64,000 bases of DNA from Verrucomicrobiota bacterium (GTDB lineage Bacteria > Verrucomicrobiota > Verrucomicrobiia > Verrucomicrobiales > Akkermansiaceae). The position numbers and the translations under genes are program-made. The DNA lies in the NCBI GenBank assembly GCA_026397725.1, contig JAPLUI010000318.1:1-64000 (forward strand), given 5' to 3'. Below the pieces are notes generated by a model. That model was given only the letters and a program-made list of their open reading frames with translations. It had not been told where the DNA came from and ran no database searches. Shown here piece after piece: positions 1 to 64,000 of this stretch (its first letter is position 1; each line of letters opens with the position of its first letter).

Positions 1-1
1 G

Positions 2-190
2 CGCGATCCGCGTCTCACCGGTCTCACCTACCATGTGTTCACCGCCCCGAATCTCCAGTCATGGACGGAGGAAGCTTACCCGGCGGATGAGACGGGCCTC
101 ACCCAGAATGGCGACGTCCAGACGGTGACAGTCACGGTCCATGCCACTGCGGTTGACGGCAAGCTGTTCGTGCGCGTGCAAGCACAGTGA
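2..190 (+). CDS. C-terminal end of a secreted/surface protein (partial)
   Basis: Reading from base 2 gives about 62 residues ending at a TGA at 188-190; the start lies before the window. The piece contains Y-H-V-F-T-A-P-N-L-Q-S-W and ends K-L-F-V-R-V-Q. This layout resembles the extreme C-terminus of the next two large proteins, which have a strand-rich stretch, a W about 10 residues after a Y, and end in F-L-R-A-R. It is therefore probably the tail of another beta-strand-repeat or esterase-type secreted protein of the same group. The function of the missing part cannot be told. A strong hairpin follows directly. Confidence 0.6.
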   Translation, partial: RDPRLTGLTYHVFTAPNLQSWTEEAYPADETGLTQNGDVQTVTVTVHATAVDGKLFVRVQAQ

Positions 191-212
191 ACTGAATCCT
201 TGATGAAGATTC

Positions 213-242
213 AAGGTCCGCCGGTGCGCCCCGGCGGACCTT
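213..242 (+). terminator. Perfect 12-bp stem hairpin after the first gene
   Basis: The arm AAGGTCCGCCGG at 213-224 and its exact reverse complement at 231-242 are separated by a 6-base loop. The hairpin starts 22 bases after the stop codon of the preceding gene, where an intrinsic terminator is expected. There is no clear T tract after the stem, so it may act as an mRNA 3'-end stabiliser or a weak terminator instead. Confidence 0.6.
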
Positions 243-312
243 GGTCCAACATGTGGCATTGGTCTGTGACCATCGCACCCGTCAACCACCCAACCCTGAA
301 AGGATGCACGCA

Positions 313-2445
313 ATGAATACAAACCACCCAACCCAACTGAGGAAACGCCAACCACACGGAAGGCAATGGCTGGCCGCAGCGCTCGGCACCGCCGCCCTGG
401 CAATGATCTGCATCTCCCGCAGCCAGGCGGCGCCGATCATCGCCACCGCCACGGTCACATATGTGAATAGTGCCAATGCTAATGTCCTCTGGGACAGCAC
501 GACAGGAACCTATCCCCCGAACGTCCCGGTGACGTGGAGTACCGACCCGTCGCTTCCGGGAACCACCTTGGGCGGAGGTGATGAGGCCACTCTCACGATT
601 AACGTCAGCGGGGGCAATGCGTCGAACATCTACGTCGCGCCGGTGGCAGCCACCACCGCCCTCACGCTCAAGTCCGTTATCATCAATTTGAATCAGTCTG
701 GCCAGAACTATAACCTATACCTGGGTAAGGAAGTCGGCCAGGCTCAGAATGCGATCACGTGGGACTCGGGGCAGGTTGGCGTGCCGGCGACTCTGACTCT
801 CAACGGCAAATGGCGAACCAAGGCCACCAGCACCATGATCTTGAATTCGGACCTCAACGCCACAATTGTGAATGGGGGTGGTAACAGGGAAGCAGGCTTC
901 TATAGTTTGGTGAGCGGCGGTGCGGGAAAACTGAGTATCACTTGTCTCAACAGCCAACCAACAACCCAGCCTTTCTTGTTGGGTACCGGCAGCACGCCCA
1001 ACGGCTATACCGGCGGCACGAGCCTCAAGGGCAAGTCCGACCTCACGACAAATTACTACGTCCTTAAAGCCGGTGTGTTCGGTACGGGTCCTTTGGCCCT
1101 GGAGGCGGTGCCGTTGAACCTGAACAGCTTCAGCCAGACCGTCGGCGGTCTGGCGGACGGTGCGGGCGGCTCTAACGGATCATCCATCAGTGACCAGACG
1201 GGCAGCGCCGGGCCCACCACCCTGACTCTCGATTTTCCGAGCACCGCCGGTCCCTTCACGTTCAGCGGCGTCATCAAGAACGGGTCGGCCGCCATTCCTC
1301 GGGTGCTGGCGCTCACCAAGCAAGGCACCGGCACGCAAATCCTCGGCGGCGCAAACACCTACACCGGCGCAACCATGATCAAGAACGGCACCTTGGCGTT
1401 GGGGACCGGCAATGACCGGTTGCCGGCCAGCACCACGGTGACCCTCGGCGATGGCACGACCAACGACAGCGGCATCCTGAAACTCGATAGCCGCAGCCAA
1501 CAGCTCGCCGGATTGTTGACGGCGGGTGCCGGCACCGGCAATCGCGTGGTCAACGGCAATGCCACCGCCGCCACCTTGACGCTCAACATTGCCACCGGCA
1601 CAAACACCTTCGGCGGCGCCCTCGGCGGTCCCGGTACGGACGAAAACAACTTCGCCCTGACCAAGTCTGGCACGGGCACCCTCACCCTCGGCGGATCTAA
1701 CACCTATGCCGGCCCGACCACGGTGGCGGCCGGCACGCTGGCATGTGCCACCGCCGCCGCCCTGGCCGCCACGGCGCTGGAAATCGATGCCTTGGCCACG
1801 GTGGACCTCGGATATTCGGGCACGCGGACCATTCCCAGCCTGAAGATCGGCGGGTCCGCCATGCCCAATGGCACCTATGGCTCCGCGGCTTCCGGCGCCC
1901 CGCTTCCTGACGCCCACTTCACCGGCCCCGGCACGGTGACTGTGGCATCGGCACCCTCGTCGCCGTATGCGTCATGGATCGCCGGCTACTATCCGACCCC
2001 GGGCGACCCCAGAGCGGCGCACGACGCCGATCCGGATGGCGACGGCCATAACAACCTGACCGAATTCGCTTTCAAGGGCGTGCCGAATGATGGCTCCAAC
2101 AGCGGCCTGTTTTTCACCACCACCAAGGACAACAACGCCGACACCCTGAAGGAACTCACCTTCACCTGCGCCGTGCGCCGCTCGACCAGCGTCAGCTTCG
2201 CCGCCAACGGCGACGGCACCCAGACCGCCACCATCGACGGCGTGATCTACGCCATCGAGGGCAGTGCCACCCTGGCCGGCCCCTGGGCCAGCCCGGTTGC
2301 GTTCATCGGCAAATCCGATGCCGCGCCGACCGGGAGCGGCCTGGGCTCCCTTGCGGGCACGGATTGGGAGTACTGCACCTTCTCAGCCTTCAATGGCATC
2401 CCCGACAAAGGCTTCCTCCGCGCCCGCACCGCGCCAGCTCCCTGA
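313..2445 (+). CDS. Secreted autotransporter-associated beta-strand-repeat protein
   Basis: This 710-residue protein has an N-terminal signal peptide: a basic stretch (RKRQPHGR), then a hydrophobic run, then S-Q-A-A. The body is rich in G, T, N and S. It contains recognisable autotransporter-associated beta-strand repeats of the form G-T-G-T-L-T-L-G-G-x-N-T-Y-x-G, one near residue 350 and one near 460. The last 170 residues are a C-terminal module with a DPDGDGHNN motif, shared with the next gene. ATG 313 was preferred because AAAGGA at 298-303 sits eight to nine bases upstream; ATG 304 is the alternative. The protein probably forms a beta-helix at the cell surface. Its ligand is unknown. Confidence 0.75.
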   Translation: MNTNHPTQLRKRQPHGRQWLAAALGTAALAMICISRSQAAPIIATATVTYVNSANANVLWDSTTGTYPPNVPVTWSTDPSLPGTTLGGGDEATLTINVSGGNASNIYVAPVAATTALTLKSVIINLNQSGQNYNLYLGKEVGQAQNAITWDSGQVGVPATLTLNGKWRTKATSTMILNSDLNATIVNGGGNREAGFYSLVSGGAGKLSITCLNSQPTTQPFLLGTGSTPNGYTGGTSLKGKSDLTTNYYVLKAGVFGTGPLALEAVPLNLNSFSQTVGGLADGAGGSNGSSISDQTGSAGPTTLTLDFPSTAGPFTFSGVIKNGSAAIPRVLALTKQGTGTQILGGANTYTGATMIKNGTLALGTGNDRLPASTTVTLGDGTTNDSGILKLDSRSQQLAGLLTAGAGTGNRVVNGNATAATLTLNIATGTNTFGGALGGPGTDENNFALTKSGTGTLTLGGSNTYAGPTTVAAGTLACATAAALAATALEIDALATVDLGYSGTRTIPSLKIGGSAMPNGTYGSAASGAPLPDAHFTGPGTVTVASAPSSPYASWIAGYYPTPGDPRAAHDADPDGDGHNNLTEFAFKGVPNDGSNSGLFFTTTKDNNADTLKELTFTCAVRRSTSVSFAANGDGTQTATIDGVIYAIEGSATLAGPWASPVAFIGKSDAAPTGSGLGSLAGTDWEYCTFSAFNGIPDKGFLRARTAPAP

Positions 2446-2504
2446 GCCCGGCCCCCTGAAACAGCTTGTCGTTGGCATTGACATGAACGAGACCAGCAAG
2501 TAAG

Positions 2505-2526
2505 TATGGGCGTGAACCGGCCCATA
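2505..2526 (+). other. Short inverted repeat between two large genes
   Basis: TATGGGC at 2505-2511 pairs exactly with GCCCATA at 2520-2526 around an 8-base loop. It lies in the 95-base gap between the beta-strand-repeat gene and the esterase gene, 15 bases before the latter's start. It could be a weak terminator or a leader structure near the ribosome-binding region. No T tract is present. Confidence 0.4.
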
Positions 2527-2540
2527 ACTCAAGACGCGCC

Positions 2541-5500
2541 ATGAAGATAGCACATGCCACCATGGAACCGGCAGGCTCGGTCTGCACGGCGCGCAGGGTG
2601 TTCGTCCTCCTGTTCGCTGCGCTGAGCGCGGCAGCGACGGACGCGAGGGCGACGGTCGCCGTCAACTCGCTGTACACCAGCAACATGGTGATACAACGCG
2701 ATCAGCCGTTCCCGGTATGGGGCACGGCCGCAGCCAACAAGGCCATCACCGTCACCTACAACAAGCAGTCTAACAGCACTACCGCGGACGCACAAGGCAA
2801 CTGGCAGGTCACGTTGCCGGCGATGAGCGCCAAACCGGCGGGCAGTGACTTCACCATCAGCGAAGCCGGCGGCAACACGATCACCCAGGGCAACGTGGTG
2901 GTCGGGGATGTGTGGCTGTGCAGCGGACAATCGAACATGGCGTGGAGCCTGAGTGCCTGCAATCGGCAGACGGACGTTGACAGCGCGAACTTTCCCGGAA
3001 TGCGGCAATTCCTGGTGGGGGGTGCCAATCTGGGCGAGCCGTCCAAGGACCTCAGCGGAAGCTGGGTGGTGTGCAGTCCTGGCACCGCCTACGGGTTTTC
3101 GGCGGCGGCCTTCTATTTCGGGCGGAAGATCTATCAGGACCAGAACGCCAACATTCCGCTCGGGTTGATTGTTTCGTCGGTGGGCGGCACCCGCATTGAC
3201 CCTTGGTTGGCACCCGAAGGATGCACCGATATCCCGGTCTTGGCGCCGCTCTACAGCCAGCCAATTTCGAATTATGGTCCGTTCAGTCTTTTCAACGGCA
3301 TGATCTATCCATTGGCACCCTATCCGATGAAGGGCGCGATCTGGTACCAGGGCGAGAATAGTGAAACCACCGTGCAATCAGCGGACAGTTATTTTCTCAA
3401 GATGAAGGGACTCCAGCAGGGCTGGAAGCGGCTCCTGGGCATGAACGACTTCGCATTCTACTTGGTGCAGATCGCGAACTTCGGCGCCGAGTCCGGGGGG
3501 AACCCCACACCGGGCTTGTTTTCAGGCGGATGGGATGCCGACACCCGTCTGCAACAGGCCAATGCCATGTCACTGCCTCATGCGGGGATGGCCTCGGCAA
3601 TCGATATCGGCAATCCGTACGACTACCATCCCACAGACAAACTTGACGTGGGCGAGCGGCTTGCGCTGTGGGCGCTCAAGAACGACTATGGACGAACGAC
3701 CCTGGTGACCAGTGGCCCGATCCTCAATGGCATAAGCGTCGCGGGCAACAAGGCAATCTGCAGTTTTGACTATGTGGGCAGCGGCCTGATGGTCGGCTCC
3801 AAGACTCCTTACCAGCCGACTCAGGAAGTTGTCGGAGGATCCCTGGCCCTGTTCTCCATAGCGGGTTCGGATGGCACGTGGTATTGGGCCAACGCTGCGA
3901 TCGTCGGCAACACGGTGGAAATGAGTTCTCCCTCCGTCTCGTCCCCGCAGAAGATTGCCTACGCATGCTGGCAAAACCCCCTCGGCCTCAATCTCTATAA
4001 CAGGGACGGCCTGCCCGCCTCACCGTTCCATGTGGACGATGTCACGGCCAAATATACCATCACCGCGTCGGCGGGATCTGACGGCAACATCAGCCCGGCC
4101 GGAACCACCACCTTTATCAAGCGCAAAACGGCGCTGTACACCATCACCCCCAATGCGGGTTATTATATCCAGGATGTGCAGGTCGATGGGGCATCAATCG
4201 GCTCGGTCAAGTATTATACATTCGATCCGCTCTACGCCAACCACACCATCACGGCAACGTTTGCCAACACTCCTCCCGCCTACTCCGTGACCGCCGCGGC
4301 GGGGGCGGGTGGTTCGGTGAGTCCCGTGGGCACAGTGAACGGCGTGCAGGGCGGCACGCAGACCTTTGCCATCGCGCCCAACTCCGGCTTGCTGAGTTCG
4401 CTGAGGGTGGACGGGCAGCCCATGGGCTCGCGCCACAGTTTCACTTTTGCCGATCTCAATCACAATCACACCCTTGCGGCTTCCTTCAGAGGCACGATCA
4501 ACGCCTCGGCTGGAACGGGTGGAACCATCTCGCCGGACGGTGCGGTGGCGGTTCCTTATGGCGGCACCCAGGCCTTTGCCATCACTGTCTCGACCCGGTT
4601 CACCTTGACCCATGTGATTGTGGATGGCGTCTCGCAGGGTCCCATCACCAGTTACACCTTCACCAACGTGACCACGAATCACACCATCCTGGCCGTCATT
4701 GCGCCGATCCCATATATCATCACGGCGTCGGCGGGCGACCACGGCTCTATCAGTCCCAGCGGGACCGCGGAGGTGGTAGCCGGCAATGACCAGGCCTTCA
4801 CTTTCGCCCCCAGCTCCGGCTACATGGTCGATACCGTGCGGGTCGACGGGGTGTCGGTCGGCCGCACCAACAGTTATACCTTCACCAATGTGCAGGCCAA
4901 TCACACGATCTCAGTCGCCTTCAAAGTGCTGGTGGCTTACACGATCACCGCCACTGCCGGCCCCAACGGCTCGATCAGTCCGGCGGGCACCGTCGAGATC
5001 CTGCAGGGGTGGAGCCAGACCTTCACCATCGAGCCGATGTTAGGATTTGCCATCACCAGCGTGAGCGTGGACGGCGTGGCCCAGGGCGCGATCACCAGCC
5101 ATACGTTTTCCAACGTCGGCGCCAGCCATACAATCTCGGCAACGTTCAGTTCGATCATCTGCACCATCTCGGCTAGCGCCGGGACGGGAGGCACGATCAG
5201 CCCGTCCGGGACCACAAGCCTTACCTACGGGCAAAGCCAGACATATACCATCACGCCGAATTCCGGCTATGTGGCCAATGTGGTGGTGGACGGTGTGGCC
5301 AAGGGATCGATCACCACCTACACCTTCACCAACCTGGTCGCGAACCATGTGATCTCGGTGACTTTCAGCCAGATCGTCTCCTACACCATCTATGCATCCG
5401 CCGGAACGGGAGGCACGATCACTCCGTCCGGAGTCGTAAAGGTCCGCTCCGGCTCAAATCAGACCTTCACCATCACCGCGAATTCGGGCTTCGCGATTGC

Positions 5501-6110
5501 CAACCTGCTGGCTGATAGCGTGTCCGTCGGAAAGGTGACGAGTTATACTTTCACCAACGTGCAGTCCACTCACAACCTGGCCGCCAGCTTTCTAGCATAT
5601 CCGTTCGGGTCATGGATCGCCACCTACTACCCGACCCCGGGTGACCCCAGGGCGGCTCTGTACGCCGATCCGGACGGCGACGGACACAACAACCTCGAGG
5701 AATTCGCCTTCCACGGCAACCCGGCCGATCCCGCCAACCGGGGCGCGTTCTTCACCACCACCAAGGACCATGGCGCCGGCACCGCCAAGGCACTCACCTT
5801 CACCTGCGCGGTGCGGCGGTCGACCACGGTCAACTTCCCTCCCACTGGGGTTCAGCGTGCCACCATCGATGGCGTGACCTACACGATCCAAGGCAGTCCG
5901 ACCCTGACCGGAAGCTGGGACAGCCCGGTTTCCTACCTCGGCAAGTCCAATGCCCCACCGGCCGGCAGCGGCCTGCCCGAGCTGACCGGAACCGCTTGGG
6001 AATACCGCACCTTCTCCGCCTTCAGCGGCCTGCCGGACCAGGGTTTCCTGCGGGCCCGGGTCGAGGAAACCGCAACTCTCCAATCCAGACCCAACGCAAC
6101 CAACCAATGA
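2541..6110 (+). CDS. Sialate O-acetylesterase-like SGNH esterase with seven InlB-like repeats
   Basis: The 1189-residue secreted protein starts with a probable signal sequence and the family opening, a strand domain ending M-V-I-Q-R-D. The SGNH block I motif C-S-G-Q-S-N-M is at residues 127-133, with S131 the expected nucleophile. G-A-I-W-Y-Q-G-E-N follows near 270, and an acid-x-His element (Y-D-Y-H-P) near 357. Residues about 505-1015 hold seven repeats of roughly 72 residues, each opening like A-S-A-G-x-G-G-x-I-S-P-x-G and closing with N-H-T-I; they look like divergent InlB B-repeats. The end is the DPDGDGHNN C-terminal module. The likely role is removing O-acetyl groups from polysaccharide at the cell surface. 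A close paralogue lies at 44.8 kb. Confidence 0.85.
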   Translation: MKIAHATMEPAGSVCTARRVFVLLFAALSAAATDARATVAVNSLYTSNMVIQRDQPFPVWGTAAANKAITVTYNKQSNSTTADAQGNWQVTLPAMSAKPAGSDFTISEAGGNTITQGNVVVGDVWLCSGQSNMAWSLSACNRQTDVDSANFPGMRQFLVGGANLGEPSKDLSGSWVVCSPGTAYGFSAAAFYFGRKIYQDQNANIPLGLIVSSVGGTRIDPWLAPEGCTDIPVLAPLYSQPISNYGPFSLFNGMIYPLAPYPMKGAIWYQGENSETTVQSADSYFLKMKGLQQGWKRLLGMNDFAFYLVQIANFGAESGGNPTPGLFSGGWDADTRLQQANAMSLPHAGMASAIDIGNPYDYHPTDKLDVGERLALWALKNDYGRTTLVTSGPILNGISVAGNKAICSFDYVGSGLMVGSKTPYQPTQEVVGGSLALFSIAGSDGTWYWANAAIVGNTVEMSSPSVSSPQKIAYACWQNPLGLNLYNRDGLPASPFHVDDVTAKYTITASAGSDGNISPAGTTTFIKRKTALYTITPNAGYYIQDVQVDGASIGSVKYYTFDPLYANHTITATFANTPPAYSVTAAAGAGGSVSPVGTVNGVQGGTQTFAIAPNSGLLSSLRVDGQPMGSRHSFTFADLNHNHTLAASFRGTINASAGTGGTISPDGAVAVPYGGTQAFAITVSTRFTLTHVIVDGVSQGPITSYTFTNVTTNHTILAVIAPIPYIITASAGDHGSISPSGTAEVVAGNDQAFTFAPSSGYMVDTVRVDGVSVGRTNSYTFTNVQANHTISVAFKVLVAYTITATAGPNGSISPAGTVEILQGWSQTFTIEPMLGFAITSVSVDGVAQGAITSHTFSNVGASHTISATFSSIICTISASAGTGGTISPSGTTSLTYGQSQTYTITPNSGYVANVVVDGVAKGSITTYTFTNLVANHVISVTFSQIVSYTIYASAGTGGTITPSGVVKVRSGSNQTFTITANSGFAIANLLADSVSVGKVTSYTFTNVQSTHNLAASFLAYPFGSWIATYYPTPGDPRAALYADPDGDGHNNLEEFAFHGNPADPANRGAFFTTTKDHGAGTAKALTFTCAVRRSTTVNFPPTGVQRATIDGVTYTIQGSPTLTGSWDSPVSYLGKSNAPPAGSGLPELTGTAWEYRTFSAFSGLPDQGFLRARVEETATLQSRPNATNQ

Positions 6111-6163
6111 GCCAACCAATGAACCAACCAATGAATCATCCAATGCACCATCCAATGAATCCC
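6104..6163 (+). repeat. Five 12-bp repeats, each containing an ATG
   Basis: Five near-identical 12-base units of the form CCAATGARYCAW run from 6104 to 6163, placing ATG codons at 6107, 6119, 6131, 6143 and 6155, all in one frame. The first ATG overlaps the stop of the upstream esterase gene as ATGA. Translated, the units read M-x-x-P repeatedly. They sit ahead of the real signal peptide of the next protein. Confidence 0.8.
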
Positions 6164-9100
6164 AGCCCGACTCTCCGGCCTTCTCCGCAGCGGCTGCGGC
6201 AAGCACAACATCCATGCCGGAAGCTCATGCCGACCCGTCCGGGTCGCCGCCCGGTCATGATCATGGCAGGCGCCGTCCTGATGGCGTTTGCCGCAACCCA
6301 GGCGCAAGCGCAAACCTACAACTGGAGCGGGCTGGATAACGACTTATGGAGCGTCGGACCATGGATTACCACGGTGCCGGGCGCAGGCAACGTGGCGGTG
6401 TTCTCCGAGCTGGGTGCCGGTGCCACGGTCGATCTGGGTGCCACCGACATCACGGTCGCCGGCTTGACGTTCAATACCAACGTGGCCGGCGGCAACACGA
6501 TCGCCGCCATCTCGGCTCCAGCCACGAAACTGATTCTGCAAACCGGCGCCACGGTCAACGTGGACGGCACCCACACGATCAGCGCCCCGCTGCAACTCAC
6601 GAACGGAACGTCCGATTTCTCGGTCGCCGCAGCCGGAAAGTTGACCCTCAGCGGCGTGGTCACCACGTCTGGTGCCAATCCCTCTTTCACCGAAATCCAG
6701 AAAGACGGACCGGGCGACCTGATCATCACCAGCCCGGTCTATCCGGGCTACATCGCGGGCGACCCCGACGCCTTAATCAGGCGCCGGGTTTTTGTCAATG
6801 AAGGGATGGTCGAAATCAGGCCGGGTGCCAATGTCAATGTCACCAGGTGGCTGACGCAGACCACGAATGGCTATGTCCGGCAAACTGGCGGTACGCTCAG
6901 CGTCGATGGATGGGAAGATGGTGGCGAACTCAACCTCGGGTGGGGTAATGGTTACGCCTCTTATGAGCTGAAGGCTGGCACCATCAATATATTGCCCGGG
7001 TCGTGGATCCAGGTGGCCAACGCCGGAGCGGGCGGCGATCCGCGAGGCATTATGACCATCGGCGATGGCACCTCGACCCCTGCGGTGAATTTGACCTATG
7101 CGACTTTCGAACTCGGTGATAACGGTGGTACGGGGTCCGGAACGGTCGTGCATCGCAGTGGCACCGTATTTAATGACGGGGTTGGTGCCGACGGTTTCTG
7201 GGGGCATCTCGACATCGGGGTCGGCAACACCGGTATCTATAACCAGCTCGGCGGCACGGTTACTGATACGGACGGAGTGGCCATTCAGCTTAGCCCGAGC
7301 GCCACGGGCATCTACAATCTGAACGGCGGCCAGCTTATCACCAGCCGGGTTTACGGCAGCGGCACATTGGACGGCGACGGGCCGACCCCGAACGCCTTCT
7401 TCAACTTCAACGGCGGCACGCTGAAGGCGCTCGGGAACAGCGCTGACTTCCTGAATGAGCGGAACCCGCTTAACAACCCGATTGGCGTCACCACCACGGT
7501 GTACCAAAACGGCGGCACGATCGACACCGCCGGCTTCAACCTTACCATCAACAAGAACATCCTCGGCCCCGCAGGCCAGGGCCTGGCCCCCATCACCTTT
7601 ACCCTCGGCACCGGCGGTGCCGGCTATCGGGGAGCCCCGGTGCTGGAGGTCGTTCGGGATGCTGCCTGGCCTGACACGACCGGCACGGGCGCCACGGCGG
7701 TCGCCAATATGGTTGACGATGGCTCGGGCAACGGGACCTATAGCATCGGCTCGATCACCGTCACCTGCCCCGGCCAGAACTACGACGGCACTCCCACCCT
7801 CGATTTCGTTGGCGGCGATCCGACGACTCCGGCCACCGTCGATCCACTGACCCTCGCCAATAACATCGGGGGCACCTTGACCAAGACCGGTGCGGGCACG
7901 CTCACCCTCACCGGGACCGATACCCTCGGTAGCGTCGTGGTCAATGCGGGCGCCCTGGACCTACCCGGCAGCGCTAAAGTCACCTGTACCAGGAACCCCG
8001 GTAATAACAACTATTACAATAACAATGGCGGATTGGCCGTCAACAACTCCCTGGTGACCCTGCGCGGCAACTCGATTGTCGAGGTCGGTCAGGGCAGCGT
8101 GCCGGTCTATGGCGCGAGTGGCAATCTAGTCATGAGCGAGAATGCGAACCTGAATATGCAAGGCGTTTTTGCCAACAACTTCACAGGCACCGGCTTTCTC
8201 ACCGTCGCCGGCTCCGCCAACCCGACCGTGCTCATGCGGGACAATGCCTACATCGGCACGTACAGTGACCCTGAACGCACGGTAAAAGCCCCTTCCAAGG
8301 TCACTTGGTGGGATATCTGTTTCGACCAGGGCGGCGGCACCTTCAACATGCGCGACAGTGCAAGCGTGAATATCGATTACGCAAACGGTCAACCGGGGAT
8401 CAGCCGCTATGAAGGCCGGATTCGCATCGGGCAACAAGGCACGGGGATCCTGAACATTACCGACAATGCGTCGATCCATTGCGCCAATATGGGTTTTGCC
8501 GAGAATGGCGGCCTGGGCATCCTGAACCAGTCCGGTAATGCCGAGGTGCATGTGGACACCCAGACCGCACTACCTCGTCACTCCGATGGGATCGGGGCCT
8601 CCAACTTCAGCGGTCAGAACCGGTATAATATCTCGGGCGGCAAGTTGTGGACAACCACACGGTACAGCGTGGCGGACGGCGAACTCAACATTACCGGGAC
8701 CGGGTTGGTCGATTTGTCCGACAGCATGGACGACCTGAGCGTGAAAATGACTTATGGGCTGGGGCCCGACGGCGCACGACCGGTGGTCAACCTCAAGCGC
8801 GGCACGCTGTTCGTGAAGACGGTAGATGGTGGTAACAAAGCGAGCACCGCCACGATGAACTTCGACTTCAACGGCGGCACGCTCAAGGCCGCCATGAGTG
8901 GCGTCACGATCCTGGGCAACAACAGCGCGACGTTAAACGCCGTGGTTTACCCGGGCGGCGCGGTGGTGGATTCCGCCGGCCAGGACGTCACCATCAGCCA
9001 GAACTTGCTGGCTGCCGCCGACACCGGCGTGCTGACCATCCCGGTCGCCACGGGCGGGTCCGGCTACTACTTCGCGCCGAACGTGCAGGTCACCGGCGGA

Positions 9101-9961
9101 ACGCTGAGCGTGGGGCCGGCGGGCAAGAACCTGGCGCCGGTCGCGGCCATCGTCCACCTCAGCGCGGGTGCGGTCAGCAGCGTGGAAATCATCAACCCCG
9201 GCAGTTATACGGATGTCTCGACGCTCACCCTGAGCTTGATCGGCGGCGACGGTGCCGGCGCGAGCCTGGATCCATACACCACGGGTACTAACACCAGTGG
9301 CGGTCTGACCAAGAAGAGTGCGGGGACACTGACGCTCTCCGGCGCAAACACCTACACCGGCGATACCGTTGTGCAAGCTGGCACGCTTTCCATCACCACC
9401 GCATACCTTGCGGACGGAGCGGACGTGAAGCTTTACACCGGGGGCATTTTGGACCTCAACACCAGTGGCGCGATGGATACCATCCGTTCGCTCTACATCA
9501 ATGGTGTGCCCCAAGCCGCCGGTGTCTGGGGCGCGCTTGGCTCGGGTGTCGCAAATGAGAGCGCATTCATCACCGGCAGCGGGTTCCTCGACGTCAGCAC
9601 CCTCGGCGTTGCGAGCGGTTACGCCTCTTGGGCGGCCACCAACGCCGGTGGCCAACCCGCGAATCAGGACTTCAACAATGACGGCGTTGCCAACGGCGTG
9701 GCCTACTTCATGAACAAGGCCGGCCTCACCACCAACCCGGGCATCAACGGCACCACCAAACAGGTGACCTGGCCCAATGGCGGCAATATCCCGAGCACCG
9801 ATTACGACACCCAGTTCGTCGTCCAAACCTCCAGCGACCTCCAGTCGTGGGCGGATGTTCCCGCCGGGGATGCCAATCTCATTAACATCCCTGCCTCGGT
9901 CTCCTACACCCAGAGCGGTGCCAGCCCCCGCTTCGTCCGCCTCAAGGTGACCCCGAACTGA
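6107..9961 (+). CDS. Large secreted autotransporter-associated beta-strand-repeat protein
   Basis: From ATG 6107 the protein is 1284 residues. A convincing signal peptide starts only at residue 41 (ATG 6227: M-P-T-R-P-G-R-R, a hydrophobic run, then A-Q-A-Q-A), so translation may really begin at 6227 or the first 40 residues are an unusual extension. The rest is a G/T/N-rich beta-helical protein with repeats such as G-A-G-T-L-T-L-T-G-T (near 590) and S-A-G-T-L-T-L-S-G-A-N-T-Y-T-G (near 1075). Paired segments around residues 475-580 and 980-1065 (P-G-x-x-x-x-P-I/V and G-G-S-G-Y type) repeat within the chain. The C-terminus resembles the substrate-comparison module seen in neighbouring proteins. 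It is translationally coupled to the esterase gene by an ATGA overlap if 6107 is used. Confidence 0.75.
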   Translation: MSQPMNQPMNHPMHHPMNPSPTLRPSPQRLRQAQHPCRKLMPTRPGRRPVMIMAGAVLMAFAATQAQAQTYNWSGLDNDLWSVGPWITTVPGAGNVAVFSELGAGATVDLGATDITVAGLTFNTNVAGGNTIAAISAPATKLILQTGATVNVDGTHTISAPLQLTNGTSDFSVAAAGKLTLSGVVTTSGANPSFTEIQKDGPGDLIITSPVYPGYIAGDPDALIRRRVFVNEGMVEIRPGANVNVTRWLTQTTNGYVRQTGGTLSVDGWEDGGELNLGWGNGYASYELKAGTINILPGSWIQVANAGAGGDPRGIMTIGDGTSTPAVNLTYATFELGDNGGTGSGTVVHRSGTVFNDGVGADGFWGHLDIGVGNTGIYNQLGGTVTDTDGVAIQLSPSATGIYNLNGGQLITSRVYGSGTLDGDGPTPNAFFNFNGGTLKALGNSADFLNERNPLNNPIGVTTTVYQNGGTIDTAGFNLTINKNILGPAGQGLAPITFTLGTGGAGYRGAPVLEVVRDAAWPDTTGTGATAVANMVDDGSGNGTYSIGSITVTCPGQNYDGTPTLDFVGGDPTTPATVDPLTLANNIGGTLTKTGAGTLTLTGTDTLGSVVVNAGALDLPGSAKVTCTRNPGNNNYYNNNGGLAVNNSLVTLRGNSIVEVGQGSVPVYGASGNLVMSENANLNMQGVFANNFTGTGFLTVAGSANPTVLMRDNAYIGTYSDPERTVKAPSKVTWWDICFDQGGGTFNMRDSASVNIDYANGQPGISRYEGRIRIGQQGTGILNITDNASIHCANMGFAENGGLGILNQSGNAEVHVDTQTALPRHSDGIGASNFSGQNRYNISGGKLWTTTRYSVADGELNITGTGLVDLSDSMDDLSVKMTYGLGPDGARPVVNLKRGTLFVKTVDGGNKASTATMNFDFNGGTLKAAMSGVTILGNNSATLNAVVYPGGAVVDSAGQDVTISQNLLAAADTGVLTIPVATGGSGYYFAPNVQVTGGTLSVGPAGKNLAPVAAIVHLSAGAVSSVEIINPGSYTDVSTLTLSLIGGDGAGASLDPYTTGTNTSGGLTKKSAGTLTLSGANTYTGDTVVQAGTLSITTAYLADGADVKLYTGGILDLNTSGAMDTIRSLYINGVPQAAGVWGALGSGVANESAFITGSGFLDVSTLGVASGYASWAATNAGGQPANQDFNNDGVANGVAYFMNKAGLTTNPGINGTTKQVTWPNGGNIPSTDYDTQFVVQTSSDLQSWADVPAGDANLINIPASVSYTQSGASPRFVRLKVTPN

Positions 9962-10008
9962 CCCGCAGCCCCCGCTGACAGCGCGTCACCCGAACCCCCA
10001 ACAGATGC

Positions 10009-10629
10009 TTGGATCTGAAGCTGCTGCGGGGCCGGGAGGTGTCGGTGAAGATCGAAGGGCCGGATGTGGCTGCTATCGAGTTGGTGAAGACGAGCGACAC
10101 CATCCCGGGCAAGTATGAGATGTTCAGCCAGATGGCCACCTTCCCGTTGGAACTCAGCCTGCACACCACGCCCGATGGTGTTAGATCGTATGCGGACTTC
10201 GTCTCCGAACTCGCCCAACTGCGCAATCCGGGCAGCACGCGGCAGGATCTCACGGTCACGGCCGGCGCCCCGCTTCAGGTGGGCGACGTCTCGCAACCGG
10301 CGGAGATTGGGGCCGCGTTCGAGCCTGGAACAGCCTCGCGGGTCAGCTTCACCGGGGCGGAGTTCATCGCCACCTGGAACGCGCAGAGCAAGGAACTCGA
10401 GATCAATGGGGAGAAAACCAGGCCAAGTCCGAAGAACGGTCGTCTGGCGGTCCACATCCTGCCGGACATCCCGTCGCTCGAGGCCGTCACCAACGGCGGG
10501 GAGGCTTATCTCATCAACAGCCGCGACGATCGGAAACCCGGCGCCAAATCCCCGATGGAGATCCGCGCCGAGGGCGGCGACGTGAAATTCAGCCGCGTCG
10601 TGGTCTATCCACTCAAGCCGATTCACTAA
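10009..10629 (+). pseudogene. GH32 fragment lacking the catalytic propeller
   Basis: The open frame (TTG start, 206 residues) has no signal peptide. Its first 45 residues look like the extra N-terminal domain that precedes the propeller in verrucomicrobial GH32 proteins (K-T-S-D-T-I-P-G-K-Y-E-M-F). It then jumps, in frame, to the region after the propeller (Q-M-A-T-F-P-L-E-L-S-L), and the C-terminal beta-sandwich follows to the stop. The whole catalytic five-bladed propeller, with N-D-P-N-G, R-D-P and E-C motifs, is absent. It is truncated at the 5' end as well. Any product would not be a fructan hydrolase; a sugar-binding remnant is possible but unproven. Confidence 0.6.
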
Positions 10630-10638
10630 CCATAAACC

Positions 10639-10866
10639 ATGAAACACCCCATCCACCAATGGCTGCTGGCAATCGCGGCGACCACATTGCCATTCAACCT
10701 GTGCCCGGCACAGGATGCCAAACCCGGCAACGTGCCCGCGCCGCAAGGATTTGAATGCCCGAAGATTGACAAGACGTATGTCTATCTTCCTCACTTTTCC
10801 CCGCGTCGCGGCTGCATCACGGATCTGAACGGCGCCATCCATTTCAACGGCGAGTATCATATATGA
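10639..10866 (+). pseudogene. GH32-like N-terminal fragment, broken after the G-E-Y-H motif
   Basis: The 75-residue open frame has a signal peptide (M-K-H-P-I-H-Q-W followed by a hydrophobic run and C-P-A-Q). It then shows the start of a GH32-type propeller: T-D-L-N-G-A-I-H-F-N-G-E-Y-H, where the D corresponds to the nucleophile of N-D-P-N-G in canonical members. The frame stops two codons after the H, and its TGA overlaps the ATG of the next GH32 gene. The rest of the enzyme, some 400 residues or more, is missing. The same breakpoint recurs at 37.45 and 50.6 kb. Confidence 0.6.
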
Positions 10867-12869
10867 AAGCTCTTGCCACCTGCCGCCTCGCGGCCTTGCT
10901 GATCGCAGCCTTGACATGGCTGACCTCCTTGCTGGTTGCTTCCGCCGCCAATGGCCAGCCGCCCTTTGCTGATGCAGTGGCCGTCTGGCACATGGCCGAG
11001 GCACACGATTCGGCCGGCGCCAACAGCGTCTTGAAGGTCGCAGACCAGGTCAAATTAGGCATCGAATTGCAGGGTGCCGAACGCGAGGCTTCGTTGATTC
11101 GTGGCGGCGACGGGAAAGTGGCCGAACTGACTGGCGGCTGGCTGAATCCCGGCCTCGGCGCGGGCGGCGAACTCAACCTCCGTGGTCAGGCTATGACCTT
11201 GTGCATCCGCCTCCGCGACCCCTCCGGGCAGTGGGGCCGGGGGATTTTTTCCAAGTATGGCGCCGGGCACGATGCGCTGGCCTACAACCTGTTCAGCACC
11301 ACGCTCTCGGGCGACGACGCCGGACCCGACATCGGCTTTGAACTGGGCACCGCCCCCGGTAATGGCATGGTCCAGGTTAAAACATCGGTTGGCCAGCTTG
11401 TAGATCCGGCAGCCTGGCACGACCTCATCGGGCGTTACGACGGCCGGTTGCTGGAGATGTTCGTGGATGGCGTGCGCATAGACCAGCGTCCGGCCAACGG
11501 GGAGTTGCGGCAGAACGAGGAGGCCTGCATCGTGGGCGGGTATTCGGTCGGAGGAAAGGTGCCCAACCCCTTCCACGGCCAGATCGATCATGCCGCGCTG
11601 TGGCAACGGGCTATCACCGACGACGAAATCGTGAAGCTCTCCGGCGGCCAGGAGTTCGTCGCGAAGCAGAAGGAGCTAATCGCGAAGCGGAAGCGGCAGG
11701 TGAGCCAACTGGCCCCTGAGGTTGAGGACTTTCGCAGCGTCCTGTACAGCAAGGACGTGGCGGAGTACTCCAAGGCAACTCTGACCTTCCGGAAGTGGAT
11801 GATCGCCAACGATCCCTTGCGGCCGCTCTACCATTTCACGGGTCCGGAGAGCTGGATCAATGATCCCAACGGCCCCATCTTCTACCAGGGCCAATACCAC
11901 CTCTTCTATCAGTACAGACCCGTCACTGCTGACCGCCCGAACCCGCGCACCACGGGCGGAGGCCATAGCTGGGGCCATGCCGCAAGCAATGACCTGGTGC
12001 ATTGGACGGACTGGCCGGTGGCCATGTGGCCGGACATCCCGCAGGACCGCAACGGGGCCGGTTCCGGCAACACGTTTCACCTGGGGGATTACTGGGAGCT
12101 GCCCTACCTGATTCCGTTAGGCGGCAGGCACGTGCTGATGGTCGGTGCGGGCAATCCCTACTGGGTCGGAACCTACGACACCAAGACCATGCTCTTTACG
12201 CCCGATCGGGCGGAGCCACGCGCGATGGACACCCCATGCTATTACTCCTTCAATCCCAACATGGTTGATGACAAGGGCCCCGGCGGCGCGCCCCGGCGTA
12301 TCATGCACGGCTGGGTTAAAACCGACCCGACGCCGACCGGCAAGGTGCCGTACTGGCAGGGCGCTCACTCCATCCCGCGGGTAATCACTCTCAAGGACGG
12401 GCGTGTATGGCAGGAACCGATCCCGGAACTCCAGACCCTGCGTGCCGACAAGCAATCGTTCAAGAACCTGGACATCACCCCGGAATCCGGCGATTTGCTC
12501 AAGACCGTCAAGGGCGATTCCCTGGAGATCATCGCGACCTTCAAACCGGGCACGGCGCAGCGCTTTGGCATCAAGGTTCGCAGTTCGGCAACGGATGCGA
12601 ATGTGAATGTCTCGGTCTGGATCAATCCCCGCGAACTCACCTTCGGCGCGGCCCAGGGAAGCATGGCCAGCGACTTGAAACCCGGTGACCCCGTGACTTT
12701 GCATGTGTTTGTGGATCGGTCCGTGGTTGAAGGTTACCTCAACGGCAACGCGAGCACCGCGGTCTGCGGGCATGACCCGGCCGCCCAAGGCGTCGAACTC
12801 TTTGCCCAAGGTGGAAGTTGTACCCTGGAGTCGCTAGATGTATGGCGGTTGCGATCCGCCTGGGACTGA
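10863..12869 (+). CDS. LamG-GH32 glycosidase with an internal propeller deletion
   Basis: The 668-residue secreted protein has a signal peptide, then a LamG/concanavalin-like domain (about residues 35-260). A GH32 domain opens at I-N-D-P-N-G-P-I-F-Y-Q-G-Q-Y-H-L-F-Y (about 338-355), which includes the nucleophile Asp. After S-G-N-T-F-H-L-G (about 405) the chain goes straight to Y-W-E-L-P-Y-L-I-P-L, the position of the family's W-E-C-P element. The stretch that normally carries the R-D-P motif is therefore missing, with the frame kept. The C-terminal beta-sandwich (D-R-S-V-V-E near 623) is complete. The family cleaves fructans such as levan or inulin; this copy is probably inactive. Its start overlaps the preceding fragment as ATGA. 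Confidence 0.7.
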   Translation: MKALATCRLAALLIAALTWLTSLLVASAANGQPPFADAVAVWHMAEAHDSAGANSVLKVADQVKLGIELQGAEREASLIRGGDGKVAELTGGWLNPGLGAGGELNLRGQAMTLCIRLRDPSGQWGRGIFSKYGAGHDALAYNLFSTTLSGDDAGPDIGFELGTAPGNGMVQVKTSVGQLVDPAAWHDLIGRYDGRLLEMFVDGVRIDQRPANGELRQNEEACIVGGYSVGGKVPNPFHGQIDHAALWQRAITDDEIVKLSGGQEFVAKQKELIAKRKRQVSQLAPEVEDFRSVLYSKDVAEYSKATLTFRKWMIANDPLRPLYHFTGPESWINDPNGPIFYQGQYHLFYQYRPVTADRPNPRTTGGGHSWGHAASNDLVHWTDWPVAMWPDIPQDRNGAGSGNTFHLGDYWELPYLIPLGGRHVLMVGAGNPYWVGTYDTKTMLFTPDRAEPRAMDTPCYYSFNPNMVDDKGPGGAPRRIMHGWVKTDPTPTGKVPYWQGAHSIPRVITLKDGRVWQEPIPELQTLRADKQSFKNLDITPESGDLLKTVKGDSLEIIATFKPGTAQRFGIKVRSSATDANVNVSVWINPRELTFGAAQGSMASDLKPGDPVTLHVFVDRSVVEGYLNGNASTAVCGHDPAAQGVELFAQGGSCTLESLDVWRLRSAWD

Positions 12870-12939
12870 CTATCAGATTGCCAAGCCAATGACCGGGAGT
12901 ATTTATGGAACAGACCATGAAATCATCAGAGAACAAACA

Positions 12940-14203
12940 ATGAAACACTACATGTTTGCCCTGCTGCTTCCCTTGGCCGCTTTGACAGCGGTGTCGGGAA
13001 CCCGGGCGGAAGAAACGCAAGCCGATGCCAAGCCGGCGCCACAAAAACGCGAGTTCACGATTGATAAGCAGTACCTCAACATCCTCATCAAACGCGGTGG
13101 CCCCGCGCACCGCATGCGGCTCACTTTCCCCGACGGAAGTATATCGGAAATCAGCATGTGCATTCCCGACGCCTCCGAACAGCCCGGCTCCTGGGCTGTT
13201 GTGGATGTCGCCCCCTTCAAAGGAAAATCGCTGACTTTGGAAGCGGTGGACAGACTGCCTGAGAACTTCCTCCATGCGTTTTCCATCGCTGAAGTCGAAG
13301 TCTATGACGAGCACGGCACGAACATCGCGCTGGCGTCCCGTGGCACCGGCGTCACGGTTAATTCGACGTACCACGGCTCGGGTCAGGAACTCGCCGCGCA
13401 CCGCTGGTACTGTCCGCTTCATTATGACGCGGGCTTCAAATGGGCGCGCGTGGGCTATCATGACGACCCTATCAACTGGCATTGGGTGGAAAAGGAAAAT
13501 GGGCTGTTAGCCATCGATCCAGAAACCGACAAGGCGGTTACGGAATTGGTTGGAAACGGGGTCGAGATCATCATGTCGCTCGGTTTCGGCAACCGCTTGT
13601 ATAGCGGCCCCGCCACGCGCGACGTCCCTCAGTTATGGGAATGGAATTACAGCGTGCTCTATCCCCGGCTCTCCGACCAGGCGGCGGAAAGATCGTGGTG
13701 CGGAAGTTTTCCCGCCACCGAAATGGAGAAGGCGAAGTACGTGGCGCAAGTCTTCACCCGTGATTCCGGTTTGGGGATCGAATCGTTTTTCTGCGAGATG
13801 TATTGTCCGACATACGGATTGCTGGATCTGAGTCTGCTCCGCCGGTCCTTTGATGCCGATCCCATCGCGCCCCTCCAACCGCAGGCGGCGTATTATGTCA
13901 CCCGCAACCTTCGAGTGCGCCTTCGAGAATGCGCCACCCAACATGGAATCATTCCGGTTCACCGCGCCCGACGGGCGGGCGCTCGCACTCTGGCAAGGGG
14001 GACGCGCCAAAGACCATTGCGAGGGAATCCCGGTCGATGTGCGCCTGAAAACCGCTTGTCGCCAGGCCGTGGCCTGCGATCCGGTCAACGGCGTGAAACA
14101 GGATTTGCTCATCAAGCCTGCCGATGGCGGCATGCGGATTCAAGGCTTGCTCGTTGGCGATTCTCCGCCGATCATCCGCCTGGTGGATCGCATCGCAGAT
14201 TGA
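12940..14203 (+). pseudogene. Mosaic of a GH32 N-terminal domain and a TIM-barrel glycosidase, frameshifted
   Basis: From ATG 12940 there is a signal peptide and then a domain typical of the front of some GH32 proteins (R-E-F-T-I-D-K-Q-Y-L-N, near residues 30-110). Around 13260 it switches in frame to an unrelated protein: a discoidin-like strand (A-E-V-E-V-Y-D) and then pieces of a GH39-like TIM barrel (W-H-W-V-E-K-E-N-G). A second gap lies near 13760-13790, where the middle of the barrel is missing. At about 13909 the frame slips; the homologous C-terminal part (A-P-D-G-R-A-L-A-L-W-Q-G-G) continues in the next frame to TGA 14203. No active enzyme is expected. Confidence 0.55.
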
Positions 14204-14300
14204 GAGTGATACGAATTCGGGATTCTGAACAACTTGAAAGATAATTGATTATGAAAGCAAACACAGTAATTGCAGGCATGGTCGCTGCGGGCATCGAACG

Positions 14301-16280
14301 ATGATTGAGTTATTGACATTATTATGGCATTTCAACACGGCACAGCCCGCGCAGAGCACGCTCACCGCGCAGGCACCGCAAGCTGAGTTCGCAGCGCCAG
14401 CGAATCAAACCAACGGTTTCACGGTCAAGTTCGCACTGGACCTGAAGAAGTTTGATGGTGACAAAACCATTCTCGAGATGCCGGATGTGCTCAGCGTCCG
14501 CCTTCGCCAGCACAATCCATCCGACCGTGGTGGTCAGAATTACCCGTCGTTCAAAATGCCCGACGGCTCGGTGCCGGTGCTGGAAGCGACGGTCGTGCTC
14601 CATTCGGTCGAGCATCCCGACTGGCAGAACCTGACCATCGGCATCCCGCTGGCCATGCTGCAGCGGCCCGAGGGCGGGCACGAGGTCGTCCTTGACTTCA
14701 CGGGTGCGCGCTGGACGATGGTTGTTGATGGCGCATTGCTGGATAACAACTTTGCCTTCGGCTACCCGAAATGGGCGGACAAGAACATGTGGAAGCTGGA
14801 TGCGGAATATGTGAAGAAAGCCGAAATCCATCTTCCGGGCATCAAGCCCGAGAAGCAACCGGCAGCGACGCCTGACATCTCGCCCGGCATTCAGTACTGG
14901 ACCCCGCCCGGACACAACGCATGGGTCGGCGATGTCGCGACGCTCTCCTACCAAGGACGCTACCACGTTTTCTATCTGTATGACCGCCGCCATATCGCCA
15001 GCAAGTTTGGCTGCGGCGGGCATTACTTCGAACACCTTTCCACGGCGGACTTCAAGACGTGGACCGAACACGAAGCGGCCACGCCGATTGAAGAACAATG
15101 GGAAACCTTCGGCACCGGCACGCCGTTTGTCTTCAAGGATCAGTTGTGCATCAGCTACGGTTTGCATACCACGCGAATCTATCCGAAGGAAAGGACGACA
15201 CTCCCCGCGCAATGGGAATTCCTCAACAAGAACGGCCGCACGGACGGATTCAAACGGGACTCCACGCCCGGCGTGCCCGCGGGCGCGACCTATTCGGTCA
15301 GCGCGGACGGCATCTCGAACTTCAGGAAGTCCAATGTCATGTTCCACCCCTGTGAGAACCCGAGCGTCTATACCGACCCAAGCGGCAAACTGCGGATGAT
15401 GGCGAACTATCAATCTAACGGGATCTGGGAATCGGATTCGATTGACGGCGGGTGGCACTGCATCAGCCCGGGCTTTCCGCCTGGGGGCGACTGCACATTC
15501 TTCTTCCACTGGGGCAAGTTCGACTATATCATCGGCGGCTTCACGGGACTTTGGTCGAAGCCCGCCGACGCGCCGGACTCGGCATATGAAGATGTCGTTC
15601 GCAAAGGGCTCGACTTCTACGACGGGTCGAACGTTCCCTCGATCTCAGAGATCACCGGCGGACGTTTCCTGATGGCAGCATGGATTCCCATCCACGGCTG
15701 GGGCGGCAATCTGATCATCCGCGAGCTGGTTCAGTTTCCCGACGGCCGGATCGGCTCGAAGTGGATGAAGGAAATAACGCCCGCAACAGGGAAGCCCGAA
15801 ACTCTAGCGGCAAAGGTTGCCGAAACAACGACGTTTCCGACCAACTGCAAATCGTTCATGCTGACCTTCGACGTTCAGCCCGCCGAGGCGAAAACTGGCA
15901 AGTTCGGCATTGCGTTCCTGCCGGAGAGCGGCGAGCAGGCATCCTGCGAACTGCAGCTTCGTTTGGATGATCTGCACGCGCAGTTCGGCCCCGGATCATT
16001 GAATAACTTCGCGGGTAATGAGAAGTCCCTGCGCGAGGGCGGTGCGCCTCAGCAGGTCGGCAACTACGCGATCGGGAATCTCATCGGCGTTGAAAAACCT
16101 TTCACGGTTCGCGTGCTCGTGAAGGGCTGCGACAAGATCGGTGGGTCTCTGGTGGATGCTGAAATCGCGGGACAGCGCACGATGATTTCCTATCGCCCTG
16201 AATTGACCGTGAAAAGGATGGTCTTCCGCACGGAAAAGATTGAACTCAGGAATGTCCAAATCGCGTTGCTCCGGAACTGA
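14301..16280 (+). CDS. GH32/GH43-like five-bladed propeller protein
   Basis: The 659-residue protein has a concanavalin-like N-terminal region (about 1-190). A five-bladed-propeller core follows with W-V-G-D-V (about 213-217) before Y-Q-G-R-Y-H-V-F-Y, matching the position of the GH32 nucleophile. E-N-P-S-V-Y-T-D-P-S-G (near 352) stands where the R-D-P motif would be. The C-terminal beta-sandwich is present, so this propeller looks whole. The 5' end is odd: a separate 17-codon frame at 14251-14304 starts like a signal peptide (M-K-A-N-T-V-I-A-G-M-V-A-A-G-I) and stops in an ATGA overlap with this start. A frameshift or small deletion may have split the signal peptide from the enzyme. Substrate unknown; clan GH-J or GH43-like is inferred. 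Confidence 0.6.
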   Translation: MIELLTLLWHFNTAQPAQSTLTAQAPQAEFAAPANQTNGFTVKFALDLKKFDGDKTILEMPDVLSVRLRQHNPSDRGGQNYPSFKMPDGSVPVLEATVVLHSVEHPDWQNLTIGIPLAMLQRPEGGHEVVLDFTGARWTMVVDGALLDNNFAFGYPKWADKNMWKLDAEYVKKAEIHLPGIKPEKQPAATPDISPGIQYWTPPGHNAWVGDVATLSYQGRYHVFYLYDRRHIASKFGCGGHYFEHLSTADFKTWTEHEAATPIEEQWETFGTGTPFVFKDQLCISYGLHTTRIYPKERTTLPAQWEFLNKNGRTDGFKRDSTPGVPAGATYSVSADGISNFRKSNVMFHPCENPSVYTDPSGKLRMMANYQSNGIWESDSIDGGWHCISPGFPPGGDCTFFFHWGKFDYIIGGFTGLWSKPADAPDSAYEDVVRKGLDFYDGSNVPSISEITGGRFLMAAWIPIHGWGGNLIIRELVQFPDGRIGSKWMKEITPATGKPETLAAKVAETTTFPTNCKSFMLTFDVQPAEAKTGKFGIAFLPESGEQASCELQLRLDDLHAQFGPGSLNNFAGNEKSLREGGAPQQVGNYAIGNLIGVEKPFTVRVLVKGCDKIGGSLVDAEIAGQRTMISYRPELTVKRMVFRTEKIELRNVQIALLRN

Positions 16281-16342
16281 ACCGTGGACAAGGAAATGCC
16301 TATCAGTAAGAACCAACCGAATCGCAAGAGAAAGGAATCAAC

Positions 16343-18736
16343 ATGAAAAACACACATCTATTGGCAATCATCAGCGCAGGCCTCGGCATTGCGCACAGTT
16401 CTGTTAGGGCGGCGCCCGCGCCGCAGCGGGGCTTCATCAGTTCCAAGCCCGCCGAGACCTGGGAGCAGGCACTGGTGAGCGGCAACGGCAAGTTCGGCGC
16501 GTTGGTGATGAGCCAGCCGCTGGACGAGACGATCATTTTCAACCACGCGCGGCTGTTCATGCCGATCAATCCGCCGCTGCCGCCGATCGATAGCGCCAGC
16601 CATCTCAAGGAAATCCGCCAGATGTTCGCCGACGGCCACTATCAGCAGGCCTCCGACTTCGTCGTCGAACTGGCTAACAAGGCGAACTACGGCGCCAAAC
16701 GCTGGACCGATCCCTTCATTCCGGCGTTTGACCTGCTGGTGCACATGCAGGCCAAGGGCCCCGTCAAGGACTACCAGCGCTCCGTCGATTTCCAAACGGG
16801 CGTGGCGGCCGTGCGTTGGCAGGATGACCGCGGCGAATTCTGCCGCCGCTTGTTTGTGTCACGGCCGGATGATGTGGTGGTGCTGTCCATCACCGGTCCG
16901 GGCGGCGGCACGGTGGACTGCGATCTGCAGCTCGCCAAGCGGCCTTATGAAGGTGCCGGCGGCTGGTGGCCGGATTGGAATTTCAAGAACGGCATCAAGG
17001 AGGTGGCGATAGCCGCCGCGGACGGCTGCCTGAGTTATCGCAGCAGTTTCAAAAGAAGCTGGCCGGGCAGCCTGCAGGGTTACGAAGGCGCGGCGCGGGT
17101 GGCGGCCAAGGGCGGCAATGCCGTCGTTGAAGGCGACAAGATCGTGGTGCGCGGCGCGGATGAGGTGTTGGTCCTGCTCCGCATCGAACTGCTCAATGAT
17201 TTCGAGCAGTCGCGGATCCCGGCCATGAAACAGGACCTGGGACAAATCCAGGCGGATTTCCCCGGTTTGCTAGAGCGCCACGCGAAGGTCCACGGCGGGA
17301 TTTTCAACCGCGCCCGGCTTGACCTCGGTGGCAGCGCGGCCGACCACGCCCTGACCTCCGAACAACTGATCGAGGGATCACAAGTGGGCAAGCTGTCCCC
17401 GGCTCTGTTAGAAAGGGAGTTCGACGCCTGCCGTTACAACGTCATTTCCAGCAGCGGCGAGTTGTTTCCCAACCTGCAGGGCATCTGGAACGGCACCTGG
17501 GGGCCGCCCTGGTCGGCCGACTTCACCCTCAACGGCAACGTGCAGAGCGCGATTGCCGCCAACCTGTCGGCCAACATGGCCGAGTGCCTGGAACCATTTT
17601 TCCGCTATCTGGAATCGCACCTCGAGGAGTCCCGCGAGAACGCCCGGCGGCTGTATGGCTGCCGGGGCATCCACGTGGCATCGCGTGCCAGCAGTCACGG
17701 CTTGAACAACCACTTCGATGCCACCTGGCCGATGACGTTCTGGACGGCGGGTGCCGGTTGGGACTCCCAGTTCTACTATGACTATTATCTTTACACGGGA
17801 GACCGCGAGTTCCTCAGGAATCGCGCGTTGCCCTTCATGAAGGAAGCCGCGTTGTTCTACGAGGACTTCCTGTTCGAGGGACCCGACGGCAAATATGTGT
17901 TCAGTCCTTCCTACTCGCCGGAGAACAATCCCAAGAACAGTCCGTCACAGGCCTGTATCAATGCCACGATGGACATTTCCGTCGCCAAGGAACTGTTGAC
18001 CAACCTGATAGCCGCCTGCGAGGAACTCAGGACCGACGCGGCTGGTGTCCAGCGCTGGCGTGCCATGCTGACGAAGATGCCGGACTATATGATCGATTCC
18101 GAAGGCGCGGTGAAGGAGTGGACCACGCCGCTGCTGGAGGAAAACCAGGCGCACCGGCACTGCTCGCACCTCTATGCCGTGTTCAACGGCATGCCGGCGG
18201 AGATTGCCTCTAGCGAAAAGCTGAAAAGGGCGTTCCAGGTCGCGTTGGAAAAGCGCTTTGAAATCCGCCGCCAGCAGCACGGCGGCGAAATGGCCTTCGG
18301 TCTCGTGCAATTGGGCCAGGCGGCATCCAGCCTGCGCGACGCGGCGTTGTCGTACGACGTCGTCGATTGGCTGGCCAACAATTACTGGTATCCGAATTTC
18401 GTCACCACCCACAATCCCAAATCACTCTTCAACACGGACCTCTGCGGCGGGTTGCCGGCCATCATCATCAAGATGCTCGCCGAATCGCAGCCCGGTTGGA
18501 TCGAACTCCTGCCCGCGCTGCCGAAACAATGGCCGGCGGGCAGGATTGATGGCGTGCGCTGCCGCGGCCAGATCGAACTGCGCAGCCTCGTCTGGAACGC
18601 GGAGCGAATCACCGTCACCTTGCAGGCGGATCGCGTGCAGCGCGTGGAACTGCGCTCCCCCGGCGCCAAGGGCGTTCGATCCGTGGACCTTCCCAAAGGA
18701 CAGGCCGTGACCGTGGAGATCGTTCGGACCCAATAG
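16343..18736 (+). CDS. GH95-family alpha-L-fucosidase-like protein
   Basis: The 797-residue secreted protein has a signal peptide (M-K-N-T-H-L-L-A-I-I). The N-terminal beta-sandwich opens with E-A/Q-L-V-S-G-N-G-K-F-G-A-L-V, and an (alpha/alpha)6 barrel contains the GH95 landmarks L-Q-G-I-W-N (about 380), S-H-G-L-N-N-H-F-D-A-T-W-P and S-P-S-Y-S-P-E-N-N (about 517). H-R-H-C-S-H-L-Y is near 599, and the C-terminal L-P-A-L-P-K-Q-W sandwich is present. The length matches the family, so it is judged complete. The AAAGGA at 16330-16335 supports the start. GH95 members hydrolyse alpha-1,2-fucosyl (some alpha-L-galactosyl) linkages. It is followed after nine bases by the GH43 gene, so it is probably co-transcribed. 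Confidence 0.85.
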   Translation: MKNTHLLAIISAGLGIAHSSVRAAPAPQRGFISSKPAETWEQALVSGNGKFGALVMSQPLDETIIFNHARLFMPINPPLPPIDSASHLKEIRQMFADGHYQQASDFVVELANKANYGAKRWTDPFIPAFDLLVHMQAKGPVKDYQRSVDFQTGVAAVRWQDDRGEFCRRLFVSRPDDVVVLSITGPGGGTVDCDLQLAKRPYEGAGGWWPDWNFKNGIKEVAIAAADGCLSYRSSFKRSWPGSLQGYEGAARVAAKGGNAVVEGDKIVVRGADEVLVLLRIELLNDFEQSRIPAMKQDLGQIQADFPGLLERHAKVHGGIFNRARLDLGGSAADHALTSEQLIEGSQVGKLSPALLEREFDACRYNVISSSGELFPNLQGIWNGTWGPPWSADFTLNGNVQSAIAANLSANMAECLEPFFRYLESHLEESRENARRLYGCRGIHVASRASSHGLNNHFDATWPMTFWTAGAGWDSQFYYDYYLYTGDREFLRNRALPFMKEAALFYEDFLFEGPDGKYVFSPSYSPENNPKNSPSQACINATMDISVAKELLTNLIAACEELRTDAAGVQRWRAMLTKMPDYMIDSEGAVKEWTTPLLEENQAHRHCSHLYAVFNGMPAEIASSEKLKRAFQVALEKRFEIRRQQHGGEMAFGLVQLGQAASSLRDAALSYDVVDWLANNYWYPNFVTTHNPKSLFNTDLCGGLPAIIIKMLAESQPGWIELLPALPKQWPAGRIDGVRCRGQIELRSLVWNAERITVTLQADRVQRVELRSPGAKGVRSVDLPKGQAVTVEIVRTQ

Positions 18737-18745
18737 CTCACATCA

Positions 18746-21328
18746 ATGAAACAGGTGATTATATCAATCGGCACAGGGCTTGTCCTTCAACGCCAAGTCC
18801 CCAGGTGGAAAAACCGGATTCTGCCGTGGTTTGCGCTGTTGTTGTTAGGTGGTCTCTCCTGCATGGCCGGATCTAACGGCTCTGAGGAGAATCTGGCCCC
18901 GCTGGGGAAGGCCTCGACTTCGTTTGTGTCCGAGGGCGACAACCTGGCCGCGATTCAACGGACCGACGATCCCGCCGACTCCCGGGTCGTGCCGGGAGAT
19001 CAATACGACAATGTCGGGGGCGGCGGTGCGCAGTGGATACAGTACGAGTTCACCAGGTTCCAGGAGCTTGCCGCCAGCGAGGTTTATTGGGCGGAGGACG
19101 GCAGCCGCATTCATCCGCCGAAGCAGTTCCAGATTCAGTATCGGAAGGACAACAAGTGGGAAACGGTCATCAAGCCGGAGACGCTGGGCCTGGAGCCGAA
19201 CCAATACAACCGGATTGCCTTTGGGCCCGTGAACACCAAGATGATCCGGTTGGAAATGACACCTGATCGCGGCTTCACGGGCGTCAAGCGCTGGAGAGTC
19301 CTGGGTCGGCAATCGCCGGAACAACCGAACGAAGCGCCGGTCATCAGCATGGGTTTGGGTTACTACACCATTCTTCCTAACAAGATTCTGCTTGCCAGCA
19401 GTGTCACCGATGAGGATCCCGCTGCGCTGGTTTGCGCTTGGACCAAAGAGAGCGGGCCCGGGGAGGTGAGGTTCGAGAAGCCGTCGGCGCCAATTACCTA
19501 TGCCACCACCGCCACACCCGGGAAATATGTTTTCAAACTGAAAGCCAGCGACGGCCAGCTCTCAGCGGAAGAAACCACAACTGTCAAGGTGTACGAGTCC
19601 GGCGCCTATTATGGAAATCCCATTCTGCCGGGAATGTTTCCCGACCCGCATATTCTGTGCGACAACGGGAAATTCCATATCTTTGCCACCTCGATGGAAA
19701 ACCAGGCCAGCGCGTACGGCCGGGCCTCGGTTTGGATCTCGGAGGACTTCGTCAATTGGAAGATGCAGCTCAACAATTGGCCGGCGTACGGCCAGTTCAA
19801 CGGAGACATTTGGGCGCCGGACATCTTGAGGAAGGGGGACAAGTACTACCAGTTCATCACGCGCTCGGGCGGCTACGACACCTGGCTCGCGGTCGCGGAC
19901 AGCCCAACCGGCCCATGGAAAAATCTGCGGGATGACAACACCCCGATCGTAAGCGGGGGCGGGAAAGCGGGCCGGATTGTGGCGGCTTACAACATGGACT
20001 CGAACCCGTTCATCGATGACGACGGGCAGGCCTACATGTATTGGGGCTGGGCGGAATCGATGGGCGCGAAGCTTACCCCGGACCTGAAGGCAATCGACGG
20101 GGAGGTGCACTTCCTCAAAGGCACCAAATGGCTGCCGAGCGGGGGGGATGTCCCCCAGTGGCTCACGGTCGATCTGGGCGAACCGACCGAGATCACCCGG
20201 ACCAAATCCTCACCCGAGTTCAAGCACCTTCCATACGGGTATATGATCGAGACCTCGACTGACGGCACGGCCTGGAGCCTCTTCGCGGACCGGACGACGA
20301 ATCGGACCGAACTGCCAGGGGACGGATACGTGGATAACGGGGCGGCCAAGGCGCGCCATGTGCGGATCACCATGACATTTTGCAGCGGGAGTTGGGCCGG
20401 GCTCTACGATTTCAGCATCTTCTCGGGAGACAAGCTGGTGTCGCTGAACAAGCCGGCAACGGCTTCCTCTTCGCGCGGGCCGGGGGCCGAGCCGAAGAAC
20501 GCGGTGGACAGCTCGAACGGCCCATACCTTGCTGATTTCGTGGAAGGTTCCTACATGATCAAGCGCAACGCAACCTATTATCTCCTGTATTCCACAGGCG
20601 CGTTGCATGACGGCTCATATTCGGTCCACTACGCGATGAGCCAACACCCGTTGGGCCCATTCATCACGCCGTCCGATAATGTTGTCCTGAAGATGAACGA
20701 GGAGAAGACCACGCAGGGCCCCGGCCACAATTCCGTCCTCAAGTTCAAGGACCAGTATTACATTGTCTATCACCAACACAACCAGCCGCATGAGGAGGCG
20801 GGAGGCATTTTCCGGCAGGCCTGCGCGGATAGAATGGAATTCAACGCGGACGGCACCATCAAGCAGGTGGTGCCGACGCAGACCGGCGTGGGAGCATTGC
20901 AACCTTACCGCGACCCCGGCGTTGATGTGGCCCGGGGCAAATATGCGCGGGCGTCCGGTTTTCAAAAGGGAACCTACGCCCCCGAGTATGCCCTCGATCA
21001 CAACTTCGCCAGCAAGTGGCGTGCGGCCAGCAACGTTTACCCGCAGTGGCTCATGGTCGATCTGAACGGCACTTTTGACATCGCCCGCACCGAGACCAGC
21101 TTTGAATACCCCACCTTGGCCTACCAATACAAGATCGAGACTTCGTTGAACGGCAAGGATTGGGAAATGTATTCCGACCGGACGGCCGAGTTCCCCGTCA
21201 CGGTGAGTCCGCAGTTCGATCGGCAGGTGGCGAGGGCGGCCTTTGTGCGCATCACGATCACCGGCTGCCAGCGGCCCGAGAACGCAGCCGGGATGTACGC
21301 GTTCAAGGTTTTCGAGGCTTCCCGGTGA
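18746..21328 (+). CDS. GH43-family glycosidase with three discoidin-like domains, one nested in the propeller
   Basis: The 860-residue secreted protein begins with an N-terminal anchor-like or signal segment. A discoidin-like domain follows (about 45-190; A-S-E-V-Y-W-A-E-D-G), then an Ig-like linker. The GH43 propeller opens at F-P-D-P-H-I (base Asp, near 298), with D-S-N-P-F-I-D-D-D-G (near 418) and the general acid in V-E-G-S-Y-M-I-K-R (near 600). A discoidin domain (P-Q-W-L-T-V-D-L, about 470-590) is inserted between the second and third catalytic elements, and a third discoidin domain closes the protein. All catalytic motifs are present. The family includes arabinofuranosidases and xylosidases; the exact specificity is not readable. 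Confidence 0.82.
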   Translation: MKQVIISIGTGLVLQRQVPRWKNRILPWFALLLLGGLSCMAGSNGSEENLAPLGKASTSFVSEGDNLAAIQRTDDPADSRVVPGDQYDNVGGGGAQWIQYEFTRFQELAASEVYWAEDGSRIHPPKQFQIQYRKDNKWETVIKPETLGLEPNQYNRIAFGPVNTKMIRLEMTPDRGFTGVKRWRVLGRQSPEQPNEAPVISMGLGYYTILPNKILLASSVTDEDPAALVCAWTKESGPGEVRFEKPSAPITYATTATPGKYVFKLKASDGQLSAEETTTVKVYESGAYYGNPILPGMFPDPHILCDNGKFHIFATSMENQASAYGRASVWISEDFVNWKMQLNNWPAYGQFNGDIWAPDILRKGDKYYQFITRSGGYDTWLAVADSPTGPWKNLRDDNTPIVSGGGKAGRIVAAYNMDSNPFIDDDGQAYMYWGWAESMGAKLTPDLKAIDGEVHFLKGTKWLPSGGDVPQWLTVDLGEPTEITRTKSSPEFKHLPYGYMIETSTDGTAWSLFADRTTNRTELPGDGYVDNGAAKARHVRITMTFCSGSWAGLYDFSIFSGDKLVSLNKPATASSSRGPGAEPKNAVDSSNGPYLADFVEGSYMIKRNATYYLLYSTGALHDGSYSVHYAMSQHPLGPFITPSDNVVLKMNEEKTTQGPGHNSVLKFKDQYYIVYHQHNQPHEEAGGIFRQACADRMEFNADGTIKQVVPTQTGVGALQPYRDPGVDVARGKYARASGFQKGTYAPEYALDHNFASKWRAASNVYPQWLMVDLNGTFDIARTETSFEYPTLAYQYKIETSLNGKDWEMYSDRTAEFPVTVSPQFDRQVARAAFVRITITGCQRPENAAGMYAFKVFEASR

Positions 21329-21428
21329 GCACCTCGTTTATCTAACATGAACACTCCATGAAGTTCGGTCGAATGCCAGGTTTTACGTCGGCCATTATTG
21401 CGAAATTCTCAAAACAATGCAACATGCG

Positions 21429-23237
21429 ATGAAGATGAAGATGAAGGCAATGTGGTGCGCGGTGGTGGCTGGTATGTGTTGCCTGCTCACGCCATGTGTA
21501 AGCTGCGGAGCGGAGTTCGGGCCGGGGGTCACGGTGGGGGACGTCACGCTCGGGTTCGATGCCGTTACCCGGACTTTCATGGTTTCCCACGCGCAAACAG
21601 GCATGATACGCTCGCTCGTCGGCCCGGATAAGTTCATCAACGCCTGCTGGGGCACACCCGTCGAGGCGATGGGCCTTGTCAACGGGTCGCGGACCGGCGG
21701 CGACAGCGGCCTCGCACCGCACGCCATCGAGGTGGTTCTGCGGTGGAACTTCCTGAGCAACATCGCCTGGTGGTGCGACCCCGACGCCGCCGCCAACCTC
21801 TTCAAGGCCCCGCTCGAACGGGTGCGGCTCAACGCCCAGGCCCGCGTTCTAACTGGTCAACAGTTTCTAACGGATGACCTCTGGACCAAGGTGGAACCCG
21901 CGTCATGTCGGGTTTGGCAGCAGTCGTTCCCGTCACTCGACATCCGCCCGGCCAATCTTTATCCCGTCACAGACCTGCGCCGCTACGATCTTTTCGACCT
22001 GCGCATCGCCAAGCCGTGGGGCACCTGGGATGTGGTCGGCCTGTTCAACTGCGACGGCCACGCAGTGGAGAAGACGCTGGACCTGGCGCGCCTTCCGTTA
22101 GATGCCGCGGCTGTCTATGTTTTCGACTATTGGCACAACAAGTATCTCGGACGCTTCCCGCGTGATGCCAAACTGCCCGCCAAAATGGCCGCTTTCGAGG
22201 GCTGCTTGTTCTGTGTGGTGCCCGCGCCCGACGAGCGGCCCGTGCTCGTCTCGACCAGCCGGCACCTCAGCCAGGGCGGCCTGGACCTGGATATGTTGGA
22301 ATGGAAACAGGATGGATCCAACTGGACGGTCACCGGCAAGTCCACCCATCTCATCAAGGGCGACCCGTATGAACTCGTGTTTGTGGCAGGCAGGTTCGCG
22401 GCGAGGTCCGGAACCTCACCGGGCGGCAAGATTTCGCTCTCACGCGGCGAGGGCGTGGCACGGGCAAAAATCCTGCCTAACGAAAGCGGCGGGGCCGAGT
22501 GGCGGATTGTCTTCGCACCGGTCACCGAAGGTTTGTTAGACACAACTCCGCTGTCACTGGACCTCGCGCCGGGTGCGTCCGGCGAGCTGACCCTCCGGAA
22601 CCTGGGACCCAAGCCGGTGCGCTTCACCCTCAAGTCCTCCGAGCCGCGGGTGAAGATCACGCCCAACCAGGGAGAGATCGGTCCGTGGCCCGCAACAACC
22701 AGGGTGACGCTCGCGGCCGACCTGGCGGACGTCGAACCGGGCAAGTCTCTAACAGCCATGGTGGCGGTGGAAACCCCGGGCACGCCGCCTAACAGCGTGC
22801 AAGTCATTGCCCGGGCGCCCTTGCCCGTCAACCTGGCACGCGACGCCAAGGCAACGGCCTCGTCGATCTGGGGTCCCGAGTATGATGCGGCCAAAGCCAT
22901 CGACGGCGACCCGGACACCCGCTGGAGCAGCCGTGACGGCGACAAGGAGGGAGCCTGGATCGAATTGGCATGGGACCAGCCTGTTCTGTTAGACCGGGTG
23001 GTGCTCGACGAGTACCTGAATGAGGGCTCCCGCGTCCAGGCGTGGAATCTGCTGGCAGGCAAGGGCGAACTCGAGGAAATCGCCAAGGGTGAAGGCATGG
23101 GCAACCGCAAAACGGTGGAACTGCCGACGCCCGTGGAAGCCCGGCGACTGAGACTGCTCATCGAGAAAGCCTCCGTCGTGCCGACCCTCAAGGAGATCGA
23201 AGTCGGCCTCCGCAAGAAACCCAAAGAGAGGAAATAA
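21429..23237 (+). CDS. Alpha-galactosidase-like protein lacking most of its catalytic barrel
   Basis: The protein (602 residues from ATG 21429; ATG 21417 is possible) has a signal peptide of the same style as the gene at 42.4 kb (A-M-W-C-A-V-V-A-G). About 45 residues of N-terminal beta-sandwich follow. At roughly 21,620 the sequence jumps in frame to W-G-T-P-V-E-A-M-G-L-V-N-G-S-R-T-G-G-D, a motif from late in GH27/36-like barrels. The catalytic barrel between these points is missing. The rest is intact: C-terminal sandwiches and a closing discoidin domain (A-K-A-I-D-G-D-P-D-T-R-W-S-S, about 490-600). It could at most bind carbohydrate. Compare the intact 790-residue relative at 42,376. Confidence 0.65.
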   Translation: MKMKMKAMWCAVVAGMCCLLTPCVSCGAEFGPGVTVGDVTLGFDAVTRTFMVSHAQTGMIRSLVGPDKFINACWGTPVEAMGLVNGSRTGGDSGLAPHAIEVVLRWNFLSNIAWWCDPDAAANLFKAPLERVRLNAQARVLTGQQFLTDDLWTKVEPASCRVWQQSFPSLDIRPANLYPVTDLRRYDLFDLRIAKPWGTWDVVGLFNCDGHAVEKTLDLARLPLDAAAVYVFDYWHNKYLGRFPRDAKLPAKMAAFEGCLFCVVPAPDERPVLVSTSRHLSQGGLDLDMLEWKQDGSNWTVTGKSTHLIKGDPYELVFVAGRFAARSGTSPGGKISLSRGEGVARAKILPNESGGAEWRIVFAPVTEGLLDTTPLSLDLAPGASGELTLRNLGPKPVRFTLKSSEPRVKITPNQGEIGPWPATTRVTLAADLADVEPGKSLTAMVAVETPGTPPNSVQVIARAPLPVNLARDAKATASSIWGPEYDAAKAIDGDPDTRWSSRDGDKEGAWIELAWDQPVLLDRVVLDEYLNEGSRVQAWNLLAGKGELEEIAKGEGMGNRKTVELPTPVEARRLRLLIEKASVVPTLKEIEVGLRKKPKERK

Positions 23238-23245
23238 CAAAAACC

Positions 23246-25753
23246 ATGAATGATACGAACATCAACTGGAAACACATCATGATTCATCAAGCGGCAAGGA
23301 TTTGCGTACGGATTTTCAAGCAGTCACACTGGGCGGTCACCGGGCTTCTGGTGGCCCTGGCAGCGGCAGGGAAAGCGGAATCGCCTGGCCCAAACCAGCA
23401 ACCGCTGGGCATTGTCACTGATCCGTCCGCAGCGGAAGACTTCACGTGGATGCGTGGGGCGAACTATGTACCGTCTTTTGCACGCAACGATGTGCAGACG
23501 TGGATGGATTACGACGCGGCCGTAGTGGACCGCGAGTTGGGCTACGCGGCCAAGTTGAAGCTGAATTGCGTCCGTGTCTTTCTCCAGGCGGCCGTTTATG
23601 AGCGTGACCCGAAGCGGTTTCTAGATAACTTCGAGAGTTTCCTCAGCCTTTGCGAGAAGCACCACATCCGGATGATGCCCGTGATTTTCGATTCCTGTTT
23701 CGGCGGGTTCCCGGACCTGGAGAAGTATCGCGACCTGGACTGGATGGCCTGTCCCGGCCAGAACCGCCTTGGGCCGGAGCACTGGCCAGCCATGGAGAAA
23801 TATGTCCGCGATGTGGTGGGGAGGCACAAGGACGATAAGCGCATCGTGATGTGGGACGTGATGAACGAGCCGACCTGCACCTCATTCAACAAGCCGGAGG
23901 ACAAGAAGGTGATCTGGAACTTCCTCGACCACTTCCTCGACTTCGTGCGCCAGCAAGACCCGAAGCATCCTCTTTGCGTCGGCGTGGAGGGCAGCGGCTT
24001 GATCGGCCAGATCGCCGGCAAAGTGGACGTGCTCTGCTTCCACAATTACCAGAAGAACTTGCGCGACGACATCCGCTACGTGCAGAAGCTGGGCCGCGAG
24101 CTGGGCAAGCCGGTCATCATCAACGAGGTCGTCATGCGCCCGCAGCAGCCGTTCGATTTCGCCATGCCGATTCTGCGCGAGGAGAACATTGGCTGGGTCT
24201 TCTGGGAACTGATGTTCGGCAAGACGCAGTTCACGCGCGATGCCAATTCAATCCAGGGCATTGTTCATCCCGACGGCACTTACCGCGACATTCGCGATGC
24301 CGCTGCCGTGATGAACATCAGCGTGGCGGAGGCAAAACAGCTTTTGCCCAATAGCCGCTGGACGTCGGACGAGGCGTGGGAATGGTATAAGAAGCAGCCG
24401 TGGATTGTCGGGTTCAATTACGTGCCCAGCACGGCGGCCAACACGACTGAGTTCTGGTCGGCGGAAACCTTCGACGAAAAGACCATTGACCGCGAACTCG
24501 GCTGGGCCGCGGGGCTGGGGTTCAACTCGTGCCGCGTCTTCGTGCAGTACCTCGTTTGGAAGCAGGACGCAGCAGGGCTCAAGCAGCGTCTGAACACGTT
24601 TCTTGCGCTCACCGGCAAGCACGGCCTGACGACCACGCTGGTGCTGTTCGATGATTGCGCCTTTGGCGCCCCGGCGCAGACCGAGCCGTATCTCGGCAAG
24701 CAGCGCGATCCCATTCCCGGCATGATCCTCCCGAGCTGGACGCCCAGCCCCGGCCATAAGACAATTTCAGACAAGGACAAGTGGCCCGACTTGGAAAAGT
24801 ATATCAAGGACCTCGTCGGCGCTTTCCGCGAGGACAACCGCGTGCTGATGTGGGACCTCTACAACGAGCCGTCCGTGTCGCTGCCGCTGGTGGAGGCGAC
24901 GTTCGGCTGGGCCCGCGCCGCACAGCCTTCCCAGCCGCTCACCATGGGGCCGTTTGGCGGGCCGGCCGAATTCAGCCGTCGGCAGATCGAACTCTCCGAT
25001 GTGATCAGCTTCCACTTCTACGGCAACTACGAGGGCTTGCGCGGCCAGATCGCCAGCTACAAGACGCATCTGCGGCCGGTCATCAACACCGAATGGATGG
25101 CGCGGCCTACTGGCAGCCAATGGGAAACCGACCTGCCGCTCTTCAAGTTAGAAGCGGTGGGCTGCTACAACTGGGGACTGGTCAACGGCCGCACGCAATG
25201 CCAGTTCGCTTGGTCTGATCAGCGTGACACGCCGGAGCCAAAGGTCTGGTTCCACGATCTTTTTCACCGGGACGGCAGACCCTACGATCCTGCGGAACAC
25301 GCAGTGATTCGCAAGACAACGGCTAACAAAGCCATCGACTGGAGCGCCGCCGACTACACGAAGCCGCAAGCCAAACCGGGCCAGCCCGGGCACACTGAGG
25401 ACGGCATCAAGTTCTCCGACGGCTGGACGCGTTGGACGGGCGCCGGTCCACGCAACGACCGCCTCCATTACTCTAACACGGAAGGCCCGACCGCCACTTG
25501 GGAGTTTCAAGGGGCGACGGTCACGCTGGTCCACAAGACCGGCCCCGACTGCGGGCTGGCCCGGATCCTCATCGACGGCCAGCCAGCGCCAGAGGCGGAG
25601 ATCGATACCTACTCGCCTGTCGTCGACTGGAACCATCGCACGGTCCTGGCCACGAACTTGCCCGTCGGCCGGCATATCGTCACCGTGGTGACCTTGGGCA
25701 AGAAGAACGCCAAGTCCTCGGACGCCTACGTTCAGGTGGTGGGTCTTGAGTAG
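23246..25753 (+). CDS. Tandem GH5-like protein with two TIM-barrel glycosidase domains
   Basis: The 835-residue secreted protein contains two homologous barrels. The first (about 65-365) has W-D-V-M-N-E-P-T (acid/base Glu near 212) and P-V-I-I-N-E-V-V (nucleophile near 295). The second (about 390-660) has W-D-L-Y-N-E-P-S (near 540) and P-V-I-N-T-E-W-M (near 617). Both opening segments share the pattern G-x-N-Y-V-P-S followed by D-R-E-L-G-x-A-A. A C-terminal strand domain of about 140 residues follows. Both catalytic glutamate pairs are preserved, so both domains may be active. The family (clan GH-A, GH5-like) includes mannanases and glucanases; the substrate is not readable. A strong AGAGGAAA lies upstream. 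Confidence 0.75.
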   Translation: MNDTNINWKHIMIHQAARICVRIFKQSHWAVTGLLVALAAAGKAESPGPNQQPLGIVTDPSAAEDFTWMRGANYVPSFARNDVQTWMDYDAAVVDRELGYAAKLKLNCVRVFLQAAVYERDPKRFLDNFESFLSLCEKHHIRMMPVIFDSCFGGFPDLEKYRDLDWMACPGQNRLGPEHWPAMEKYVRDVVGRHKDDKRIVMWDVMNEPTCTSFNKPEDKKVIWNFLDHFLDFVRQQDPKHPLCVGVEGSGLIGQIAGKVDVLCFHNYQKNLRDDIRYVQKLGRELGKPVIINEVVMRPQQPFDFAMPILREENIGWVFWELMFGKTQFTRDANSIQGIVHPDGTYRDIRDAAAVMNISVAEAKQLLPNSRWTSDEAWEWYKKQPWIVGFNYVPSTAANTTEFWSAETFDEKTIDRELGWAAGLGFNSCRVFVQYLVWKQDAAGLKQRLNTFLALTGKHGLTTTLVLFDDCAFGAPAQTEPYLGKQRDPIPGMILPSWTPSPGHKTISDKDKWPDLEKYIKDLVGAFREDNRVLMWDLYNEPSVSLPLVEATFGWARAAQPSQPLTMGPFGGPAEFSRRQIELSDVISFHFYGNYEGLRGQIASYKTHLRPVINTEWMARPTGSQWETDLPLFKLEAVGCYNWGLVNGRTQCQFAWSDQRDTPEPKVWFHDLFHRDGRPYDPAEHAVIRKTTANKAIDWSAADYTKPQAKPGQPGHTEDGIKFSDGWTRWTGAGPRNDRLHYSNTEGPTATWEFQGATVTLVHKTGPDCGLARILIDGQPAPEAEIDTYSPVVDWNHRTVLATNLPVGRHIVTVVTLGKKNAKSSDAYVQVVGLE

Positions 25754-25819
25754 GCGAGCACCAAGAGAAAAGACACGACATCAGCCATGAACAATGTGAT
25801 AATCAACAGGAGGATTTTC

Positions 25820-26830
25820 ATGCTTCATCAGTCAGCAAGGGCTTGTCAACTCGATCAAAGCCGATCCCAACAAACCCTGATCCTTGCCATGTGGCTCGCC
25901 GTGGTTCTATCAGCGACATCGGTGCCGGCAGTCCAGATCTCGGGTCTTTTCGGGGATCACATGGTGTTGCAGAGGGACAAACCGATAGGAGTCTGGGGAT
26001 CTGGCGAAGCGGGCGAGTCGATCCAGGTGAAACTCGCCGCAAACTCGGCATCCGCCATCACGAACGCCGATCCCTGGTATTTCGGGCAGATGGTCCACCA
26101 GGAGACGGGCATCCCCATCGGGATCATCAAGACCAACTGGGGCGGAGCGCTGCCGGAGCATTGGATGTCTCCGGATTCCATGAAAGAAGTCCCGGAGCTT
26201 GCCGCCTTGCATGCTGAATTCTCGCACCAGCTCAAGGTGTACGAAGAGAACCTGCCGCGGAACATGCAGCTTCTCGAGGATTGGGTGCGTGCTGCGAATG
26301 AAGCCAAATCAAAGGGACTTGAAATTCCGTCCATCCCGTTAGCCGGGAACCTGAGCCCGATCTGGGCCCCGCCGGACTACGTCGGCTGCTTCAGCATGTA
26401 CAACGGGATGATCAGCTACCTGACGCGCTTGCCTATCAAGGGCGTGACCTGGTACCAGGGGGAATCGAGCCAGCTCGACGGGCCGCTTTACTACTACAAG
26501 ATGCTGGCGCTGATTAACGGCTGGCGCAAAGTCTGGAATGATCCGGACATGCCCTTTTACTTTGTCCAACTGCCCAACCCGTCCGGGGCCAGCGGCCTGC
26601 CGGAGTTCAATCCCATCGGCATCTGGTATTTCCGCGAGGCCCAGGCCAAGTGCCTGCGGATTCCCCACACCGGGATGGCGGTAACGATCGATGTCGGCGA
26701 GGAGGACCTGCACCCGCGCAACAAGTACGACATCGGGCGGCGCCTGGCCCGGATTGCCCTGGCCAAGGACTATGGCAAGAACATTGAGATTTTCACATTC
26801 AAGCCTCGAACCAACCATTACTTCTTATGA
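25820..26830 (+). CDS. Sialate O-acetylesterase-like protein missing the nucleophile block
   Basis: An AGGAGG at 25808-25813, six bases before ATG 25820, decides the start over ATG 25787. The 336-residue protein has a signal peptide and the usual opening (F-G-D-H-M-V-L-Q-R-D). After S-A-I-T-N-A-D (near residue 80) it jumps in frame to Y-F-G-Q-M-V-H-Q-E-T-G-I-P-I-G. The missing stretch is where the family carries G-D-V-W-L-C-S-G-Q-S-N-M, so the catalytic serine is gone. The later G-V-T-W-Y-Q-G-E and the acid-His element E-D-L-H-P remain. The C-terminus also ends early, just after D-Y-G-K-N-I-E, with an unrelated tail overlapping the next gene (ATGA). Probably inactive. Confidence 0.7.
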   Translation: MLHQSARACQLDQSRSQQTLILAMWLAVVLSATSVPAVQISGLFGDHMVLQRDKPIGVWGSGEAGESIQVKLAANSASAITNADPWYFGQMVHQETGIPIGIIKTNWGGALPEHWMSPDSMKEVPELAALHAEFSHQLKVYEENLPRNMQLLEDWVRAANEAKSKGLEIPSIPLAGNLSPIWAPPDYVGCFSMYNGMISYLTRLPIKGVTWYQGESSQLDGPLYYYKMLALINGWRKVWNDPDMPFYFVQLPNPSGASGLPEFNPIGIWYFREAQAKCLRIPHTGMAVTIDVGEEDLHPRNKYDIGRRLARIALAKDYGKNIEIFTFKPRTNHYFL

Positions 26831-29772
26831 AAACATCAGATCCTTCCGCCAGTCTCATCACATTCCAACGGCTTGTGATCGTCGCCACCATGAGCTTGCA
26901 CGTCGTGGGCGGCACGGCCACTGCCGAGGACCGCGTCACGGTCGTCGACCGCCCGGATGTCTCGCAGAAAAACGCTTGCTATGCAGGCAACCGGGAGCCC
27001 CTGCTGCCAAGTCCGTTGATCAAATTGCCCATCGGCTCGATCAAGCCGAAGGGCTGGCTGCGCAAGCAACTGGAATTGGAGGCAGACGGCTTTACCGGCC
27101 ACCTGACCGAGATCAGCGGCTTCTGCCACCAGGACGGCAATGCCTGGCTGAGTCCGTATGGCGAGGGTGGGGCGTCATGGGAGGAGGTCCCCTACTGGTT
27201 CCGCGGCTACGCGGCGCTGGGCTACGTGTTGGACGATCCAAAGATCATCGCAGAGGCAAAGCCGTGGATCGAGGCGGCGATTGCCACCCAGGCCGAGTTC
27301 GGTTACTTCGGCCCGACGGCCAACCTCAACGCGCCCATCCATCCGCCCGTTCCCGTGGAACTCTTGACCACGGCAGACGGCAAGCCGGGCCTCGACGCGG
27401 AATATTTCGACGGCGTGGATTTCAAGACGTCCAAACTCAAGCGGGTGGACGCCAAGATCGACTTTGACTGGGGCATGAAACCGCCCATCGACGGTTTGAA
27501 GTCAACGGATTACAGCGTCCGTTGGACGGGACGCATCACCGCCAAGGAGACGGGCGACTATGTCTTCTCGTTGTATAGTGATGACGGTGCCAAGCTCTGG
27601 ATCGACAATGTTTTGGTTGTCGACAATGGGGGCTCCCATGCGCCCTTGACGGTCACCGCCAAACAGGCGCTGCATCTAACAGCCGGCCAGCCGCACGACC
27701 TGAAGATTGAATACTTCCAAGGCATCAACGGCGCGGAGATCCGCCTGGGATGGAAGCAACCGGGCGGCACCTATCAGCCCCGGAACATCATTCCCGACCT
27801 GATGCCTAACATGAACATGGTCTATGCCCTCATGTTCTATCAAGAGTACACCGGCGACCAGCGGGTCATCGACCTCCTGAAAAAATACTTCCAGTGGCAG
27901 CTCCAGATCCCCGACAGGATGTTCTTCTCGGGAGGCTGGCAAGTGCCGCGCAACGGCGACAACCTGGACGCCATTTACTGGCTTTACAACCGCACGGGCG
28001 AGCCGTTCCTGCTGGAACTCGCCGCCAAAACCCAGCGCTGCGGCGAATCCTGGATGGGCGTCTCCACGGGCGGCCACAATGTCCAGTTTTGCCAGGGCTT
28101 CCGCAAGCCCGCCCATTTCTATCAGCAGAACAAGGACCCCCAATTCCTGGAAATGCCCGGCAAGAACTGGGATAGCATCATGGGCATCTACGGTCAGGTC
28201 CCCGGCGGGACCTTCGGCGGTGACGAGTTCGCCCGCCCGGGCTACACCGATCCGCGCCAAGCCATCGAGACCTGCGGGTGCGTCGAGATGATGATCTCCG
28301 AGCAGATCCTGACCCGCATCACCGGCGACTTGAAGTGGGCCGACCGCTGCGAAAACGCGGCCTTCAACACGCTGCCGGCCACCATGACCGCCGACATGAA
28401 GGCCCTGCGTTATCTCACCTCGCCCAATCAGGTCAACTCCGACAAGCGCAGCAAGGCACCCGAACTGGCCGACGGCGGCCCCATGCAGGTGATGAATCCG
28501 CACGACCACCGCTGCTGCCAGCATAACAGCGGCGCGGGCTGGCCGTATTACGCCGACAACCTCTGGCAGGCGGCACCCGGCAACGGCCTGGCGGCCATCT
28601 TCTATTGCGCCTCGACGGTCAAGGCGAAGGTCGGCGGCGGCGTCATGGTCATGATCGACGAAGAGACGCATTATCCCTTCGACGGCAACGTGCAGTTTGC
28701 CATCGCCCCCGAAACACCCGTCCGGTTTCCGCTCTACTTGCGGGTGCCGGGTTGGTGCGAGAAGGCACGCGTGACGCTCAACGGGCAAGCGGTGGCCGTG
28801 CAGTCCAAACCGGGCGCCTATCTTCTGATAGACCGGATGTGGCAGCCCGGCGACCGTCTAACGTTGGAGATGCCCATGGAGATTGCCGTGACAACCTGGA
28901 CCGCCAATCAGAACAGCGTCTCGGTCAATCGCGGTCCGCTGACGTTCTCGGTCAAAATCGGCGAGGAATACCGCCGCTCGGGCGGCACCGAGGCCTGGCC
29001 CGCCTGGGAAATCATGCCCACCACGGCATGGAACTATGCCTTGCAGTTCGATCCGCGGAAACTTGAGGCCTCGTTCAAGGTGGTCACGAAAACCTGGCCG
29101 TCTAACAACATGCCGTTCACCCATCAAGGCACCCCGCTGGAAATCCACGCCCAAGCCAGAAAACTTCCCAACTGGAAGGAAGACCATTTGGGATTGGTGG
29201 ACAAACTCCAGCCCAGCCCGGTGAAATCTAACGAGCCGGTCGAAACCGTGACGCTGATCCCGATGGGTGCCGCACGGCTGCGCCTCGCGGCATTGCCGGT
29301 AATCGGAACGGGCCCCGATGCCCGCGAGTGGCAACTGCCCCCCGAGCCGTTGATGTCCTACAGCCGCGGTGGTCCCGACCCTTACGAAGCGATGTTCGAC
29401 GGCAAGATACCCGGGAATTCCAACGACCCCGGCGTGCCGCGCTTCACAACCTACTGCTTCGGTGGCGCGGAACACGGCAAACTGCACTGGGTCCGGCGCA
29501 ACATCGACCAGGCAAAATCCGTCTCGTCGTGCGAGGTGTACTGGGTCGACGAAGCATCGCCTCCGGGCGATGTGCGCCTGCCGAAATCGTGGCGCGTGCT
29601 TCACCTCAGCGGCAAGGAATGGAAGGAAGTCGAGAACCCGAGCGGCTACGGCATCGAGCCCGACAAGTCCAACACCGTCACCTTCAAACCGGTGAAGACC
29701 ACCGCGCTGAGGCTCGATGTGCAGTGCCAGGAGGGTCGCGCCATGGGCATCTATGAATGGCAGATCAAATAG
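26827..29772 (+). CDS. GH127-like beta-L-arabinofuranosidase with a nested PA14 domain
   Basis: The 981-residue secreted protein has the DUF1680/GH127 opening (L-P-I-G-S-I-K-P-K-G-W-L, about 68-79). At about residues 185-320 a PA14-type domain (Y-S-V-R-W-T-G-R-I and S-D-D-G-A-K-L-W-I-D) is inserted inside the (alpha/alpha)6 barrel. The barrel then resumes with M-V-Y-A-L-M-F-Y. E-T-C-G-C-V-E (near 480) and H-R-C-C-Q-H-N (near 560) supply the Glu/Cys residues that in GH127 bind zinc and act as the cysteine nucleophile. A discoidin-like domain related to the front of the GH43 protein ends the chain. All key residues are present, so it is probably active on arabinofuranosides or a related sugar. 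Confidence 0.8.
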   Translation: MKTSDPSASLITFQRLVIVATMSLHVVGGTATAEDRVTVVDRPDVSQKNACYAGNREPLLPSPLIKLPIGSIKPKGWLRKQLELEADGFTGHLTEISGFCHQDGNAWLSPYGEGGASWEEVPYWFRGYAALGYVLDDPKIIAEAKPWIEAAIATQAEFGYFGPTANLNAPIHPPVPVELLTTADGKPGLDAEYFDGVDFKTSKLKRVDAKIDFDWGMKPPIDGLKSTDYSVRWTGRITAKETGDYVFSLYSDDGAKLWIDNVLVVDNGGSHAPLTVTAKQALHLTAGQPHDLKIEYFQGINGAEIRLGWKQPGGTYQPRNIIPDLMPNMNMVYALMFYQEYTGDQRVIDLLKKYFQWQLQIPDRMFFSGGWQVPRNGDNLDAIYWLYNRTGEPFLLELAAKTQRCGESWMGVSTGGHNVQFCQGFRKPAHFYQQNKDPQFLEMPGKNWDSIMGIYGQVPGGTFGGDEFARPGYTDPRQAIETCGCVEMMISEQILTRITGDLKWADRCENAAFNTLPATMTADMKALRYLTSPNQVNSDKRSKAPELADGGPMQVMNPHDHRCCQHNSGAGWPYYADNLWQAAPGNGLAAIFYCASTVKAKVGGGVMVMIDEETHYPFDGNVQFAIAPETPVRFPLYLRVPGWCEKARVTLNGQAVAVQSKPGAYLLIDRMWQPGDRLTLEMPMEIAVTTWTANQNSVSVNRGPLTFSVKIGEEYRRSGGTEAWPAWEIMPTTAWNYALQFDPRKLEASFKVVTKTWPSNNMPFTHQGTPLEIHAQARKLPNWKEDHLGLVDKLQPSPVKSNEPVETVTLIPMGAARLRLAALPVIGTGPDAREWQLPPEPLMSYSRGGPDPYEAMFDGKIPGNSNDPGVPRFTTYCFGGAEHGKLHWVRRNIDQAKSVSSCEVYWVDEASPPGDVRLPKSWRVLHLSGKEWKEVENPSGYGIEPDKSNTVTFKPVKTTALRLDVQCQEGRAMGIYEWQIK

Positions 29773-29801
29773 GACGAACACTCACATAGCAACAAGTTGC
29801 A

Positions 29802-30665
29802 ATGAAAAGACCTATTATCACATCCATTTTGTTAGGATGCATGGGTGGCATTCTTTGGGGCGGCACGGCGAAACTCACGGTGGACCTGGACCAGCCCGGG
29901 GCGAAAGTCAGCCCGGAACCTGCGGATTGGCAACAGTGGCTGCCGAAATACGCGGAAGCCGTAAAGCAGGCGAAAACCGGGCCTTATGTGGAAGGTGCCA
30001 AAAGTTACCGCCTCAGCTTTCATGCCCGCTGCACGCCCGGTTTCAAAGGTCCGCTGACCGTGTCCATTGAAAAGCAGGATGGCACGGTGCTCGCCAGCCA
30101 GCCTTTCGAGGGCATCGGCGACAAGTGGAAAAAACATGAAGCCCTGCTGACGGTTAGAGAGACCGATCCCGACGCCCGGCTGGTTCTATCAGCAAGCCGG
30201 GAGGGAACCCTCTGGCTCGACATGGTGTCCCTGTTTCCCAAAGACACCTACCAGGGCCGGATGAACGGACTCCGGCCGGACTTGATGAAAATGCTGGAGG
30301 ACATGCACCCCGCCTTTGTCCGGCTTCCCGGCGGATGTTTCATCGAGGGATGGAAGCCCTTCCATCTCAAGGATATCGTCTCCGGTCTGAAGAAGACCGC
30401 AAAAGGGCAGGACCTGATCCTCAAGGTGGTGAACATTGCCGCAGTGCCCTACGACACCGCGCTTGACCTGCGGAACGCCGGTCGCTTGGCCGCTACCGGG
30501 GAGGCGCTGGTGCTCCAGGCGGACCGGGTGGACGCGGAAAACTCCTTTGAAAAACCGCTCGATGTGGTGCCGGCAACGACGAAGCTAACCGGCATTGCGC
30601 CGGGCTTCCGGCACCCCTTTCCGCCCAATTCGGTGCCGGTCCTGCGGCTCGGCGTGGAGCGATAG
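29802..30665 (+). CDS. GH51 alpha-L-arabinofuranosidase remnant without catalytic barrel
   Basis: The 287-residue protein starts with a signal peptide and L-T-V-D-L-D-Q-P-G-A-K-V-S-P, the normal GH51 opening. It then skips in frame to a CBM-like sandwich (about 38-150) and F-V-R-L-P-G-G-C-F-I-E-G (about 170-181). After another in-frame skip near 30,370 it reaches the C-terminal domain (D-L-I-L-K-V-V-N, then P-P-N-S-V-P-V-L-R-L-G). Family members are commonly about 500-850 residues. Both catalytic glutamates, which lie in the missing barrel, are gone. The remaining pieces are strand-rich carbohydrate-interacting domains. Confidence 0.7.
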   Translation: MKRPIITSILLGCMGGILWGGTAKLTVDLDQPGAKVSPEPADWQQWLPKYAEAVKQAKTGPYVEGAKSYRLSFHARCTPGFKGPLTVSIEKQDGTVLASQPFEGIGDKWKKHEALLTVRETDPDARLVLSASREGTLWLDMVSLFPKDTYQGRMNGLRPDLMKMLEDMHPAFVRLPGGCFIEGWKPFHLKDIVSGLKKTAKGQDLILKVVNIAAVPYDTALDLRNAGRLAATGEALVLQADRVDAENSFEKPLDVVPATTKLTGIAPGFRHPFPPNSVPVLRLGVER

Positions 30666-30772
30666 AACAGTTTGAGGAAGACCGGAAAACACACCTGATA
30701 GGAACCACAAGAATGATATATAATGTGTCCTGTCACGGTATCCATACCGGCCAGCTACCGCAGCACCCCACC

Positions 30773-32704
30773 ATGAAATCAACACTGATCACCCTTTCAT
30801 GCGGCCTGTTTGCGGCGGCATCCATCCAAGCCGCCGAATCGCGCCAGGCACCGCTCGACGTCGTTGAACCCAAGGTGCCGGACAAGCTTTGCCGCGTGAC
30901 GCTCAACCGCCAGGAACTCGGCGGGGAAATCGACCGCCGCCTCCAGAACCTGATTTACAAGAACTTCATGGTGATCGATTTGGACGGCGGCTGGCTCAAT
31001 CACTTTCGCAACCGCACGGACCGCGGCGGCGCAAGTCACGTCTATTACGGCATTGGCAAGGTGTTGGATGCCGGCAGCCTGTTTGCCGCCTACACGGGCG
31101 ACCCGAAAGTCGCCGCACGCACGCAATCTATCATCGACGGGCTGGAAAAATCCCGCGACCCCGACGGGTACCTCGGGTTCTGGAAGGTCGAGCCGGAGAA
31201 CCGACAGGACCATATCAACTGGATTCTCCACGAGCAGGAATACATCAACCTGGCATTCGTGCGGAACTATCGCTGCACCGGCAATCGCCAGGCACTGGCA
31301 GACGCGAAAATCATGGGCGACTACATCCTCAAGACGTTTCCAACGCCGCAGAACCCGTGCTATGACGCGGGCGAAATCTGCACGGCCGGCCTGCCGGAAG
31401 GGATGCTGGAGCTCTACCGCATGACGGGTGACAAGCGGTATCTCGACTTCGCCGCCGACGTGCCGCACGGCAACAACCGCAGCGAGGTCCAACTCGCCTC
31501 GCTGCGCACATGGGAACAGGATTTCAGCCACCGCCCGTGCCATGTTTATGTCATGCTCGCACGCTGCTATGCCCAGACCGAATTGTTCCGCCTAACAGGC
31601 GAAGAGAACCTACTGAACATGAGCCGCTTCATGCGCCACGAGTTGCTCAAGAAGAACGAAGGCGGCATGCTGGTCACCGGATCGTGCTCCGAGGGTGAGA
31701 TGTTTGCCTACAACCAGAACGGCAGCGGCGCCATCGGCGAATCATGCGTCACCGCCTACGTGCTGCGCTGGATCGACAGCCTGATGCGCATGGAGGGCGA
31801 CATGCGCTATGGTGACTTGATTGAACGGACCATTTACAACGCCTTGTTCGGAGCCAACTCGCCCGACGGACGCCAAATCCGCTACTTCACCCCGTTCACC
31901 GGCGAGCGCCAGTATGATAGCCACAACGACACGTTCTGCTGCTGCGGGAATTACCGCCGGGCGGTGGCGGAGTTGCCGCAGAAAATCTACTACCGCACGC
32001 CGGACGGCGGAATCGCGCTGAATCTCTTCACCGGCTCTAACAAGACATTCGACGTCAACGGGCAGGCCGTCACGCTGCGGCAGGAAACCGCCTATCCGAA
32101 CGACGGCGAGGTGAAACTCACGTTTTCCACCCCGAAGCCGGTGGCGTTCGCGTTTCAATTCCGCACGCCACGCTGGTGCGAAAAGATCACGCTGCGGGTG
32201 AACCACGAAGCCCCGGTGACGATCGACCCGGTAGAGCGGAATCTCGGGAGTTATGTGTTGAACCGGATCTGGAAGGATGGCGACGTGGTGAACATCTCGA
32301 TGCCGATGGGGTGGCGCTTCCTGCGCGGCCGGGCGGTTCAGGACGGGCGGGTGGTGCTGCTGCGCGGTCCGGTGGTGTATGGTGTCGGCAAAGCCCGCAA
32401 CGCCGCACTGTTTGCGAAGTGCCCCGATCCGCGCAACCTCGTCATCGAACCGGCTTCCATCTCACAGCCGGTGAAGGATGATTCGATTCGTCCCGGCGGC
32501 TTGCAAGCCGTCGCCAAAGCGTGGCTCAACCCGGAACGCACCGGCGAACAAGCCGATGTCGCCCTAACAGAGTTCATCGACCCCAGCGGGCAGGAAATCT
32601 GTTTCCGCGTGCCGAACCTTGCGGACACGTCGCCGCTGCGGCTGACGGACGACGAAATCATGTCCTGGCCTAACGATAACGTCAACGCACTAATCACACC
32701 ATGA
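30773..32704 (+). CDS. GH127-like (DUF1680) beta-L-arabinofuranosidase
   Basis: From ATG 30773, which begins a clean signal peptide (M-K-S-T-L-I-T-L-S-C-G), the protein is 643 residues; an in-frame ATG at 30713 is less likely. The (alpha/alpha)6 barrel contains I-Y-K-N-F near 60, C-T-A-G-L-P-E-G-M-L near 210, G-E-S-C-V-T-A-Y near 323 and F-C-C-C-G-N near 390. The E-x-C and Cys-Cys residues correspond to the zinc-cysteine centre of GH127. The C-terminal sandwich (R-T-P-R-W-C-E-K) is complete. Unlike the 26.8-kb copy it has no nested domain. It overlaps the next gene as ATGA, so the two are probably translationally coupled. Confidence 0.78.
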   Translation: MKSTLITLSCGLFAAASIQAAESRQAPLDVVEPKVPDKLCRVTLNRQELGGEIDRRLQNLIYKNFMVIDLDGGWLNHFRNRTDRGGASHVYYGIGKVLDAGSLFAAYTGDPKVAARTQSIIDGLEKSRDPDGYLGFWKVEPENRQDHINWILHEQEYINLAFVRNYRCTGNRQALADAKIMGDYILKTFPTPQNPCYDAGEICTAGLPEGMLELYRMTGDKRYLDFAADVPHGNNRSEVQLASLRTWEQDFSHRPCHVYVMLARCYAQTELFRLTGEENLLNMSRFMRHELLKKNEGGMLVTGSCSEGEMFAYNQNGSGAIGESCVTAYVLRWIDSLMRMEGDMRYGDLIERTIYNALFGANSPDGRQIRYFTPFTGERQYDSHNDTFCCCGNYRRAVAELPQKIYYRTPDGGIALNLFTGSNKTFDVNGQAVTLRQETAYPNDGEVKLTFSTPKPVAFAFQFRTPRWCEKITLRVNHEAPVTIDPVERNLGSYVLNRIWKDGDVVNISMPMGWRFLRGRAVQDGRVVLLRGPVVYGVGKARNAALFAKCPDPRNLVIEPASISQPVKDDSIRPGGLQAVAKAWLNPERTGEQADVALTEFIDPSGQEICFRVPNLADTSPLRLTDDEIMSWPNDNVNALITP

Positions 32705-34368
32705 GAACACGAGTCGCCTGTATTTGCTCAGCGCTGCTGCCACTGTTCGGTGTGGTTGCCGCACCGGAACAGGCCGTCCCGGTGGCGTGGGTTCGCTTCG
32801 ATGATGGTAAAAATGCCTTTCCCGCGATGCGCGTGCTGTGGGATCGCGAGCCGTCAGCGCCCGCTGACGACGCACGCTTCCGGCAGGCGGAGCAGAACGC
32901 GCGGCAGGCCGCCGAGGCATGGTTCCGCTGCCGGCGCTACGTCGATGGTTGGCTCGCGCACGCCGATCCGAAGACCGGCCTGATCCCGCGGAATCTGCGC
33001 GAATCGCAATATTGGAACGGCCGCGATTCCGCGGCTGACAATTATCCGTTCATGGTGCTCACCGCCGCGATGACCGATCGCGAACTGCTAGAGGGACGTC
33101 TCACTGACATGCTGAAGACGGAAATCCGCCTCACTTGCCGCGTCGACCGGCTGCCGGATGACTTCCTGTTTGCGACACAGGGCTGGCGTCGCGAGAAGGT
33201 GGACCCGGCTGCCATCATCTTCGACGGCGCGGAATACGTGAAGGACGGCCTGCTCTACATCGCCGAATGGATCGGGCCCAACGCGTGGAGCGAGCGGATG
33301 CTCGGCATCATTGACGACATCTGGAAAAACGCGGCCATCGAGACGCCATCCGGAATAATCCCCACGCTCAACTTCGAGGTCAACGGCGATCTGCTCCAAA
33401 CCTGCTCGCGTCTCTACTGGTTCACCGGCGAGCGCAAATATCTCGACTGGGCGCTCCGCCTCGGTGACTATTATCTGTTAGGAAACCACCACCCGACACG
33501 CGATATGAAGGAACTCGCGCTTGGCGATCACTCCTGCGAGGTCATCAACGGACTCTCGGAACTCTACGTGGCCTGCAAGTACGCCGCGCCCGAAAAGAAG
33601 CAGGCTTACGAGAAACCGCTGCATGAACTGTATGACCGCCTGCTGGAAATCGCGTGCGACGAGCGCGGCCTGATCTTCCTGAGCGTCAACCCGCAGACCG
33701 GCACGCACGGCCCGCGGCTCACCGACAACTGGGGTTACAATTATGACGGCATCTACACGGCATATCTAACGGACGGCACCACGGCCTACCGCGACGCCAT
33801 CCGCAAGGTGCTCGGCAACCTGCCCTCGTTCGCCGGTTACTTCCGCGACATGGACAGCCTGGCGGATTCCATCGAGGGCGCAATCACGCTCTACAACCTT
33901 GAACCCATTCCCGGCGCGACCAACTACATCGAACGTGAGATGCGCTCGATGTGGTCCATCCAGAAGCCCGATGGCGTCATCGAGGGCTGGCACGGCGATG
34001 GCAACTTTGCACGCACGTCGCTGATGTACGCGCTGTGGAAGACGCAGGGTTGCCACATCGAACCGTGGCGCGCCGATGTCCGCCTCGGCGCGGTGCGTGA
34101 TGGCGACAAGCTCTGCATCAGCCTCGCCGCCGACCAACCGTGGACCGGTAAGCTGATCTTCGACCGCGCGCGCCACAAGGAGATCATGCACCTGCCGCTC
34201 GACTACCCGCGCATCAACAAATTCCCCGAGTGGTTCACCGTCCAATCCGCTCGGCGCTATGCCATCGCCGGCCTGAACCACGAATCTAACGGAGCCGAAC
34301 TCGCGGCCGGCGTCCCCGTCACCCTCCAGGCCGGCCAGGAACTGCGGCTGGAAGTTTCGCAACACTGA
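32701..34368 (+). CDS. Secreted six-hairpin glycosidase-like protein
   Basis: The 555-residue protein has a short signal peptide (M-R-T-R-V-A-C-I-C-S-A-L-L). Its alternating helical pattern is typical of (alpha/alpha)6-barrel enzymes, with landmarks S-A-A-D-N-Y-P-F-M-V-L (about 105-115), F-D-G-A-E-Y-V-K-D-G-L and D-N-W-G-Y-N-Y-D-G-I-Y (about 342-352). A C-terminal strand domain follows about residue 450. No single CAZy family could be assigned by eye; lyases, GH88/105-type and GH127-type proteins share this fold. Its start overlaps the preceding GH127-like gene, pointing to a joint role on the same glycan. Confidence 0.6.
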   Translation: MRTRVACICSALLPLFGVVAAPEQAVPVAWVRFDDGKNAFPAMRVLWDREPSAPADDARFRQAEQNARQAAEAWFRCRRYVDGWLAHADPKTGLIPRNLRESQYWNGRDSAADNYPFMVLTAAMTDRELLEGRLTDMLKTEIRLTCRVDRLPDDFLFATQGWRREKVDPAAIIFDGAEYVKDGLLYIAEWIGPNAWSERMLGIIDDIWKNAAIETPSGIIPTLNFEVNGDLLQTCSRLYWFTGERKYLDWALRLGDYYLLGNHHPTRDMKELALGDHSCEVINGLSELYVACKYAAPEKKQAYEKPLHELYDRLLEIACDERGLIFLSVNPQTGTHGPRLTDNWGYNYDGIYTAYLTDGTTAYRDAIRKVLGNLPSFAGYFRDMDSLADSIEGAITLYNLEPIPGATNYIEREMRSMWSIQKPDGVIEGWHGDGNFARTSLMYALWKTQGCHIEPWRADVRLGAVRDGDKLCISLAADQPWTGKLIFDRARHKEIMHLPLDYPRINKFPEWFTVQSARRYAIAGLNHESNGAELAAGVPVTLQAGQELRLEVSQH

Positions 34369-34434
34369 AACACAACCCCGCTGCCATGATTTGCCTTCAA
34401 AACCGCAAGAATCAAGAACCACAATGAACCTGAC

Positions 34435-35883
34435 ATGATCCCCTCCCCATCTTCTAACAATCATGACCGTGAGCCGGCCGCTTACAACCGGGTTTTTGTT
34501 TGGACCGTTTGCCTGGTGGCCGCGCTGGGCGGGCTGCTGTTCGGTTACGACTGGGTGGTGATCAGCGGCGCTGACATTTTTTACGAGAGGTTTTTCGCGC
34601 TCACCTCGGCCACGGATATTGGCTGGGCGAAAAGCTGTGCTTTGGCGGGTTGTCTGGTCGGTTCGCTCGTCGCCGGTGTGTTGAGCGACAAATTCGGACG
34701 CAAACGCCTGCTGATCTTGTCCGCCGTTTTGTTCACGGTTTCGTCGCTGGCTACGGGACTGGCCAACACCTTCCCAGCGTTTGTCGCGTGGCGCATTGTC
34801 GGTGGCGCGGCCATCGGATTGGCGTCGAACTTATCGCCGATGTATATCGCGGAGATCGCGCCGGCCGCCATCCGCGGCAAGCTCGTCTCGTTGAACCAAC
34901 TCAACATCGTCATCGGCATCGTGCTGGCACAGGTCGTGAACTGGTTGGTGGCACAACCGGTGGCGGCGGGCGCAACGGCGGCGGAGATTCTCAATTCCTG
35001 GAATGGCCAGCAGGGCTGGCGGTGGATGTTTTGCCTAACGGCCGCGCCCTCCGTGCTGTTCCTGCTAGGAATGGTTTTCGTGCCGGAAAGCCCGCGCTGG
35101 TTGATCAAGAACGGCCAGCCACAGAAGGCGCAAGCCATCCTGACCCGGCTGGGCGGCGCAGCCTTTGCCGCGCAATCCGTGGCGGAGGTCGAAGCCACCC
35201 TGGTCAATGAAATCCAGCATGTGAACTTCCGCGACCTGCTAGAGCCGGGCATCCGGCGCATCGTGGGCTTTGGCATGTTGCTGGCGTTCATCGTGCAATG
35301 GTGCGGCATCAATGTGATCTTCTATTATACCAAGGATGTCTTTGCCGCCGCCGGCTACAACATCTCCGGCATCCTGCTCAACATCATCATCGTGGGCGCG
35401 ACGAATCTGGTGTTCACCTTCGTGGCCTTGCAAACCGTGGATCGCCTCGGCCGCCGCTGGCTCACACTCACCGGATGGGCCGGGCTGACTGTCATCTTCA
35501 TCGCGATGGGTTGTTGCTTCCATGCCGGCGTCACCGGTTTGCCGGTGGTGATCGTGGTGATGGCGGCGATCGGCTGTTATGCCGCCACCATCGCGCCCAT
35601 GTGTTGGGTGACGCTCGCCGAAATCTTTCCCAACCGGATTCGCGGCGCGGCCATGGCCACGGCGGTGTTAGCGCTCTGGATGGGTAATTTCACCCTGACC
35701 TACGCCTTCCCCTCCATGCTTGCCCGGTTTGGCGCGGCAGGGGTGTTCTGGATTTTTGCCGGTCTTTGCGCCGTCGGCTATCTATTGATGCATGCCAAAT
35801 TGCCCGAAACCAAGGGCAAGACGCTGGAGGAAATCGAAATCCAACTCATGGGACTTCCACCACGGAAATCCAACACCCCCTAA
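34435..35883 (+). CDS. MFS sugar porter (sugar:H+ symporter family)
   Basis: The 482-residue integral membrane protein has twelve hydrophobic segments. Sugar-porter signatures are clear: D-K-F-G-R-K-R-L-L after the second segment, R-I-V-G-G-A-A-I-G-L-A-S, P-E-S-P-R-W-L-I-K at the central loop, D-R-L-G-R-R-W-L, and P-E-T-K-G-K-T-L-E-E-I at the C-terminal end. Relatives are XylE/AraE-type importers of pentoses and hexoses. It is the only recognisable transporter in the carbohydrate locus and probably imports a monosaccharide released by the neighbouring glycosidases. The specific sugar is not readable. Confidence 0.88.
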   Translation: MIPSPSSNNHDREPAAYNRVFVWTVCLVAALGGLLFGYDWVVISGADIFYERFFALTSATDIGWAKSCALAGCLVGSLVAGVLSDKFGRKRLLILSAVLFTVSSLATGLANTFPAFVAWRIVGGAAIGLASNLSPMYIAEIAPAAIRGKLVSLNQLNIVIGIVLAQVVNWLVAQPVAAGATAAEILNSWNGQQGWRWMFCLTAAPSVLFLLGMVFVPESPRWLIKNGQPQKAQAILTRLGGAAFAAQSVAEVEATLVNEIQHVNFRDLLEPGIRRIVGFGMLLAFIVQWCGINVIFYYTKDVFAAAGYNISGILLNIIIVGATNLVFTFVALQTVDRLGRRWLTLTGWAGLTVIFIAMGCCFHAGVTGLPVVIVVMAAIGCYAATIAPMCWVTLAEIFPNRIRGAAMATAVLALWMGNFTLTYAFPSMLARFGAAGVFWIFAGLCAVGYLLMHAKLPETKGKTLEEIEIQLMGLPPRKSNTP

Positions 35884-35898
35884 CACCACAAACACCGG

Positions 35899-36984
35899 AT
35901 GGAACTTCAAGGCAAAACGGATTTTGATAGAGCCATGCAGCGCATCGACGCGTGGTTCGCGCACGACATGCTGGACCGGCCGCCGGTGCGCTTCGCGGAA
36001 CACAATGCCGACTTCGCGGGCACGCACCTGCTTGCCGGACGGACCTGGCCGGACTTGCGGACGCGCTGGTTCGACGCGGAATTCCAGGTGGACTATTTCA
36101 TCGAGTCCATTCGCGGGCGGACGTTTCACGGCGAGACGTTCCCGGTGTTCTGGCCCAACCTCGGGCCTAACGTGTATGCCGCGTTTCACGGTGCGGAGTT
36201 GGACTTCGGCGAGGTCACCTCGTGGGTCCGGCATTGCGTGCATGAGCCGGCCGACATGGGCAACCTGAAGTTCAGCCGCGACAATGTTTATTTCCGCAAG
36301 ATCGGGGAATTGACCCGTGTGGCCCTGCAACAATGCACCGGCAGGTTCATGGTCGGTTATACCGATCTGCATGGCAGCCTCGACTGCGCCGCCGATTGGC
36401 GCAACCCGCAGCAGTTATGTCTCGACCTCGCGGATGACCCCGCGTTGGTCCACCAACTGGTCAACCTCGCTAACGAAAACTTCCGGCCTGTCTTCGACCA
36501 CTATGACGCCGTGCTCAAGGCGCACGGCCAGATGTCCGTCACCTGGATGGGCATCCCGGCACGCGGGAAAATGCATGTTTCCAGTTGTGATTTCACCAAC
36601 ATGGTATCGCCGCAGGTTTTTGACGAGTTCTATCTGCCCACGCTGCTGGCGGAAGTACAACACATGACCCACAATGTTTTCCATCTTGACGGCAAAGGCA
36701 TGCTCCGGCATCTCGACCGCATCCTGGCGATCCCGGAGATTCAGGCGATCCAGTGGGTGCACGGTGTGGGTGAGGATGCACCGATTCTGCAATGGCTGCC
36801 GGTCATCAGGAAAATCCAAGCCGCCGGCAAGGGCGTGATCGTGGACCTCCAACTTCACGAGTTGGAGCCGTTCATCGCCGCCATGAAGCCCGACGGTCTC
36901 TACCTCTGCCTCGCCGCACCGGAAGCAACCCAGCCGGATATCCTCAAGCGCCTGCAACGATGGGGAAGGGGAATGATCCGTTGA
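35899..36984 (+). CDS. Uroporphyrinogen decarboxylase-like (UroD/MtaA-type) protein
   Basis: The 361-residue protein lacks a signal peptide and is cytoplasmic. It has the UroD-like TIM-barrel pattern: F-M-V-G-Y-T-D-L-H-G (about 153-162), D-D-P-A-L-V-H-Q-L-V, an S-C-D-F segment near 233, and H-L-D-G-K-G near 271. It is far from true haem-pathway HemE and closer in style to methyltransferase or unassigned members found in sugar-catabolic clusters. It starts 15 bases after the sugar porter, so import and this enzyme are probably linked. A second, truncated UroD-like piece ends the locus at 55.5 kb. The substrate is unknown. Confidence 0.72.
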   Translation: MELQGKTDFDRAMQRIDAWFAHDMLDRPPVRFAEHNADFAGTHLLAGRTWPDLRTRWFDAEFQVDYFIESIRGRTFHGETFPVFWPNLGPNVYAAFHGAELDFGEVTSWVRHCVHEPADMGNLKFSRDNVYFRKIGELTRVALQQCTGRFMVGYTDLHGSLDCAADWRNPQQLCLDLADDPALVHQLVNLANENFRPVFDHYDAVLKAHGQMSVTWMGIPARGKMHVSSCDFTNMVSPQVFDEFYLPTLLAEVQHMTHNVFHLDGKGMLRHLDRILAIPEIQAIQWVHGVGEDAPILQWLPVIRKIQAAGKGVIVDLQLHELEPFIAAMKPDGLYLCLAAPEATQPDILKRLQRWGRGMIR

Positions 36985-37118
36985 ATGCCCTCAGCAATGC
37001 CGACCGGGCGGTCCGGGTGCGGCTGGATCTAACACCGGCATCAGGTGGAGCCGGAACCCCTGTAGTCGATGCGTTTCGGATCACGGCCGCCCAAGCCAAC
37101 GGAACTCCGGGCAAATGA
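36985..37118 (+). pseudogene. C-terminal scrap of an unrecognised gene
   Basis: Directly after the UroD-like stop, another frame reads about 43 residues (A-V-R-V-R-L-D-L-T-P-A-S-G-G, then P-V-V-D-A-F-R-I) to TGA 37118. The pattern looks like the last strand pair of a secreted carbohydrate-active protein. No start codon or upstream domain is present in that frame within the gap. It appears to be a remnant left by a deletion. Confidence 0.4.
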
Positions 37119-37189
37119 AGGTGATAAGAGCCAACGAACTTATCCGTATCCGGACAAGTTTCCAAATAGCCAACCCACCCGCGCACAAT

Positions 37190-38141
37190 ATGAAAACGAT
37201 GAAAACAAGGACGCGCGGCGTCAACAAAGCACTGCCTGTCCATCTGATAAATCTGTTATCGGTGGTGGCATCGCTGCGCGGGCCGATGATGGTGATTGTA
37301 CTGTCTGGGGCCGGATGGATAGCCCATGCGGCGGAGGGAGCGCACGCGGAGGGGCTTTACTTGGAGAAATACCGCCCGCAGTTCCACTTCACCCCGAAGC
37401 AGAGTTGGGTGGGCGATCCCAATGGCTTGATCTACTACAAAGGTGAGTATCATCGGCGGCAACCGCGACCCGAAAGTCATCTGGTTTGCCCCGGAGAAGA
37501 AATGGGTGATGGCGCTGTTCCTTGACGGTGACACGTTTGCCCTTTTCGAGTCCAAGGATTTGAAGGCATGGACGAAACTGCAGGATGTCAGGTTCCCTGG
37601 CCACGGCGAGTGTCCTGATTTCTTCCCCATGCCGATCTACCAGCAGATGAATTTCCCGTGCGAGATGACACTTCGCGCATTCCCGGAAGGGCTCAGGATT
37701 TGCCGAGTGCCGGTCGGGGAGATCAAGAACCTCTATGGCAAGGAGCACGTCTGGAAAGACGCGAGCATCAAGCCCGACGAGAACCTTCTGAAGGATGTGG
37801 CAGGCGGTTTTTACGATATTCAACTGAAGGTGGACCTCGCCGGGGCCAAGGAGTTTGGCATCAAGTGCAGAGGCGAAGCCGTGACCTAGTCCGGGGAGAG
37901 AAAGGTGCTATGCTGTCTTGGCAAGGAGGCCCCGGTAGAGGGTGCCAACGGCCGGATTACATTGCGGATACTCGTCGACTGCACTTCCTTGGAGGTCTAT
38001 GCCAATGACGGCAAGGTGGTCATGACCTCGTGTTTCCTGCCTGCGCCGGAGAATACCAGCCTCGAATTGTCCGCCGAGGGCGGTACTCCGAAGATCCTGT
38101 CCATGAAGGTGTACGAACTGAAATCGATTTGGCAGAGGTAA
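37190..38141 (+). pseudogene. GH32 fructan hydrolase pseudogene: two deletions, a frame break and an amber stop
   Basis: A signal peptide region (M-M-V-I-V-L-S-G) leads to W-V-G-D-P-N-G-L-I-Y-Y-K-G-E-Y-H, the GH32 opening with its nucleophile Asp. At 37,450 the frame changes and the sequence resumes at G-G-N-R-D-P-K-V, skipping the first blades. After E-C-P-D-F-F-P-M-P-I (near 37,637) it skips again, in frame, to Y-Q-Q-M-N-F-P-C-E-M-T. At 37887-37889 a TAG stands where the family usually has a residue just before the C-terminal sandwich; the same frame then continues (C-L-G-K-E-A-P, V-D-C-T-S-L-E-V-Y) to 38141. The R-D-P and E-C motifs survive, but the gene cannot make a whole enzyme. Confidence 0.75.
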
Positions 38142-38147
38142 GGATCC

Positions 38148-38159
38148 GTGATCGATCAC
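38148..38159. promoter_or_regulatory. 12-bp perfect palindrome upstream of the DUF1080 gene
   Basis: GTGATCGATCAC is a perfect palindrome with a central CG, seven bases after the GH32 pseudogene stop and 110 bases before the DUF1080 start. Sugar-responsive LacI/GntR-type regulators use sites of this general shape, so it is a candidate operator. No second copy was noticed, and such a palindrome can occur by chance. Confidence 0.25.
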
Positions 38160-38269
38160 TTTATCCGAGAAACGAAGGACTTCTGGGGCCGCCCATCGGC
38201 TTGACTTCCCTGGGGGGGGCAAGATATTCTCGCAACAACGTCAATTGACCACCGTAGAAAGAAGCAACC

Positions 38270-39151
38270 ATGAACAAGATGCATATCAAGACGAACAAAC
38301 TGATGATGGTGGCGTTGGCGATCGACATGATCGGTTCGACGACAGTAATGGCGGCGGACCAACCGACCGGCACAAACGAACCCCCAAAGCAGGCGCCCGC
38401 TGCGTCGCCAGTCCCGAAACCTACGCTGCCCCTCGTTGCATCCATGGCCCTTGGGGCCTCTGCGGACGAAAAGAAGGACGCAGACTTCCAAAGCATCTTC
38501 GATGGCAAGACACTGGCCGGTTGGCACACGAGCGCGCAGACGGGCCACAGCCGTGCCAGCGACAACAAATCAGGCGGGCGCTGGGTGGTCGAGGACGGCG
38601 CCATCGTCGGTAGCCAGGACATTGCGGGCAATGGCGGCATCCTGCTCACCGACACGAAGTTCAGCGACTACGAGATCGTGCTCGAGATGAACAACGATTT
38701 CGGGCCGGACAGCGGCCTGTTTATGCGCAGCACCGAGAACGGCACCGCCTATCAGGCCATGATCGACTACCACCCGGGCGGCAACCTGATGGGCATCTAC
38801 GGCGAAGGAGACCTGGGTGCCAAACCAGCGATTTCCAACTTCACTTTCACCGACCAAGTGACGGTCATCAAGGAGCACGCCGGAGCACCGACGACGCTGC
38901 CGGTGATGGTGGAAGCGTGGCCGTTTTTCTGGCGGCACGGCCAGTGGAACGAACTGCGGGCACGCATCGTCAACAACCCGCCCCACATCACCACCTGGGT
39001 CAATGGCGTGAAGTTCATGGACTGGACCGAGACGGAGAAACGGCACCCGGACGACGGTGCGATCGGGCTGCAGGTTCACGGCGGCGGCGATTTCACCAAG
39101 CAGTTCGTACGCTACCGGAACATCCGGATCAAACTGTTAGGAAAGGAGTAG
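38270..39151 (+). CDS. DUF1080 (3-keto-disaccharide hydrolase-like) secreted protein
   Basis: The 293-residue protein has a signal-like N-terminus followed by a Pro/Ala-rich linker. The DUF1080 domain starts at F-Q-S-I-F-D-G-K-T-L-A-G-W-H (about 75-88). It continues with W-V-V-E-D-G-A-I-V-G, the F-G-P-D-S-G-L-F-M-R-S strand and a closing V-R-Y-R-N-I-R-I-K. This concanavalin-like fold is very common in Verrucomicrobiota and Planctomycetota, and some members hydrolyse 3-keto-glycosides. It has its own 128-base leader with a palindrome and an 8-G run near 38,210, so it may be regulated separately. Confidence 0.8.
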   Translation: MNKMHIKTNKLMMVALAIDMIGSTTVMAADQPTGTNEPPKQAPAASPVPKPTLPLVASMALGASADEKKDADFQSIFDGKTLAGWHTSAQTGHSRASDNKSGGRWVVEDGAIVGSQDIAGNGGILLTDTKFSDYEIVLEMNNDFGPDSGLFMRSTENGTAYQAMIDYHPGGNLMGIYGEGDLGAKPAISNFTFTDQVTVIKEHAGAPTTLPVMVEAWPFFWRHGQWNELRARIVNNPPHITTWVNGVKFMDWTETEKRHPDDGAIGLQVHGGGDFTKQFVRYRNIRIKLLGKE

Positions 39152-39275
39152 GCGATCCCTGTCTGGCGCGATCCAAATCATCGTCGTCGGCTTGCCGCCA
39201 AGGGGTCCCGGCATGCACGACAAAGTCAAGACCCCCGTGAACCGTCACCAATAACTGGAAACAAAGACACTAACC

Positions 39276-41543
39276 ATGAAACTTATAACATCTCTCCTTT
39301 ACGCCTTCATGGCCCTGCCGGCGACCTCGCTGGCCGTCGCGGCGGACAAGTCCATCCCGTTTGCAGGTGCGCTGGACGCGGCGGCGATCACGCTCGACCG
39401 GTTTGGCGGTGTGGAAAGCCAACTGATCGTGGGCAACGGCGACATCAATGCCTTGGTGGAGGTCGAAGGCAAGAAGCTGATCGTCCGCCTGAGCAAGAAT
39501 GACATTGGCGACTGGCGTTACGATTCGAGCCAGGATCCGGCTTTCGTCAAGATCAGCGAGATCCGCAAGCTCGGTGCGCAAGGCAAGTGGTCGCCGCCCC
39601 AGGGCAACTACTTTGCGGGCAAGATCTACCCGTGTCCTGCCAGCGCGGGAGTTCTCTCCGTGGAACTGCCTGCCGGCATGTCGGCGGGGAATGCTCCGGC
39701 AACCCTCGATCTGCGTCGCGCGGTGGCTGCTATCGGGGCGCGGACGATCGACGAGCGGCCGCTCGCAACGGTCCGCGCCCTGGCCGGCTGCAATGTGTTT
39801 CTGGTCGAATGCGCCGGTCGAGCCGTACTTGCCTTGAGCGGATCGAAGGCCCGGCAGGTGGACGGTGTGCAGGTCTTTGCCGCCGAGCTTCCGGCCGGCG
39901 CTGGCTGGCCGGGCATGTCGTTCGCGGTGGCCTTGGCGGAAAAAGAAAGCACCCGGTGCGTGGCGATTGTCACGTCGTTCGAGTCGAAGGACCCGGCGGC
40001 AGCGGCGGCGAAGCTGGCCTGGGAGACGATCTCGCAGAAGCCGGCCGACCTGATCGCAGCCCACGAAACCGACTGGCAGAAATTCTGGTCGGCAAGCGGC
40101 GTGGACATGGACGACCCCTACCTGGCGGGAATCTGGTACCGCAACTTGTACTTTCTCCGCACCGTGAGCAAGCCCGGGGCGGCCTGCGTGGGTCTGTATG
40201 CCGGAGTCGGGCAGGAAAGTTCGGCCTGGCACGGCGCCCACACGCTGAACTACAACAACGAGCAGACCTTCTGGGGCGGCCTGGCCGCCAACCACGTCGA
40301 ACTTCTGGAATCCTACAAGGACCTCATCTGCGACTGGATCCCCAAGGGGCGATGGATCGCAAAGAACATCTTCGAGGCTGAGGGAACCTTTTTCCCGCAC
40401 AATATCAACACCTATAACGTCGACCCCGTCACGAGCCAAGAGCAGGGCCGCGGATTCCACCTGCATCATCCCTGGGGGTTTTCCCTGTGCTGCACGGGCT
40501 GGGCCATCCAGAACGTTTGGTCGATGTACGAGTACGCGCCGGACCGGCGGTTTCTGGAAAAGACCGCGTACCCGGCAGTGAAGGAAGCCGCCTTGTTCTA
40601 TGCGAGCTTTCTCGAAGCCTGCGACAAGCGGCCGGATGGCAAGGCCCGGTTCGGACCAACCGTGGTTCCCGAACTGAACGGGTGGCAGCCGGACTTGTCC
40701 CGCAACTACGACAGCACCGCCGACATTGCCTATGCGCGATGGTCATTGAAAACCGCGATAGAGGGCGCAGAGGTCCTGCGCCAGGACGCACCGTTGGTCG
40801 AGCGATTCCACCATGCGTTGTGTCTGTTGCCGGAATATCCGACGCGTGGCGAGGGCGACGAACGGGTCGTGGTGATCAGTGCCGGCGGGGTGCCTCTGAT
40901 CATTGACCGCCCCGCGCAAGACCTGAATTGTGCCGTCACCTCGATGCCCGTTTTTCCCGCGGACGAAGTGACGTTCTTCAGCCCGCCAGCCCAGAAAGAC
41001 CTCTTTGCCCGCACGATCCGCACAGCCCAGTTTCACTTTGAAGGTTTCAACGAATGGATCATGCTTGGGCTGTCTCGCGCCAGGTTGTCGATGCCGGACA
41101 CAGTGGACTACGCACGGCGGGTCTTCGGGGAACGGCAACGTCCTAACGGCACGCTCGCCTTGTCGCGGCGCAATCATCCATGGAACGATTACGGCCACTA
41201 CACGGAAACGTTCGCCGCCACGGCGGTCGTTTCGGAAATGCTGCTGCAGAGCGCCGGAGACGCCATCCGCGTCTTTCCGGCCTGGCCGAAAGATATGGCC
41301 GCGAAGTTTGCCAACTTGCGGACACGCGGTGGTTTCCTCGTATCGGCAGAGCAGGCGGCCGGACAGGTGAAGCAGGTGGCGATCACCTCGACCGTTGGCG
41401 GCAAGGTGCGTCTGCTAAGTCCCTGGCCCACCGCAAGGGTGCAGCGCGGGAATGACACGCAAAAGGTGACGCCGGACGCCCAAGGCGTCCTGGAACTGGA
41501 CACCCGGCCCCAGGTATCGCTTTATTTGACCTCTGACGACTGA
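39276..41543 (+). CDS. GH95-like (alpha/alpha)6-barrel glycosidase
   Basis: The 755-residue secreted protein has a signal peptide (M-K-L-I-T-S-L-L-Y-A-F) and an N-terminal sandwich with V-G-N-G-D-I-N-A-L-V. The barrel contains L-N-Y-N-N-E-Q-T-F-W-G-G (about 323-334), H-H-P-W-G-F-S near 392 and W-N-D-Y-G-H-Y near 630. The F-P-A-W-P-K-D-M end is typical of GH95-type C-terminal domains. It resembles the GH95 family broadly but lacks the exact S-P-E-N block, so specificity for fucose is uncertain. No internal gap was noticed. Confidence 0.65.
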   Translation: MKLITSLLYAFMALPATSLAVAADKSIPFAGALDAAAITLDRFGGVESQLIVGNGDINALVEVEGKKLIVRLSKNDIGDWRYDSSQDPAFVKISEIRKLGAQGKWSPPQGNYFAGKIYPCPASAGVLSVELPAGMSAGNAPATLDLRRAVAAIGARTIDERPLATVRALAGCNVFLVECAGRAVLALSGSKARQVDGVQVFAAELPAGAGWPGMSFAVALAEKESTRCVAIVTSFESKDPAAAAAKLAWETISQKPADLIAAHETDWQKFWSASGVDMDDPYLAGIWYRNLYFLRTVSKPGAACVGLYAGVGQESSAWHGAHTLNYNNEQTFWGGLAANHVELLESYKDLICDWIPKGRWIAKNIFEAEGTFFPHNINTYNVDPVTSQEQGRGFHLHHPWGFSLCCTGWAIQNVWSMYEYAPDRRFLEKTAYPAVKEAALFYASFLEACDKRPDGKARFGPTVVPELNGWQPDLSRNYDSTADIAYARWSLKTAIEGAEVLRQDAPLVERFHHALCLLPEYPTRGEGDERVVVISAGGVPLIIDRPAQDLNCAVTSMPVFPADEVTFFSPPAQKDLFARTIRTAQFHFEGFNEWIMLGLSRARLSMPDTVDYARRVFGERQRPNGTLALSRRNHPWNDYGHYTETFAATAVVSEMLLQSAGDAIRVFPAWPKDMAAKFANLRTRGGFLVSAEQAAGQVKQVAITSTVGGKVRLLSPWPTARVQRGNDTQKVTPDAQGVLELDTRPQVSLYLTSDD

Positions 41544-41626
41544 GCGCCCCGACCGAAACGAGCGAACTGACAGCTTGGTGCCTGACAAGGCGTGGCCCGT
41601 TCTCCGCAAGCTCCTGCACCAGGCGT

Positions 41627-42030
41627 GTGAGCGCCTGCGCGGCGAATGAGGATTTTGCTCACTACGGCAAACATTCCGTAATCGTGGAGCACGCGCCAAC
41701 GGGATTGGTTATTGGTGAGGTTTCACTCCCTCTCGTCAGTCCCGTCGGGGATTGGCGGGAGGGTAGGCAACAAGGAAACACGGATGGCTGGACAAATACC
41801 GAGGGGTGGGGCGCCTGCTTTTGGGACGAGTTGGAGGGGATGGACTGGGAGATCATCAAGGAGGCGGCGGAAATCTGCGTCGATCTGGCGGTGAAGCATA
41901 GGTACAAGTTCATCTGCACCTCGAACTTCACGCACCCGCATTTCAAGCGGCTCTGGGAGGACGTGGGGTGGCACAAGGCAATCACGAAGAAGATCCGCAT
42001 TGGGTGTGTGGTGAAGGTCCGGCAATATAA
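41627..42030 (+). pseudogene. C-terminal fragment of an unrecognised protein
   Basis: One frame gives about 130 protein-like residues with conserved-looking stretches such as E-H-A-P-T-G-L-V-I-G-E-V-S, W-T-N-T-E-G-W-G-A-C-F-W-D-E-L-E and C-T-S-N-F-T-H-P-H-F-K-R-L-W. After about 42,020 the frame loses this character. No start codon with a leader is evident and the upstream half is absent, so this is a broken gene. I do not recognise the family. The stretch 41,544-41,626 before it holds nothing recognisable. Confidence 0.45.
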
Positions 42031-42051
42031 CTCAGTTTCATCAGGCTGCCG

Positions 42052-42306
42052 TCGTGGGGTTCCTACTCCCAACTGCCCTCGGCGAACCTGTCGATGCCGG
42101 CCATCGGCAGCCTGCCGACACCGCCGGCCGAGTTCGCGCCCGTCCCGGTGATTGTCAAAATGCAAGTCCTGTTCAGTATTATCTCCCGCAGCAACCACTG
42201 GGGCGGACCCAATGATCCCAAGATCCACTTGATGTTCACCCCGCTCGTGACCCTGCACCATCCCTCCACCGGCAAATCCGATCGACATGCGATGACTCGA
42301 AATCGT
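42052..42306 (+). pseudogene. Possible Verru_Chthon cassette protein A fragment
   Basis: In the frame starting at 42052 about 84 residues read S-W-G-S-Y-S-Q-L-P-S-A-N-L-S, then L-P-T-P-P-A-E-F-A-P-V-P-V-I-V-K-M-Q-V-L-F-S and F-T-P-L-V-T-L-H-H-P. This matches my memory of the middle of Verru_Chthon cassette protein A, a very large protein of a Verrucomicrobiota-specific type IV pilin-like cassette. Only this scrap is present, with neither neighbour of that cassette. It abuts the fragment before it and ends just before the alpha-galactosidase-like gene. Confidence 0.35.
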
Positions 42307-42375
42307 TGAAAGACCCGGATTTTCCGGCAGTACGAATGGTGATTGGCAAAGAATCAACCAGAAAATTACAAACAG

Positions 42376-44748
42376 ATGATGAAGATGAATGCATTGTGGT
42401 GTGCGGTGGTGGCGGGTTGGTGTGGTGCACCTGCGGTCATGGCTGCGGTCGAATTGAAACAGGACGATGCGGCGGGCCAAGTCGTCCTGTGCAATGAGGT
42501 GGTTTCCCTCGCGTTCAACATGTCCAAGGGCACGTATGCGATTACCGACAAGACCACCGGCCAATTGATGGTGGACCAGGCGGGCCTGTCGGCGGATTCC
42601 TATGAAAATGCGGACAGCATGAAGTTCACCTGGACGCGGGAGGAAGCGAAGGATGCGCTGGGTGCCGGCAAGCGCTTGGTGGTGGCGATGGAGCACACGA
42701 AGCCGCGGGCGGTGCCGGTGTATCTGTTCACCTTCACGGTGTATGAGGGCAGGGGAGGGGTGGTCATGGGGTTCGGCATGCGCAACACGATGGACTTTGG
42801 CATGCGCTTGATGAAGGTCCAGCCACTGGCGCACGGCCGCTTGTTGGCTGGCTCAAAGCTGGAAAAACCGCAGACCCTCAATGGCGCCGCCGGGGCGGAC
42901 ACCCCGCGTGTGGAGGCCACTCCGAACCGCGAATGTCCTAACAGCCTGTTGCTGACCGGCACTCAGGACGGCAAGCGGCGCTCGTTCGTGTGGGGCGGCA
43001 TGGCTAACAAGGAGTTCGGGAAATGGGTTGACCTGCGGGACGGCGTCATGCAGATGCGGGCCGAGGATCCGGTGGGCCGGGTGGTGGATCCAGGCAAAAC
43101 CTATATCTCTGAAGACACCCTCTATCTCGATGTCACGCAGCCCGACCCGTTCGTCGCCCTCGAAACGTATGGACTTGCCATGCGTGCGGCCAACCATGCG
43201 CGGCCCAATGCCTATGATTTCCCGACGCTGTGTGGCTGGGCGGTCGGGGCGTTGAGCGGTTTGGGCGACATCAACAACACGGTCGCGCTGATCAAAGAAC
43301 TTGAGATGGCGCAGAAGGCCGGCGTGACCAAATACACCAAGGTGGCCATCCGCCTCGAACCGGATACCTATTGCTATGGCGACGGCAATACCGAACAGGG
43401 CTGGTGGGATGACGCGCACTGGTCGAAATACGGGCATTTGAAGGCGCCATACGATACCTTTGCCAAGTGGTGTGCGGCGCTGCAGGAGCGCGATGGCATC
43501 CCGTTCACCTACTTCCAGGTGGGCCTGCCGTCCGACGATTACGCCCGGGCGTTTCCAGGCCACATGTTGTTCAACGACATTTCCCGGCTGCAAGTCAAAC
43601 ATCCGCATCACCAACCGTTAGTCACCTATGACTATACCGACCCGGATTTCCAGCAGCACGTCCTGGCGACATGGCAGCGTCTGAAAATGGACGGCATGCA
43701 AGGCATCAAGTTCGACTATCCGGAAACCGGCTGGCAGCCCGGCGGCGGCTTCGAGAACCAGCACGCCACCACCGCCTTTGCCTATCGCGAAGTGTTCCGT
43801 CTGTGCCGCGAGGGACTGGGACCGGACGCGTTCATCCACGAGCGCAATTTGGGCGAGACCGGCAGGCCGTTGCTGGATGTGACCGCAGGACTGGTTGACA
43901 TGCAGCGCGTCTGGGGCGATTCCAACGATTATGTGCCGGAAATGGTGAGCACCTGCGGCCTGCGCTGGTATAAGAACCGCGTGGTGTTCGGCTACTACCC
44001 CGACAGCAAGGCGGTGCACAACCGCACGCCCGAGGTGCGCCAGTCGCTCCTGACCATGGTGTTTCTAACAAGCGGGCGCGTGGAGCTGGCCACGTCCTTC
44101 CGGTTGTTCACGCCGGACATGCTGCGTGATGTCACGCGCATCTATCCGTTGTATCGCGAGCCGCGCAGCGCGCGTCCGCTCGATGCCTTCACCGGGGTGC
44201 CCAATCCGCGGGTGTACGACCTGGAATTGACGCCCGAGTGGCATCAGGTGGCGCTGTTCAATCCCGACAAGACCAACGCCGGGCCAATCTCGGTGGCGCT
44301 GAGCGGCGAACATGCCGACGGGGCCATCGGACTCGACCCCGCCGCGTCGTATTATGCCTATGACTTCTGGTCGGACACGCTGGTCGGCAAGTATCCAGGA
44401 ACGGCAACGGTCGAGAAACAGTTAGGTCCGACCCATTGCGCGATGCTCTCGATCCGCAAGGTGCAGCAAAATCCGCAGGTGCTCTCCACCAACCGCCATG
44501 TGCTGCAGGGCTGGGTGGATCTGGCCGATGTCAAGTGGGACGGCCAGGGCAAGTGTCTATCAGGCGTGGCCCGGGTGATCGGCGGCGAACCCTTCAAGAT
44601 CGTGGTGGGCGGCAACGGCAGCACCGCCACCAAGGTGACCGCCACGGGGGCCCAGGCCAAACTCGAGAAACACCCGGCCGACGGGCTGGCGCAAATCACC
44701 CTGGAACGCCCGGAAAATGGCGAGGTCTCATGGCAAGTCACCTATTAG
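42376..44748 (+). CDS. Alpha-galactosidase-like (GH27/GH36-type) secreted protein
   Basis: From ATG 42376 the protein has 790 residues, with a signal peptide ending A-P-A-V-M-A. An N-terminal sandwich precedes a barrel containing D-G-M-Q-G-I-K-F-D-Y-P-E-T-G-W (about 454-468; the Asp after K-F is the expected nucleophile position) and H-E-R-N-L-G near 500. R-V-W-G-D-S-N-D-Y follows near 525. C-terminal sandwiches follow without gaps. Clan GH-D enzymes release terminal galactose or related sugars. The TTG at 42343 is an unlikely start. It shares its signal-peptide style and C-terminal layout with the core-deleted gene at 21.4 kb, so the two are probably paralogues. Confidence 0.68.
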   Translation: MMKMNALWCAVVAGWCGAPAVMAAVELKQDDAAGQVVLCNEVVSLAFNMSKGTYAITDKTTGQLMVDQAGLSADSYENADSMKFTWTREEAKDALGAGKRLVVAMEHTKPRAVPVYLFTFTVYEGRGGVVMGFGMRNTMDFGMRLMKVQPLAHGRLLAGSKLEKPQTLNGAAGADTPRVEATPNRECPNSLLLTGTQDGKRRSFVWGGMANKEFGKWVDLRDGVMQMRAEDPVGRVVDPGKTYISEDTLYLDVTQPDPFVALETYGLAMRAANHARPNAYDFPTLCGWAVGALSGLGDINNTVALIKELEMAQKAGVTKYTKVAIRLEPDTYCYGDGNTEQGWWDDAHWSKYGHLKAPYDTFAKWCAALQERDGIPFTYFQVGLPSDDYARAFPGHMLFNDISRLQVKHPHHQPLVTYDYTDPDFQQHVLATWQRLKMDGMQGIKFDYPETGWQPGGGFENQHATTAFAYREVFRLCREGLGPDAFIHERNLGETGRPLLDVTAGLVDMQRVWGDSNDYVPEMVSTCGLRWYKNRVVFGYYPDSKAVHNRTPEVRQSLLTMVFLTSGRVELATSFRLFTPDMLRDVTRIYPLYREPRSARPLDAFTGVPNPRVYDLELTPEWHQVALFNPDKTNAGPISVALSGEHADGAIGLDPAASYYAYDFWSDTLVGKYPGTATVEKQLGPTHCAMLSIRKVQQNPQVLSTNRHVLQGWVDLADVKWDGQGKCLSGVARVIGGEPFKIVVGGNGSTATKVTATGAQAKLEKHPADGLAQITLERPENGEVSWQVTY

Positions 44749-44758
44749 AACCAAACAC

Positions 44759-47296
44759 ATGAAACCAACAAGCATCCAGATCACTCAATCGGCGCTTCGC
44801 AAATGCCTCCGCGCGGGAACCTCGCTGATGGCGTGGTTATGCATATCCACGGCCCTGCAGGCCGAGGTCGGCGTATCCAGACTCTTCACAGACCACATGG
44901 TCCTGCAGCGCAACAAGCCGGTGCCGGTTTTCGGCACCGCTGCGGCGGCAGAAAAGGTGACCGTGGCATTCGGCGGCCAGACCCTGACAACGACCGCCGA
45001 CGCGCGGGGGGCCTGGCAGGTGATGCTCCCGGCCATGAACGCCAACGCCAACGGACAACCCATGACCCTTGCCGCGTCTAACACAATTGCCATTCAGGAC
45101 GTGGTGATCGGGGACGTGTGGCTGTGCAGCGGACAATCAAACATGGACATGAGGCTGGACGGCTGCAACCGCAAGGAAGACGTTGCCAGCGCGGATTTCC
45201 CGGGCATCCGCAACCTGGAAAGCAAGGGTTGGAGCGTATGCCAGCCCGGGAGCGCCGGACACATTTCAGGCACCGCCTTTTACTTCGCCAGGAAGATCTA
45301 TCAGGAAACTGACGGCAAGATCCCCATCGCCCTGATGCTGGCCTCCGTCGGGGGGTCCCCCATCGACTTGTGGCTGGCGCCGGAAGGCCTGGTGGGCATC
45401 CCGGTGCTGGACCCGCTGTGGCGCGAACCCGCGAAAACGCCCGAAGTCTTCAATTTTTTCCATGGTTTCGTGCATCCCTTGGTCCCTTACGGCATCAAAG
45501 GCGCCATCTGGTACCAAGGGGAAAACGCCGAAAGGCGCGTGCTGTCCCCGGACAGTTATTTTCTCAAGATGAAAGCGCTGGTCGAGGGTTGGAAGCGGGT
45601 CTGGGGCATGGATGACTTCCCGTTCTACTATGTGATGATTGCCAATTACGGGCTCCCCCTGAAGACGGAGACGCCGGTACTCGTCTCCGGCGGCTGGGAT
45701 GCCGACACCCGCCTGCAACAGGCCAACGCCATGGTCCTGCCCCATGCCGGGTGTGCCTCGGCAATCGACATCGGGGTGTCAAAGGAAAGCTGGGACGGCT
45801 ACCATCCCGCTAACAAACTGGATGTCGGCGAGCGACTGGCGCTGTGGGCGCTGAAGAACGATTATGGCCGCGCCGATCTCGTGACGAGCGGACCCACCCT
45901 GAGAGATGTGGTTCTATCAGGAAACACGGTGGTTTGCACCTTCGATCACATCGGCAAGGGACTGATGGTCGGTTTGAAAAATTGGTATCAGCCGACCCAG
46001 GAGTTGCCCGACGGCAAGCTCCAGCGCTTCGTGATCGCCGGCGTCGATAACAAATGGCACGCCGCGAATGCCGTCATCAAGGACAACACGGTGGTCCTGT
46101 CGTCGCCGGAGGTGGCCGCGCCGCGCAAAGTATCGTATGCCTGCTGGCAGAATCCCGAGGGCTGCAATCTCTATAACAAGGAAGGCCTGCCGGCCGCGCC
46201 CTTCCATGTCGAGGACGTGACGCGGCATTGCAACCTCGCCGCCACTGCCGGCCCGGGAGGGGATATCACCCCGGCGGGAACCCGCCGCGTGCTGCCGCGC
46301 ATGACCGCCCGCTACGACATCAAGGCGCAGGCCGGTCATTTCATCCAGGATGTCAAAGTGGACGGCGTGTCGGTCGGCTCGGTGTCCTATTATATCTTTG
46401 ATCCCGTGGATGCCAACCACACCATCGAGGCCACGTTCACGACCAAGATCCCAAGTTACACGATCGAGACGTCGGCCACCGCGGGCGGCTCGCTTGTTCC
46501 CAGCGGGGTTCTAACGGTTGACCAGGGTGCCTCCAGGACCTTCCAGTTCGATACCCGTTGCCGGCCTGCGGTGACGGTGGATGGGGTGCTGCTTGGCACG
46601 CGCTACGTCCACACATTTTCGGACGTCCGCGCCAATCACAAAATCTCCGTCGCGTTCAACCCCATCATCAAGGCCAGCGGGGACGTGGGCGGCACCATCA
46701 AACCTGCCGGAGAACTCGCGCTCGATTACGGCAAGGACCAGGTGTTCGCCATCGAAGCCAACCCGGGCTATGCCGTCGCACATCTAACGGTTGACGGGGT
46801 GGACCAGGGGGCGAAAACCTCCCTCGCTCTCACCAACATCACGGCCAATCATACCATCGCCGTGACCTTCGCCGCCAAGGATGGAGGCGTGTTGTTGTCC
46901 CAAGGCAAGCCCACCTCCGCTTCCAGCGTGATGAACGGCCGTGATTCCAACGCGGCCGTGGACGGGCAAATCAACTCCCAATGGGTCGCCGATGGCGACG
47001 CGAAGCCCCAATGGCTGAAGGTGGACTTGGGACAGGACTGCATCGTCACGCGCTGTGAGACCTATTGCGAGTTCCCCCGCAACCAGTATGGTTACAAGAT
47101 CGAGTGCTCGCCGGATGACAAGACCTGGAGCCTTTTCGCCGACAGACAATCCAACAAACTTGCCGGCGACCCCTGCTATACCGACGTCGCCGCACCGGCA
47201 CCCGCCCGCTATGTGCGCATCACCATCACCGGCAGCAGCGGTGGCTATGCCGCAATCTGGGAATTCAGGATCTATGGGAAGCCGATTATGCGTTAG
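44759..47296 (+). CDS. Sialate O-acetylesterase-like esterase with three InlB-like repeats and a discoidin domain
   Basis: The 845-residue protein has a signal peptide and the family opening L-F-T-D-H-M-V-L-Q-R. The nucleophile block C-S-G-Q-S-N-M is near residues 123-129, G-A-I-W-Y-Q-G-E-N near 255 and the Y-H-P element near 350. About residue 500 starts a run of three divergent InlB-type repeats (A-T-A-G-P-G-G-D-I-T-P-A-G and so on). A discoidin domain (P-Q-W-L-K-V-D-L-G) closes the chain. It is a full-length paralogue of the 2.5-kb gene, sharing segments such as G-G-W-D-A-D-T-R-L-Q-Q-A-N-A-M. Deacetylation would expose the glycan to the neighbouring glycosidases. Confidence 0.83.
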   Translation: MKPTSIQITQSALRKCLRAGTSLMAWLCISTALQAEVGVSRLFTDHMVLQRNKPVPVFGTAAAAEKVTVAFGGQTLTTTADARGAWQVMLPAMNANANGQPMTLAASNTIAIQDVVIGDVWLCSGQSNMDMRLDGCNRKEDVASADFPGIRNLESKGWSVCQPGSAGHISGTAFYFARKIYQETDGKIPIALMLASVGGSPIDLWLAPEGLVGIPVLDPLWREPAKTPEVFNFFHGFVHPLVPYGIKGAIWYQGENAERRVLSPDSYFLKMKALVEGWKRVWGMDDFPFYYVMIANYGLPLKTETPVLVSGGWDADTRLQQANAMVLPHAGCASAIDIGVSKESWDGYHPANKLDVGERLALWALKNDYGRADLVTSGPTLRDVVLSGNTVVCTFDHIGKGLMVGLKNWYQPTQELPDGKLQRFVIAGVDNKWHAANAVIKDNTVVLSSPEVAAPRKVSYACWQNPEGCNLYNKEGLPAAPFHVEDVTRHCNLAATAGPGGDITPAGTRRVLPRMTARYDIKAQAGHFIQDVKVDGVSVGSVSYYIFDPVDANHTIEATFTTKIPSYTIETSATAGGSLVPSGVLTVDQGASRTFQFDTRCRPAVTVDGVLLGTRYVHTFSDVRANHKISVAFNPIIKASGDVGGTIKPAGELALDYGKDQVFAIEANPGYAVAHLTVDGVDQGAKTSLALTNITANHTIAVTFAAKDGGVLLSQGKPTSASSVMNGRDSNAAVDGQINSQWVADGDAKPQWLKVDLGQDCIVTRCETYCEFPRNQYGYKIECSPDDKTWSLFADRQSNKLAGDPCYTDVAAPAPARYVRITITGSSGGYAAIWEFRIYGKPIMR

Positions 47297-47328
47297 ACCA
47301 GCCCCCGTGCAGTCACAACATAGATGAA

Positions 47329-50300
47329 ATGAACAACCGGAGAATCGCGCAGCTCGCAATATTGATGGCATCCGCCTGCCTGCCCGGGCAGGCAAGCGCG
47401 ATGGTTTTCAAACCCGAAAAGGGCGCCATGTGGGATCCGTCGGTGTTATGGCACGACGGGAAGTATCTGGGTGAGAAATTCAAGCCCGGGCAGGGCCTGG
47501 TCCTTGAAGGCAAAATCAAGGCGCGGACGTTGGCATCCGGCGGCACTAACAGACCAACGGCTGGTTTTGTCGTTGGGGAAAACGACGGCCAGGCAATGGC
47601 GGTCCAACTGGGCATCGGCCAGCCTGACGGACGCGAAACACACATCGGCCGGCTGGCAACAGGTCCCGATGGAACTCACACATTTACCTCCGAGGACGTA
47701 ACCGGAAAGGGATGCGCCACCGTCACCGGCATTGAAGATGGCAAGGAACATGCCTTCCGCCTGCTGTGCCGGATGGAGATGTTAGAACTCTACATGGATG
47801 ATCTGCTGGTGCAAACCTATATCCACGCCCCGGGGAGCGGCAAAGTCGGTTTCCTGGTGTGCAACGCCCAAGCCGGGTTCAGCGATCAGCGCGCATGGTC
47901 CATGTCCTTCGCTGAAGCGAAGACGGATAAGACGTTGGTCTCATGGGTCACGCTGGCCAATACTACCCAGCAAGGCGGCAGCGCCCTGACGCTCCAGAAC
48001 GGCATGACTTTCGATGGCATCGTCTTCGGCGAGATGGAACCGGGCAAGTGGATGGCCGGCAGCGACTACTTTCTCCGCTCGCAGCGCGACCAACAGGCCA
48101 ACGCCGCGGAAAAGGCGGATGTCAAGGCGCTCGTCCAGATGGCGATCGTCTATCAGGACGATCGGATTTCCCTCTACCGCAACGGCGGGTTATATGTCTC
48201 CTACGCGGCGAATAACATCGACCTGCTGAAGGACAAGGACAACCTGGCGGTCTTCGGCCTGCGGCATCAGGGGGCGGAAAACGGCCGGACCCTGTTAGGC
48301 TCGATCGAGGACGCACGCATCTACAATAGGGCGCTCACCGCCGACGAAATCAGGAAGCTGGAACCTAACAAGAAATCGGCGGTCACTCCATACGCCTGGT
48401 GGACCTTCGAGCCAGGCCAGGAGACCGACCGCATGGGCCGGTTCCCGGTCAATAGTCTGGGCAACGGGGTGAAGATCGAAGACGGCCGCTTGGTGCTGGG
48501 AGTGGAAGGGGCGGCCCTGATTGCGTCGGCGAGGCCCGTGGAGGTTCGGCCCAATCCTGGGGCTGGGACGCCGGTCACGGCGGCCAACCCGCCGCTGAAC
48601 TATCATGCCGAGGGGATGTACCACTGGGACACTTGGTTCCTGCCGCTCGGCGATTCGGTGCATATGTACCATCTCCAGGTGAAACGTCCCGGCAGCCAGC
48701 GGCCCGACGCGGATCATGAGGCCGTCGGCCATGCGGTCAGCAAGGATCTGATCCACTGGCAGGAACAGTCGGTCGCCCTGCGCAAAGGCCCGCCGGGAAG
48801 CTACGACGACGGTTGCCTGTTCACCGCCTATGCCGTCGAACACGAGGGAACCATCTATCTGTATTATTGCAGCAATCACCAGGAGAACGGGCGGGGCCGC
48901 CAAGGCATCTGTCTGGCCACGAGCAAGGACAGTGGTCGGACGTATGAAAAATGCGCGGGCAACCCGATTATCGAGCCGGATCCGAAGCGGTACTACGCGA
49001 TCTCGGAGCCTCCTCCTCCGTTCGGTCACCACGCCCATCCGCACATTGATTGTCGCGATCTCGCCATCGTGAAGGATCCGGCGGGCAATGGGTGGCTGGG
49101 CTATGTGGTCATGCGCCGCAAAGGCCAGCAGGACGCCTTCCACTCCGCGTGCATCGCTTTGTGCCGCTCCAAGGATTTGGTCCGCTGGGAGATAGGCGAT
49201 CCGGTCTGCACGCCGAATCGCTTCAACTGTTTCGAGGTGCCGGACGTGTTCAAGCTGGGCGACAAATGGTATATGATCGCGTTGACCGGCGATGGCTATG
49301 GGCAGACGCAACGCTGGAGCGACCCGGAGATCACCTGCGCCACGGTGGTCTTCGAGGCGGACCGGCCCGAGGGGCCGTTCGAGGAGGTCAAGGCAGGCGC
49401 GCGCACCTTCAAGCCGGTGGGCGACGGCCTGTTTTCCTCCGAACTGCGGTTTGTGCCGCCTGAAGGAGAACGCCTTTACGGCATGGGTGAGAACGCGGTG
49501 AACGCCCCTAACAAGGTGAATCTGAAAGGCTGCATGATCGACCTCTTCCAGCGGCACATGAAAGCCGTCGTGCCTTTTGTCGTCTCCAGCGCGGGCTACG
49601 GGTTCCTCTGGAACAATCCGTCGCTGGGCAAGGTCGAGTTCGGAAATAACAAAACCCGCTGGATGTCCAATGGCTGCAAACAACTCGACTATTTCATCAC
49701 CGCGGGCGATTCCTACGCCGACATCATGGAGAACTATGCGGATGCCACCGGGCACGCGCCGGAGTTCCCTTACTGGGCGTCGGGATTCTGGCAGTGCAAA
49801 CTTCGCTACGAAAACCAGGAGCAGTTCCTGAACGTGGCGCGTGAGTTCAAGCGGCGCAACCTTCCCTTGTCGGTGCTGGTCATTGATTTCCTTCACTGGG
49901 ATATCACGGGCAACTGGAGGCTCGATCCCAAGTGTTGGCCCGACCCCAAGGCCATGGTCAAGGAAATGGACGAGATGGGCTACCGGATCATGATCTCGCC
50001 CTGGACCTTGGTGGACGAGAAGAGCGAGAACTTCGCCTACATGAAGGAGCACGGACTGTTCACCGGTTCCATCAGCGGGAAGATGGACACGGTCGATTTC
50101 ATCGGTCCGAAATACCAATACGACCCGACCAATCCGGAGGCCGCCAAATTCCTTTGGAGCAAATGGAGGCAGATCTTGATGTGCCGGTGGACAAGGCGGG
50201 CACCTATCAACTGGAACTGCACCTTTCCAAAGCCGAGGATTATGGCATCTTCAGCTTCCAACTCGACGACGGCCCCGAGAGCGAGACGATCGACTTTTTC

Positions 50301-50468
50301 ACACCCAAGCTGCAACCCCCGATGCTTCTCAAGCTCAAGCCCGTGACGCTGGCCCAGGGAAACCACCGTCTGAAAATCCTCTATCACGGGAAGAACCCTG
50401 CTTCTAGCAACTCCCTGATTGGCATGGATTGCCTGGAACTCAGCACGAAAACAAGTGATCCAAAATGA
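47329..50468 (+). pseudogene. Mosaic gene: truncated propeller, LamG, GH43-like propeller, GH31 barrel and foreign tail
   Basis: The chain starts with a signal peptide and W-D-P-S-V-L-W-H-D-G-K-Y, the opening of a propeller enzyme, which breaks off there (near 47,460). LamG-like sandwiches follow (about 45-420). A GH43/GH32-like propeller (V-S-K-D-L-I-H-W and V-P-D-V-F-K-L-G-D-K-W-Y) runs to about residue 690. It is fused in frame near 49,410 to the N-terminal sandwich and half-barrel of GH31 (R-L-Y-G-M-G-E, then V-L-V-I-D-F-L-H-W). GH31 stops at S-K-W-R-Q, just before its nucleophile strand. Around 50,180 the frame changes into a C-terminal binding domain (V-P-V-D-K-A-G-T-Y) that nearly repeats the end of the 51.7-kb gene. 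Stop at 50468. Confidence 0.65.
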
Positions 50469-50476
50469 TGAGATGT

Positions 50477-50623
50477 ATGAACAACTGGAGAATCGCACCG
50501 CTTGTCATCCTGATTGCGTCCGCCTGCCTGCCCGGGCAGGCAGGCGCGATGGTTTTCAAACCCGAAAATGGCGCCATGTGGGATCCGTCGATTATCTGGC
50601 ACGACGGCAAATATATATCATGA
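50477..50623 (+). pseudogene. N-terminal fragment duplicating the front of the 47.3-kb mosaic gene
   Basis: The 48-codon frame reads a signal peptide (C-L-P-G-Q-A-G-A) and W-D-P-S-I-I-W-H-D-G-K-Y, nearly identical in protein and DNA to the first 50 codons of the gene at 47329. It stops two codons after the Tyr, and its TGA overlaps the ATG of the next GH32 gene. Both copies of this N-terminus therefore break at the same residue but join different sequences. It is the remnant of a duplicated propeller enzyme. Confidence 0.65.
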
Positions 50624-51651
50624 AGATAAAAACGACGGCTTTGTGGATCGGTTTGGCAATCCTGACGGTTTGCCGTGCGGACGCGGCGGAGGAGGCCAAG
50701 CCGGATCTAACATCCGGCAACCCCGAGGCGAAGTATCGCTCCGTCATCAGGAGCCAGGACAAGGCGGTCTTCGGTGATGCCGCGCTGGGGTTGAGGCGCT
50801 GGATGGAGGTGCGCGATTTGCAGCGCCCCATCTATCATACCATGGGCCCCATGGGTTTCACCTTTGACGTCAACGGGCCGATTTATCACGACGGCAGGTA
50901 TCACCTTTTCTATCACAAGAGTTCGTTCGTGTTCAAGCCGGACAAGGAGGATGCGGAGATCCTCGACGTCTCTCCCCATTTCTATGCACCGAATCCTCAC
51001 ATGATAGACAACAAGGGACCGGGCGGTTCGCAGCGGCGGTTGATGTTCGGTTGGGTGCGCGGGGGGCAGACGCCCACGAAAGACGTTCCCTACTGGGACG
51101 GAAACCACTCGCTTCCGCGCGTCCTGACACTCGTATCTAACAAGCTGATCCAGGAACCCATCCCGGAATTGCAGGTTCTCCGCCACGGACACATGCAGCT
51201 AACGAATCGCCTGATCGAATCCTCCACTCCCGGATTGCTCAAGGACTTCACCGGCAATGCGTTGGAGGTGATCGCGTCGTTCGATCCGCAAGGCGCCACC
51301 GCCAAGCGCTTCGGTGTGAAACTGCGGATGTCCAAGGACGGCAACGAGCAGACCGTGGTTTACTATGAACCGGCGAGCGGCCGGTTCGGCGTGTCGGGGT
51401 CGGTCGTGGACGGCGAGATCAGCGACCATGCCGACTTTCCGGCCGGCCGGAGGGTCACGCTGCACATCTTCCTCGACCGCTCCGTGGTGGAAGTGTTTGC
51501 CGCCGGGCGCGTGATAACCAAACGCACGTATTCCGATCCGACCAGCCAGGGGCTGGATGTTTTCAGCGATGGCGGGAGCGTGAAGCTGGATGTTCTTGAT
51601 ATCTGGCGGATGAAAAGCATCTGGGATCAAGGAAGCAACGGCAAATCATGA
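50620..51651 (+). CDS. GH32-like protein with most propeller blades deleted
   Basis: The 343-residue protein has a signal peptide, a 60-residue spacer, and F-D-V-N-G-P-I-Y-H-D-G-R-Y-H-L-F-Y-H (about 86-103), the GH32 opening with its Asp. It then jumps in frame to Y-A-P-N-P-H-M-I-D-N-K-G-P-G-G, the last blade. The R-D-P and E-C motifs are gone, so catalysis is not expected. The C-terminal sandwich (D-R-S-V-V-E-V-F near 288) is complete and closely resembles that of the 10.9-kb protein, including Q-E-P-I-P-E-L-Q. Family members are usually 450-650 residues. Confidence 0.7.
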   Translation: MKIKTTALWIGLAILTVCRADAAEEAKPDLTSGNPEAKYRSVIRSQDKAVFGDAALGLRRWMEVRDLQRPIYHTMGPMGFTFDVNGPIYHDGRYHLFYHKSSFVFKPDKEDAEILDVSPHFYAPNPHMIDNKGPGGSQRRLMFGWVRGGQTPTKDVPYWDGNHSLPRVLTLVSNKLIQEPIPELQVLRHGHMQLTNRLIESSTPGLLKDFTGNALEVIASFDPQGATAKRFGVKLRMSKDGNEQTVVYYEPASGRFGVSGSVVDGEISDHADFPAGRRVTLHIFLDRSVVEVFAAGRVITKRTYSDPTSQGLDVFSDGGSVKLDVLDIWRMKSIWDQGSNGKS

Positions 51652-51692
51652 TTCGAACCCAGTAAACGAGAAAGGCACCCCATACGAAAACC

Positions 51693-54600
51693 ATGAATCC
51701 CATGAAACCAACCTCTATCATTGCCCTGCTGTTGCTGTCACCGTTGGCCGCGCTGCACGGTGCTGATGGGCGGCCGTCAGCGGAGGCCGCAAGACCACAC
51801 GTGCTGCGCAATGCCACAATCAAGCTGACGGTTTCGCCAGGCGGCTGCCTTGAGTCGGTCGAGAACATTCCCGCCGCGGAGACCTACACCTTCAATTCCG
51901 ATGTGTTCACCGTGGACACGGATCTCGGGGTGTTTTCTAACAAAGAGGCAAGGCCGATCCGTGTGACTGTCGACGGGCAGCGGATTGAGTTTTGTTATGA
52001 GTTCCGTCCGGCTTCGGGTGCGGACAAGGTGGGTGTCAGTCTGATCTACACGCTGGGGCTGGAGAGCGCGTTTTTCCGCCGATGCCTGAAGATCACCAAC
52101 CCCACCCCGTTGCGCCTGAAGAACCTGGTTCTCGCGAATACGGCTTTTGCCAAACCGGCCACCGACTGCGTTCACTACGTCACCTTCATCGCCGCGCCCA
52201 CGGTGGAGTTCATCCGTTTTGACAAGGGCGGGCTTTTCACCGGCATCGAGAATCCGTATTTCAAGGCGGACCTATCAGAACAGGGGGTGGCGCTGGGTTT
52301 CAAGCCGGCCCTGATTTTGAAGCCCGGCGAGGGTTACACGAGCGAGCCGCAGTTCATGGGAGTTTGCACCAAGTCCGGGGTGATGATCGAGGACAGCGGC
52401 CGCGACTTCCGCTATAACTCGAACGCATCCGGCTACAAACCCCTCGACCGCCATGAAACGCGGGCGATGCGGGCCTTCGCCCTGGATTACCTGGCACCGG
52501 CGCAAACAAAATTCCTCAATATCAACTACCAGTTCTTTCACCCGCTGCCGCAAATGCCGCGCTCGGAGAATGACAAGGATTACTTCACCAAAACCATCGA
52601 CACATTTGCCGCGATCGGCGGGGACATGATCATCTTCAAACCCCTGCATCCCTATTCGAAGCCCACTGCGGAAAGAGCGTTTTGGGATGTGGTGCCGGAC
52701 GACGCCAATCACCCCGCCCGCCAGATCTGTGACTATGCCAAAAACAAAAACATTTCCTACGGCTTCTATATGGGCTGCGCCGCGCATGGCGGGGAAGGCG
52801 ATGCCGCAGGTTTGAACTTCCGGCCCGACAAGCCGGAATGGAAAAAGAGCGATGACGCCGGCCGCCGCGCACCGGACAACTGCCTGGGCTGCGATGACTT
52901 CTACGAGTGGTGGTTCACCGTGCAGGATAACACCATCCAAAAATACAACCTGAGCAACTGGAGTTGGGATCCCAGCCTCGGCTCCGGCATGAATTGTTAT
53001 GATGAAAGCCACGGGCATTTCGCCAACCAAGGCGGCTACAAGGGCTGGCGGCGCTGCATCGAACTGATGGCGCGCATGAAGGCGGCGAAACCTGGCCTGT
53101 TCATCCAGGGGTTCTACGGCACCAAGAACTTCGGCCTGTGGGGACTCAAGAACGTGGATCAACATGAGGTCTATAACGAGCAGGCCATGTGTGTCAGCAC
53201 CCGCCACAACCAGATCAGCGATGACCGCCAGAATGCCGACGGCCTGCGCTTCCAGAACAACTGGAGCATGCGCTTCCGTTTTTCCCCGGCGGTCATGGGT
53301 CATGCACTAACACACCGGGTCAGTGAGGGCGGCTTCGACCCCGAGTTGGTCAAGGCCTGGGATTATGATGGCTGGCAATATGCCGTCATGTCGTCCTTGG
53401 CGGTGTCGGGCTCCATCATGCCGACAATCCTGCCCTATCAGACGGATCTGGTTCCGGGCTTGGCCGGATTCTATCAGAAATGGCAGCGCTGGGCCAAGGA
53501 GAACTTCGCGTATGTGAACTGCACTGAGCCCTTCGGCGAACAAGTCCAGCCCGGTGCGGTTGACGGTTATGCCCGCATCAAGGGCGAGCATGGCTTTGTC
53601 TTTTTGTTCAATGGCAATCCGCGGCCCTCCCGGATCACGTTTGAAGTCGGTGATGAGATCAACCTGCAGGCCAAGGGTGATTACCAGTTTGCGGAAATCT
53701 ATCCGTCGGATAAGGAAATGCTGGTGCTGGATGACAACGGCAAGTCCGTCTTTGCCCTCGGTGAGATAGCGAGCATTACGGTCCCCGCCAACAGTTGTTA
53801 CCTGCTGGAACTGAACAAAGTCACGCGGCAGGACAAGCCGGTCCTCGTCGGCAGGGTGGGGGAGGTCGAACTAACAGACGGACGGATGGCCGTCACCGGC
53901 ATCACGGGCAAACCGGGAGCGGCGGCATCGATCCGCGTGCGCGTCGCCAAGCCGGAGGCGGTGCAAAGCGTCACCGTCAACGGCATCGCGCAGAAGTTCA
54001 CCAGATCGGCGCGGGAAATCCACATCGATTTGCAGTTTGCGGGCGACCCCTATGTGCGTGCACTGGATGTCTGGACCCAGCCCGACGGCAAGCGCTTTGA
54101 TTTTCCCAATCCAACGGCACCGCCCGAGTTCAAACTCACGACATCATTCATGGTCCATGCCGAAGTCAGGCAACTGCTGGAAAGGGCGAAACCGAAGAAC
54201 TTCGGCGAGATGGATGCGAAGATTGCCGGTTGGCAGACACCTGATGGGAAACGAAACGCTTCCTACAGTTACCACAACTTCATCTGCGAGCGGCCGTCAC
54301 GACTCTGGCTGATCATTCCATTTTTGACAGGCACTGGTGTCGAGGCGACGCTCAATGGCGGAAGGATTGATCCACTGGATTGGGACCGGCCTTCCAGCAG
54401 CGCATATGCCGACGTGACCGAGTTTGTTAGATATGGGGAGGCCAACACCCTTACGCTGACCCTCAAAGGCATGGGCCCCAACCAGTTCATGGGGCCGTTC
54501 CTCCTGTATCCTGAGGAAGCCGCCACGGACCGTGTGCTGCCCACGCCAGTTCTAACGGACAAGCCGCTCTGTTATACGCATTCACTGGCGCCCGCCCTGC

Positions 54601-55424
54601 AACCCCGCTACCGCAAGGACGGGGGGCCGAAGGTGGTCGAGACGAAGATGATGGACCATGTGACCTTGAGCGAAGCCGCCGAACTGCGGGTCAAGCTGGA
54701 CCTGCCGCCGGAAAGGATCAGGCGGGTGATGTATTTCGATTCAGGGTTTACCTGGATGGGCCAACATGATCTCGGATACCATCAGGAGGCCCAATGCTGG
54801 ACGGCCATGGTGGCTCCAGGCCCGCGGGCTGCCATCCAGGAAAACGATTTCATCTACGTCTGGGCGGAAGGTGCCGACGGCTTGCGCAGCGACTACCATC
54901 CGGTCAAGGTGGGTTGGGATTTCACAACGCAACCTCGCAACGGGAAGGCGGTTGCCGCCGCGCCCACCGCCGAGCCACCCAAGAAGGTTCCGGGCGCGAT
55001 CGAAGGCGAGTCCCTGAGAGTGCAATCCAAGAGCAACGGCAGGGTCGAGCCGCAGGACATGGCGCAATACGGCAACCACTGGAGTGGCAATCGCCAGCTC
55101 GTCTGGTGGGGGGGATTGAACAAGGGCGACCAACTGGTTCTGGAAGTGCCGGTGGACAAGGCGGGCACCTATGAACTGGAACTGCACCTGTCCAAGGCCG
55201 AAGACTATGGCATCTTCAGCTTCCAACTCGACAATGGTCCCGCGAGCGCTGCCATGGATCTCTACAATCCGAAACTGCTAGGCCCGTCCATCGTCACACT
55301 CAACCCCCCCAAGCTGGCAACAGGCAATCATCACTTGTCCATCGTCTGCCACGGGAACAACCCCGCCTCTACCAATACCTTGATCGGATTGGATTGCGTG
55401 ATCTGGAACCTACGGGAAAAGTAA
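51693..55424 (+). CDS. Large secreted glycosidase-like protein with C-terminal binding domain
   Basis: The 1243-residue protein has a signal peptide and an N-terminal sandwich. A TIM-barrel-like region (about 250-620) has G-G-D-M-I-I-F-K-P, S-Y-G-F-Y-M-G-C-A and C-Y-D-E-S-H-G-H, resembling alpha-galactosidase-like or melibiase-related enzymes. Several sandwich domains follow. The last 130 residues match the tail at 50.2-50.47 kb (V-P-V-D-K-A-G-T-Y-x-L-E-L-H-L-S-K-A-E-D-Y-G) and resemble the domain that closes DUF2961-type proteins. No internal gap was seen. The exact family is uncertain; it is the last full enzyme of the locus. Confidence 0.6.
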   Translation: MNPMKPTSIIALLLLSPLAALHGADGRPSAEAARPHVLRNATIKLTVSPGGCLESVENIPAAETYTFNSDVFTVDTDLGVFSNKEARPIRVTVDGQRIEFCYEFRPASGADKVGVSLIYTLGLESAFFRRCLKITNPTPLRLKNLVLANTAFAKPATDCVHYVTFIAAPTVEFIRFDKGGLFTGIENPYFKADLSEQGVALGFKPALILKPGEGYTSEPQFMGVCTKSGVMIEDSGRDFRYNSNASGYKPLDRHETRAMRAFALDYLAPAQTKFLNINYQFFHPLPQMPRSENDKDYFTKTIDTFAAIGGDMIIFKPLHPYSKPTAERAFWDVVPDDANHPARQICDYAKNKNISYGFYMGCAAHGGEGDAAGLNFRPDKPEWKKSDDAGRRAPDNCLGCDDFYEWWFTVQDNTIQKYNLSNWSWDPSLGSGMNCYDESHGHFANQGGYKGWRRCIELMARMKAAKPGLFIQGFYGTKNFGLWGLKNVDQHEVYNEQAMCVSTRHNQISDDRQNADGLRFQNNWSMRFRFSPAVMGHALTHRVSEGGFDPELVKAWDYDGWQYAVMSSLAVSGSIMPTILPYQTDLVPGLAGFYQKWQRWAKENFAYVNCTEPFGEQVQPGAVDGYARIKGEHGFVFLFNGNPRPSRITFEVGDEINLQAKGDYQFAEIYPSDKEMLVLDDNGKSVFALGEIASITVPANSCYLLELNKVTRQDKPVLVGRVGEVELTDGRMAVTGITGKPGAAASIRVRVAKPEAVQSVTVNGIAQKFTRSAREIHIDLQFAGDPYVRALDVWTQPDGKRFDFPNPTAPPEFKLTTSFMVHAEVRQLLERAKPKNFGEMDAKIAGWQTPDGKRNASYSYHNFICERPSRLWLIIPFLTGTGVEATLNGGRIDPLDWDRPSSSAYADVTEFVRYGEANTLTLTLKGMGPNQFMGPFLLYPEEAATDRVLPTPVLTDKPLCYTHSLAPALQPRYRKDGGPKVVETKMMDHVTLSEAAELRVKLDLPPERIRRVMYFDSGFTWMGQHDLGYHQEAQCWTAMVAPGPRAAIQENDFIYVWAEGADGLRSDYHPVKVGWDFTTQPRNGKAVAAAPTAEPPKKVPGAIEGESLRVQSKSNGRVEPQDMAQYGNHWSGNRQLVWWGGLNKGDQLVLEVPVDKAGTYELELHLSKAEDYGIFSFQLDNGPASAAMDLYNPKLLGPSIVTLNPPKLATGNHHLSIVCHGNNPASTNTLIGLDCVIWNLREK

Positions 55425-55449
55425 TCCTCAAACCCGAAAACAGAAGTTC

Positions 55450-55800
55450 ATGATGGACATCGCGACGGAGGAGGAGCAGGAATGGATTGACGCGTTACTC
55501 GACTATTGCCGCCGGGTGGCCACGCGCTATGCGTTCGCATTGACCGAGTGCGGCGGGCATTCCACCTCCATCGGCGAGCCGGTCGCCGGACCGGACATGC
55601 TCTCGCCCAAACACTACCGGAAGTATCCGTGGAAACACGAGAGGATGATGGTGGATGAACTCAAGGCACACGGCGTGATCCTGCACAATCACATTTGCGG
55701 CAACACGCTGCCCATCGTGGACGATTTCATCGCTAACCAGGGTAGGCCCTCGTTCCTCAGGCCAACCCTGGGCTTTGAGACGCAGCCCCGTTGGGGCTGA
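55450..55800 (+). pseudogene. UroD-like methyltransferase fragment
   Basis: The 116-residue frame contains the late part of a UroD/MtaA-type barrel: S-I-G-E-P-V-A-G-P-D-M-L-S-P-K-H-Y (about 40-56) and H-N-H-I-C-G-N-T-L-P-I (about 79-89), whose H/C residues bind metal in methyltransferase members. It ends about residue 95; the remaining residues read through a hairpin-bearing non-coding repeat. The first two-thirds of the protein are absent. It is closer to MtaA-like methyltransferases than the intact UroD-like gene at 35.9 kb. Confidence 0.6.
55783..55799 (+). terminator. Hairpin between the convergent UroD-like fragment and hsdM pseudogene
   Basis: CAGCCCC at 55783-55789 and GGGGCTG at 55793-55799 form a perfect 7-bp stem with a 3-base loop, followed by AAAA on the plus strand. 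It lies between convergent genes, so it could terminate the long plus-strand locus or serve both strands. Its flanks look like the GC-rich palindromic filler common near restriction-modification genes in this phylum. Confidence 0.5.
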
Positions 55801-55811
55801 AAACAGGGCGC

Positions 55812-56820
55812 TCATGCCGTCACCTCCTTGAGCATTTTCATGATGTCGTCTTCGAGGCGTTTGATGTCGATCTCGATGGTTTCTAACGGGCGCGGCGGCT
55901 CATAGCGGTAGAAGTGGCGGTTGAGCGGGATTTCGTAACCGACCTTGATCTTGGTGGTGTCGATCCACGCATCTGGAACGTGGGGCAGCACCTCGCGTTT
56001 GAAGTAGGCCTCAACGTTCTCCTTGAGCGGCACGGTCTCGGTGTCGCGCAGGTCGGCGTCGGGCTCGGGCTGGCCGTCCTTGTTGCGGCAGATTTCGGCG
56101 GTGTCGTCGCGTTCGCCGAGGGCGGCGAGCACGGCCTTGAGTTCCGGCGTGCTGAGGCGCATGTCGCGCTCGCGTTCGAGGGTGCGCAGTTCGGTGAGGA
56201 AGGCCTTACGGTCTTTGAAGGGTTATCCCTTGGTGGCCTTGCCGAAGGCGCGGAGCAGTTCGCGGATTTGCTCCTGCCGCTGCTGGCCAGCCTCGATCTC
56301 CTGCTGGCGGACGGCGGGGTCTTTCTTGGCGCTGGCGGCGAGGTTTTTGAAACCGCTCTCGTCCTCGAGCCGGACGATTCGTTCGGCGCTGGCCTGGAAG
56401 TTCAGCCACAGCGGGCGTTCGACGGTGATCTTGTGGTAGCCGAATGGTTTTGACGACGTGGTTGCGGGCGAGGTCTTTCTCCGGCGAGAGGAGGAGATTG
56501 ACCATGAGCTTGATCGCCTCGCGCTGGGTGAAGTGCTCCCCGGCCTCCTCGTTGGATTGCTCCGCGCCGATTCGGATGAGTTCCTCGAAGACGTAAGCCA
56601 TCTGGGCGTTGTCCACGCGGCCAGGCGACAGGTCGATGGCGGCGAACTTCTGGATGACGAGGAAGAGCAGGTCTTTCTCGGCCATTTTCGCGATCTGCGC
56701 GTCGAAGCCGAAACGTTGCATGATGTCGCGGACGTTGGGCGAGAAGCCGTTGAGATAGCTGTTGAGGTTAGGCGCGAGCTGGTTGGGATCATCGAGCAAG
56801 CCGTTGAGGCCGCTGCCAGC
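55812..56820 (-). pseudogene. hsdM: Type I restriction-modification methylase (HsdM) pseudogene
   Basis: Read on the minus strand, the HsdM middle starts near 56,810 (D-D-P-N-Q-L-A-P-N-L-N-S-Y-L-N-G) and runs through E-H-F-T-Q-R-E-A-I-K-L-M-V-N to N-H-V-V-K-T near 56,455. It then jumps, with a frame change, to G-Y-H-K-I-T-V-E-R-P-L-W-L-N-F. The D-P-A-C-G-T-G-G and N-P-P-F methyltransferase motifs that belong in between are absent. The same frame meets a TAA at 56223-56225, then continues in frame to the proper C-terminus ([12 protein letters not shown]) at 55812. No HsdR or HsdS is present in the window. A functional methylase is not expected. Confidence 0.75.
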
Positions 56821-57077
56821 GGGGGGCTTGGGAGTGGGTCTCGGTGGACATTGAAATCGGGCGGGGAAAATCGGCAGGTGCGGCCGACGACAGAGCACGC
56901 CCGCACTTCCGTTACGCCCGCAGACCATGACTAAGCGGTGCTTGCCAAGTGGCCCAAGCGCTGCTTGATTGGTGGCTTGTGACGCCGCGCCTTCTCCTCT
57001 GGTTCTCAGCGCTCGCTTGCTTCGGCTTTGGTTGCGCGTGCTTCGTATCTGGCTATATCCGCGGCACCCTTTCAACG

Positions 57078-59147
57078 ATGGCGAGATTCCCGGCACTCAT
57101 GTTCCTGCTCGGCCTCCCGTTCGCAGGAGGTGCCGTGATGGCAGCCCCGCCATCGGAAATCACCACCGTCGCCGAAGTCCGGGCGCTCGGTGGATCGGGG
57201 GAATTCGTCGAGCATCCCGTCCGTCTTCGCGGCGTTGTCCTGCTGGAATTGGCTGTGGATCCAACCACGGGGTTGGATGCCTTCGTTTTCGCGGACGGCA
57301 GTGCCTCGATTTACGTCGCTGCGCAGCCCGGACGCTTTTCCGGATTGAAACGGGGCGATCTGCTGGAAGTCCGCGGGCTCGCGGCACGCGGCGATTTCGC
57401 TCCCATTGTGGTCGCCAGCGGAGTCACCGCTCAGGGTAAGGGCGAAATCCCGCCGCCTGCGGCCGTGACTTTCGACCAACTGGCCACGGGCCGTTTCGAC
57501 GGGCAATATGTGGAAATTTCCGGCATTGTCAGAAGCTCCAGGGAGACCGGCTTGCCGGATTCCCGGGCGCTTGCCGAATTGTCCACCGGCGGCGGGCGAC
57601 TGGTTTTGAACTCGCAGGATTCGCAGGCGGGGAGCTTGCCAGTGGATTCCGAAGTCAGGGTGACGGGAATCGTTTTCCAACAATTCAGCCGGACCGGTCA
57701 GGCGATTCATCCCTTCCTGACAGTGCCCTCTGGAGTTCCCATTGTCCTCACGCGGCCCCCTCCGGGCGATGTGCCCTTGCGGCCGATCGACCGCCTCATG
57801 GCGTTCTCCAGTGAGGGAGCGCTCGGGCACCGGGTGCGCATCCGCGGGGTGGTCACCCACCATCAGCCGGGAGAGTCGCTCTGGCTGGAGGAGGACGGCC
57901 ATGGCATCCGGGTCCATCTGAATGACTCGGCCGCCTACACTGCCGGGGAGGCGGTGGAAGTCGCGGGTTTCGCCGTCCAGGGAAACTACTCACCGGAGAT
58001 GGAGGATGTGTCGGTGCTTCGCCTGGCGCTTGCACCTCCCCCCAGACCTGCCGTTTTGAAAACCTCGGCGGAAGCGCTGGAGCATGATGGCGGATTGATC
58101 GCGCTGGAAGGAACGCTGCTCGAGAAAATGCGCGTGCCGCTGGGGTTCCGCTTGGTGCTCCGGGATGCCGAGCGGGATTATGTGGCTCATTTGCGGACGG
58201 ATGGCAGGGCCCCGAGTCCGGCCTGGGTCATCGCCTCTCGGGTGCGAATCTCGGCCATTTGTAGCGTGTCCAAAATCCCTCCGAGCACCTTTCCCGGAAC
58301 GGTGGCCCCCCGTGATTTCGAATTGATCCTGCGCTCGCCCGCAGACGTGCAGGTCATCCAAATGCCACCTTGGTGGAATGCCGAACGCAGGTTGTGGCTC
58401 TTGGCTGGCATCGTCGTCGCCCTCGTGCTGGCCATTATCGGCGTCGTCTGGAAGGCCCGCCGCAACCAGCGTCTATCCAGCGCCTCGCGCCGGCAAGCCG
58501 AGGCCGAGTTCGCCGCGATCCTGGCCGAGCGGAATCGCATCGCCCGCGAACTTCACGACACCTTGGCGCAGGGTCTTGGCGCCATTTCCCTTCACCTTGA
58601 ATTGGTCACGGACCATGTGCCCTTGGGCACCAAGGCGGCACAGCATCTCGCCGAGGCGCGGCATCTAACACGCGAAAGCCTGACCGAGGCCCGCACCTCC
58701 ATCTGGAACATGCGCTCGCAGGCCTTGGAAGCGGGGGATAGTTCCGACGCCATTGCCGGAGTGCTCGACCGGCTCACCGACCTCGAAGGCATTGAGGCCC
58801 ATTTTTCCGTCGCGGGCGAACCCTTCCGGTTGCCGCCCGTCACCGAAAACAACTTGCTCCGCATCGCCCAGGAGGCGATCACCAATGCGGTCAAACATGC
58901 CCGAGCCACCCGCATCGAGGTCCGCCTCGTTTTCGCCCGCGATGCGATCCGCCTCGTGGTGAGCGACAACGGTTGCGGGATTGACGCGTCCGTGCCGCCG
59001 CCGGTCGGTTCCCACTTCGGGTTGGTGGGCATGCGGGAGCGGGCGGCCGAAACGCACGGCACCCTCACGATTGAGAGTGACCATGGCAAGGGAACCGTGG
59101 TTTCCTTCGCTTTTCCCGTGTCTGCCGCCGCTCACAACCACTCCTGA
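57078..59147 (+). CDS. NarL-type sensor histidine kinase
   Basis: From ATG 57078 the 689-residue protein has a signal peptide or first membrane segment (M-A-R-F-P-A-L-M-F-L-L-G). An extracytoplasmic region of about 430 residues follows, built from repeated OB-like strand modules (L-R-G-V-V, I-S-G-I-V, I-R-G-V-V). A transmembrane helix (L-L-A-G-I-V-V-A-L-V-L-A-I-I-G-V-V) sits near 440-460. The HisKA_3 dimerisation box R-N-R-I-A-R-E-L-H-D-T has its phospho-His codon at 58555. The HATPase ends with D-N-G-C-G-I-D, G-L-V-G-M-R-E-R-A and G-K-G-T-V-V. It phosphorylates the response regulator 14 bases downstream. The signal it senses is unknown. ATG 56949 is a less likely start. Confidence 0.87.
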   Translation: MARFPALMFLLGLPFAGGAVMAAPPSEITTVAEVRALGGSGEFVEHPVRLRGVVLLELAVDPTTGLDAFVFADGSASIYVAAQPGRFSGLKRGDLLEVRGLAARGDFAPIVVASGVTAQGKGEIPPPAAVTFDQLATGRFDGQYVEISGIVRSSRETGLPDSRALAELSTGGGRLVLNSQDSQAGSLPVDSEVRVTGIVFQQFSRTGQAIHPFLTVPSGVPIVLTRPPPGDVPLRPIDRLMAFSSEGALGHRVRIRGVVTHHQPGESLWLEEDGHGIRVHLNDSAAYTAGEAVEVAGFAVQGNYSPEMEDVSVLRLALAPPPRPAVLKTSAEALEHDGGLIALEGTLLEKMRVPLGFRLVLRDAERDYVAHLRTDGRAPSPAWVIASRVRISAICSVSKIPPSTFPGTVAPRDFELILRSPADVQVIQMPPWWNAERRLWLLAGIVVALVLAIIGVVWKARRNQRLSSASRRQAEAEFAAILAERNRIARELHDTLAQGLGAISLHLELVTDHVPLGTKAAQHLAEARHLTRESLTEARTSIWNMRSQALEAGDSSDAIAGVLDRLTDLEGIEAHFSVAGEPFRLPPVTENNLLRIAQEAITNAVKHARATRIEVRLVFARDAIRLVVSDNGCGIDASVPPPVGSHFGLVGMRERAAETHGTLTIESDHGKGTVVSFAFPVSAAAHNHS

Positions 59148-59161
59148 AACCTGAACCTGTC

Positions 59162-59782
59162 ATGCCGATCCGCATTCTCATCGTTGACGATCACCCGGCT
59201 CTCAGGGCCGGGCTCAACGCCTTGTTGTCCAACGAAGAGGACATGGAGGTCATCGCGGAAGCCGCCACCGGGGATGAGGGGGTCGCGATGTTCCTGCGGC
59301 ACCGGCCGGACATTGTGTTGATGGACCTGCGCCTGCCGGGGCTCGGCGGAGTGGACGCGATCCTCGCCATCCGGGCGAAGGATCCCGCGGCCCGGATCAT
59401 CGTCAACACGACCTATGATGCCGACGAGGACATTTATCGCGCCCTCCAATCCGGCGCCAGTTCCTACCTGCTGAAGGACATGTTCAAGGAGGAGATTTTC
59501 GCGGCCATCCGCTCGGTTCATGCCGGACACGCGGTGCTGCCGTCGCAGGTTGCCCAACGGCTCAGCGAGCGACTCCGGCGCCCGGAACTCACGTCCCGCG
59601 AGCTGGCCGTGCTGGAGTTGCTGACCAAGGGTCGCAGCAACAAGGAGATCGCCGATGACCTCGCCATCAGCGAGGATACGGTCAAGTTCCGCCTCAAGGG
59701 CCTGTTCTCAAAGCTCGGCGTCCCGGACCGCACCGCCGCCGTCGTCAGCGCCGTCCGCCACGGCATCGTGCATCTGGAGTGA
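59162..59782 (+). CDS. NarL/FixJ-family response regulator
   Basis: The 206-residue protein has a receiver domain (I-L-I-V-D-D-H-P; phosphoacceptor D55 in V-L-M-D-L-R-L-P-G; Lys in Y-L-L-K-D). A LuxR-type helix-turn-helix follows (L-T-S-R-E-L-A-V-L-E-L-L-T-K-G-R-S-N-K-E-I-A split over about 138-160, then S-E-D-T-V-K-F-R). Its start follows the kinase stop by 14 bases, so the pair is one operon. It should bind DNA when phosphorylated; targets are not identifiable here. Confidence 0.92.
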   Translation: MPIRILIVDDHPALRAGLNALLSNEEDMEVIAEAATGDEGVAMFLRHRPDIVLMDLRLPGLGGVDAILAIRAKDPAARIIVNTTYDADEDIYRALQSGASSYLLKDMFKEEIFAAIRSVHAGHAVLPSQVAQRLSERLRRPELTSRELAVLELLTKGRSNKEIADDLAISEDTVKFRLKGLFSKLGVPDRTAAVVSAVRHGIVHLE

Positions 59783-60548
59783 ACGGATGATCCTGAAGTC
59801 GGGAATAGAAACCGCGGATAACGCGGATAGCGCTGATTTTTGGAGAGTTGCGAAATATGTGTTAGTCAACCCAATAGGTTAGTTAGGGCGGCGTATATAT
59901 CACTTGCGCTCCGGGAACAGGTGGCAAGTATGCAAGTTCATTCAACGCGGTCCCGCCCGCTGCGCCCGCCCCGATGAATGAAACCGGATTTGAGATCGTG
60001 CTGGAATCGCCATCCACCAAAATCGATGCGGGTGCTCCCATCAGTTACAACTGATACTCCCGTGGGCGAGGTCATCTCGAAAACGCTCTCCCGCGATGGC
60101 AAGCGCATTTTTCTAACCGCCCGAATCCGCGATGCGCACAGCAATCTGGTGAAAAGCAACTCGGTATTCTGGGAAGCGGCAACCGTAGAGGCCAAGGTGG
60201 GCATTTTCAAGGTCGAGATCGACACGCCCTCGGTGACGGCCCCCGCCGGCCGCGTTGCCTTCCATACGCCCGATGGAGGAGGCGGTCCGGTAAAGGCGGG
60301 CACGGTTTTCACCTTGTTGACAAAGCCCCAGTCAGCAACTCCCGTCCCGAAAGCCAAATCCGCCGGCGCTATCAGTTCTTGGTTTTCAGTTACAGGAGCA
60401 GCCATCAGGCAGGCGTGTGGTCGGAAAAGATCGTGCCTTCTCACCACCCAGACTGTAGCTGGCGCTTGAGTGGAAAACGCGCAACCCCATCCGGTGAAGT
60501 GATTCCGAGATTCCGCTAGGTAGCTTGAAGAATTCGCCGCCTGCTACC
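59783..60548 (+). pseudogene. Degenerate stretch with C-terminal scraps of a secreted protein
   Basis: This 766-base gap has no complete gene. Around 59,800-59,830 short imperfect repeats of GCGGATA occur. A 26-codon frame at 59,973 (G-F-E-I-V-L-E-S-P) stops at a TGA near 60,051. From about 60,050 another frame reads I-S-K-T-L-S-R-D-G-K-R-I-F-L-T-A-R-I-R-D-A-H, reminiscent of the Ig-like end of GH2-type glycosidases, and degenerates after about 60,340. A start with a ribosome-binding site is lacking. It is probably the remains of one or more deleted genes. Confidence 0.4.
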
Positions 60549-61544
60549 TCAAACAACCCTAGGGTAACGAAGCAGGCTGCCCGCCAGGGTCTCGCTCGGC
60601 TTCTCGCCGAATAACGTGCGGTAGTCGTTGGCAAAGTGGCCCATGTGCCAAAAGCCCCATTTAAACGCCAACTGCTTGACGGTTCCCGGAGTGGGGGCGG
60701 CTTCTCGCAGGTCGCGCCGGATGCCGTGGAGACGTTGATGGCGGATAAATGCCGTTGGCTTAAGGTCTAGCAAATCGCGGAACAGCACTTCAACCCCCCG
60801 CCGGGATAGATTCAGTTCACTGCAAAGATCGTCGAGTTGGATCGGTTGCCGGGCGTGCTCGGCGATGAAATCGCGCCCCTGGCGTAGCCGCCGCAAGCGG
60901 CCTGCCGTGCGCCGGGTGGGAGGCGGAACTAGGTCGCCGCAGCCCTGGCGCAAGCCGGCGAGGAATAGTTCCAGCAGTTGGTGCTCGACCTGTTGGCGGG
61001 CCAGCAAACTGGTCAACGGTGCCGCCGGATCCCGAATTCCGGCAAGCACCTGTGACAGCACCCATCGGAGCTGGGTTTGCTCCGCCAGCCCGATGCGCAT
61101 GCCGGCACCCTGCTTGAGGATTCCAGCCGGGATGTTCGGGAAATGTCGTTCAAGCGCGGCATGGAAGGTCGCTTCGGGCACGGTGAGCGTCGCGTTCGCG
61201 TAGCCTTCGGGCGTGAACGCGTCCAGCGTGCCGCCGGGGGGAAAAAAGCCCATGTATCCAGCCGTGTGGCGGGCCGCAAAATTGAATGAGTATCCCTCGC
61301 TCGGACAGTCCAGGACGAACACTAGCGTGAAACAGTCCCGCGGCATGGTGCCGGTGAACAGCATGGCCGGCCCCAACGCGGCGAATTCCAGACGCACCTG
61401 CGGACACAGCACGCGGGCAATCATGCTTGGCGCGGGGCGGGCACTGAGCTGGCAGACCGAGAAGTTCGCATGCTTGACCGCGTCGGCGAGCGCCTCGGGA
61501 TCAAGCACCTGCAACCAAGCGACTGGCATCATTGGATCGTCCAC
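60549..61544 (-). CDS. AraC-family transcriptional regulator
   Basis: The 331-residue protein has a sensor-like N-terminal region with no clear cupin motif. A C-terminal AraC helix-turn-helix pair covers about residues 225-320: I-Q-L-D-D-L-C-S-E-L-N-L-S-R-R-G-V as the first helix-turn-helix and W-G-F-W-H-M-G-H-F-A-N-D-Y-R as the typical second one. It is transcribed away from the outer-membrane protein gene, with a 189-base shared intergenic region. It may therefore control itself and that operon. The inducer is unknown. Confidence 0.87.
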   Translation of the reverse strand: MDDPMMPVAWLQVLDPEALADAVKHANFSVCQLSARPAPSMIARVLCPQVRLEFAALGPAMLFTGTMPRDCFTLVFVLDCPSEGYSFNFAARHTAGYMGFFPPGGTLDAFTPEGYANATLTVPEATFHAALERHFPNIPAGILKQGAGMRIGLAEQTQLRWVLSQVLAGIRDPAAPLTSLLARQQVEHQLLELFLAGLRQGCGDLVPPPTRRTAGRLRRLRQGRDFIAEHARQPIQLDDLCSELNLSRRGVEVLFRDLLDLKPTAFIRHQRLHGIRRDLREAAPTPGTVKQLAFKWGFWHMGHFANDYRTLFGEKPSETLAGSLLRYPRVV

Positions 61545-61733
61545 AGCCGCAATATTGGCGTCGCGCCCGCCGTCGGCAAGAAGATTCGGTGCGCTTTTGG
61601 GATGCGGATTTCACTTGTGGACAGGATTCCATGGTGCTTTATTCACGCTCCGAAAGCGCTAGCTCCAGTCGGCCCATGATCATTGGGGCGAGCGTTGGTT
61701 GCCAACCCTCCCATCATTCCAACCTCCTGAACT
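61545..61733. promoter_or_regulatory. Divergent regulatory region between the AraC-type and porin-like genes
   Basis: This 189-base gap separates oppositely oriented genes, so it should hold promoters for both and any AraC-type binding sites. A usable ribosome-binding sequence for the rightward gene (CCTCC-AACCTCCTG near 61,722-61,730) is not a good match to the consensus. No convincing -35/-10 pair or repeat could be picked out by eye. Confidence 0.4.
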
Positions 61734-62672
61734 ATGAAATTCGTCTCACTGCCATCCTTCTTCGCCACCCTCCTGTTGGTGGCCAACGTTCCCGCCGTCC
61801 AAGCCCAGTCAAGCGGTAAGGAAACCATCCTCCAACCGGGCCCGCGCCCCGCCGCCGCCGCCGAGAACGAGTGGCGCTTCTCGATCACCCCCTATCTCTG
61901 GTTGCCCTCCGTCAATCTCGACGTTTCAATGCCGGACGTGATGATCGGCAATCGCACGTTTGGCGGCGATTTCACCCTCGATCAATCGTGGACGGACACC
62001 CTGAGTGATTTCAGCAGCGATTACTACGTCCTGTCGCTCGCTGGCCGCTTTGAGGCCTGGAAAGGCTGCTGGGGCGGCTTCATCGATGGCTACTGGATCT
62101 TCGGAAAATCCACCGTCACCGGCAGTGATTCCAAAATGCTGCTGCGCGACCGCGTCGAAGTCACCACCTCGTCCACCATCACCGACAAGTTTGGCACCGG
62201 CCAAGTCAACTTCGGCCCGCAGTATCTTCTCGGCACCGCTCCGTTGACCGCTGCCTCCAGCGTTGACTTCGTCCTTTACGGCGGCGGCCGGGTGAATTGG
62301 ATCAGCAACGATATCGATGCCACCCTCAACGTGGCGGCTTCCGCCAACGCCGGCGCGGCGACCTCGCAGCTCAACTTCAGCAAGGACGACAGCCGGGTTT
62401 TCATCGAACCGATGATTGGCTTGAAGACCATTTGGACGCTGGGTGGAAACTGCATCGCCACCCTGCGCGGCGATGTCGGCGGTTTCGGCTTGGCGGCAAA
62501 CGACAACTGGGATTGCGACCTGGAAGCCTCGCTCGGGTGGCAATTCAACGACAGCGTCCTACTGAGCCTCGGCTACCGGGCCCGCGGCCAATGGGAAGAC
62601 AATTCCAGCAGTGACACCACCGCCGAGGGCTGGTTCTTTGGTCCCGAAGTGGGCCTGACCTGGCAGTTCTGA
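61734..62672 (+). CDS. Outer-membrane beta-barrel protein
   Basis: The 312-residue protein has a signal peptide (M-K-F-V-S-L-P-S-F-F ... V-Q-A-Q) and then alternating polar/hydrophobic strands (W-R-F-S-I-T-P-Y-L-W-L-P, Y-V-L-S-L-A-G-R-F-E). It ends with the outer-membrane signature G-L-T-W-Q-F. No enzymatic motif is visible. It is followed by a lipoprotein and a Gly/Val-rich secreted protein, and preceded by a divergent AraC regulator, which suggests an envelope-associated locus. Confidence 0.72.
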   Translation: MKFVSLPSFFATLLLVANVPAVQAQSSGKETILQPGPRPAAAAENEWRFSITPYLWLPSVNLDVSMPDVMIGNRTFGGDFTLDQSWTDTLSDFSSDYYVLSLAGRFEAWKGCWGGFIDGYWIFGKSTVTGSDSKMLLRDRVEVTTSSTITDKFGTGQVNFGPQYLLGTAPLTAASSVDFVLYGGGRVNWISNDIDATLNVAASANAGAATSQLNFSKDDSRVFIEPMIGLKTIWTLGGNCIATLRGDVGGFGLAANDNWDCDLEASLGWQFNDSVLLSLGYRARGQWEDNSSSDTTAEGWFFGPEVGLTWQF

Positions 62673-62798
62673 CATTTCGTCACACCGGGGCAGGCTGGTG
62701 GAGGGGATGCGGTGAACGCCGCCGCGTGGTTCCCCTTTCCGCCGCGCCCGGTCCAAGCTCCATTCATTTCCATGATCCACTCCAAACACCCCCATCCC

Positions 62799-63584
62799 AT
62801 GTTCAAGCTACCGTTACTTGCCATCGCCACCGCACTCCTGGTTTCCAGTTGTGCCACCCGTTATGCCACTCTGCCAGCCGATTCGGGCCCGACCCCGGAC
62901 CCGGATGTCCTGCTCAAGGCCATGTCCACCCGCCTGGCATCCGCCAAACAATATCGCTTCACGGCAGCCAACACGATTCCCAAGGAAGTGGCGGAGGCAC
63001 AGCACCAGCAACCGAAAAATGACGTGGCTGTGGTGGTGGCCAGGCCCGACAAGCTCGATGTCAAGATCAGCCACCAGGGTGCTGTCGCCCGCGAAATGAT
63101 TTACGACGGGAACACCTTCACGGTGGTGGATGGCATCAACAACTTCTACTCCAAGGCGGCGCACCAGGGCACCTTGGACACCGCGGTGGCCCAGATGACG
63201 AAGATCTACGGCTTCCAGCCGCCACTCGCCGAGTTCCTCCTCAGTGATCCCTATCGCGACATCAAACACCGCGTGGCGGCCATCACCTATCTTGGCAAGG
63301 GCGAGGTCCGCGAGGGCGGCAAGACCGTCCTATGTCACCGGATCGGCCTGGCCGGCCGACTCGCTGATGCCGAACTCTGGCTCGGCACCGCCGACAACCT
63401 GCCGCGCCGCCTGAAGGCCACCCGCAGCAATTCCGCGGGCAGAGATCTCCTCGTGGATGTGGACTTCCTCTCCTGGGATTTGAACCCGCAAGTGAGCGGC
63501 TCCGCATTCCGCCATCAAGCGCCCGCCGGGGCCGTGGAAATTCCGATGATTACCGTCGCCGAGGCCAGCGCCGCACCCAACTGA
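62799..63584 (+). CDS. DUF2092 lipoprotein
   Basis: From ATG 62799 the 261-residue protein has a lipoprotein signal peptide with lipobox L-V-S-S-C. A LolA-like beta half-barrel domain follows: D-P-D-V-L-L-K-A-M near 30, P-D-K-L-D-V-K-I near 76 and M-I-Y-D-G-N-T-F-T-V near 93. This matches the DUF2092 family of predicted periplasmic proteins. The in-frame ATG at 62712 would push the signal peptide inside the chain and is rejected. It probably shares a transcript with the upstream beta-barrel gene. Confidence 0.75.
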   Translation: MFKLPLLAIATALLVSSCATRYATLPADSGPTPDPDVLLKAMSTRLASAKQYRFTAANTIPKEVAEAQHQQPKNDVAVVVARPDKLDVKISHQGAVAREMIYDGNTFTVVDGINNFYSKAAHQGTLDTAVAQMTKIYGFQPPLAEFLLSDPYRDIKHRVAAITYLGKGEVREGGKTVLCHRIGLAGRLADAELWLGTADNLPRRLKATRSNSAGRDLLVDVDFLSWDLNPQVSGSAFRHQAPAGAVEIPMITVAEASAAPN

Positions 63585-63613
63585 GATTCCAATCTTCAAT
63601 CCATCATTACATC

Positions 63614-64000
63614 ATGAAAACTAATCAAATGCTCTGCAATCAATCAAAATTCGGGACCGCAACCCTGACGGCCCTCGCCCTTGGAATCATCCTCTGCCTG
63701 ACCACTGGCGGCGCGCTAGCCAGGGGCGTCGGCGCGGGCGGCGTCGGCGCGGGTCCCAGACCCGGTGCTGGCGTTGGTGGCGTCGGAGCGGGCGCCGCCC
63801 GGGCTGCCACTCCTGCCGGAGTCGGCCATGTGGGTGGTGTGGGAGTCGCCGGCGTCGGCGCGGGAGCCCGTGGCGTGGGCGTCGCGCCAGGGGTTGGCGT
63901 CGGTGCCCCAGGGGTTGGGGCACTGCCTGCTGGTTACCACGCCGCCGTGCCCGTCGGCTACGCCACAGTGGCCCACGCGGGCTACACCTGCCGCTATGTG
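63614..64000 (+). CDS. Gly/Val/Ala-rich secreted protein (3' end beyond window)
   Basis: The open frame runs from ATG 63614 to the window edge (129 codons, no stop). After a signal peptide (I-I-L-C-L-T-T-G-G-A-L-A) comes a low-complexity region of G-V-G-A-G, G-V-G-V and P-G-V-G units for about 65 residues. A less biased stretch with several Y and one C (P-V-G-Y-A-T-V, then Y-T-C-R-Y-V) follows. Proteins of this layout are seen next to DUF2092 genes in this phylum, as I recall; no function is known. Confidence 0.65.
   Translation, partial: MKTNQMLCNQSKFGTATLTALALGIILCLTTGGALARGVGAGGVGAGPRPGAGVGGVGAGAARAATPAGVGHVGGVGVAGVGAGARGVGVAPGVGVGAPGVGALPAGYHAAVPVGYATVAHAGYTCRYV

What the first reader, a model, noticed from the sequence alone, without database searches (positions are those of the whole stretch)
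47329..50468. GH43-to-GH31 in-frame fusion that stops before the GH31 nucleophile
A propeller enzyme and a GH31 enzyme are joined near 49,410 and the GH31 half ends at S-K-W-R-Q, immediately before the catalytic strand, then runs into a foreign binding domain in another frame. It is the most composite gene in the window.
Basis: partly seen in the sequence, partly recalled or inferred. Interest (0 to 1): 0.5.

Follow-up and report, generated by a model that had tools for sequence, protein, structure and literature searches.

The report
Sugar-enzyme array collapsed by chained deletions
The odd gene is a patchwork of at least five sugar-degrading enzyme fragments, most likely the remains of a row of once complete genes that shrank through many separate deletions, so it is probably a decaying gene rather than a new kind of enzyme.

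Summary
The composite gene is in the sequence: one open frame (47329-50346, 1005 aa) made of five or six fragments. It holds a signal peptide with the first strands of a GH43-like propeller, a second domain of that same parent gene, a LamG_3 domain, a GH32/43-type propeller cut near its last blade, and the first half of a GH31 that stops before the strand carrying the nucleophile. It then runs out of frame into a domain that is not foreign: it is the GH31 gene's own C-terminal domain, reached by a 1,024-bp deletion. Intact parents lie on contig C115 of the same genome and in relatives. No other searched genome carries the chain (73 of the genus; 386 of the order for the propeller-GH31 part). 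The GH31 fragment shows ordinary purifying selection, so the joins look young. A frame-blind scan of 1.70 Mb finds similar clean internal deletions in 5 genomes of the genus; 23 of 30 intragenic ones keep frame against 3 of 15 intergenic, and short repeats are enriched at joins. Codon-phased microhomology explains most of that bias. Best reading: recent illegitimate deletions eroding a CAZyme array. Assembly error for this contig cannot be excluded without reads. Interest is modest.

The parts
47329..47466 (+). signal peptide and first strands of a GH43-like propeller; remnant of a C115-type 998-aa gene
   Evidence: 75% DNA identity to C115 9474-9348; 87% to a second copy at 50477-50614, both copies ending at the same codon
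47453..47909 (+). second domain of the same 998-aa gene, reached by a 918-bp in-frame deletion
   Evidence: 72-73% to C115 8442-7980; deletion length modulo 3 = 0
47911..48530 (+). LamG_3 domain of a LamG+GH32-type gene
   Evidence: 71% to C115 11844-11225, 74% to C197; PF13385 1.1e-11, profile 18-150/151
48625..49391 (+). GH32/43-type propeller cut short near its last blade
   Evidence: 72% DNA to C212; PF00251 covers profile 40-197/307 here against 23-265/307 in C212
49396..50173 (+). GH31 fragment: end of N-terminal domain and first part of the barrel
   Evidence: 89% DNA to C115 13979-13208, 90.5% to G079; PF01055 2-142/328
50174..50468 (+). C-terminal domain of the same GH31 gene, out of frame with the preceding ORF; own frame ends at 50468
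   Evidence: 82% to C115 12183-11923, 83% to G079; frames
50477..50614 (+). second remnant of the 998-aa gene N-terminus, cut at the same codon
50620..51651 (+). GH32 gene with its central propeller missing (534-bp in-frame deletion at 50909-50918)
   Evidence: PF00251 only 235-307/307, PF08244 3-157/158
10863..12869 (+). LamG+GH32 gene with a 303-bp in-frame deletion at 12076 (same type of join elsewhere in the window)

Best explanation
The composite gene is what is left of a same-strand array of secreted glycosidase genes (998-aa-type gene, LamG gene, C212-type propeller gene, GH31 gene, a second 998-aa-type or GH32 gene) after a series of illegitimate deletions. Each deletion joined a piece of one gene to a later piece of the same or the next gene. 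Because the genes point the same way and their codon periodicity puts short direct repeats in the same codon phase, many such joins stay in frame and give chimeric ORFs. One join (50,173) did not, and ends the ORF inside the GH31 gene. Shown: the segments, their parents, the missing pieces, the frames, low dN/dS of the GH31 piece, and the same class of deletions elsewhere in the genus. Inferred: that the deletions happened in the cell by short-homology or slippage-type recombination, that the loss was stepwise, and that the product is a decaying pseudo-enzyme (half a GH31 barrel, an incomplete propeller).
For: Pieces and parents. Parents complete: GH31 2-326/328 plus C-terminal domain, GH32N 1-307/307. 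GH31 intact in G079, G019, G073. Missing middles have no second close copy in the 12.56-Mb genome. GH31 piece: dN 0.037-0.062, dS 0.37-0.45 against four homologues; 7 synonymous and 4 nonsynonymous window-only changes; no stop inside the four coding pieces tested. Same deletion class elsewhere: C265 GH31 remnant joined at a shared ~15-bp word; G061, G019 and G072 cases, with chains leaving short islands. Intragenic joins 23 of 30 in frame, intergenic 3 of 15. Microhomology mean 2.34 bp against 0.89 expected, and >=4 bp in 9 of 35 joins against 1.2 expected. Pairs of 4-8-bp repeats inside 578 ORFs are in phase 47-66% of the time. No Ku (PF02735) match in G000, so classical NHEJ is unlikely.
Against: At the two window joins that could be measured (50,173 and 50,918) the strict test found 0 bp of microhomology (divergence of the parents blurs it). 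The remaining window joins were too diverged or joined different genes and were not measured. Many large deletions without any point inactivation is unusual for slow decay. No two genomes were found sharing one deletion: two chains were searched in 73 genomes. The C115 gene order is not the same as the order of window pieces, so the ancestral array is inferred. The regions scanned were picked around glycosidase, sulfatase and esterase hits, not at random.
Confidence: 0.68

Rival explanations
1. Assembly or library artefact: the contig joins fragments of complete genes, as chimeric molecules or collapsed scaffold gaps would, and the real chromosome has intact genes.
For: The genome is a 584-contig assembly of 12.56 Mb with 5.48% contamination, about twice the size of the larger relatives. 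The chain is private to this contig. The coding pieces tested carry no internal stop. Two window joins show 0 bp microhomology.
Against: Frame-blind artefacts should be in frame one third of the time; intragenic joins are 23 of 30, intergenic 3 of 15. The missing middles are not found elsewhere in the assembly. The same type of join occurs in MAGs of other projects. In C423 the broken copy is elsewhere and the window copy is the intact one.
Confidence: 0.22
2. A functional secreted multi-domain enzyme or binding protein: the signal peptide, LamG and propeller are kept on purpose and the GH31 piece is a structural tail.
For: Signal peptide-like start, frame kept through four joins. The acidic residues D24, D167 and E226 of the propeller are invariant in all 5 aligned proteins (their catalytic role is recalled). 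LamG followed by a GH32 propeller is a real architecture (C115 9616-11904).
Against: Propeller and GH31 barrel are both cut. The predicted model of residues 411-760 has mean pLDDT 52 and is below 50 throughout the GH31 part. The ORF ends by frameshift. No relative shares the order.
Confidence: 0.07
3. A store of gene fragments used for recombination with intact paralogues, as silent cassettes are in antigenic variation.
For: Fragments 71-89% alike to intact paralogues lie in the same genome; two N-terminal copies are cut at the same codon.
Against: No conserved cassette borders were seen; the breaks differ from gene to gene. Recombinases and flanking repeats were not searched for specifically.
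Confidence: 0.03

Closest known systems
Short-direct-repeat deletions and pseudogenes of Haloquadratum walsbyi (PMC3119063; abstract and passages seen)
   Same: Clean deletions between strains at 4-20 bp direct repeats in a genome with over 300 pseudogenes
   Different: There indels between two close strains; here chains of deletions inside glycosidase genes, with parents 70-97% alike
Microdiversity from illegitimate recombination in E. coli, S. aureus and S. pyogenes (PMC2884548; passages seen)
   Same: Short-homology deletions as one source of intragenic variation, much of it frame-preserving
   Different: There small segments within species; here large losses that remove catalytic cores
GH31 alpha-xylosidase, e.g. 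MeXyl31 (PDB 5zn6)
   Same: Window residues 684-946 align to it at 4e-80
   Different: The window copy stops before the catalytic strand
GH32/GH43 five-bladed propeller enzymes
   Same: PF00251 7.3e-18 and PF04616 4.6e-10
   Different: Last blade incomplete; joined to GH31

Membership tests
GH31 | complete TIM barrel (PF01055, 328 positions) | tested here: not met
   2-142/328 in the window against 2-326/328 in C115
GH31 | catalytic nucleophile strand | tested here: not met
   The match ends at SKWRQ; C115 continues NYVDLGIRTFWLD; that the D is the nucleophile is recalled
GH32/GH43 propeller | whole five-bladed propeller | tested here: not met
   PF00251 40-197/307 against 23-265/307 in C212; join at 49,391
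GH32/GH43 propeller | three catalytic acids | tested here: inconclusive
   D24, D167, E226 invariant in 5 of 5 proteins of alignment A2; their assignment as the catalytic acids is recalled
LamG_3 | complete domain | tested here: met
   18-150/151
Short-direct-repeat deletion | direct repeat shared at both parent ends | tested here: inconclusive
   Enriched in the genus set (9 of 35 joins with >=4 bp) and seen at C265, but 0 bp at both measurable window joins
Pseudogene | loss of an essential part | tested here: met
Pseudogene | relaxed selection on the remnant | tested here: not met
   dN/dS about 0.1-0.17 for the GH31 piece: the loss is too young to show, or an artefact
Natural multi-domain family with this order | same order in another genome | tested here: not met
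   Apart from G000 itself, none of the 73 genus genomes; none of the 386 order genomes for propeller-GH31

The most novel reading that the evidence does not exclude
In this genus, chains of short-homology deletions inside same-strand enzyme arrays act as a protein-shuffling engine: codon-phased microhomology keeps the frame by default, and some of the resulting secreted chimeras (window ORF, G072 C707 four-island ORF, G000 C57 ORF) are retained as working mini-proteins rather than as decay products.
Probability: 0.1. Interest if true: 0.65.

Novelty: new member of a known kind. Interest (0 to 1): 0.3.

Why it matters
It shows how long, clean-looking ORFs in polysaccharide-degrader genomes can be debris of several genes, which misleads annotation of enzyme content. 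It also gives a measurable reason why such debris stays in frame: short repeats inside codon-biased genes are usually in codon phase (47-66% for 4-8 bp). If the chimeras are retained products, the genus would be a natural test of deletion-driven domain shuffling in bacteria.

Tried and rejected
N-stripped scaffold or random misjoin: weakened by the frame bias but not excluded for this contig. Selection for frame (operon polarity): considered, but codon-phased microhomology alone gives 47-66% in frame for 4-8 bp; 23 of 30 exceeds that at 4 bp (p about 0.001) and not at 8 bp (p 0.15), so no selection is claimed. Hand counts in my notes (13 of 17, 25 of 33) were replaced by the scripted count. 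Genome-wide excess of broken genes in G000: the sulfatase search (5 genomes, list truncated) showed partial copies in relatives as well, so no excess is claimed. Alignment A1 came out misaligned and was not used. The structure model of residues 411-760 (mean pLDDT 52) is too poor for a fold search, and none was run. A palindrome in the signal-peptide region occurs only in the two window copies. Literature: searches listed no paper on this case; two papers were read in passages.

Full report
What is there. ORF 47329-50346 (+) translates to 1005 aa without a stop. Searching the window's own genome (G000, 12.56 Mb, 584 contigs, window = contig C68) with this protein and with the DNA breaks it into pieces with different parents: 47339-47465 with C115 9474-9348 (75%); 47453-47909 with C115 8442-7980 (72%); 47911-48530 with C115 11844-11225 (71%) and C197 (74%); 48625-49391 with C212 (72%); 49396-50173 with C115 13979-13208 (89%); 50174-50434 with C115 12183-11923 (82%). 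Downstream follow 50477-50613 with C115 9484-9348 (75%), 50718-50918 with C115 7940-7740 (80%) and 50909-51696 with C115 7215-6429 (82%).

The parents. C115 carries complete genes: GH31 with its C-terminal domain (11901-14423, 840 aa), LamG+GH32 (9616-11904, 762 aa) and a 998-aa gene with an N-terminal GH43-like part and a complete GH32 (6494-9490). The same GH31 barrel is intact in G079, G019 and G073 (PF01055 2-326/328). So the domain after SKWRQ is not foreign; it is the far end of the same gene, 1,024 bp further on. The middles that the window lacks are not present as a second close copy in G000.

What is lost. The window GH31 keeps PF01055 positions 2-142 of 328 and ends before the strand that reads NYVDLGIRTFWLD in C115 (the D as nucleophile is recalled). 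The propeller keeps PF00251 40-197 of 307 against 23-265 in its C212 relative, so it too is cut near its end. The GH32 gene that follows (50620-51651) lacks the centre of its propeller (PF00251 235-307 only). A model of residues 411-760 was poor, mean pLDDT 52, with the GH31 part below 50.

Age. The GH31 piece shows dN 0.037-0.062 and dS 0.37-0.45 against four homologues, and window-only changes are 7 synonymous and 4 nonsynonymous, like the other branches. None of the four coding pieces tested there has an internal stop. The joins are therefore recent compared with the split from the parents, or artificial.

Is it a known arrangement. Apart from G000 itself, none of the 73 genus genomes searched has a match that spans these joins. 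One C170 paralogue of G000 aligns a little past the propeller/GH31 join at 49%; I read this as a gapped extension into its own last blade. For the propeller-GH31 part alone, only the window itself spans both halves among 386 genomes of the order. LamG followed by a GH32-type propeller does exist naturally (C115), so the join at about 48,560 may be an older architecture.

Is it a lone case. No. A DNA-only, frame-blind scan for abutting matches whose subject ends lie far apart was run on 116 sequences, 1.70 Mb, from G000 and relatives (first versions). It gave 66 join positions; with deletions of at least 200 bp and self-matches removed, 30 intragenic and 15 intergenic joins remain. Genomes with intragenic ones: G000, G019, G056, G061, G072. 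Examples: the window's own GH32 gene at 12,076 (303 bp); G061 C614 (792 bp); a G019 sulfatase at C155 14,201 (486 bp); and chains in G072 C707 and G000 C57 that keep one open frame through several short islands. A G000 C265 GH31 remnant joined at a shared word of about 15 bp is outside this count because one of its matches is too short. In C423 it is the other contig that is broken and the window gene that is whole.

Frame and mechanism. Intragenic joins are in frame in 23 of 30, intergenic in 3 of 15. Without the window the intragenic figure is 19 of 25; with both sides at least 80% identical it is 11 of 17. One third is expected for blind joins (p 1.5e-6 for 23 of 30). But repeats inside these genes are themselves in codon phase: 39% for 2 bp, 47% for 4, 57% for 6, 66% for 8 (578 ORFs). 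Against 57% the excess has p 0.02, against 66% p 0.15. Short matching repeats are enriched at 35 measurable joins, intragenic and intergenic together (mean 2.34 bp against 0.89; at least 4 bp in 9 against 1.2 expected). So short-homology deletion explains most of the in-frame result without selection. Part of the excess may also be ordinary in-frame length difference between paralogues. Against this reading, the two window joins that could be measured show 0 bp. G000 has no Ku match (7 of 73 genus genomes do), which speaks against classical end joining. Short-repeat deletions are known from Haloquadratum (PMC3119063, abstract and passages) and from E. coli and others (PMC2884548, passages).

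Conclusion. It is best explained as a same-strand glycosidase array collapsed by several recent illegitimate deletions, leaving an in-frame chimera that the deletion at 50,173 threw out of frame. The main doubt is whether this contig is correctly assembled; reads decide that. It is a new example of a known kind of event, with a locally high density.

Noticed in passing
window 10863-12869, join at 12076: LamG+GH32 gene with a 303-bp in-frame deletion relative to C115 and C99.
   Followed up: yes
window 42094-42263: 170 bp, about 85% identical to part of a gene in G019 C155 and G047 C9, appears as an isolated remnant upstream of the 42343 gene.
   Followed up: partly
window 47329-47466 and 50477-50614: Two copies of the same N-terminus (87% identical) are both cut at exactly the same codon, and both carry a perfect palindrome in the signal-peptide region that was found nowhere else in the 1.70 Mb held.
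   Followed up: partly
window 26822-27237: 416 bp, 89% identical to G061 C148, with no such match to that contig on either side.
   Followed up: no
window 54971-55424: The 1243-aa gene 51693-55424 ends in a copy of the GH31 C-terminal domain (83% DNA to C115), which its C115 relative lacks.
   Followed up: partly
L077 (G000 C265) 10800-12220 and 15839-17605: A field of gene remnants: pieces of another secreted enzyme, a tiny GH31 remnant, a gene cut after about 12 codons, and half a LamG fused in frame to a GH43-type propeller.
   Followed up: partly
L135 (G072 C707) about 4000-4650, minus strand: An open frame of roughly 240 aa made of islands of an esterase gene and the end of a neighbouring gene, ending at that neighbour's stop.
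   Followed up: partly
G000 whole assembly: 12.56 Mb against 1.5-7.0 Mb for the other 72 genomes of the genus listed: very large for this group, or a merged bin.
   Followed up: no
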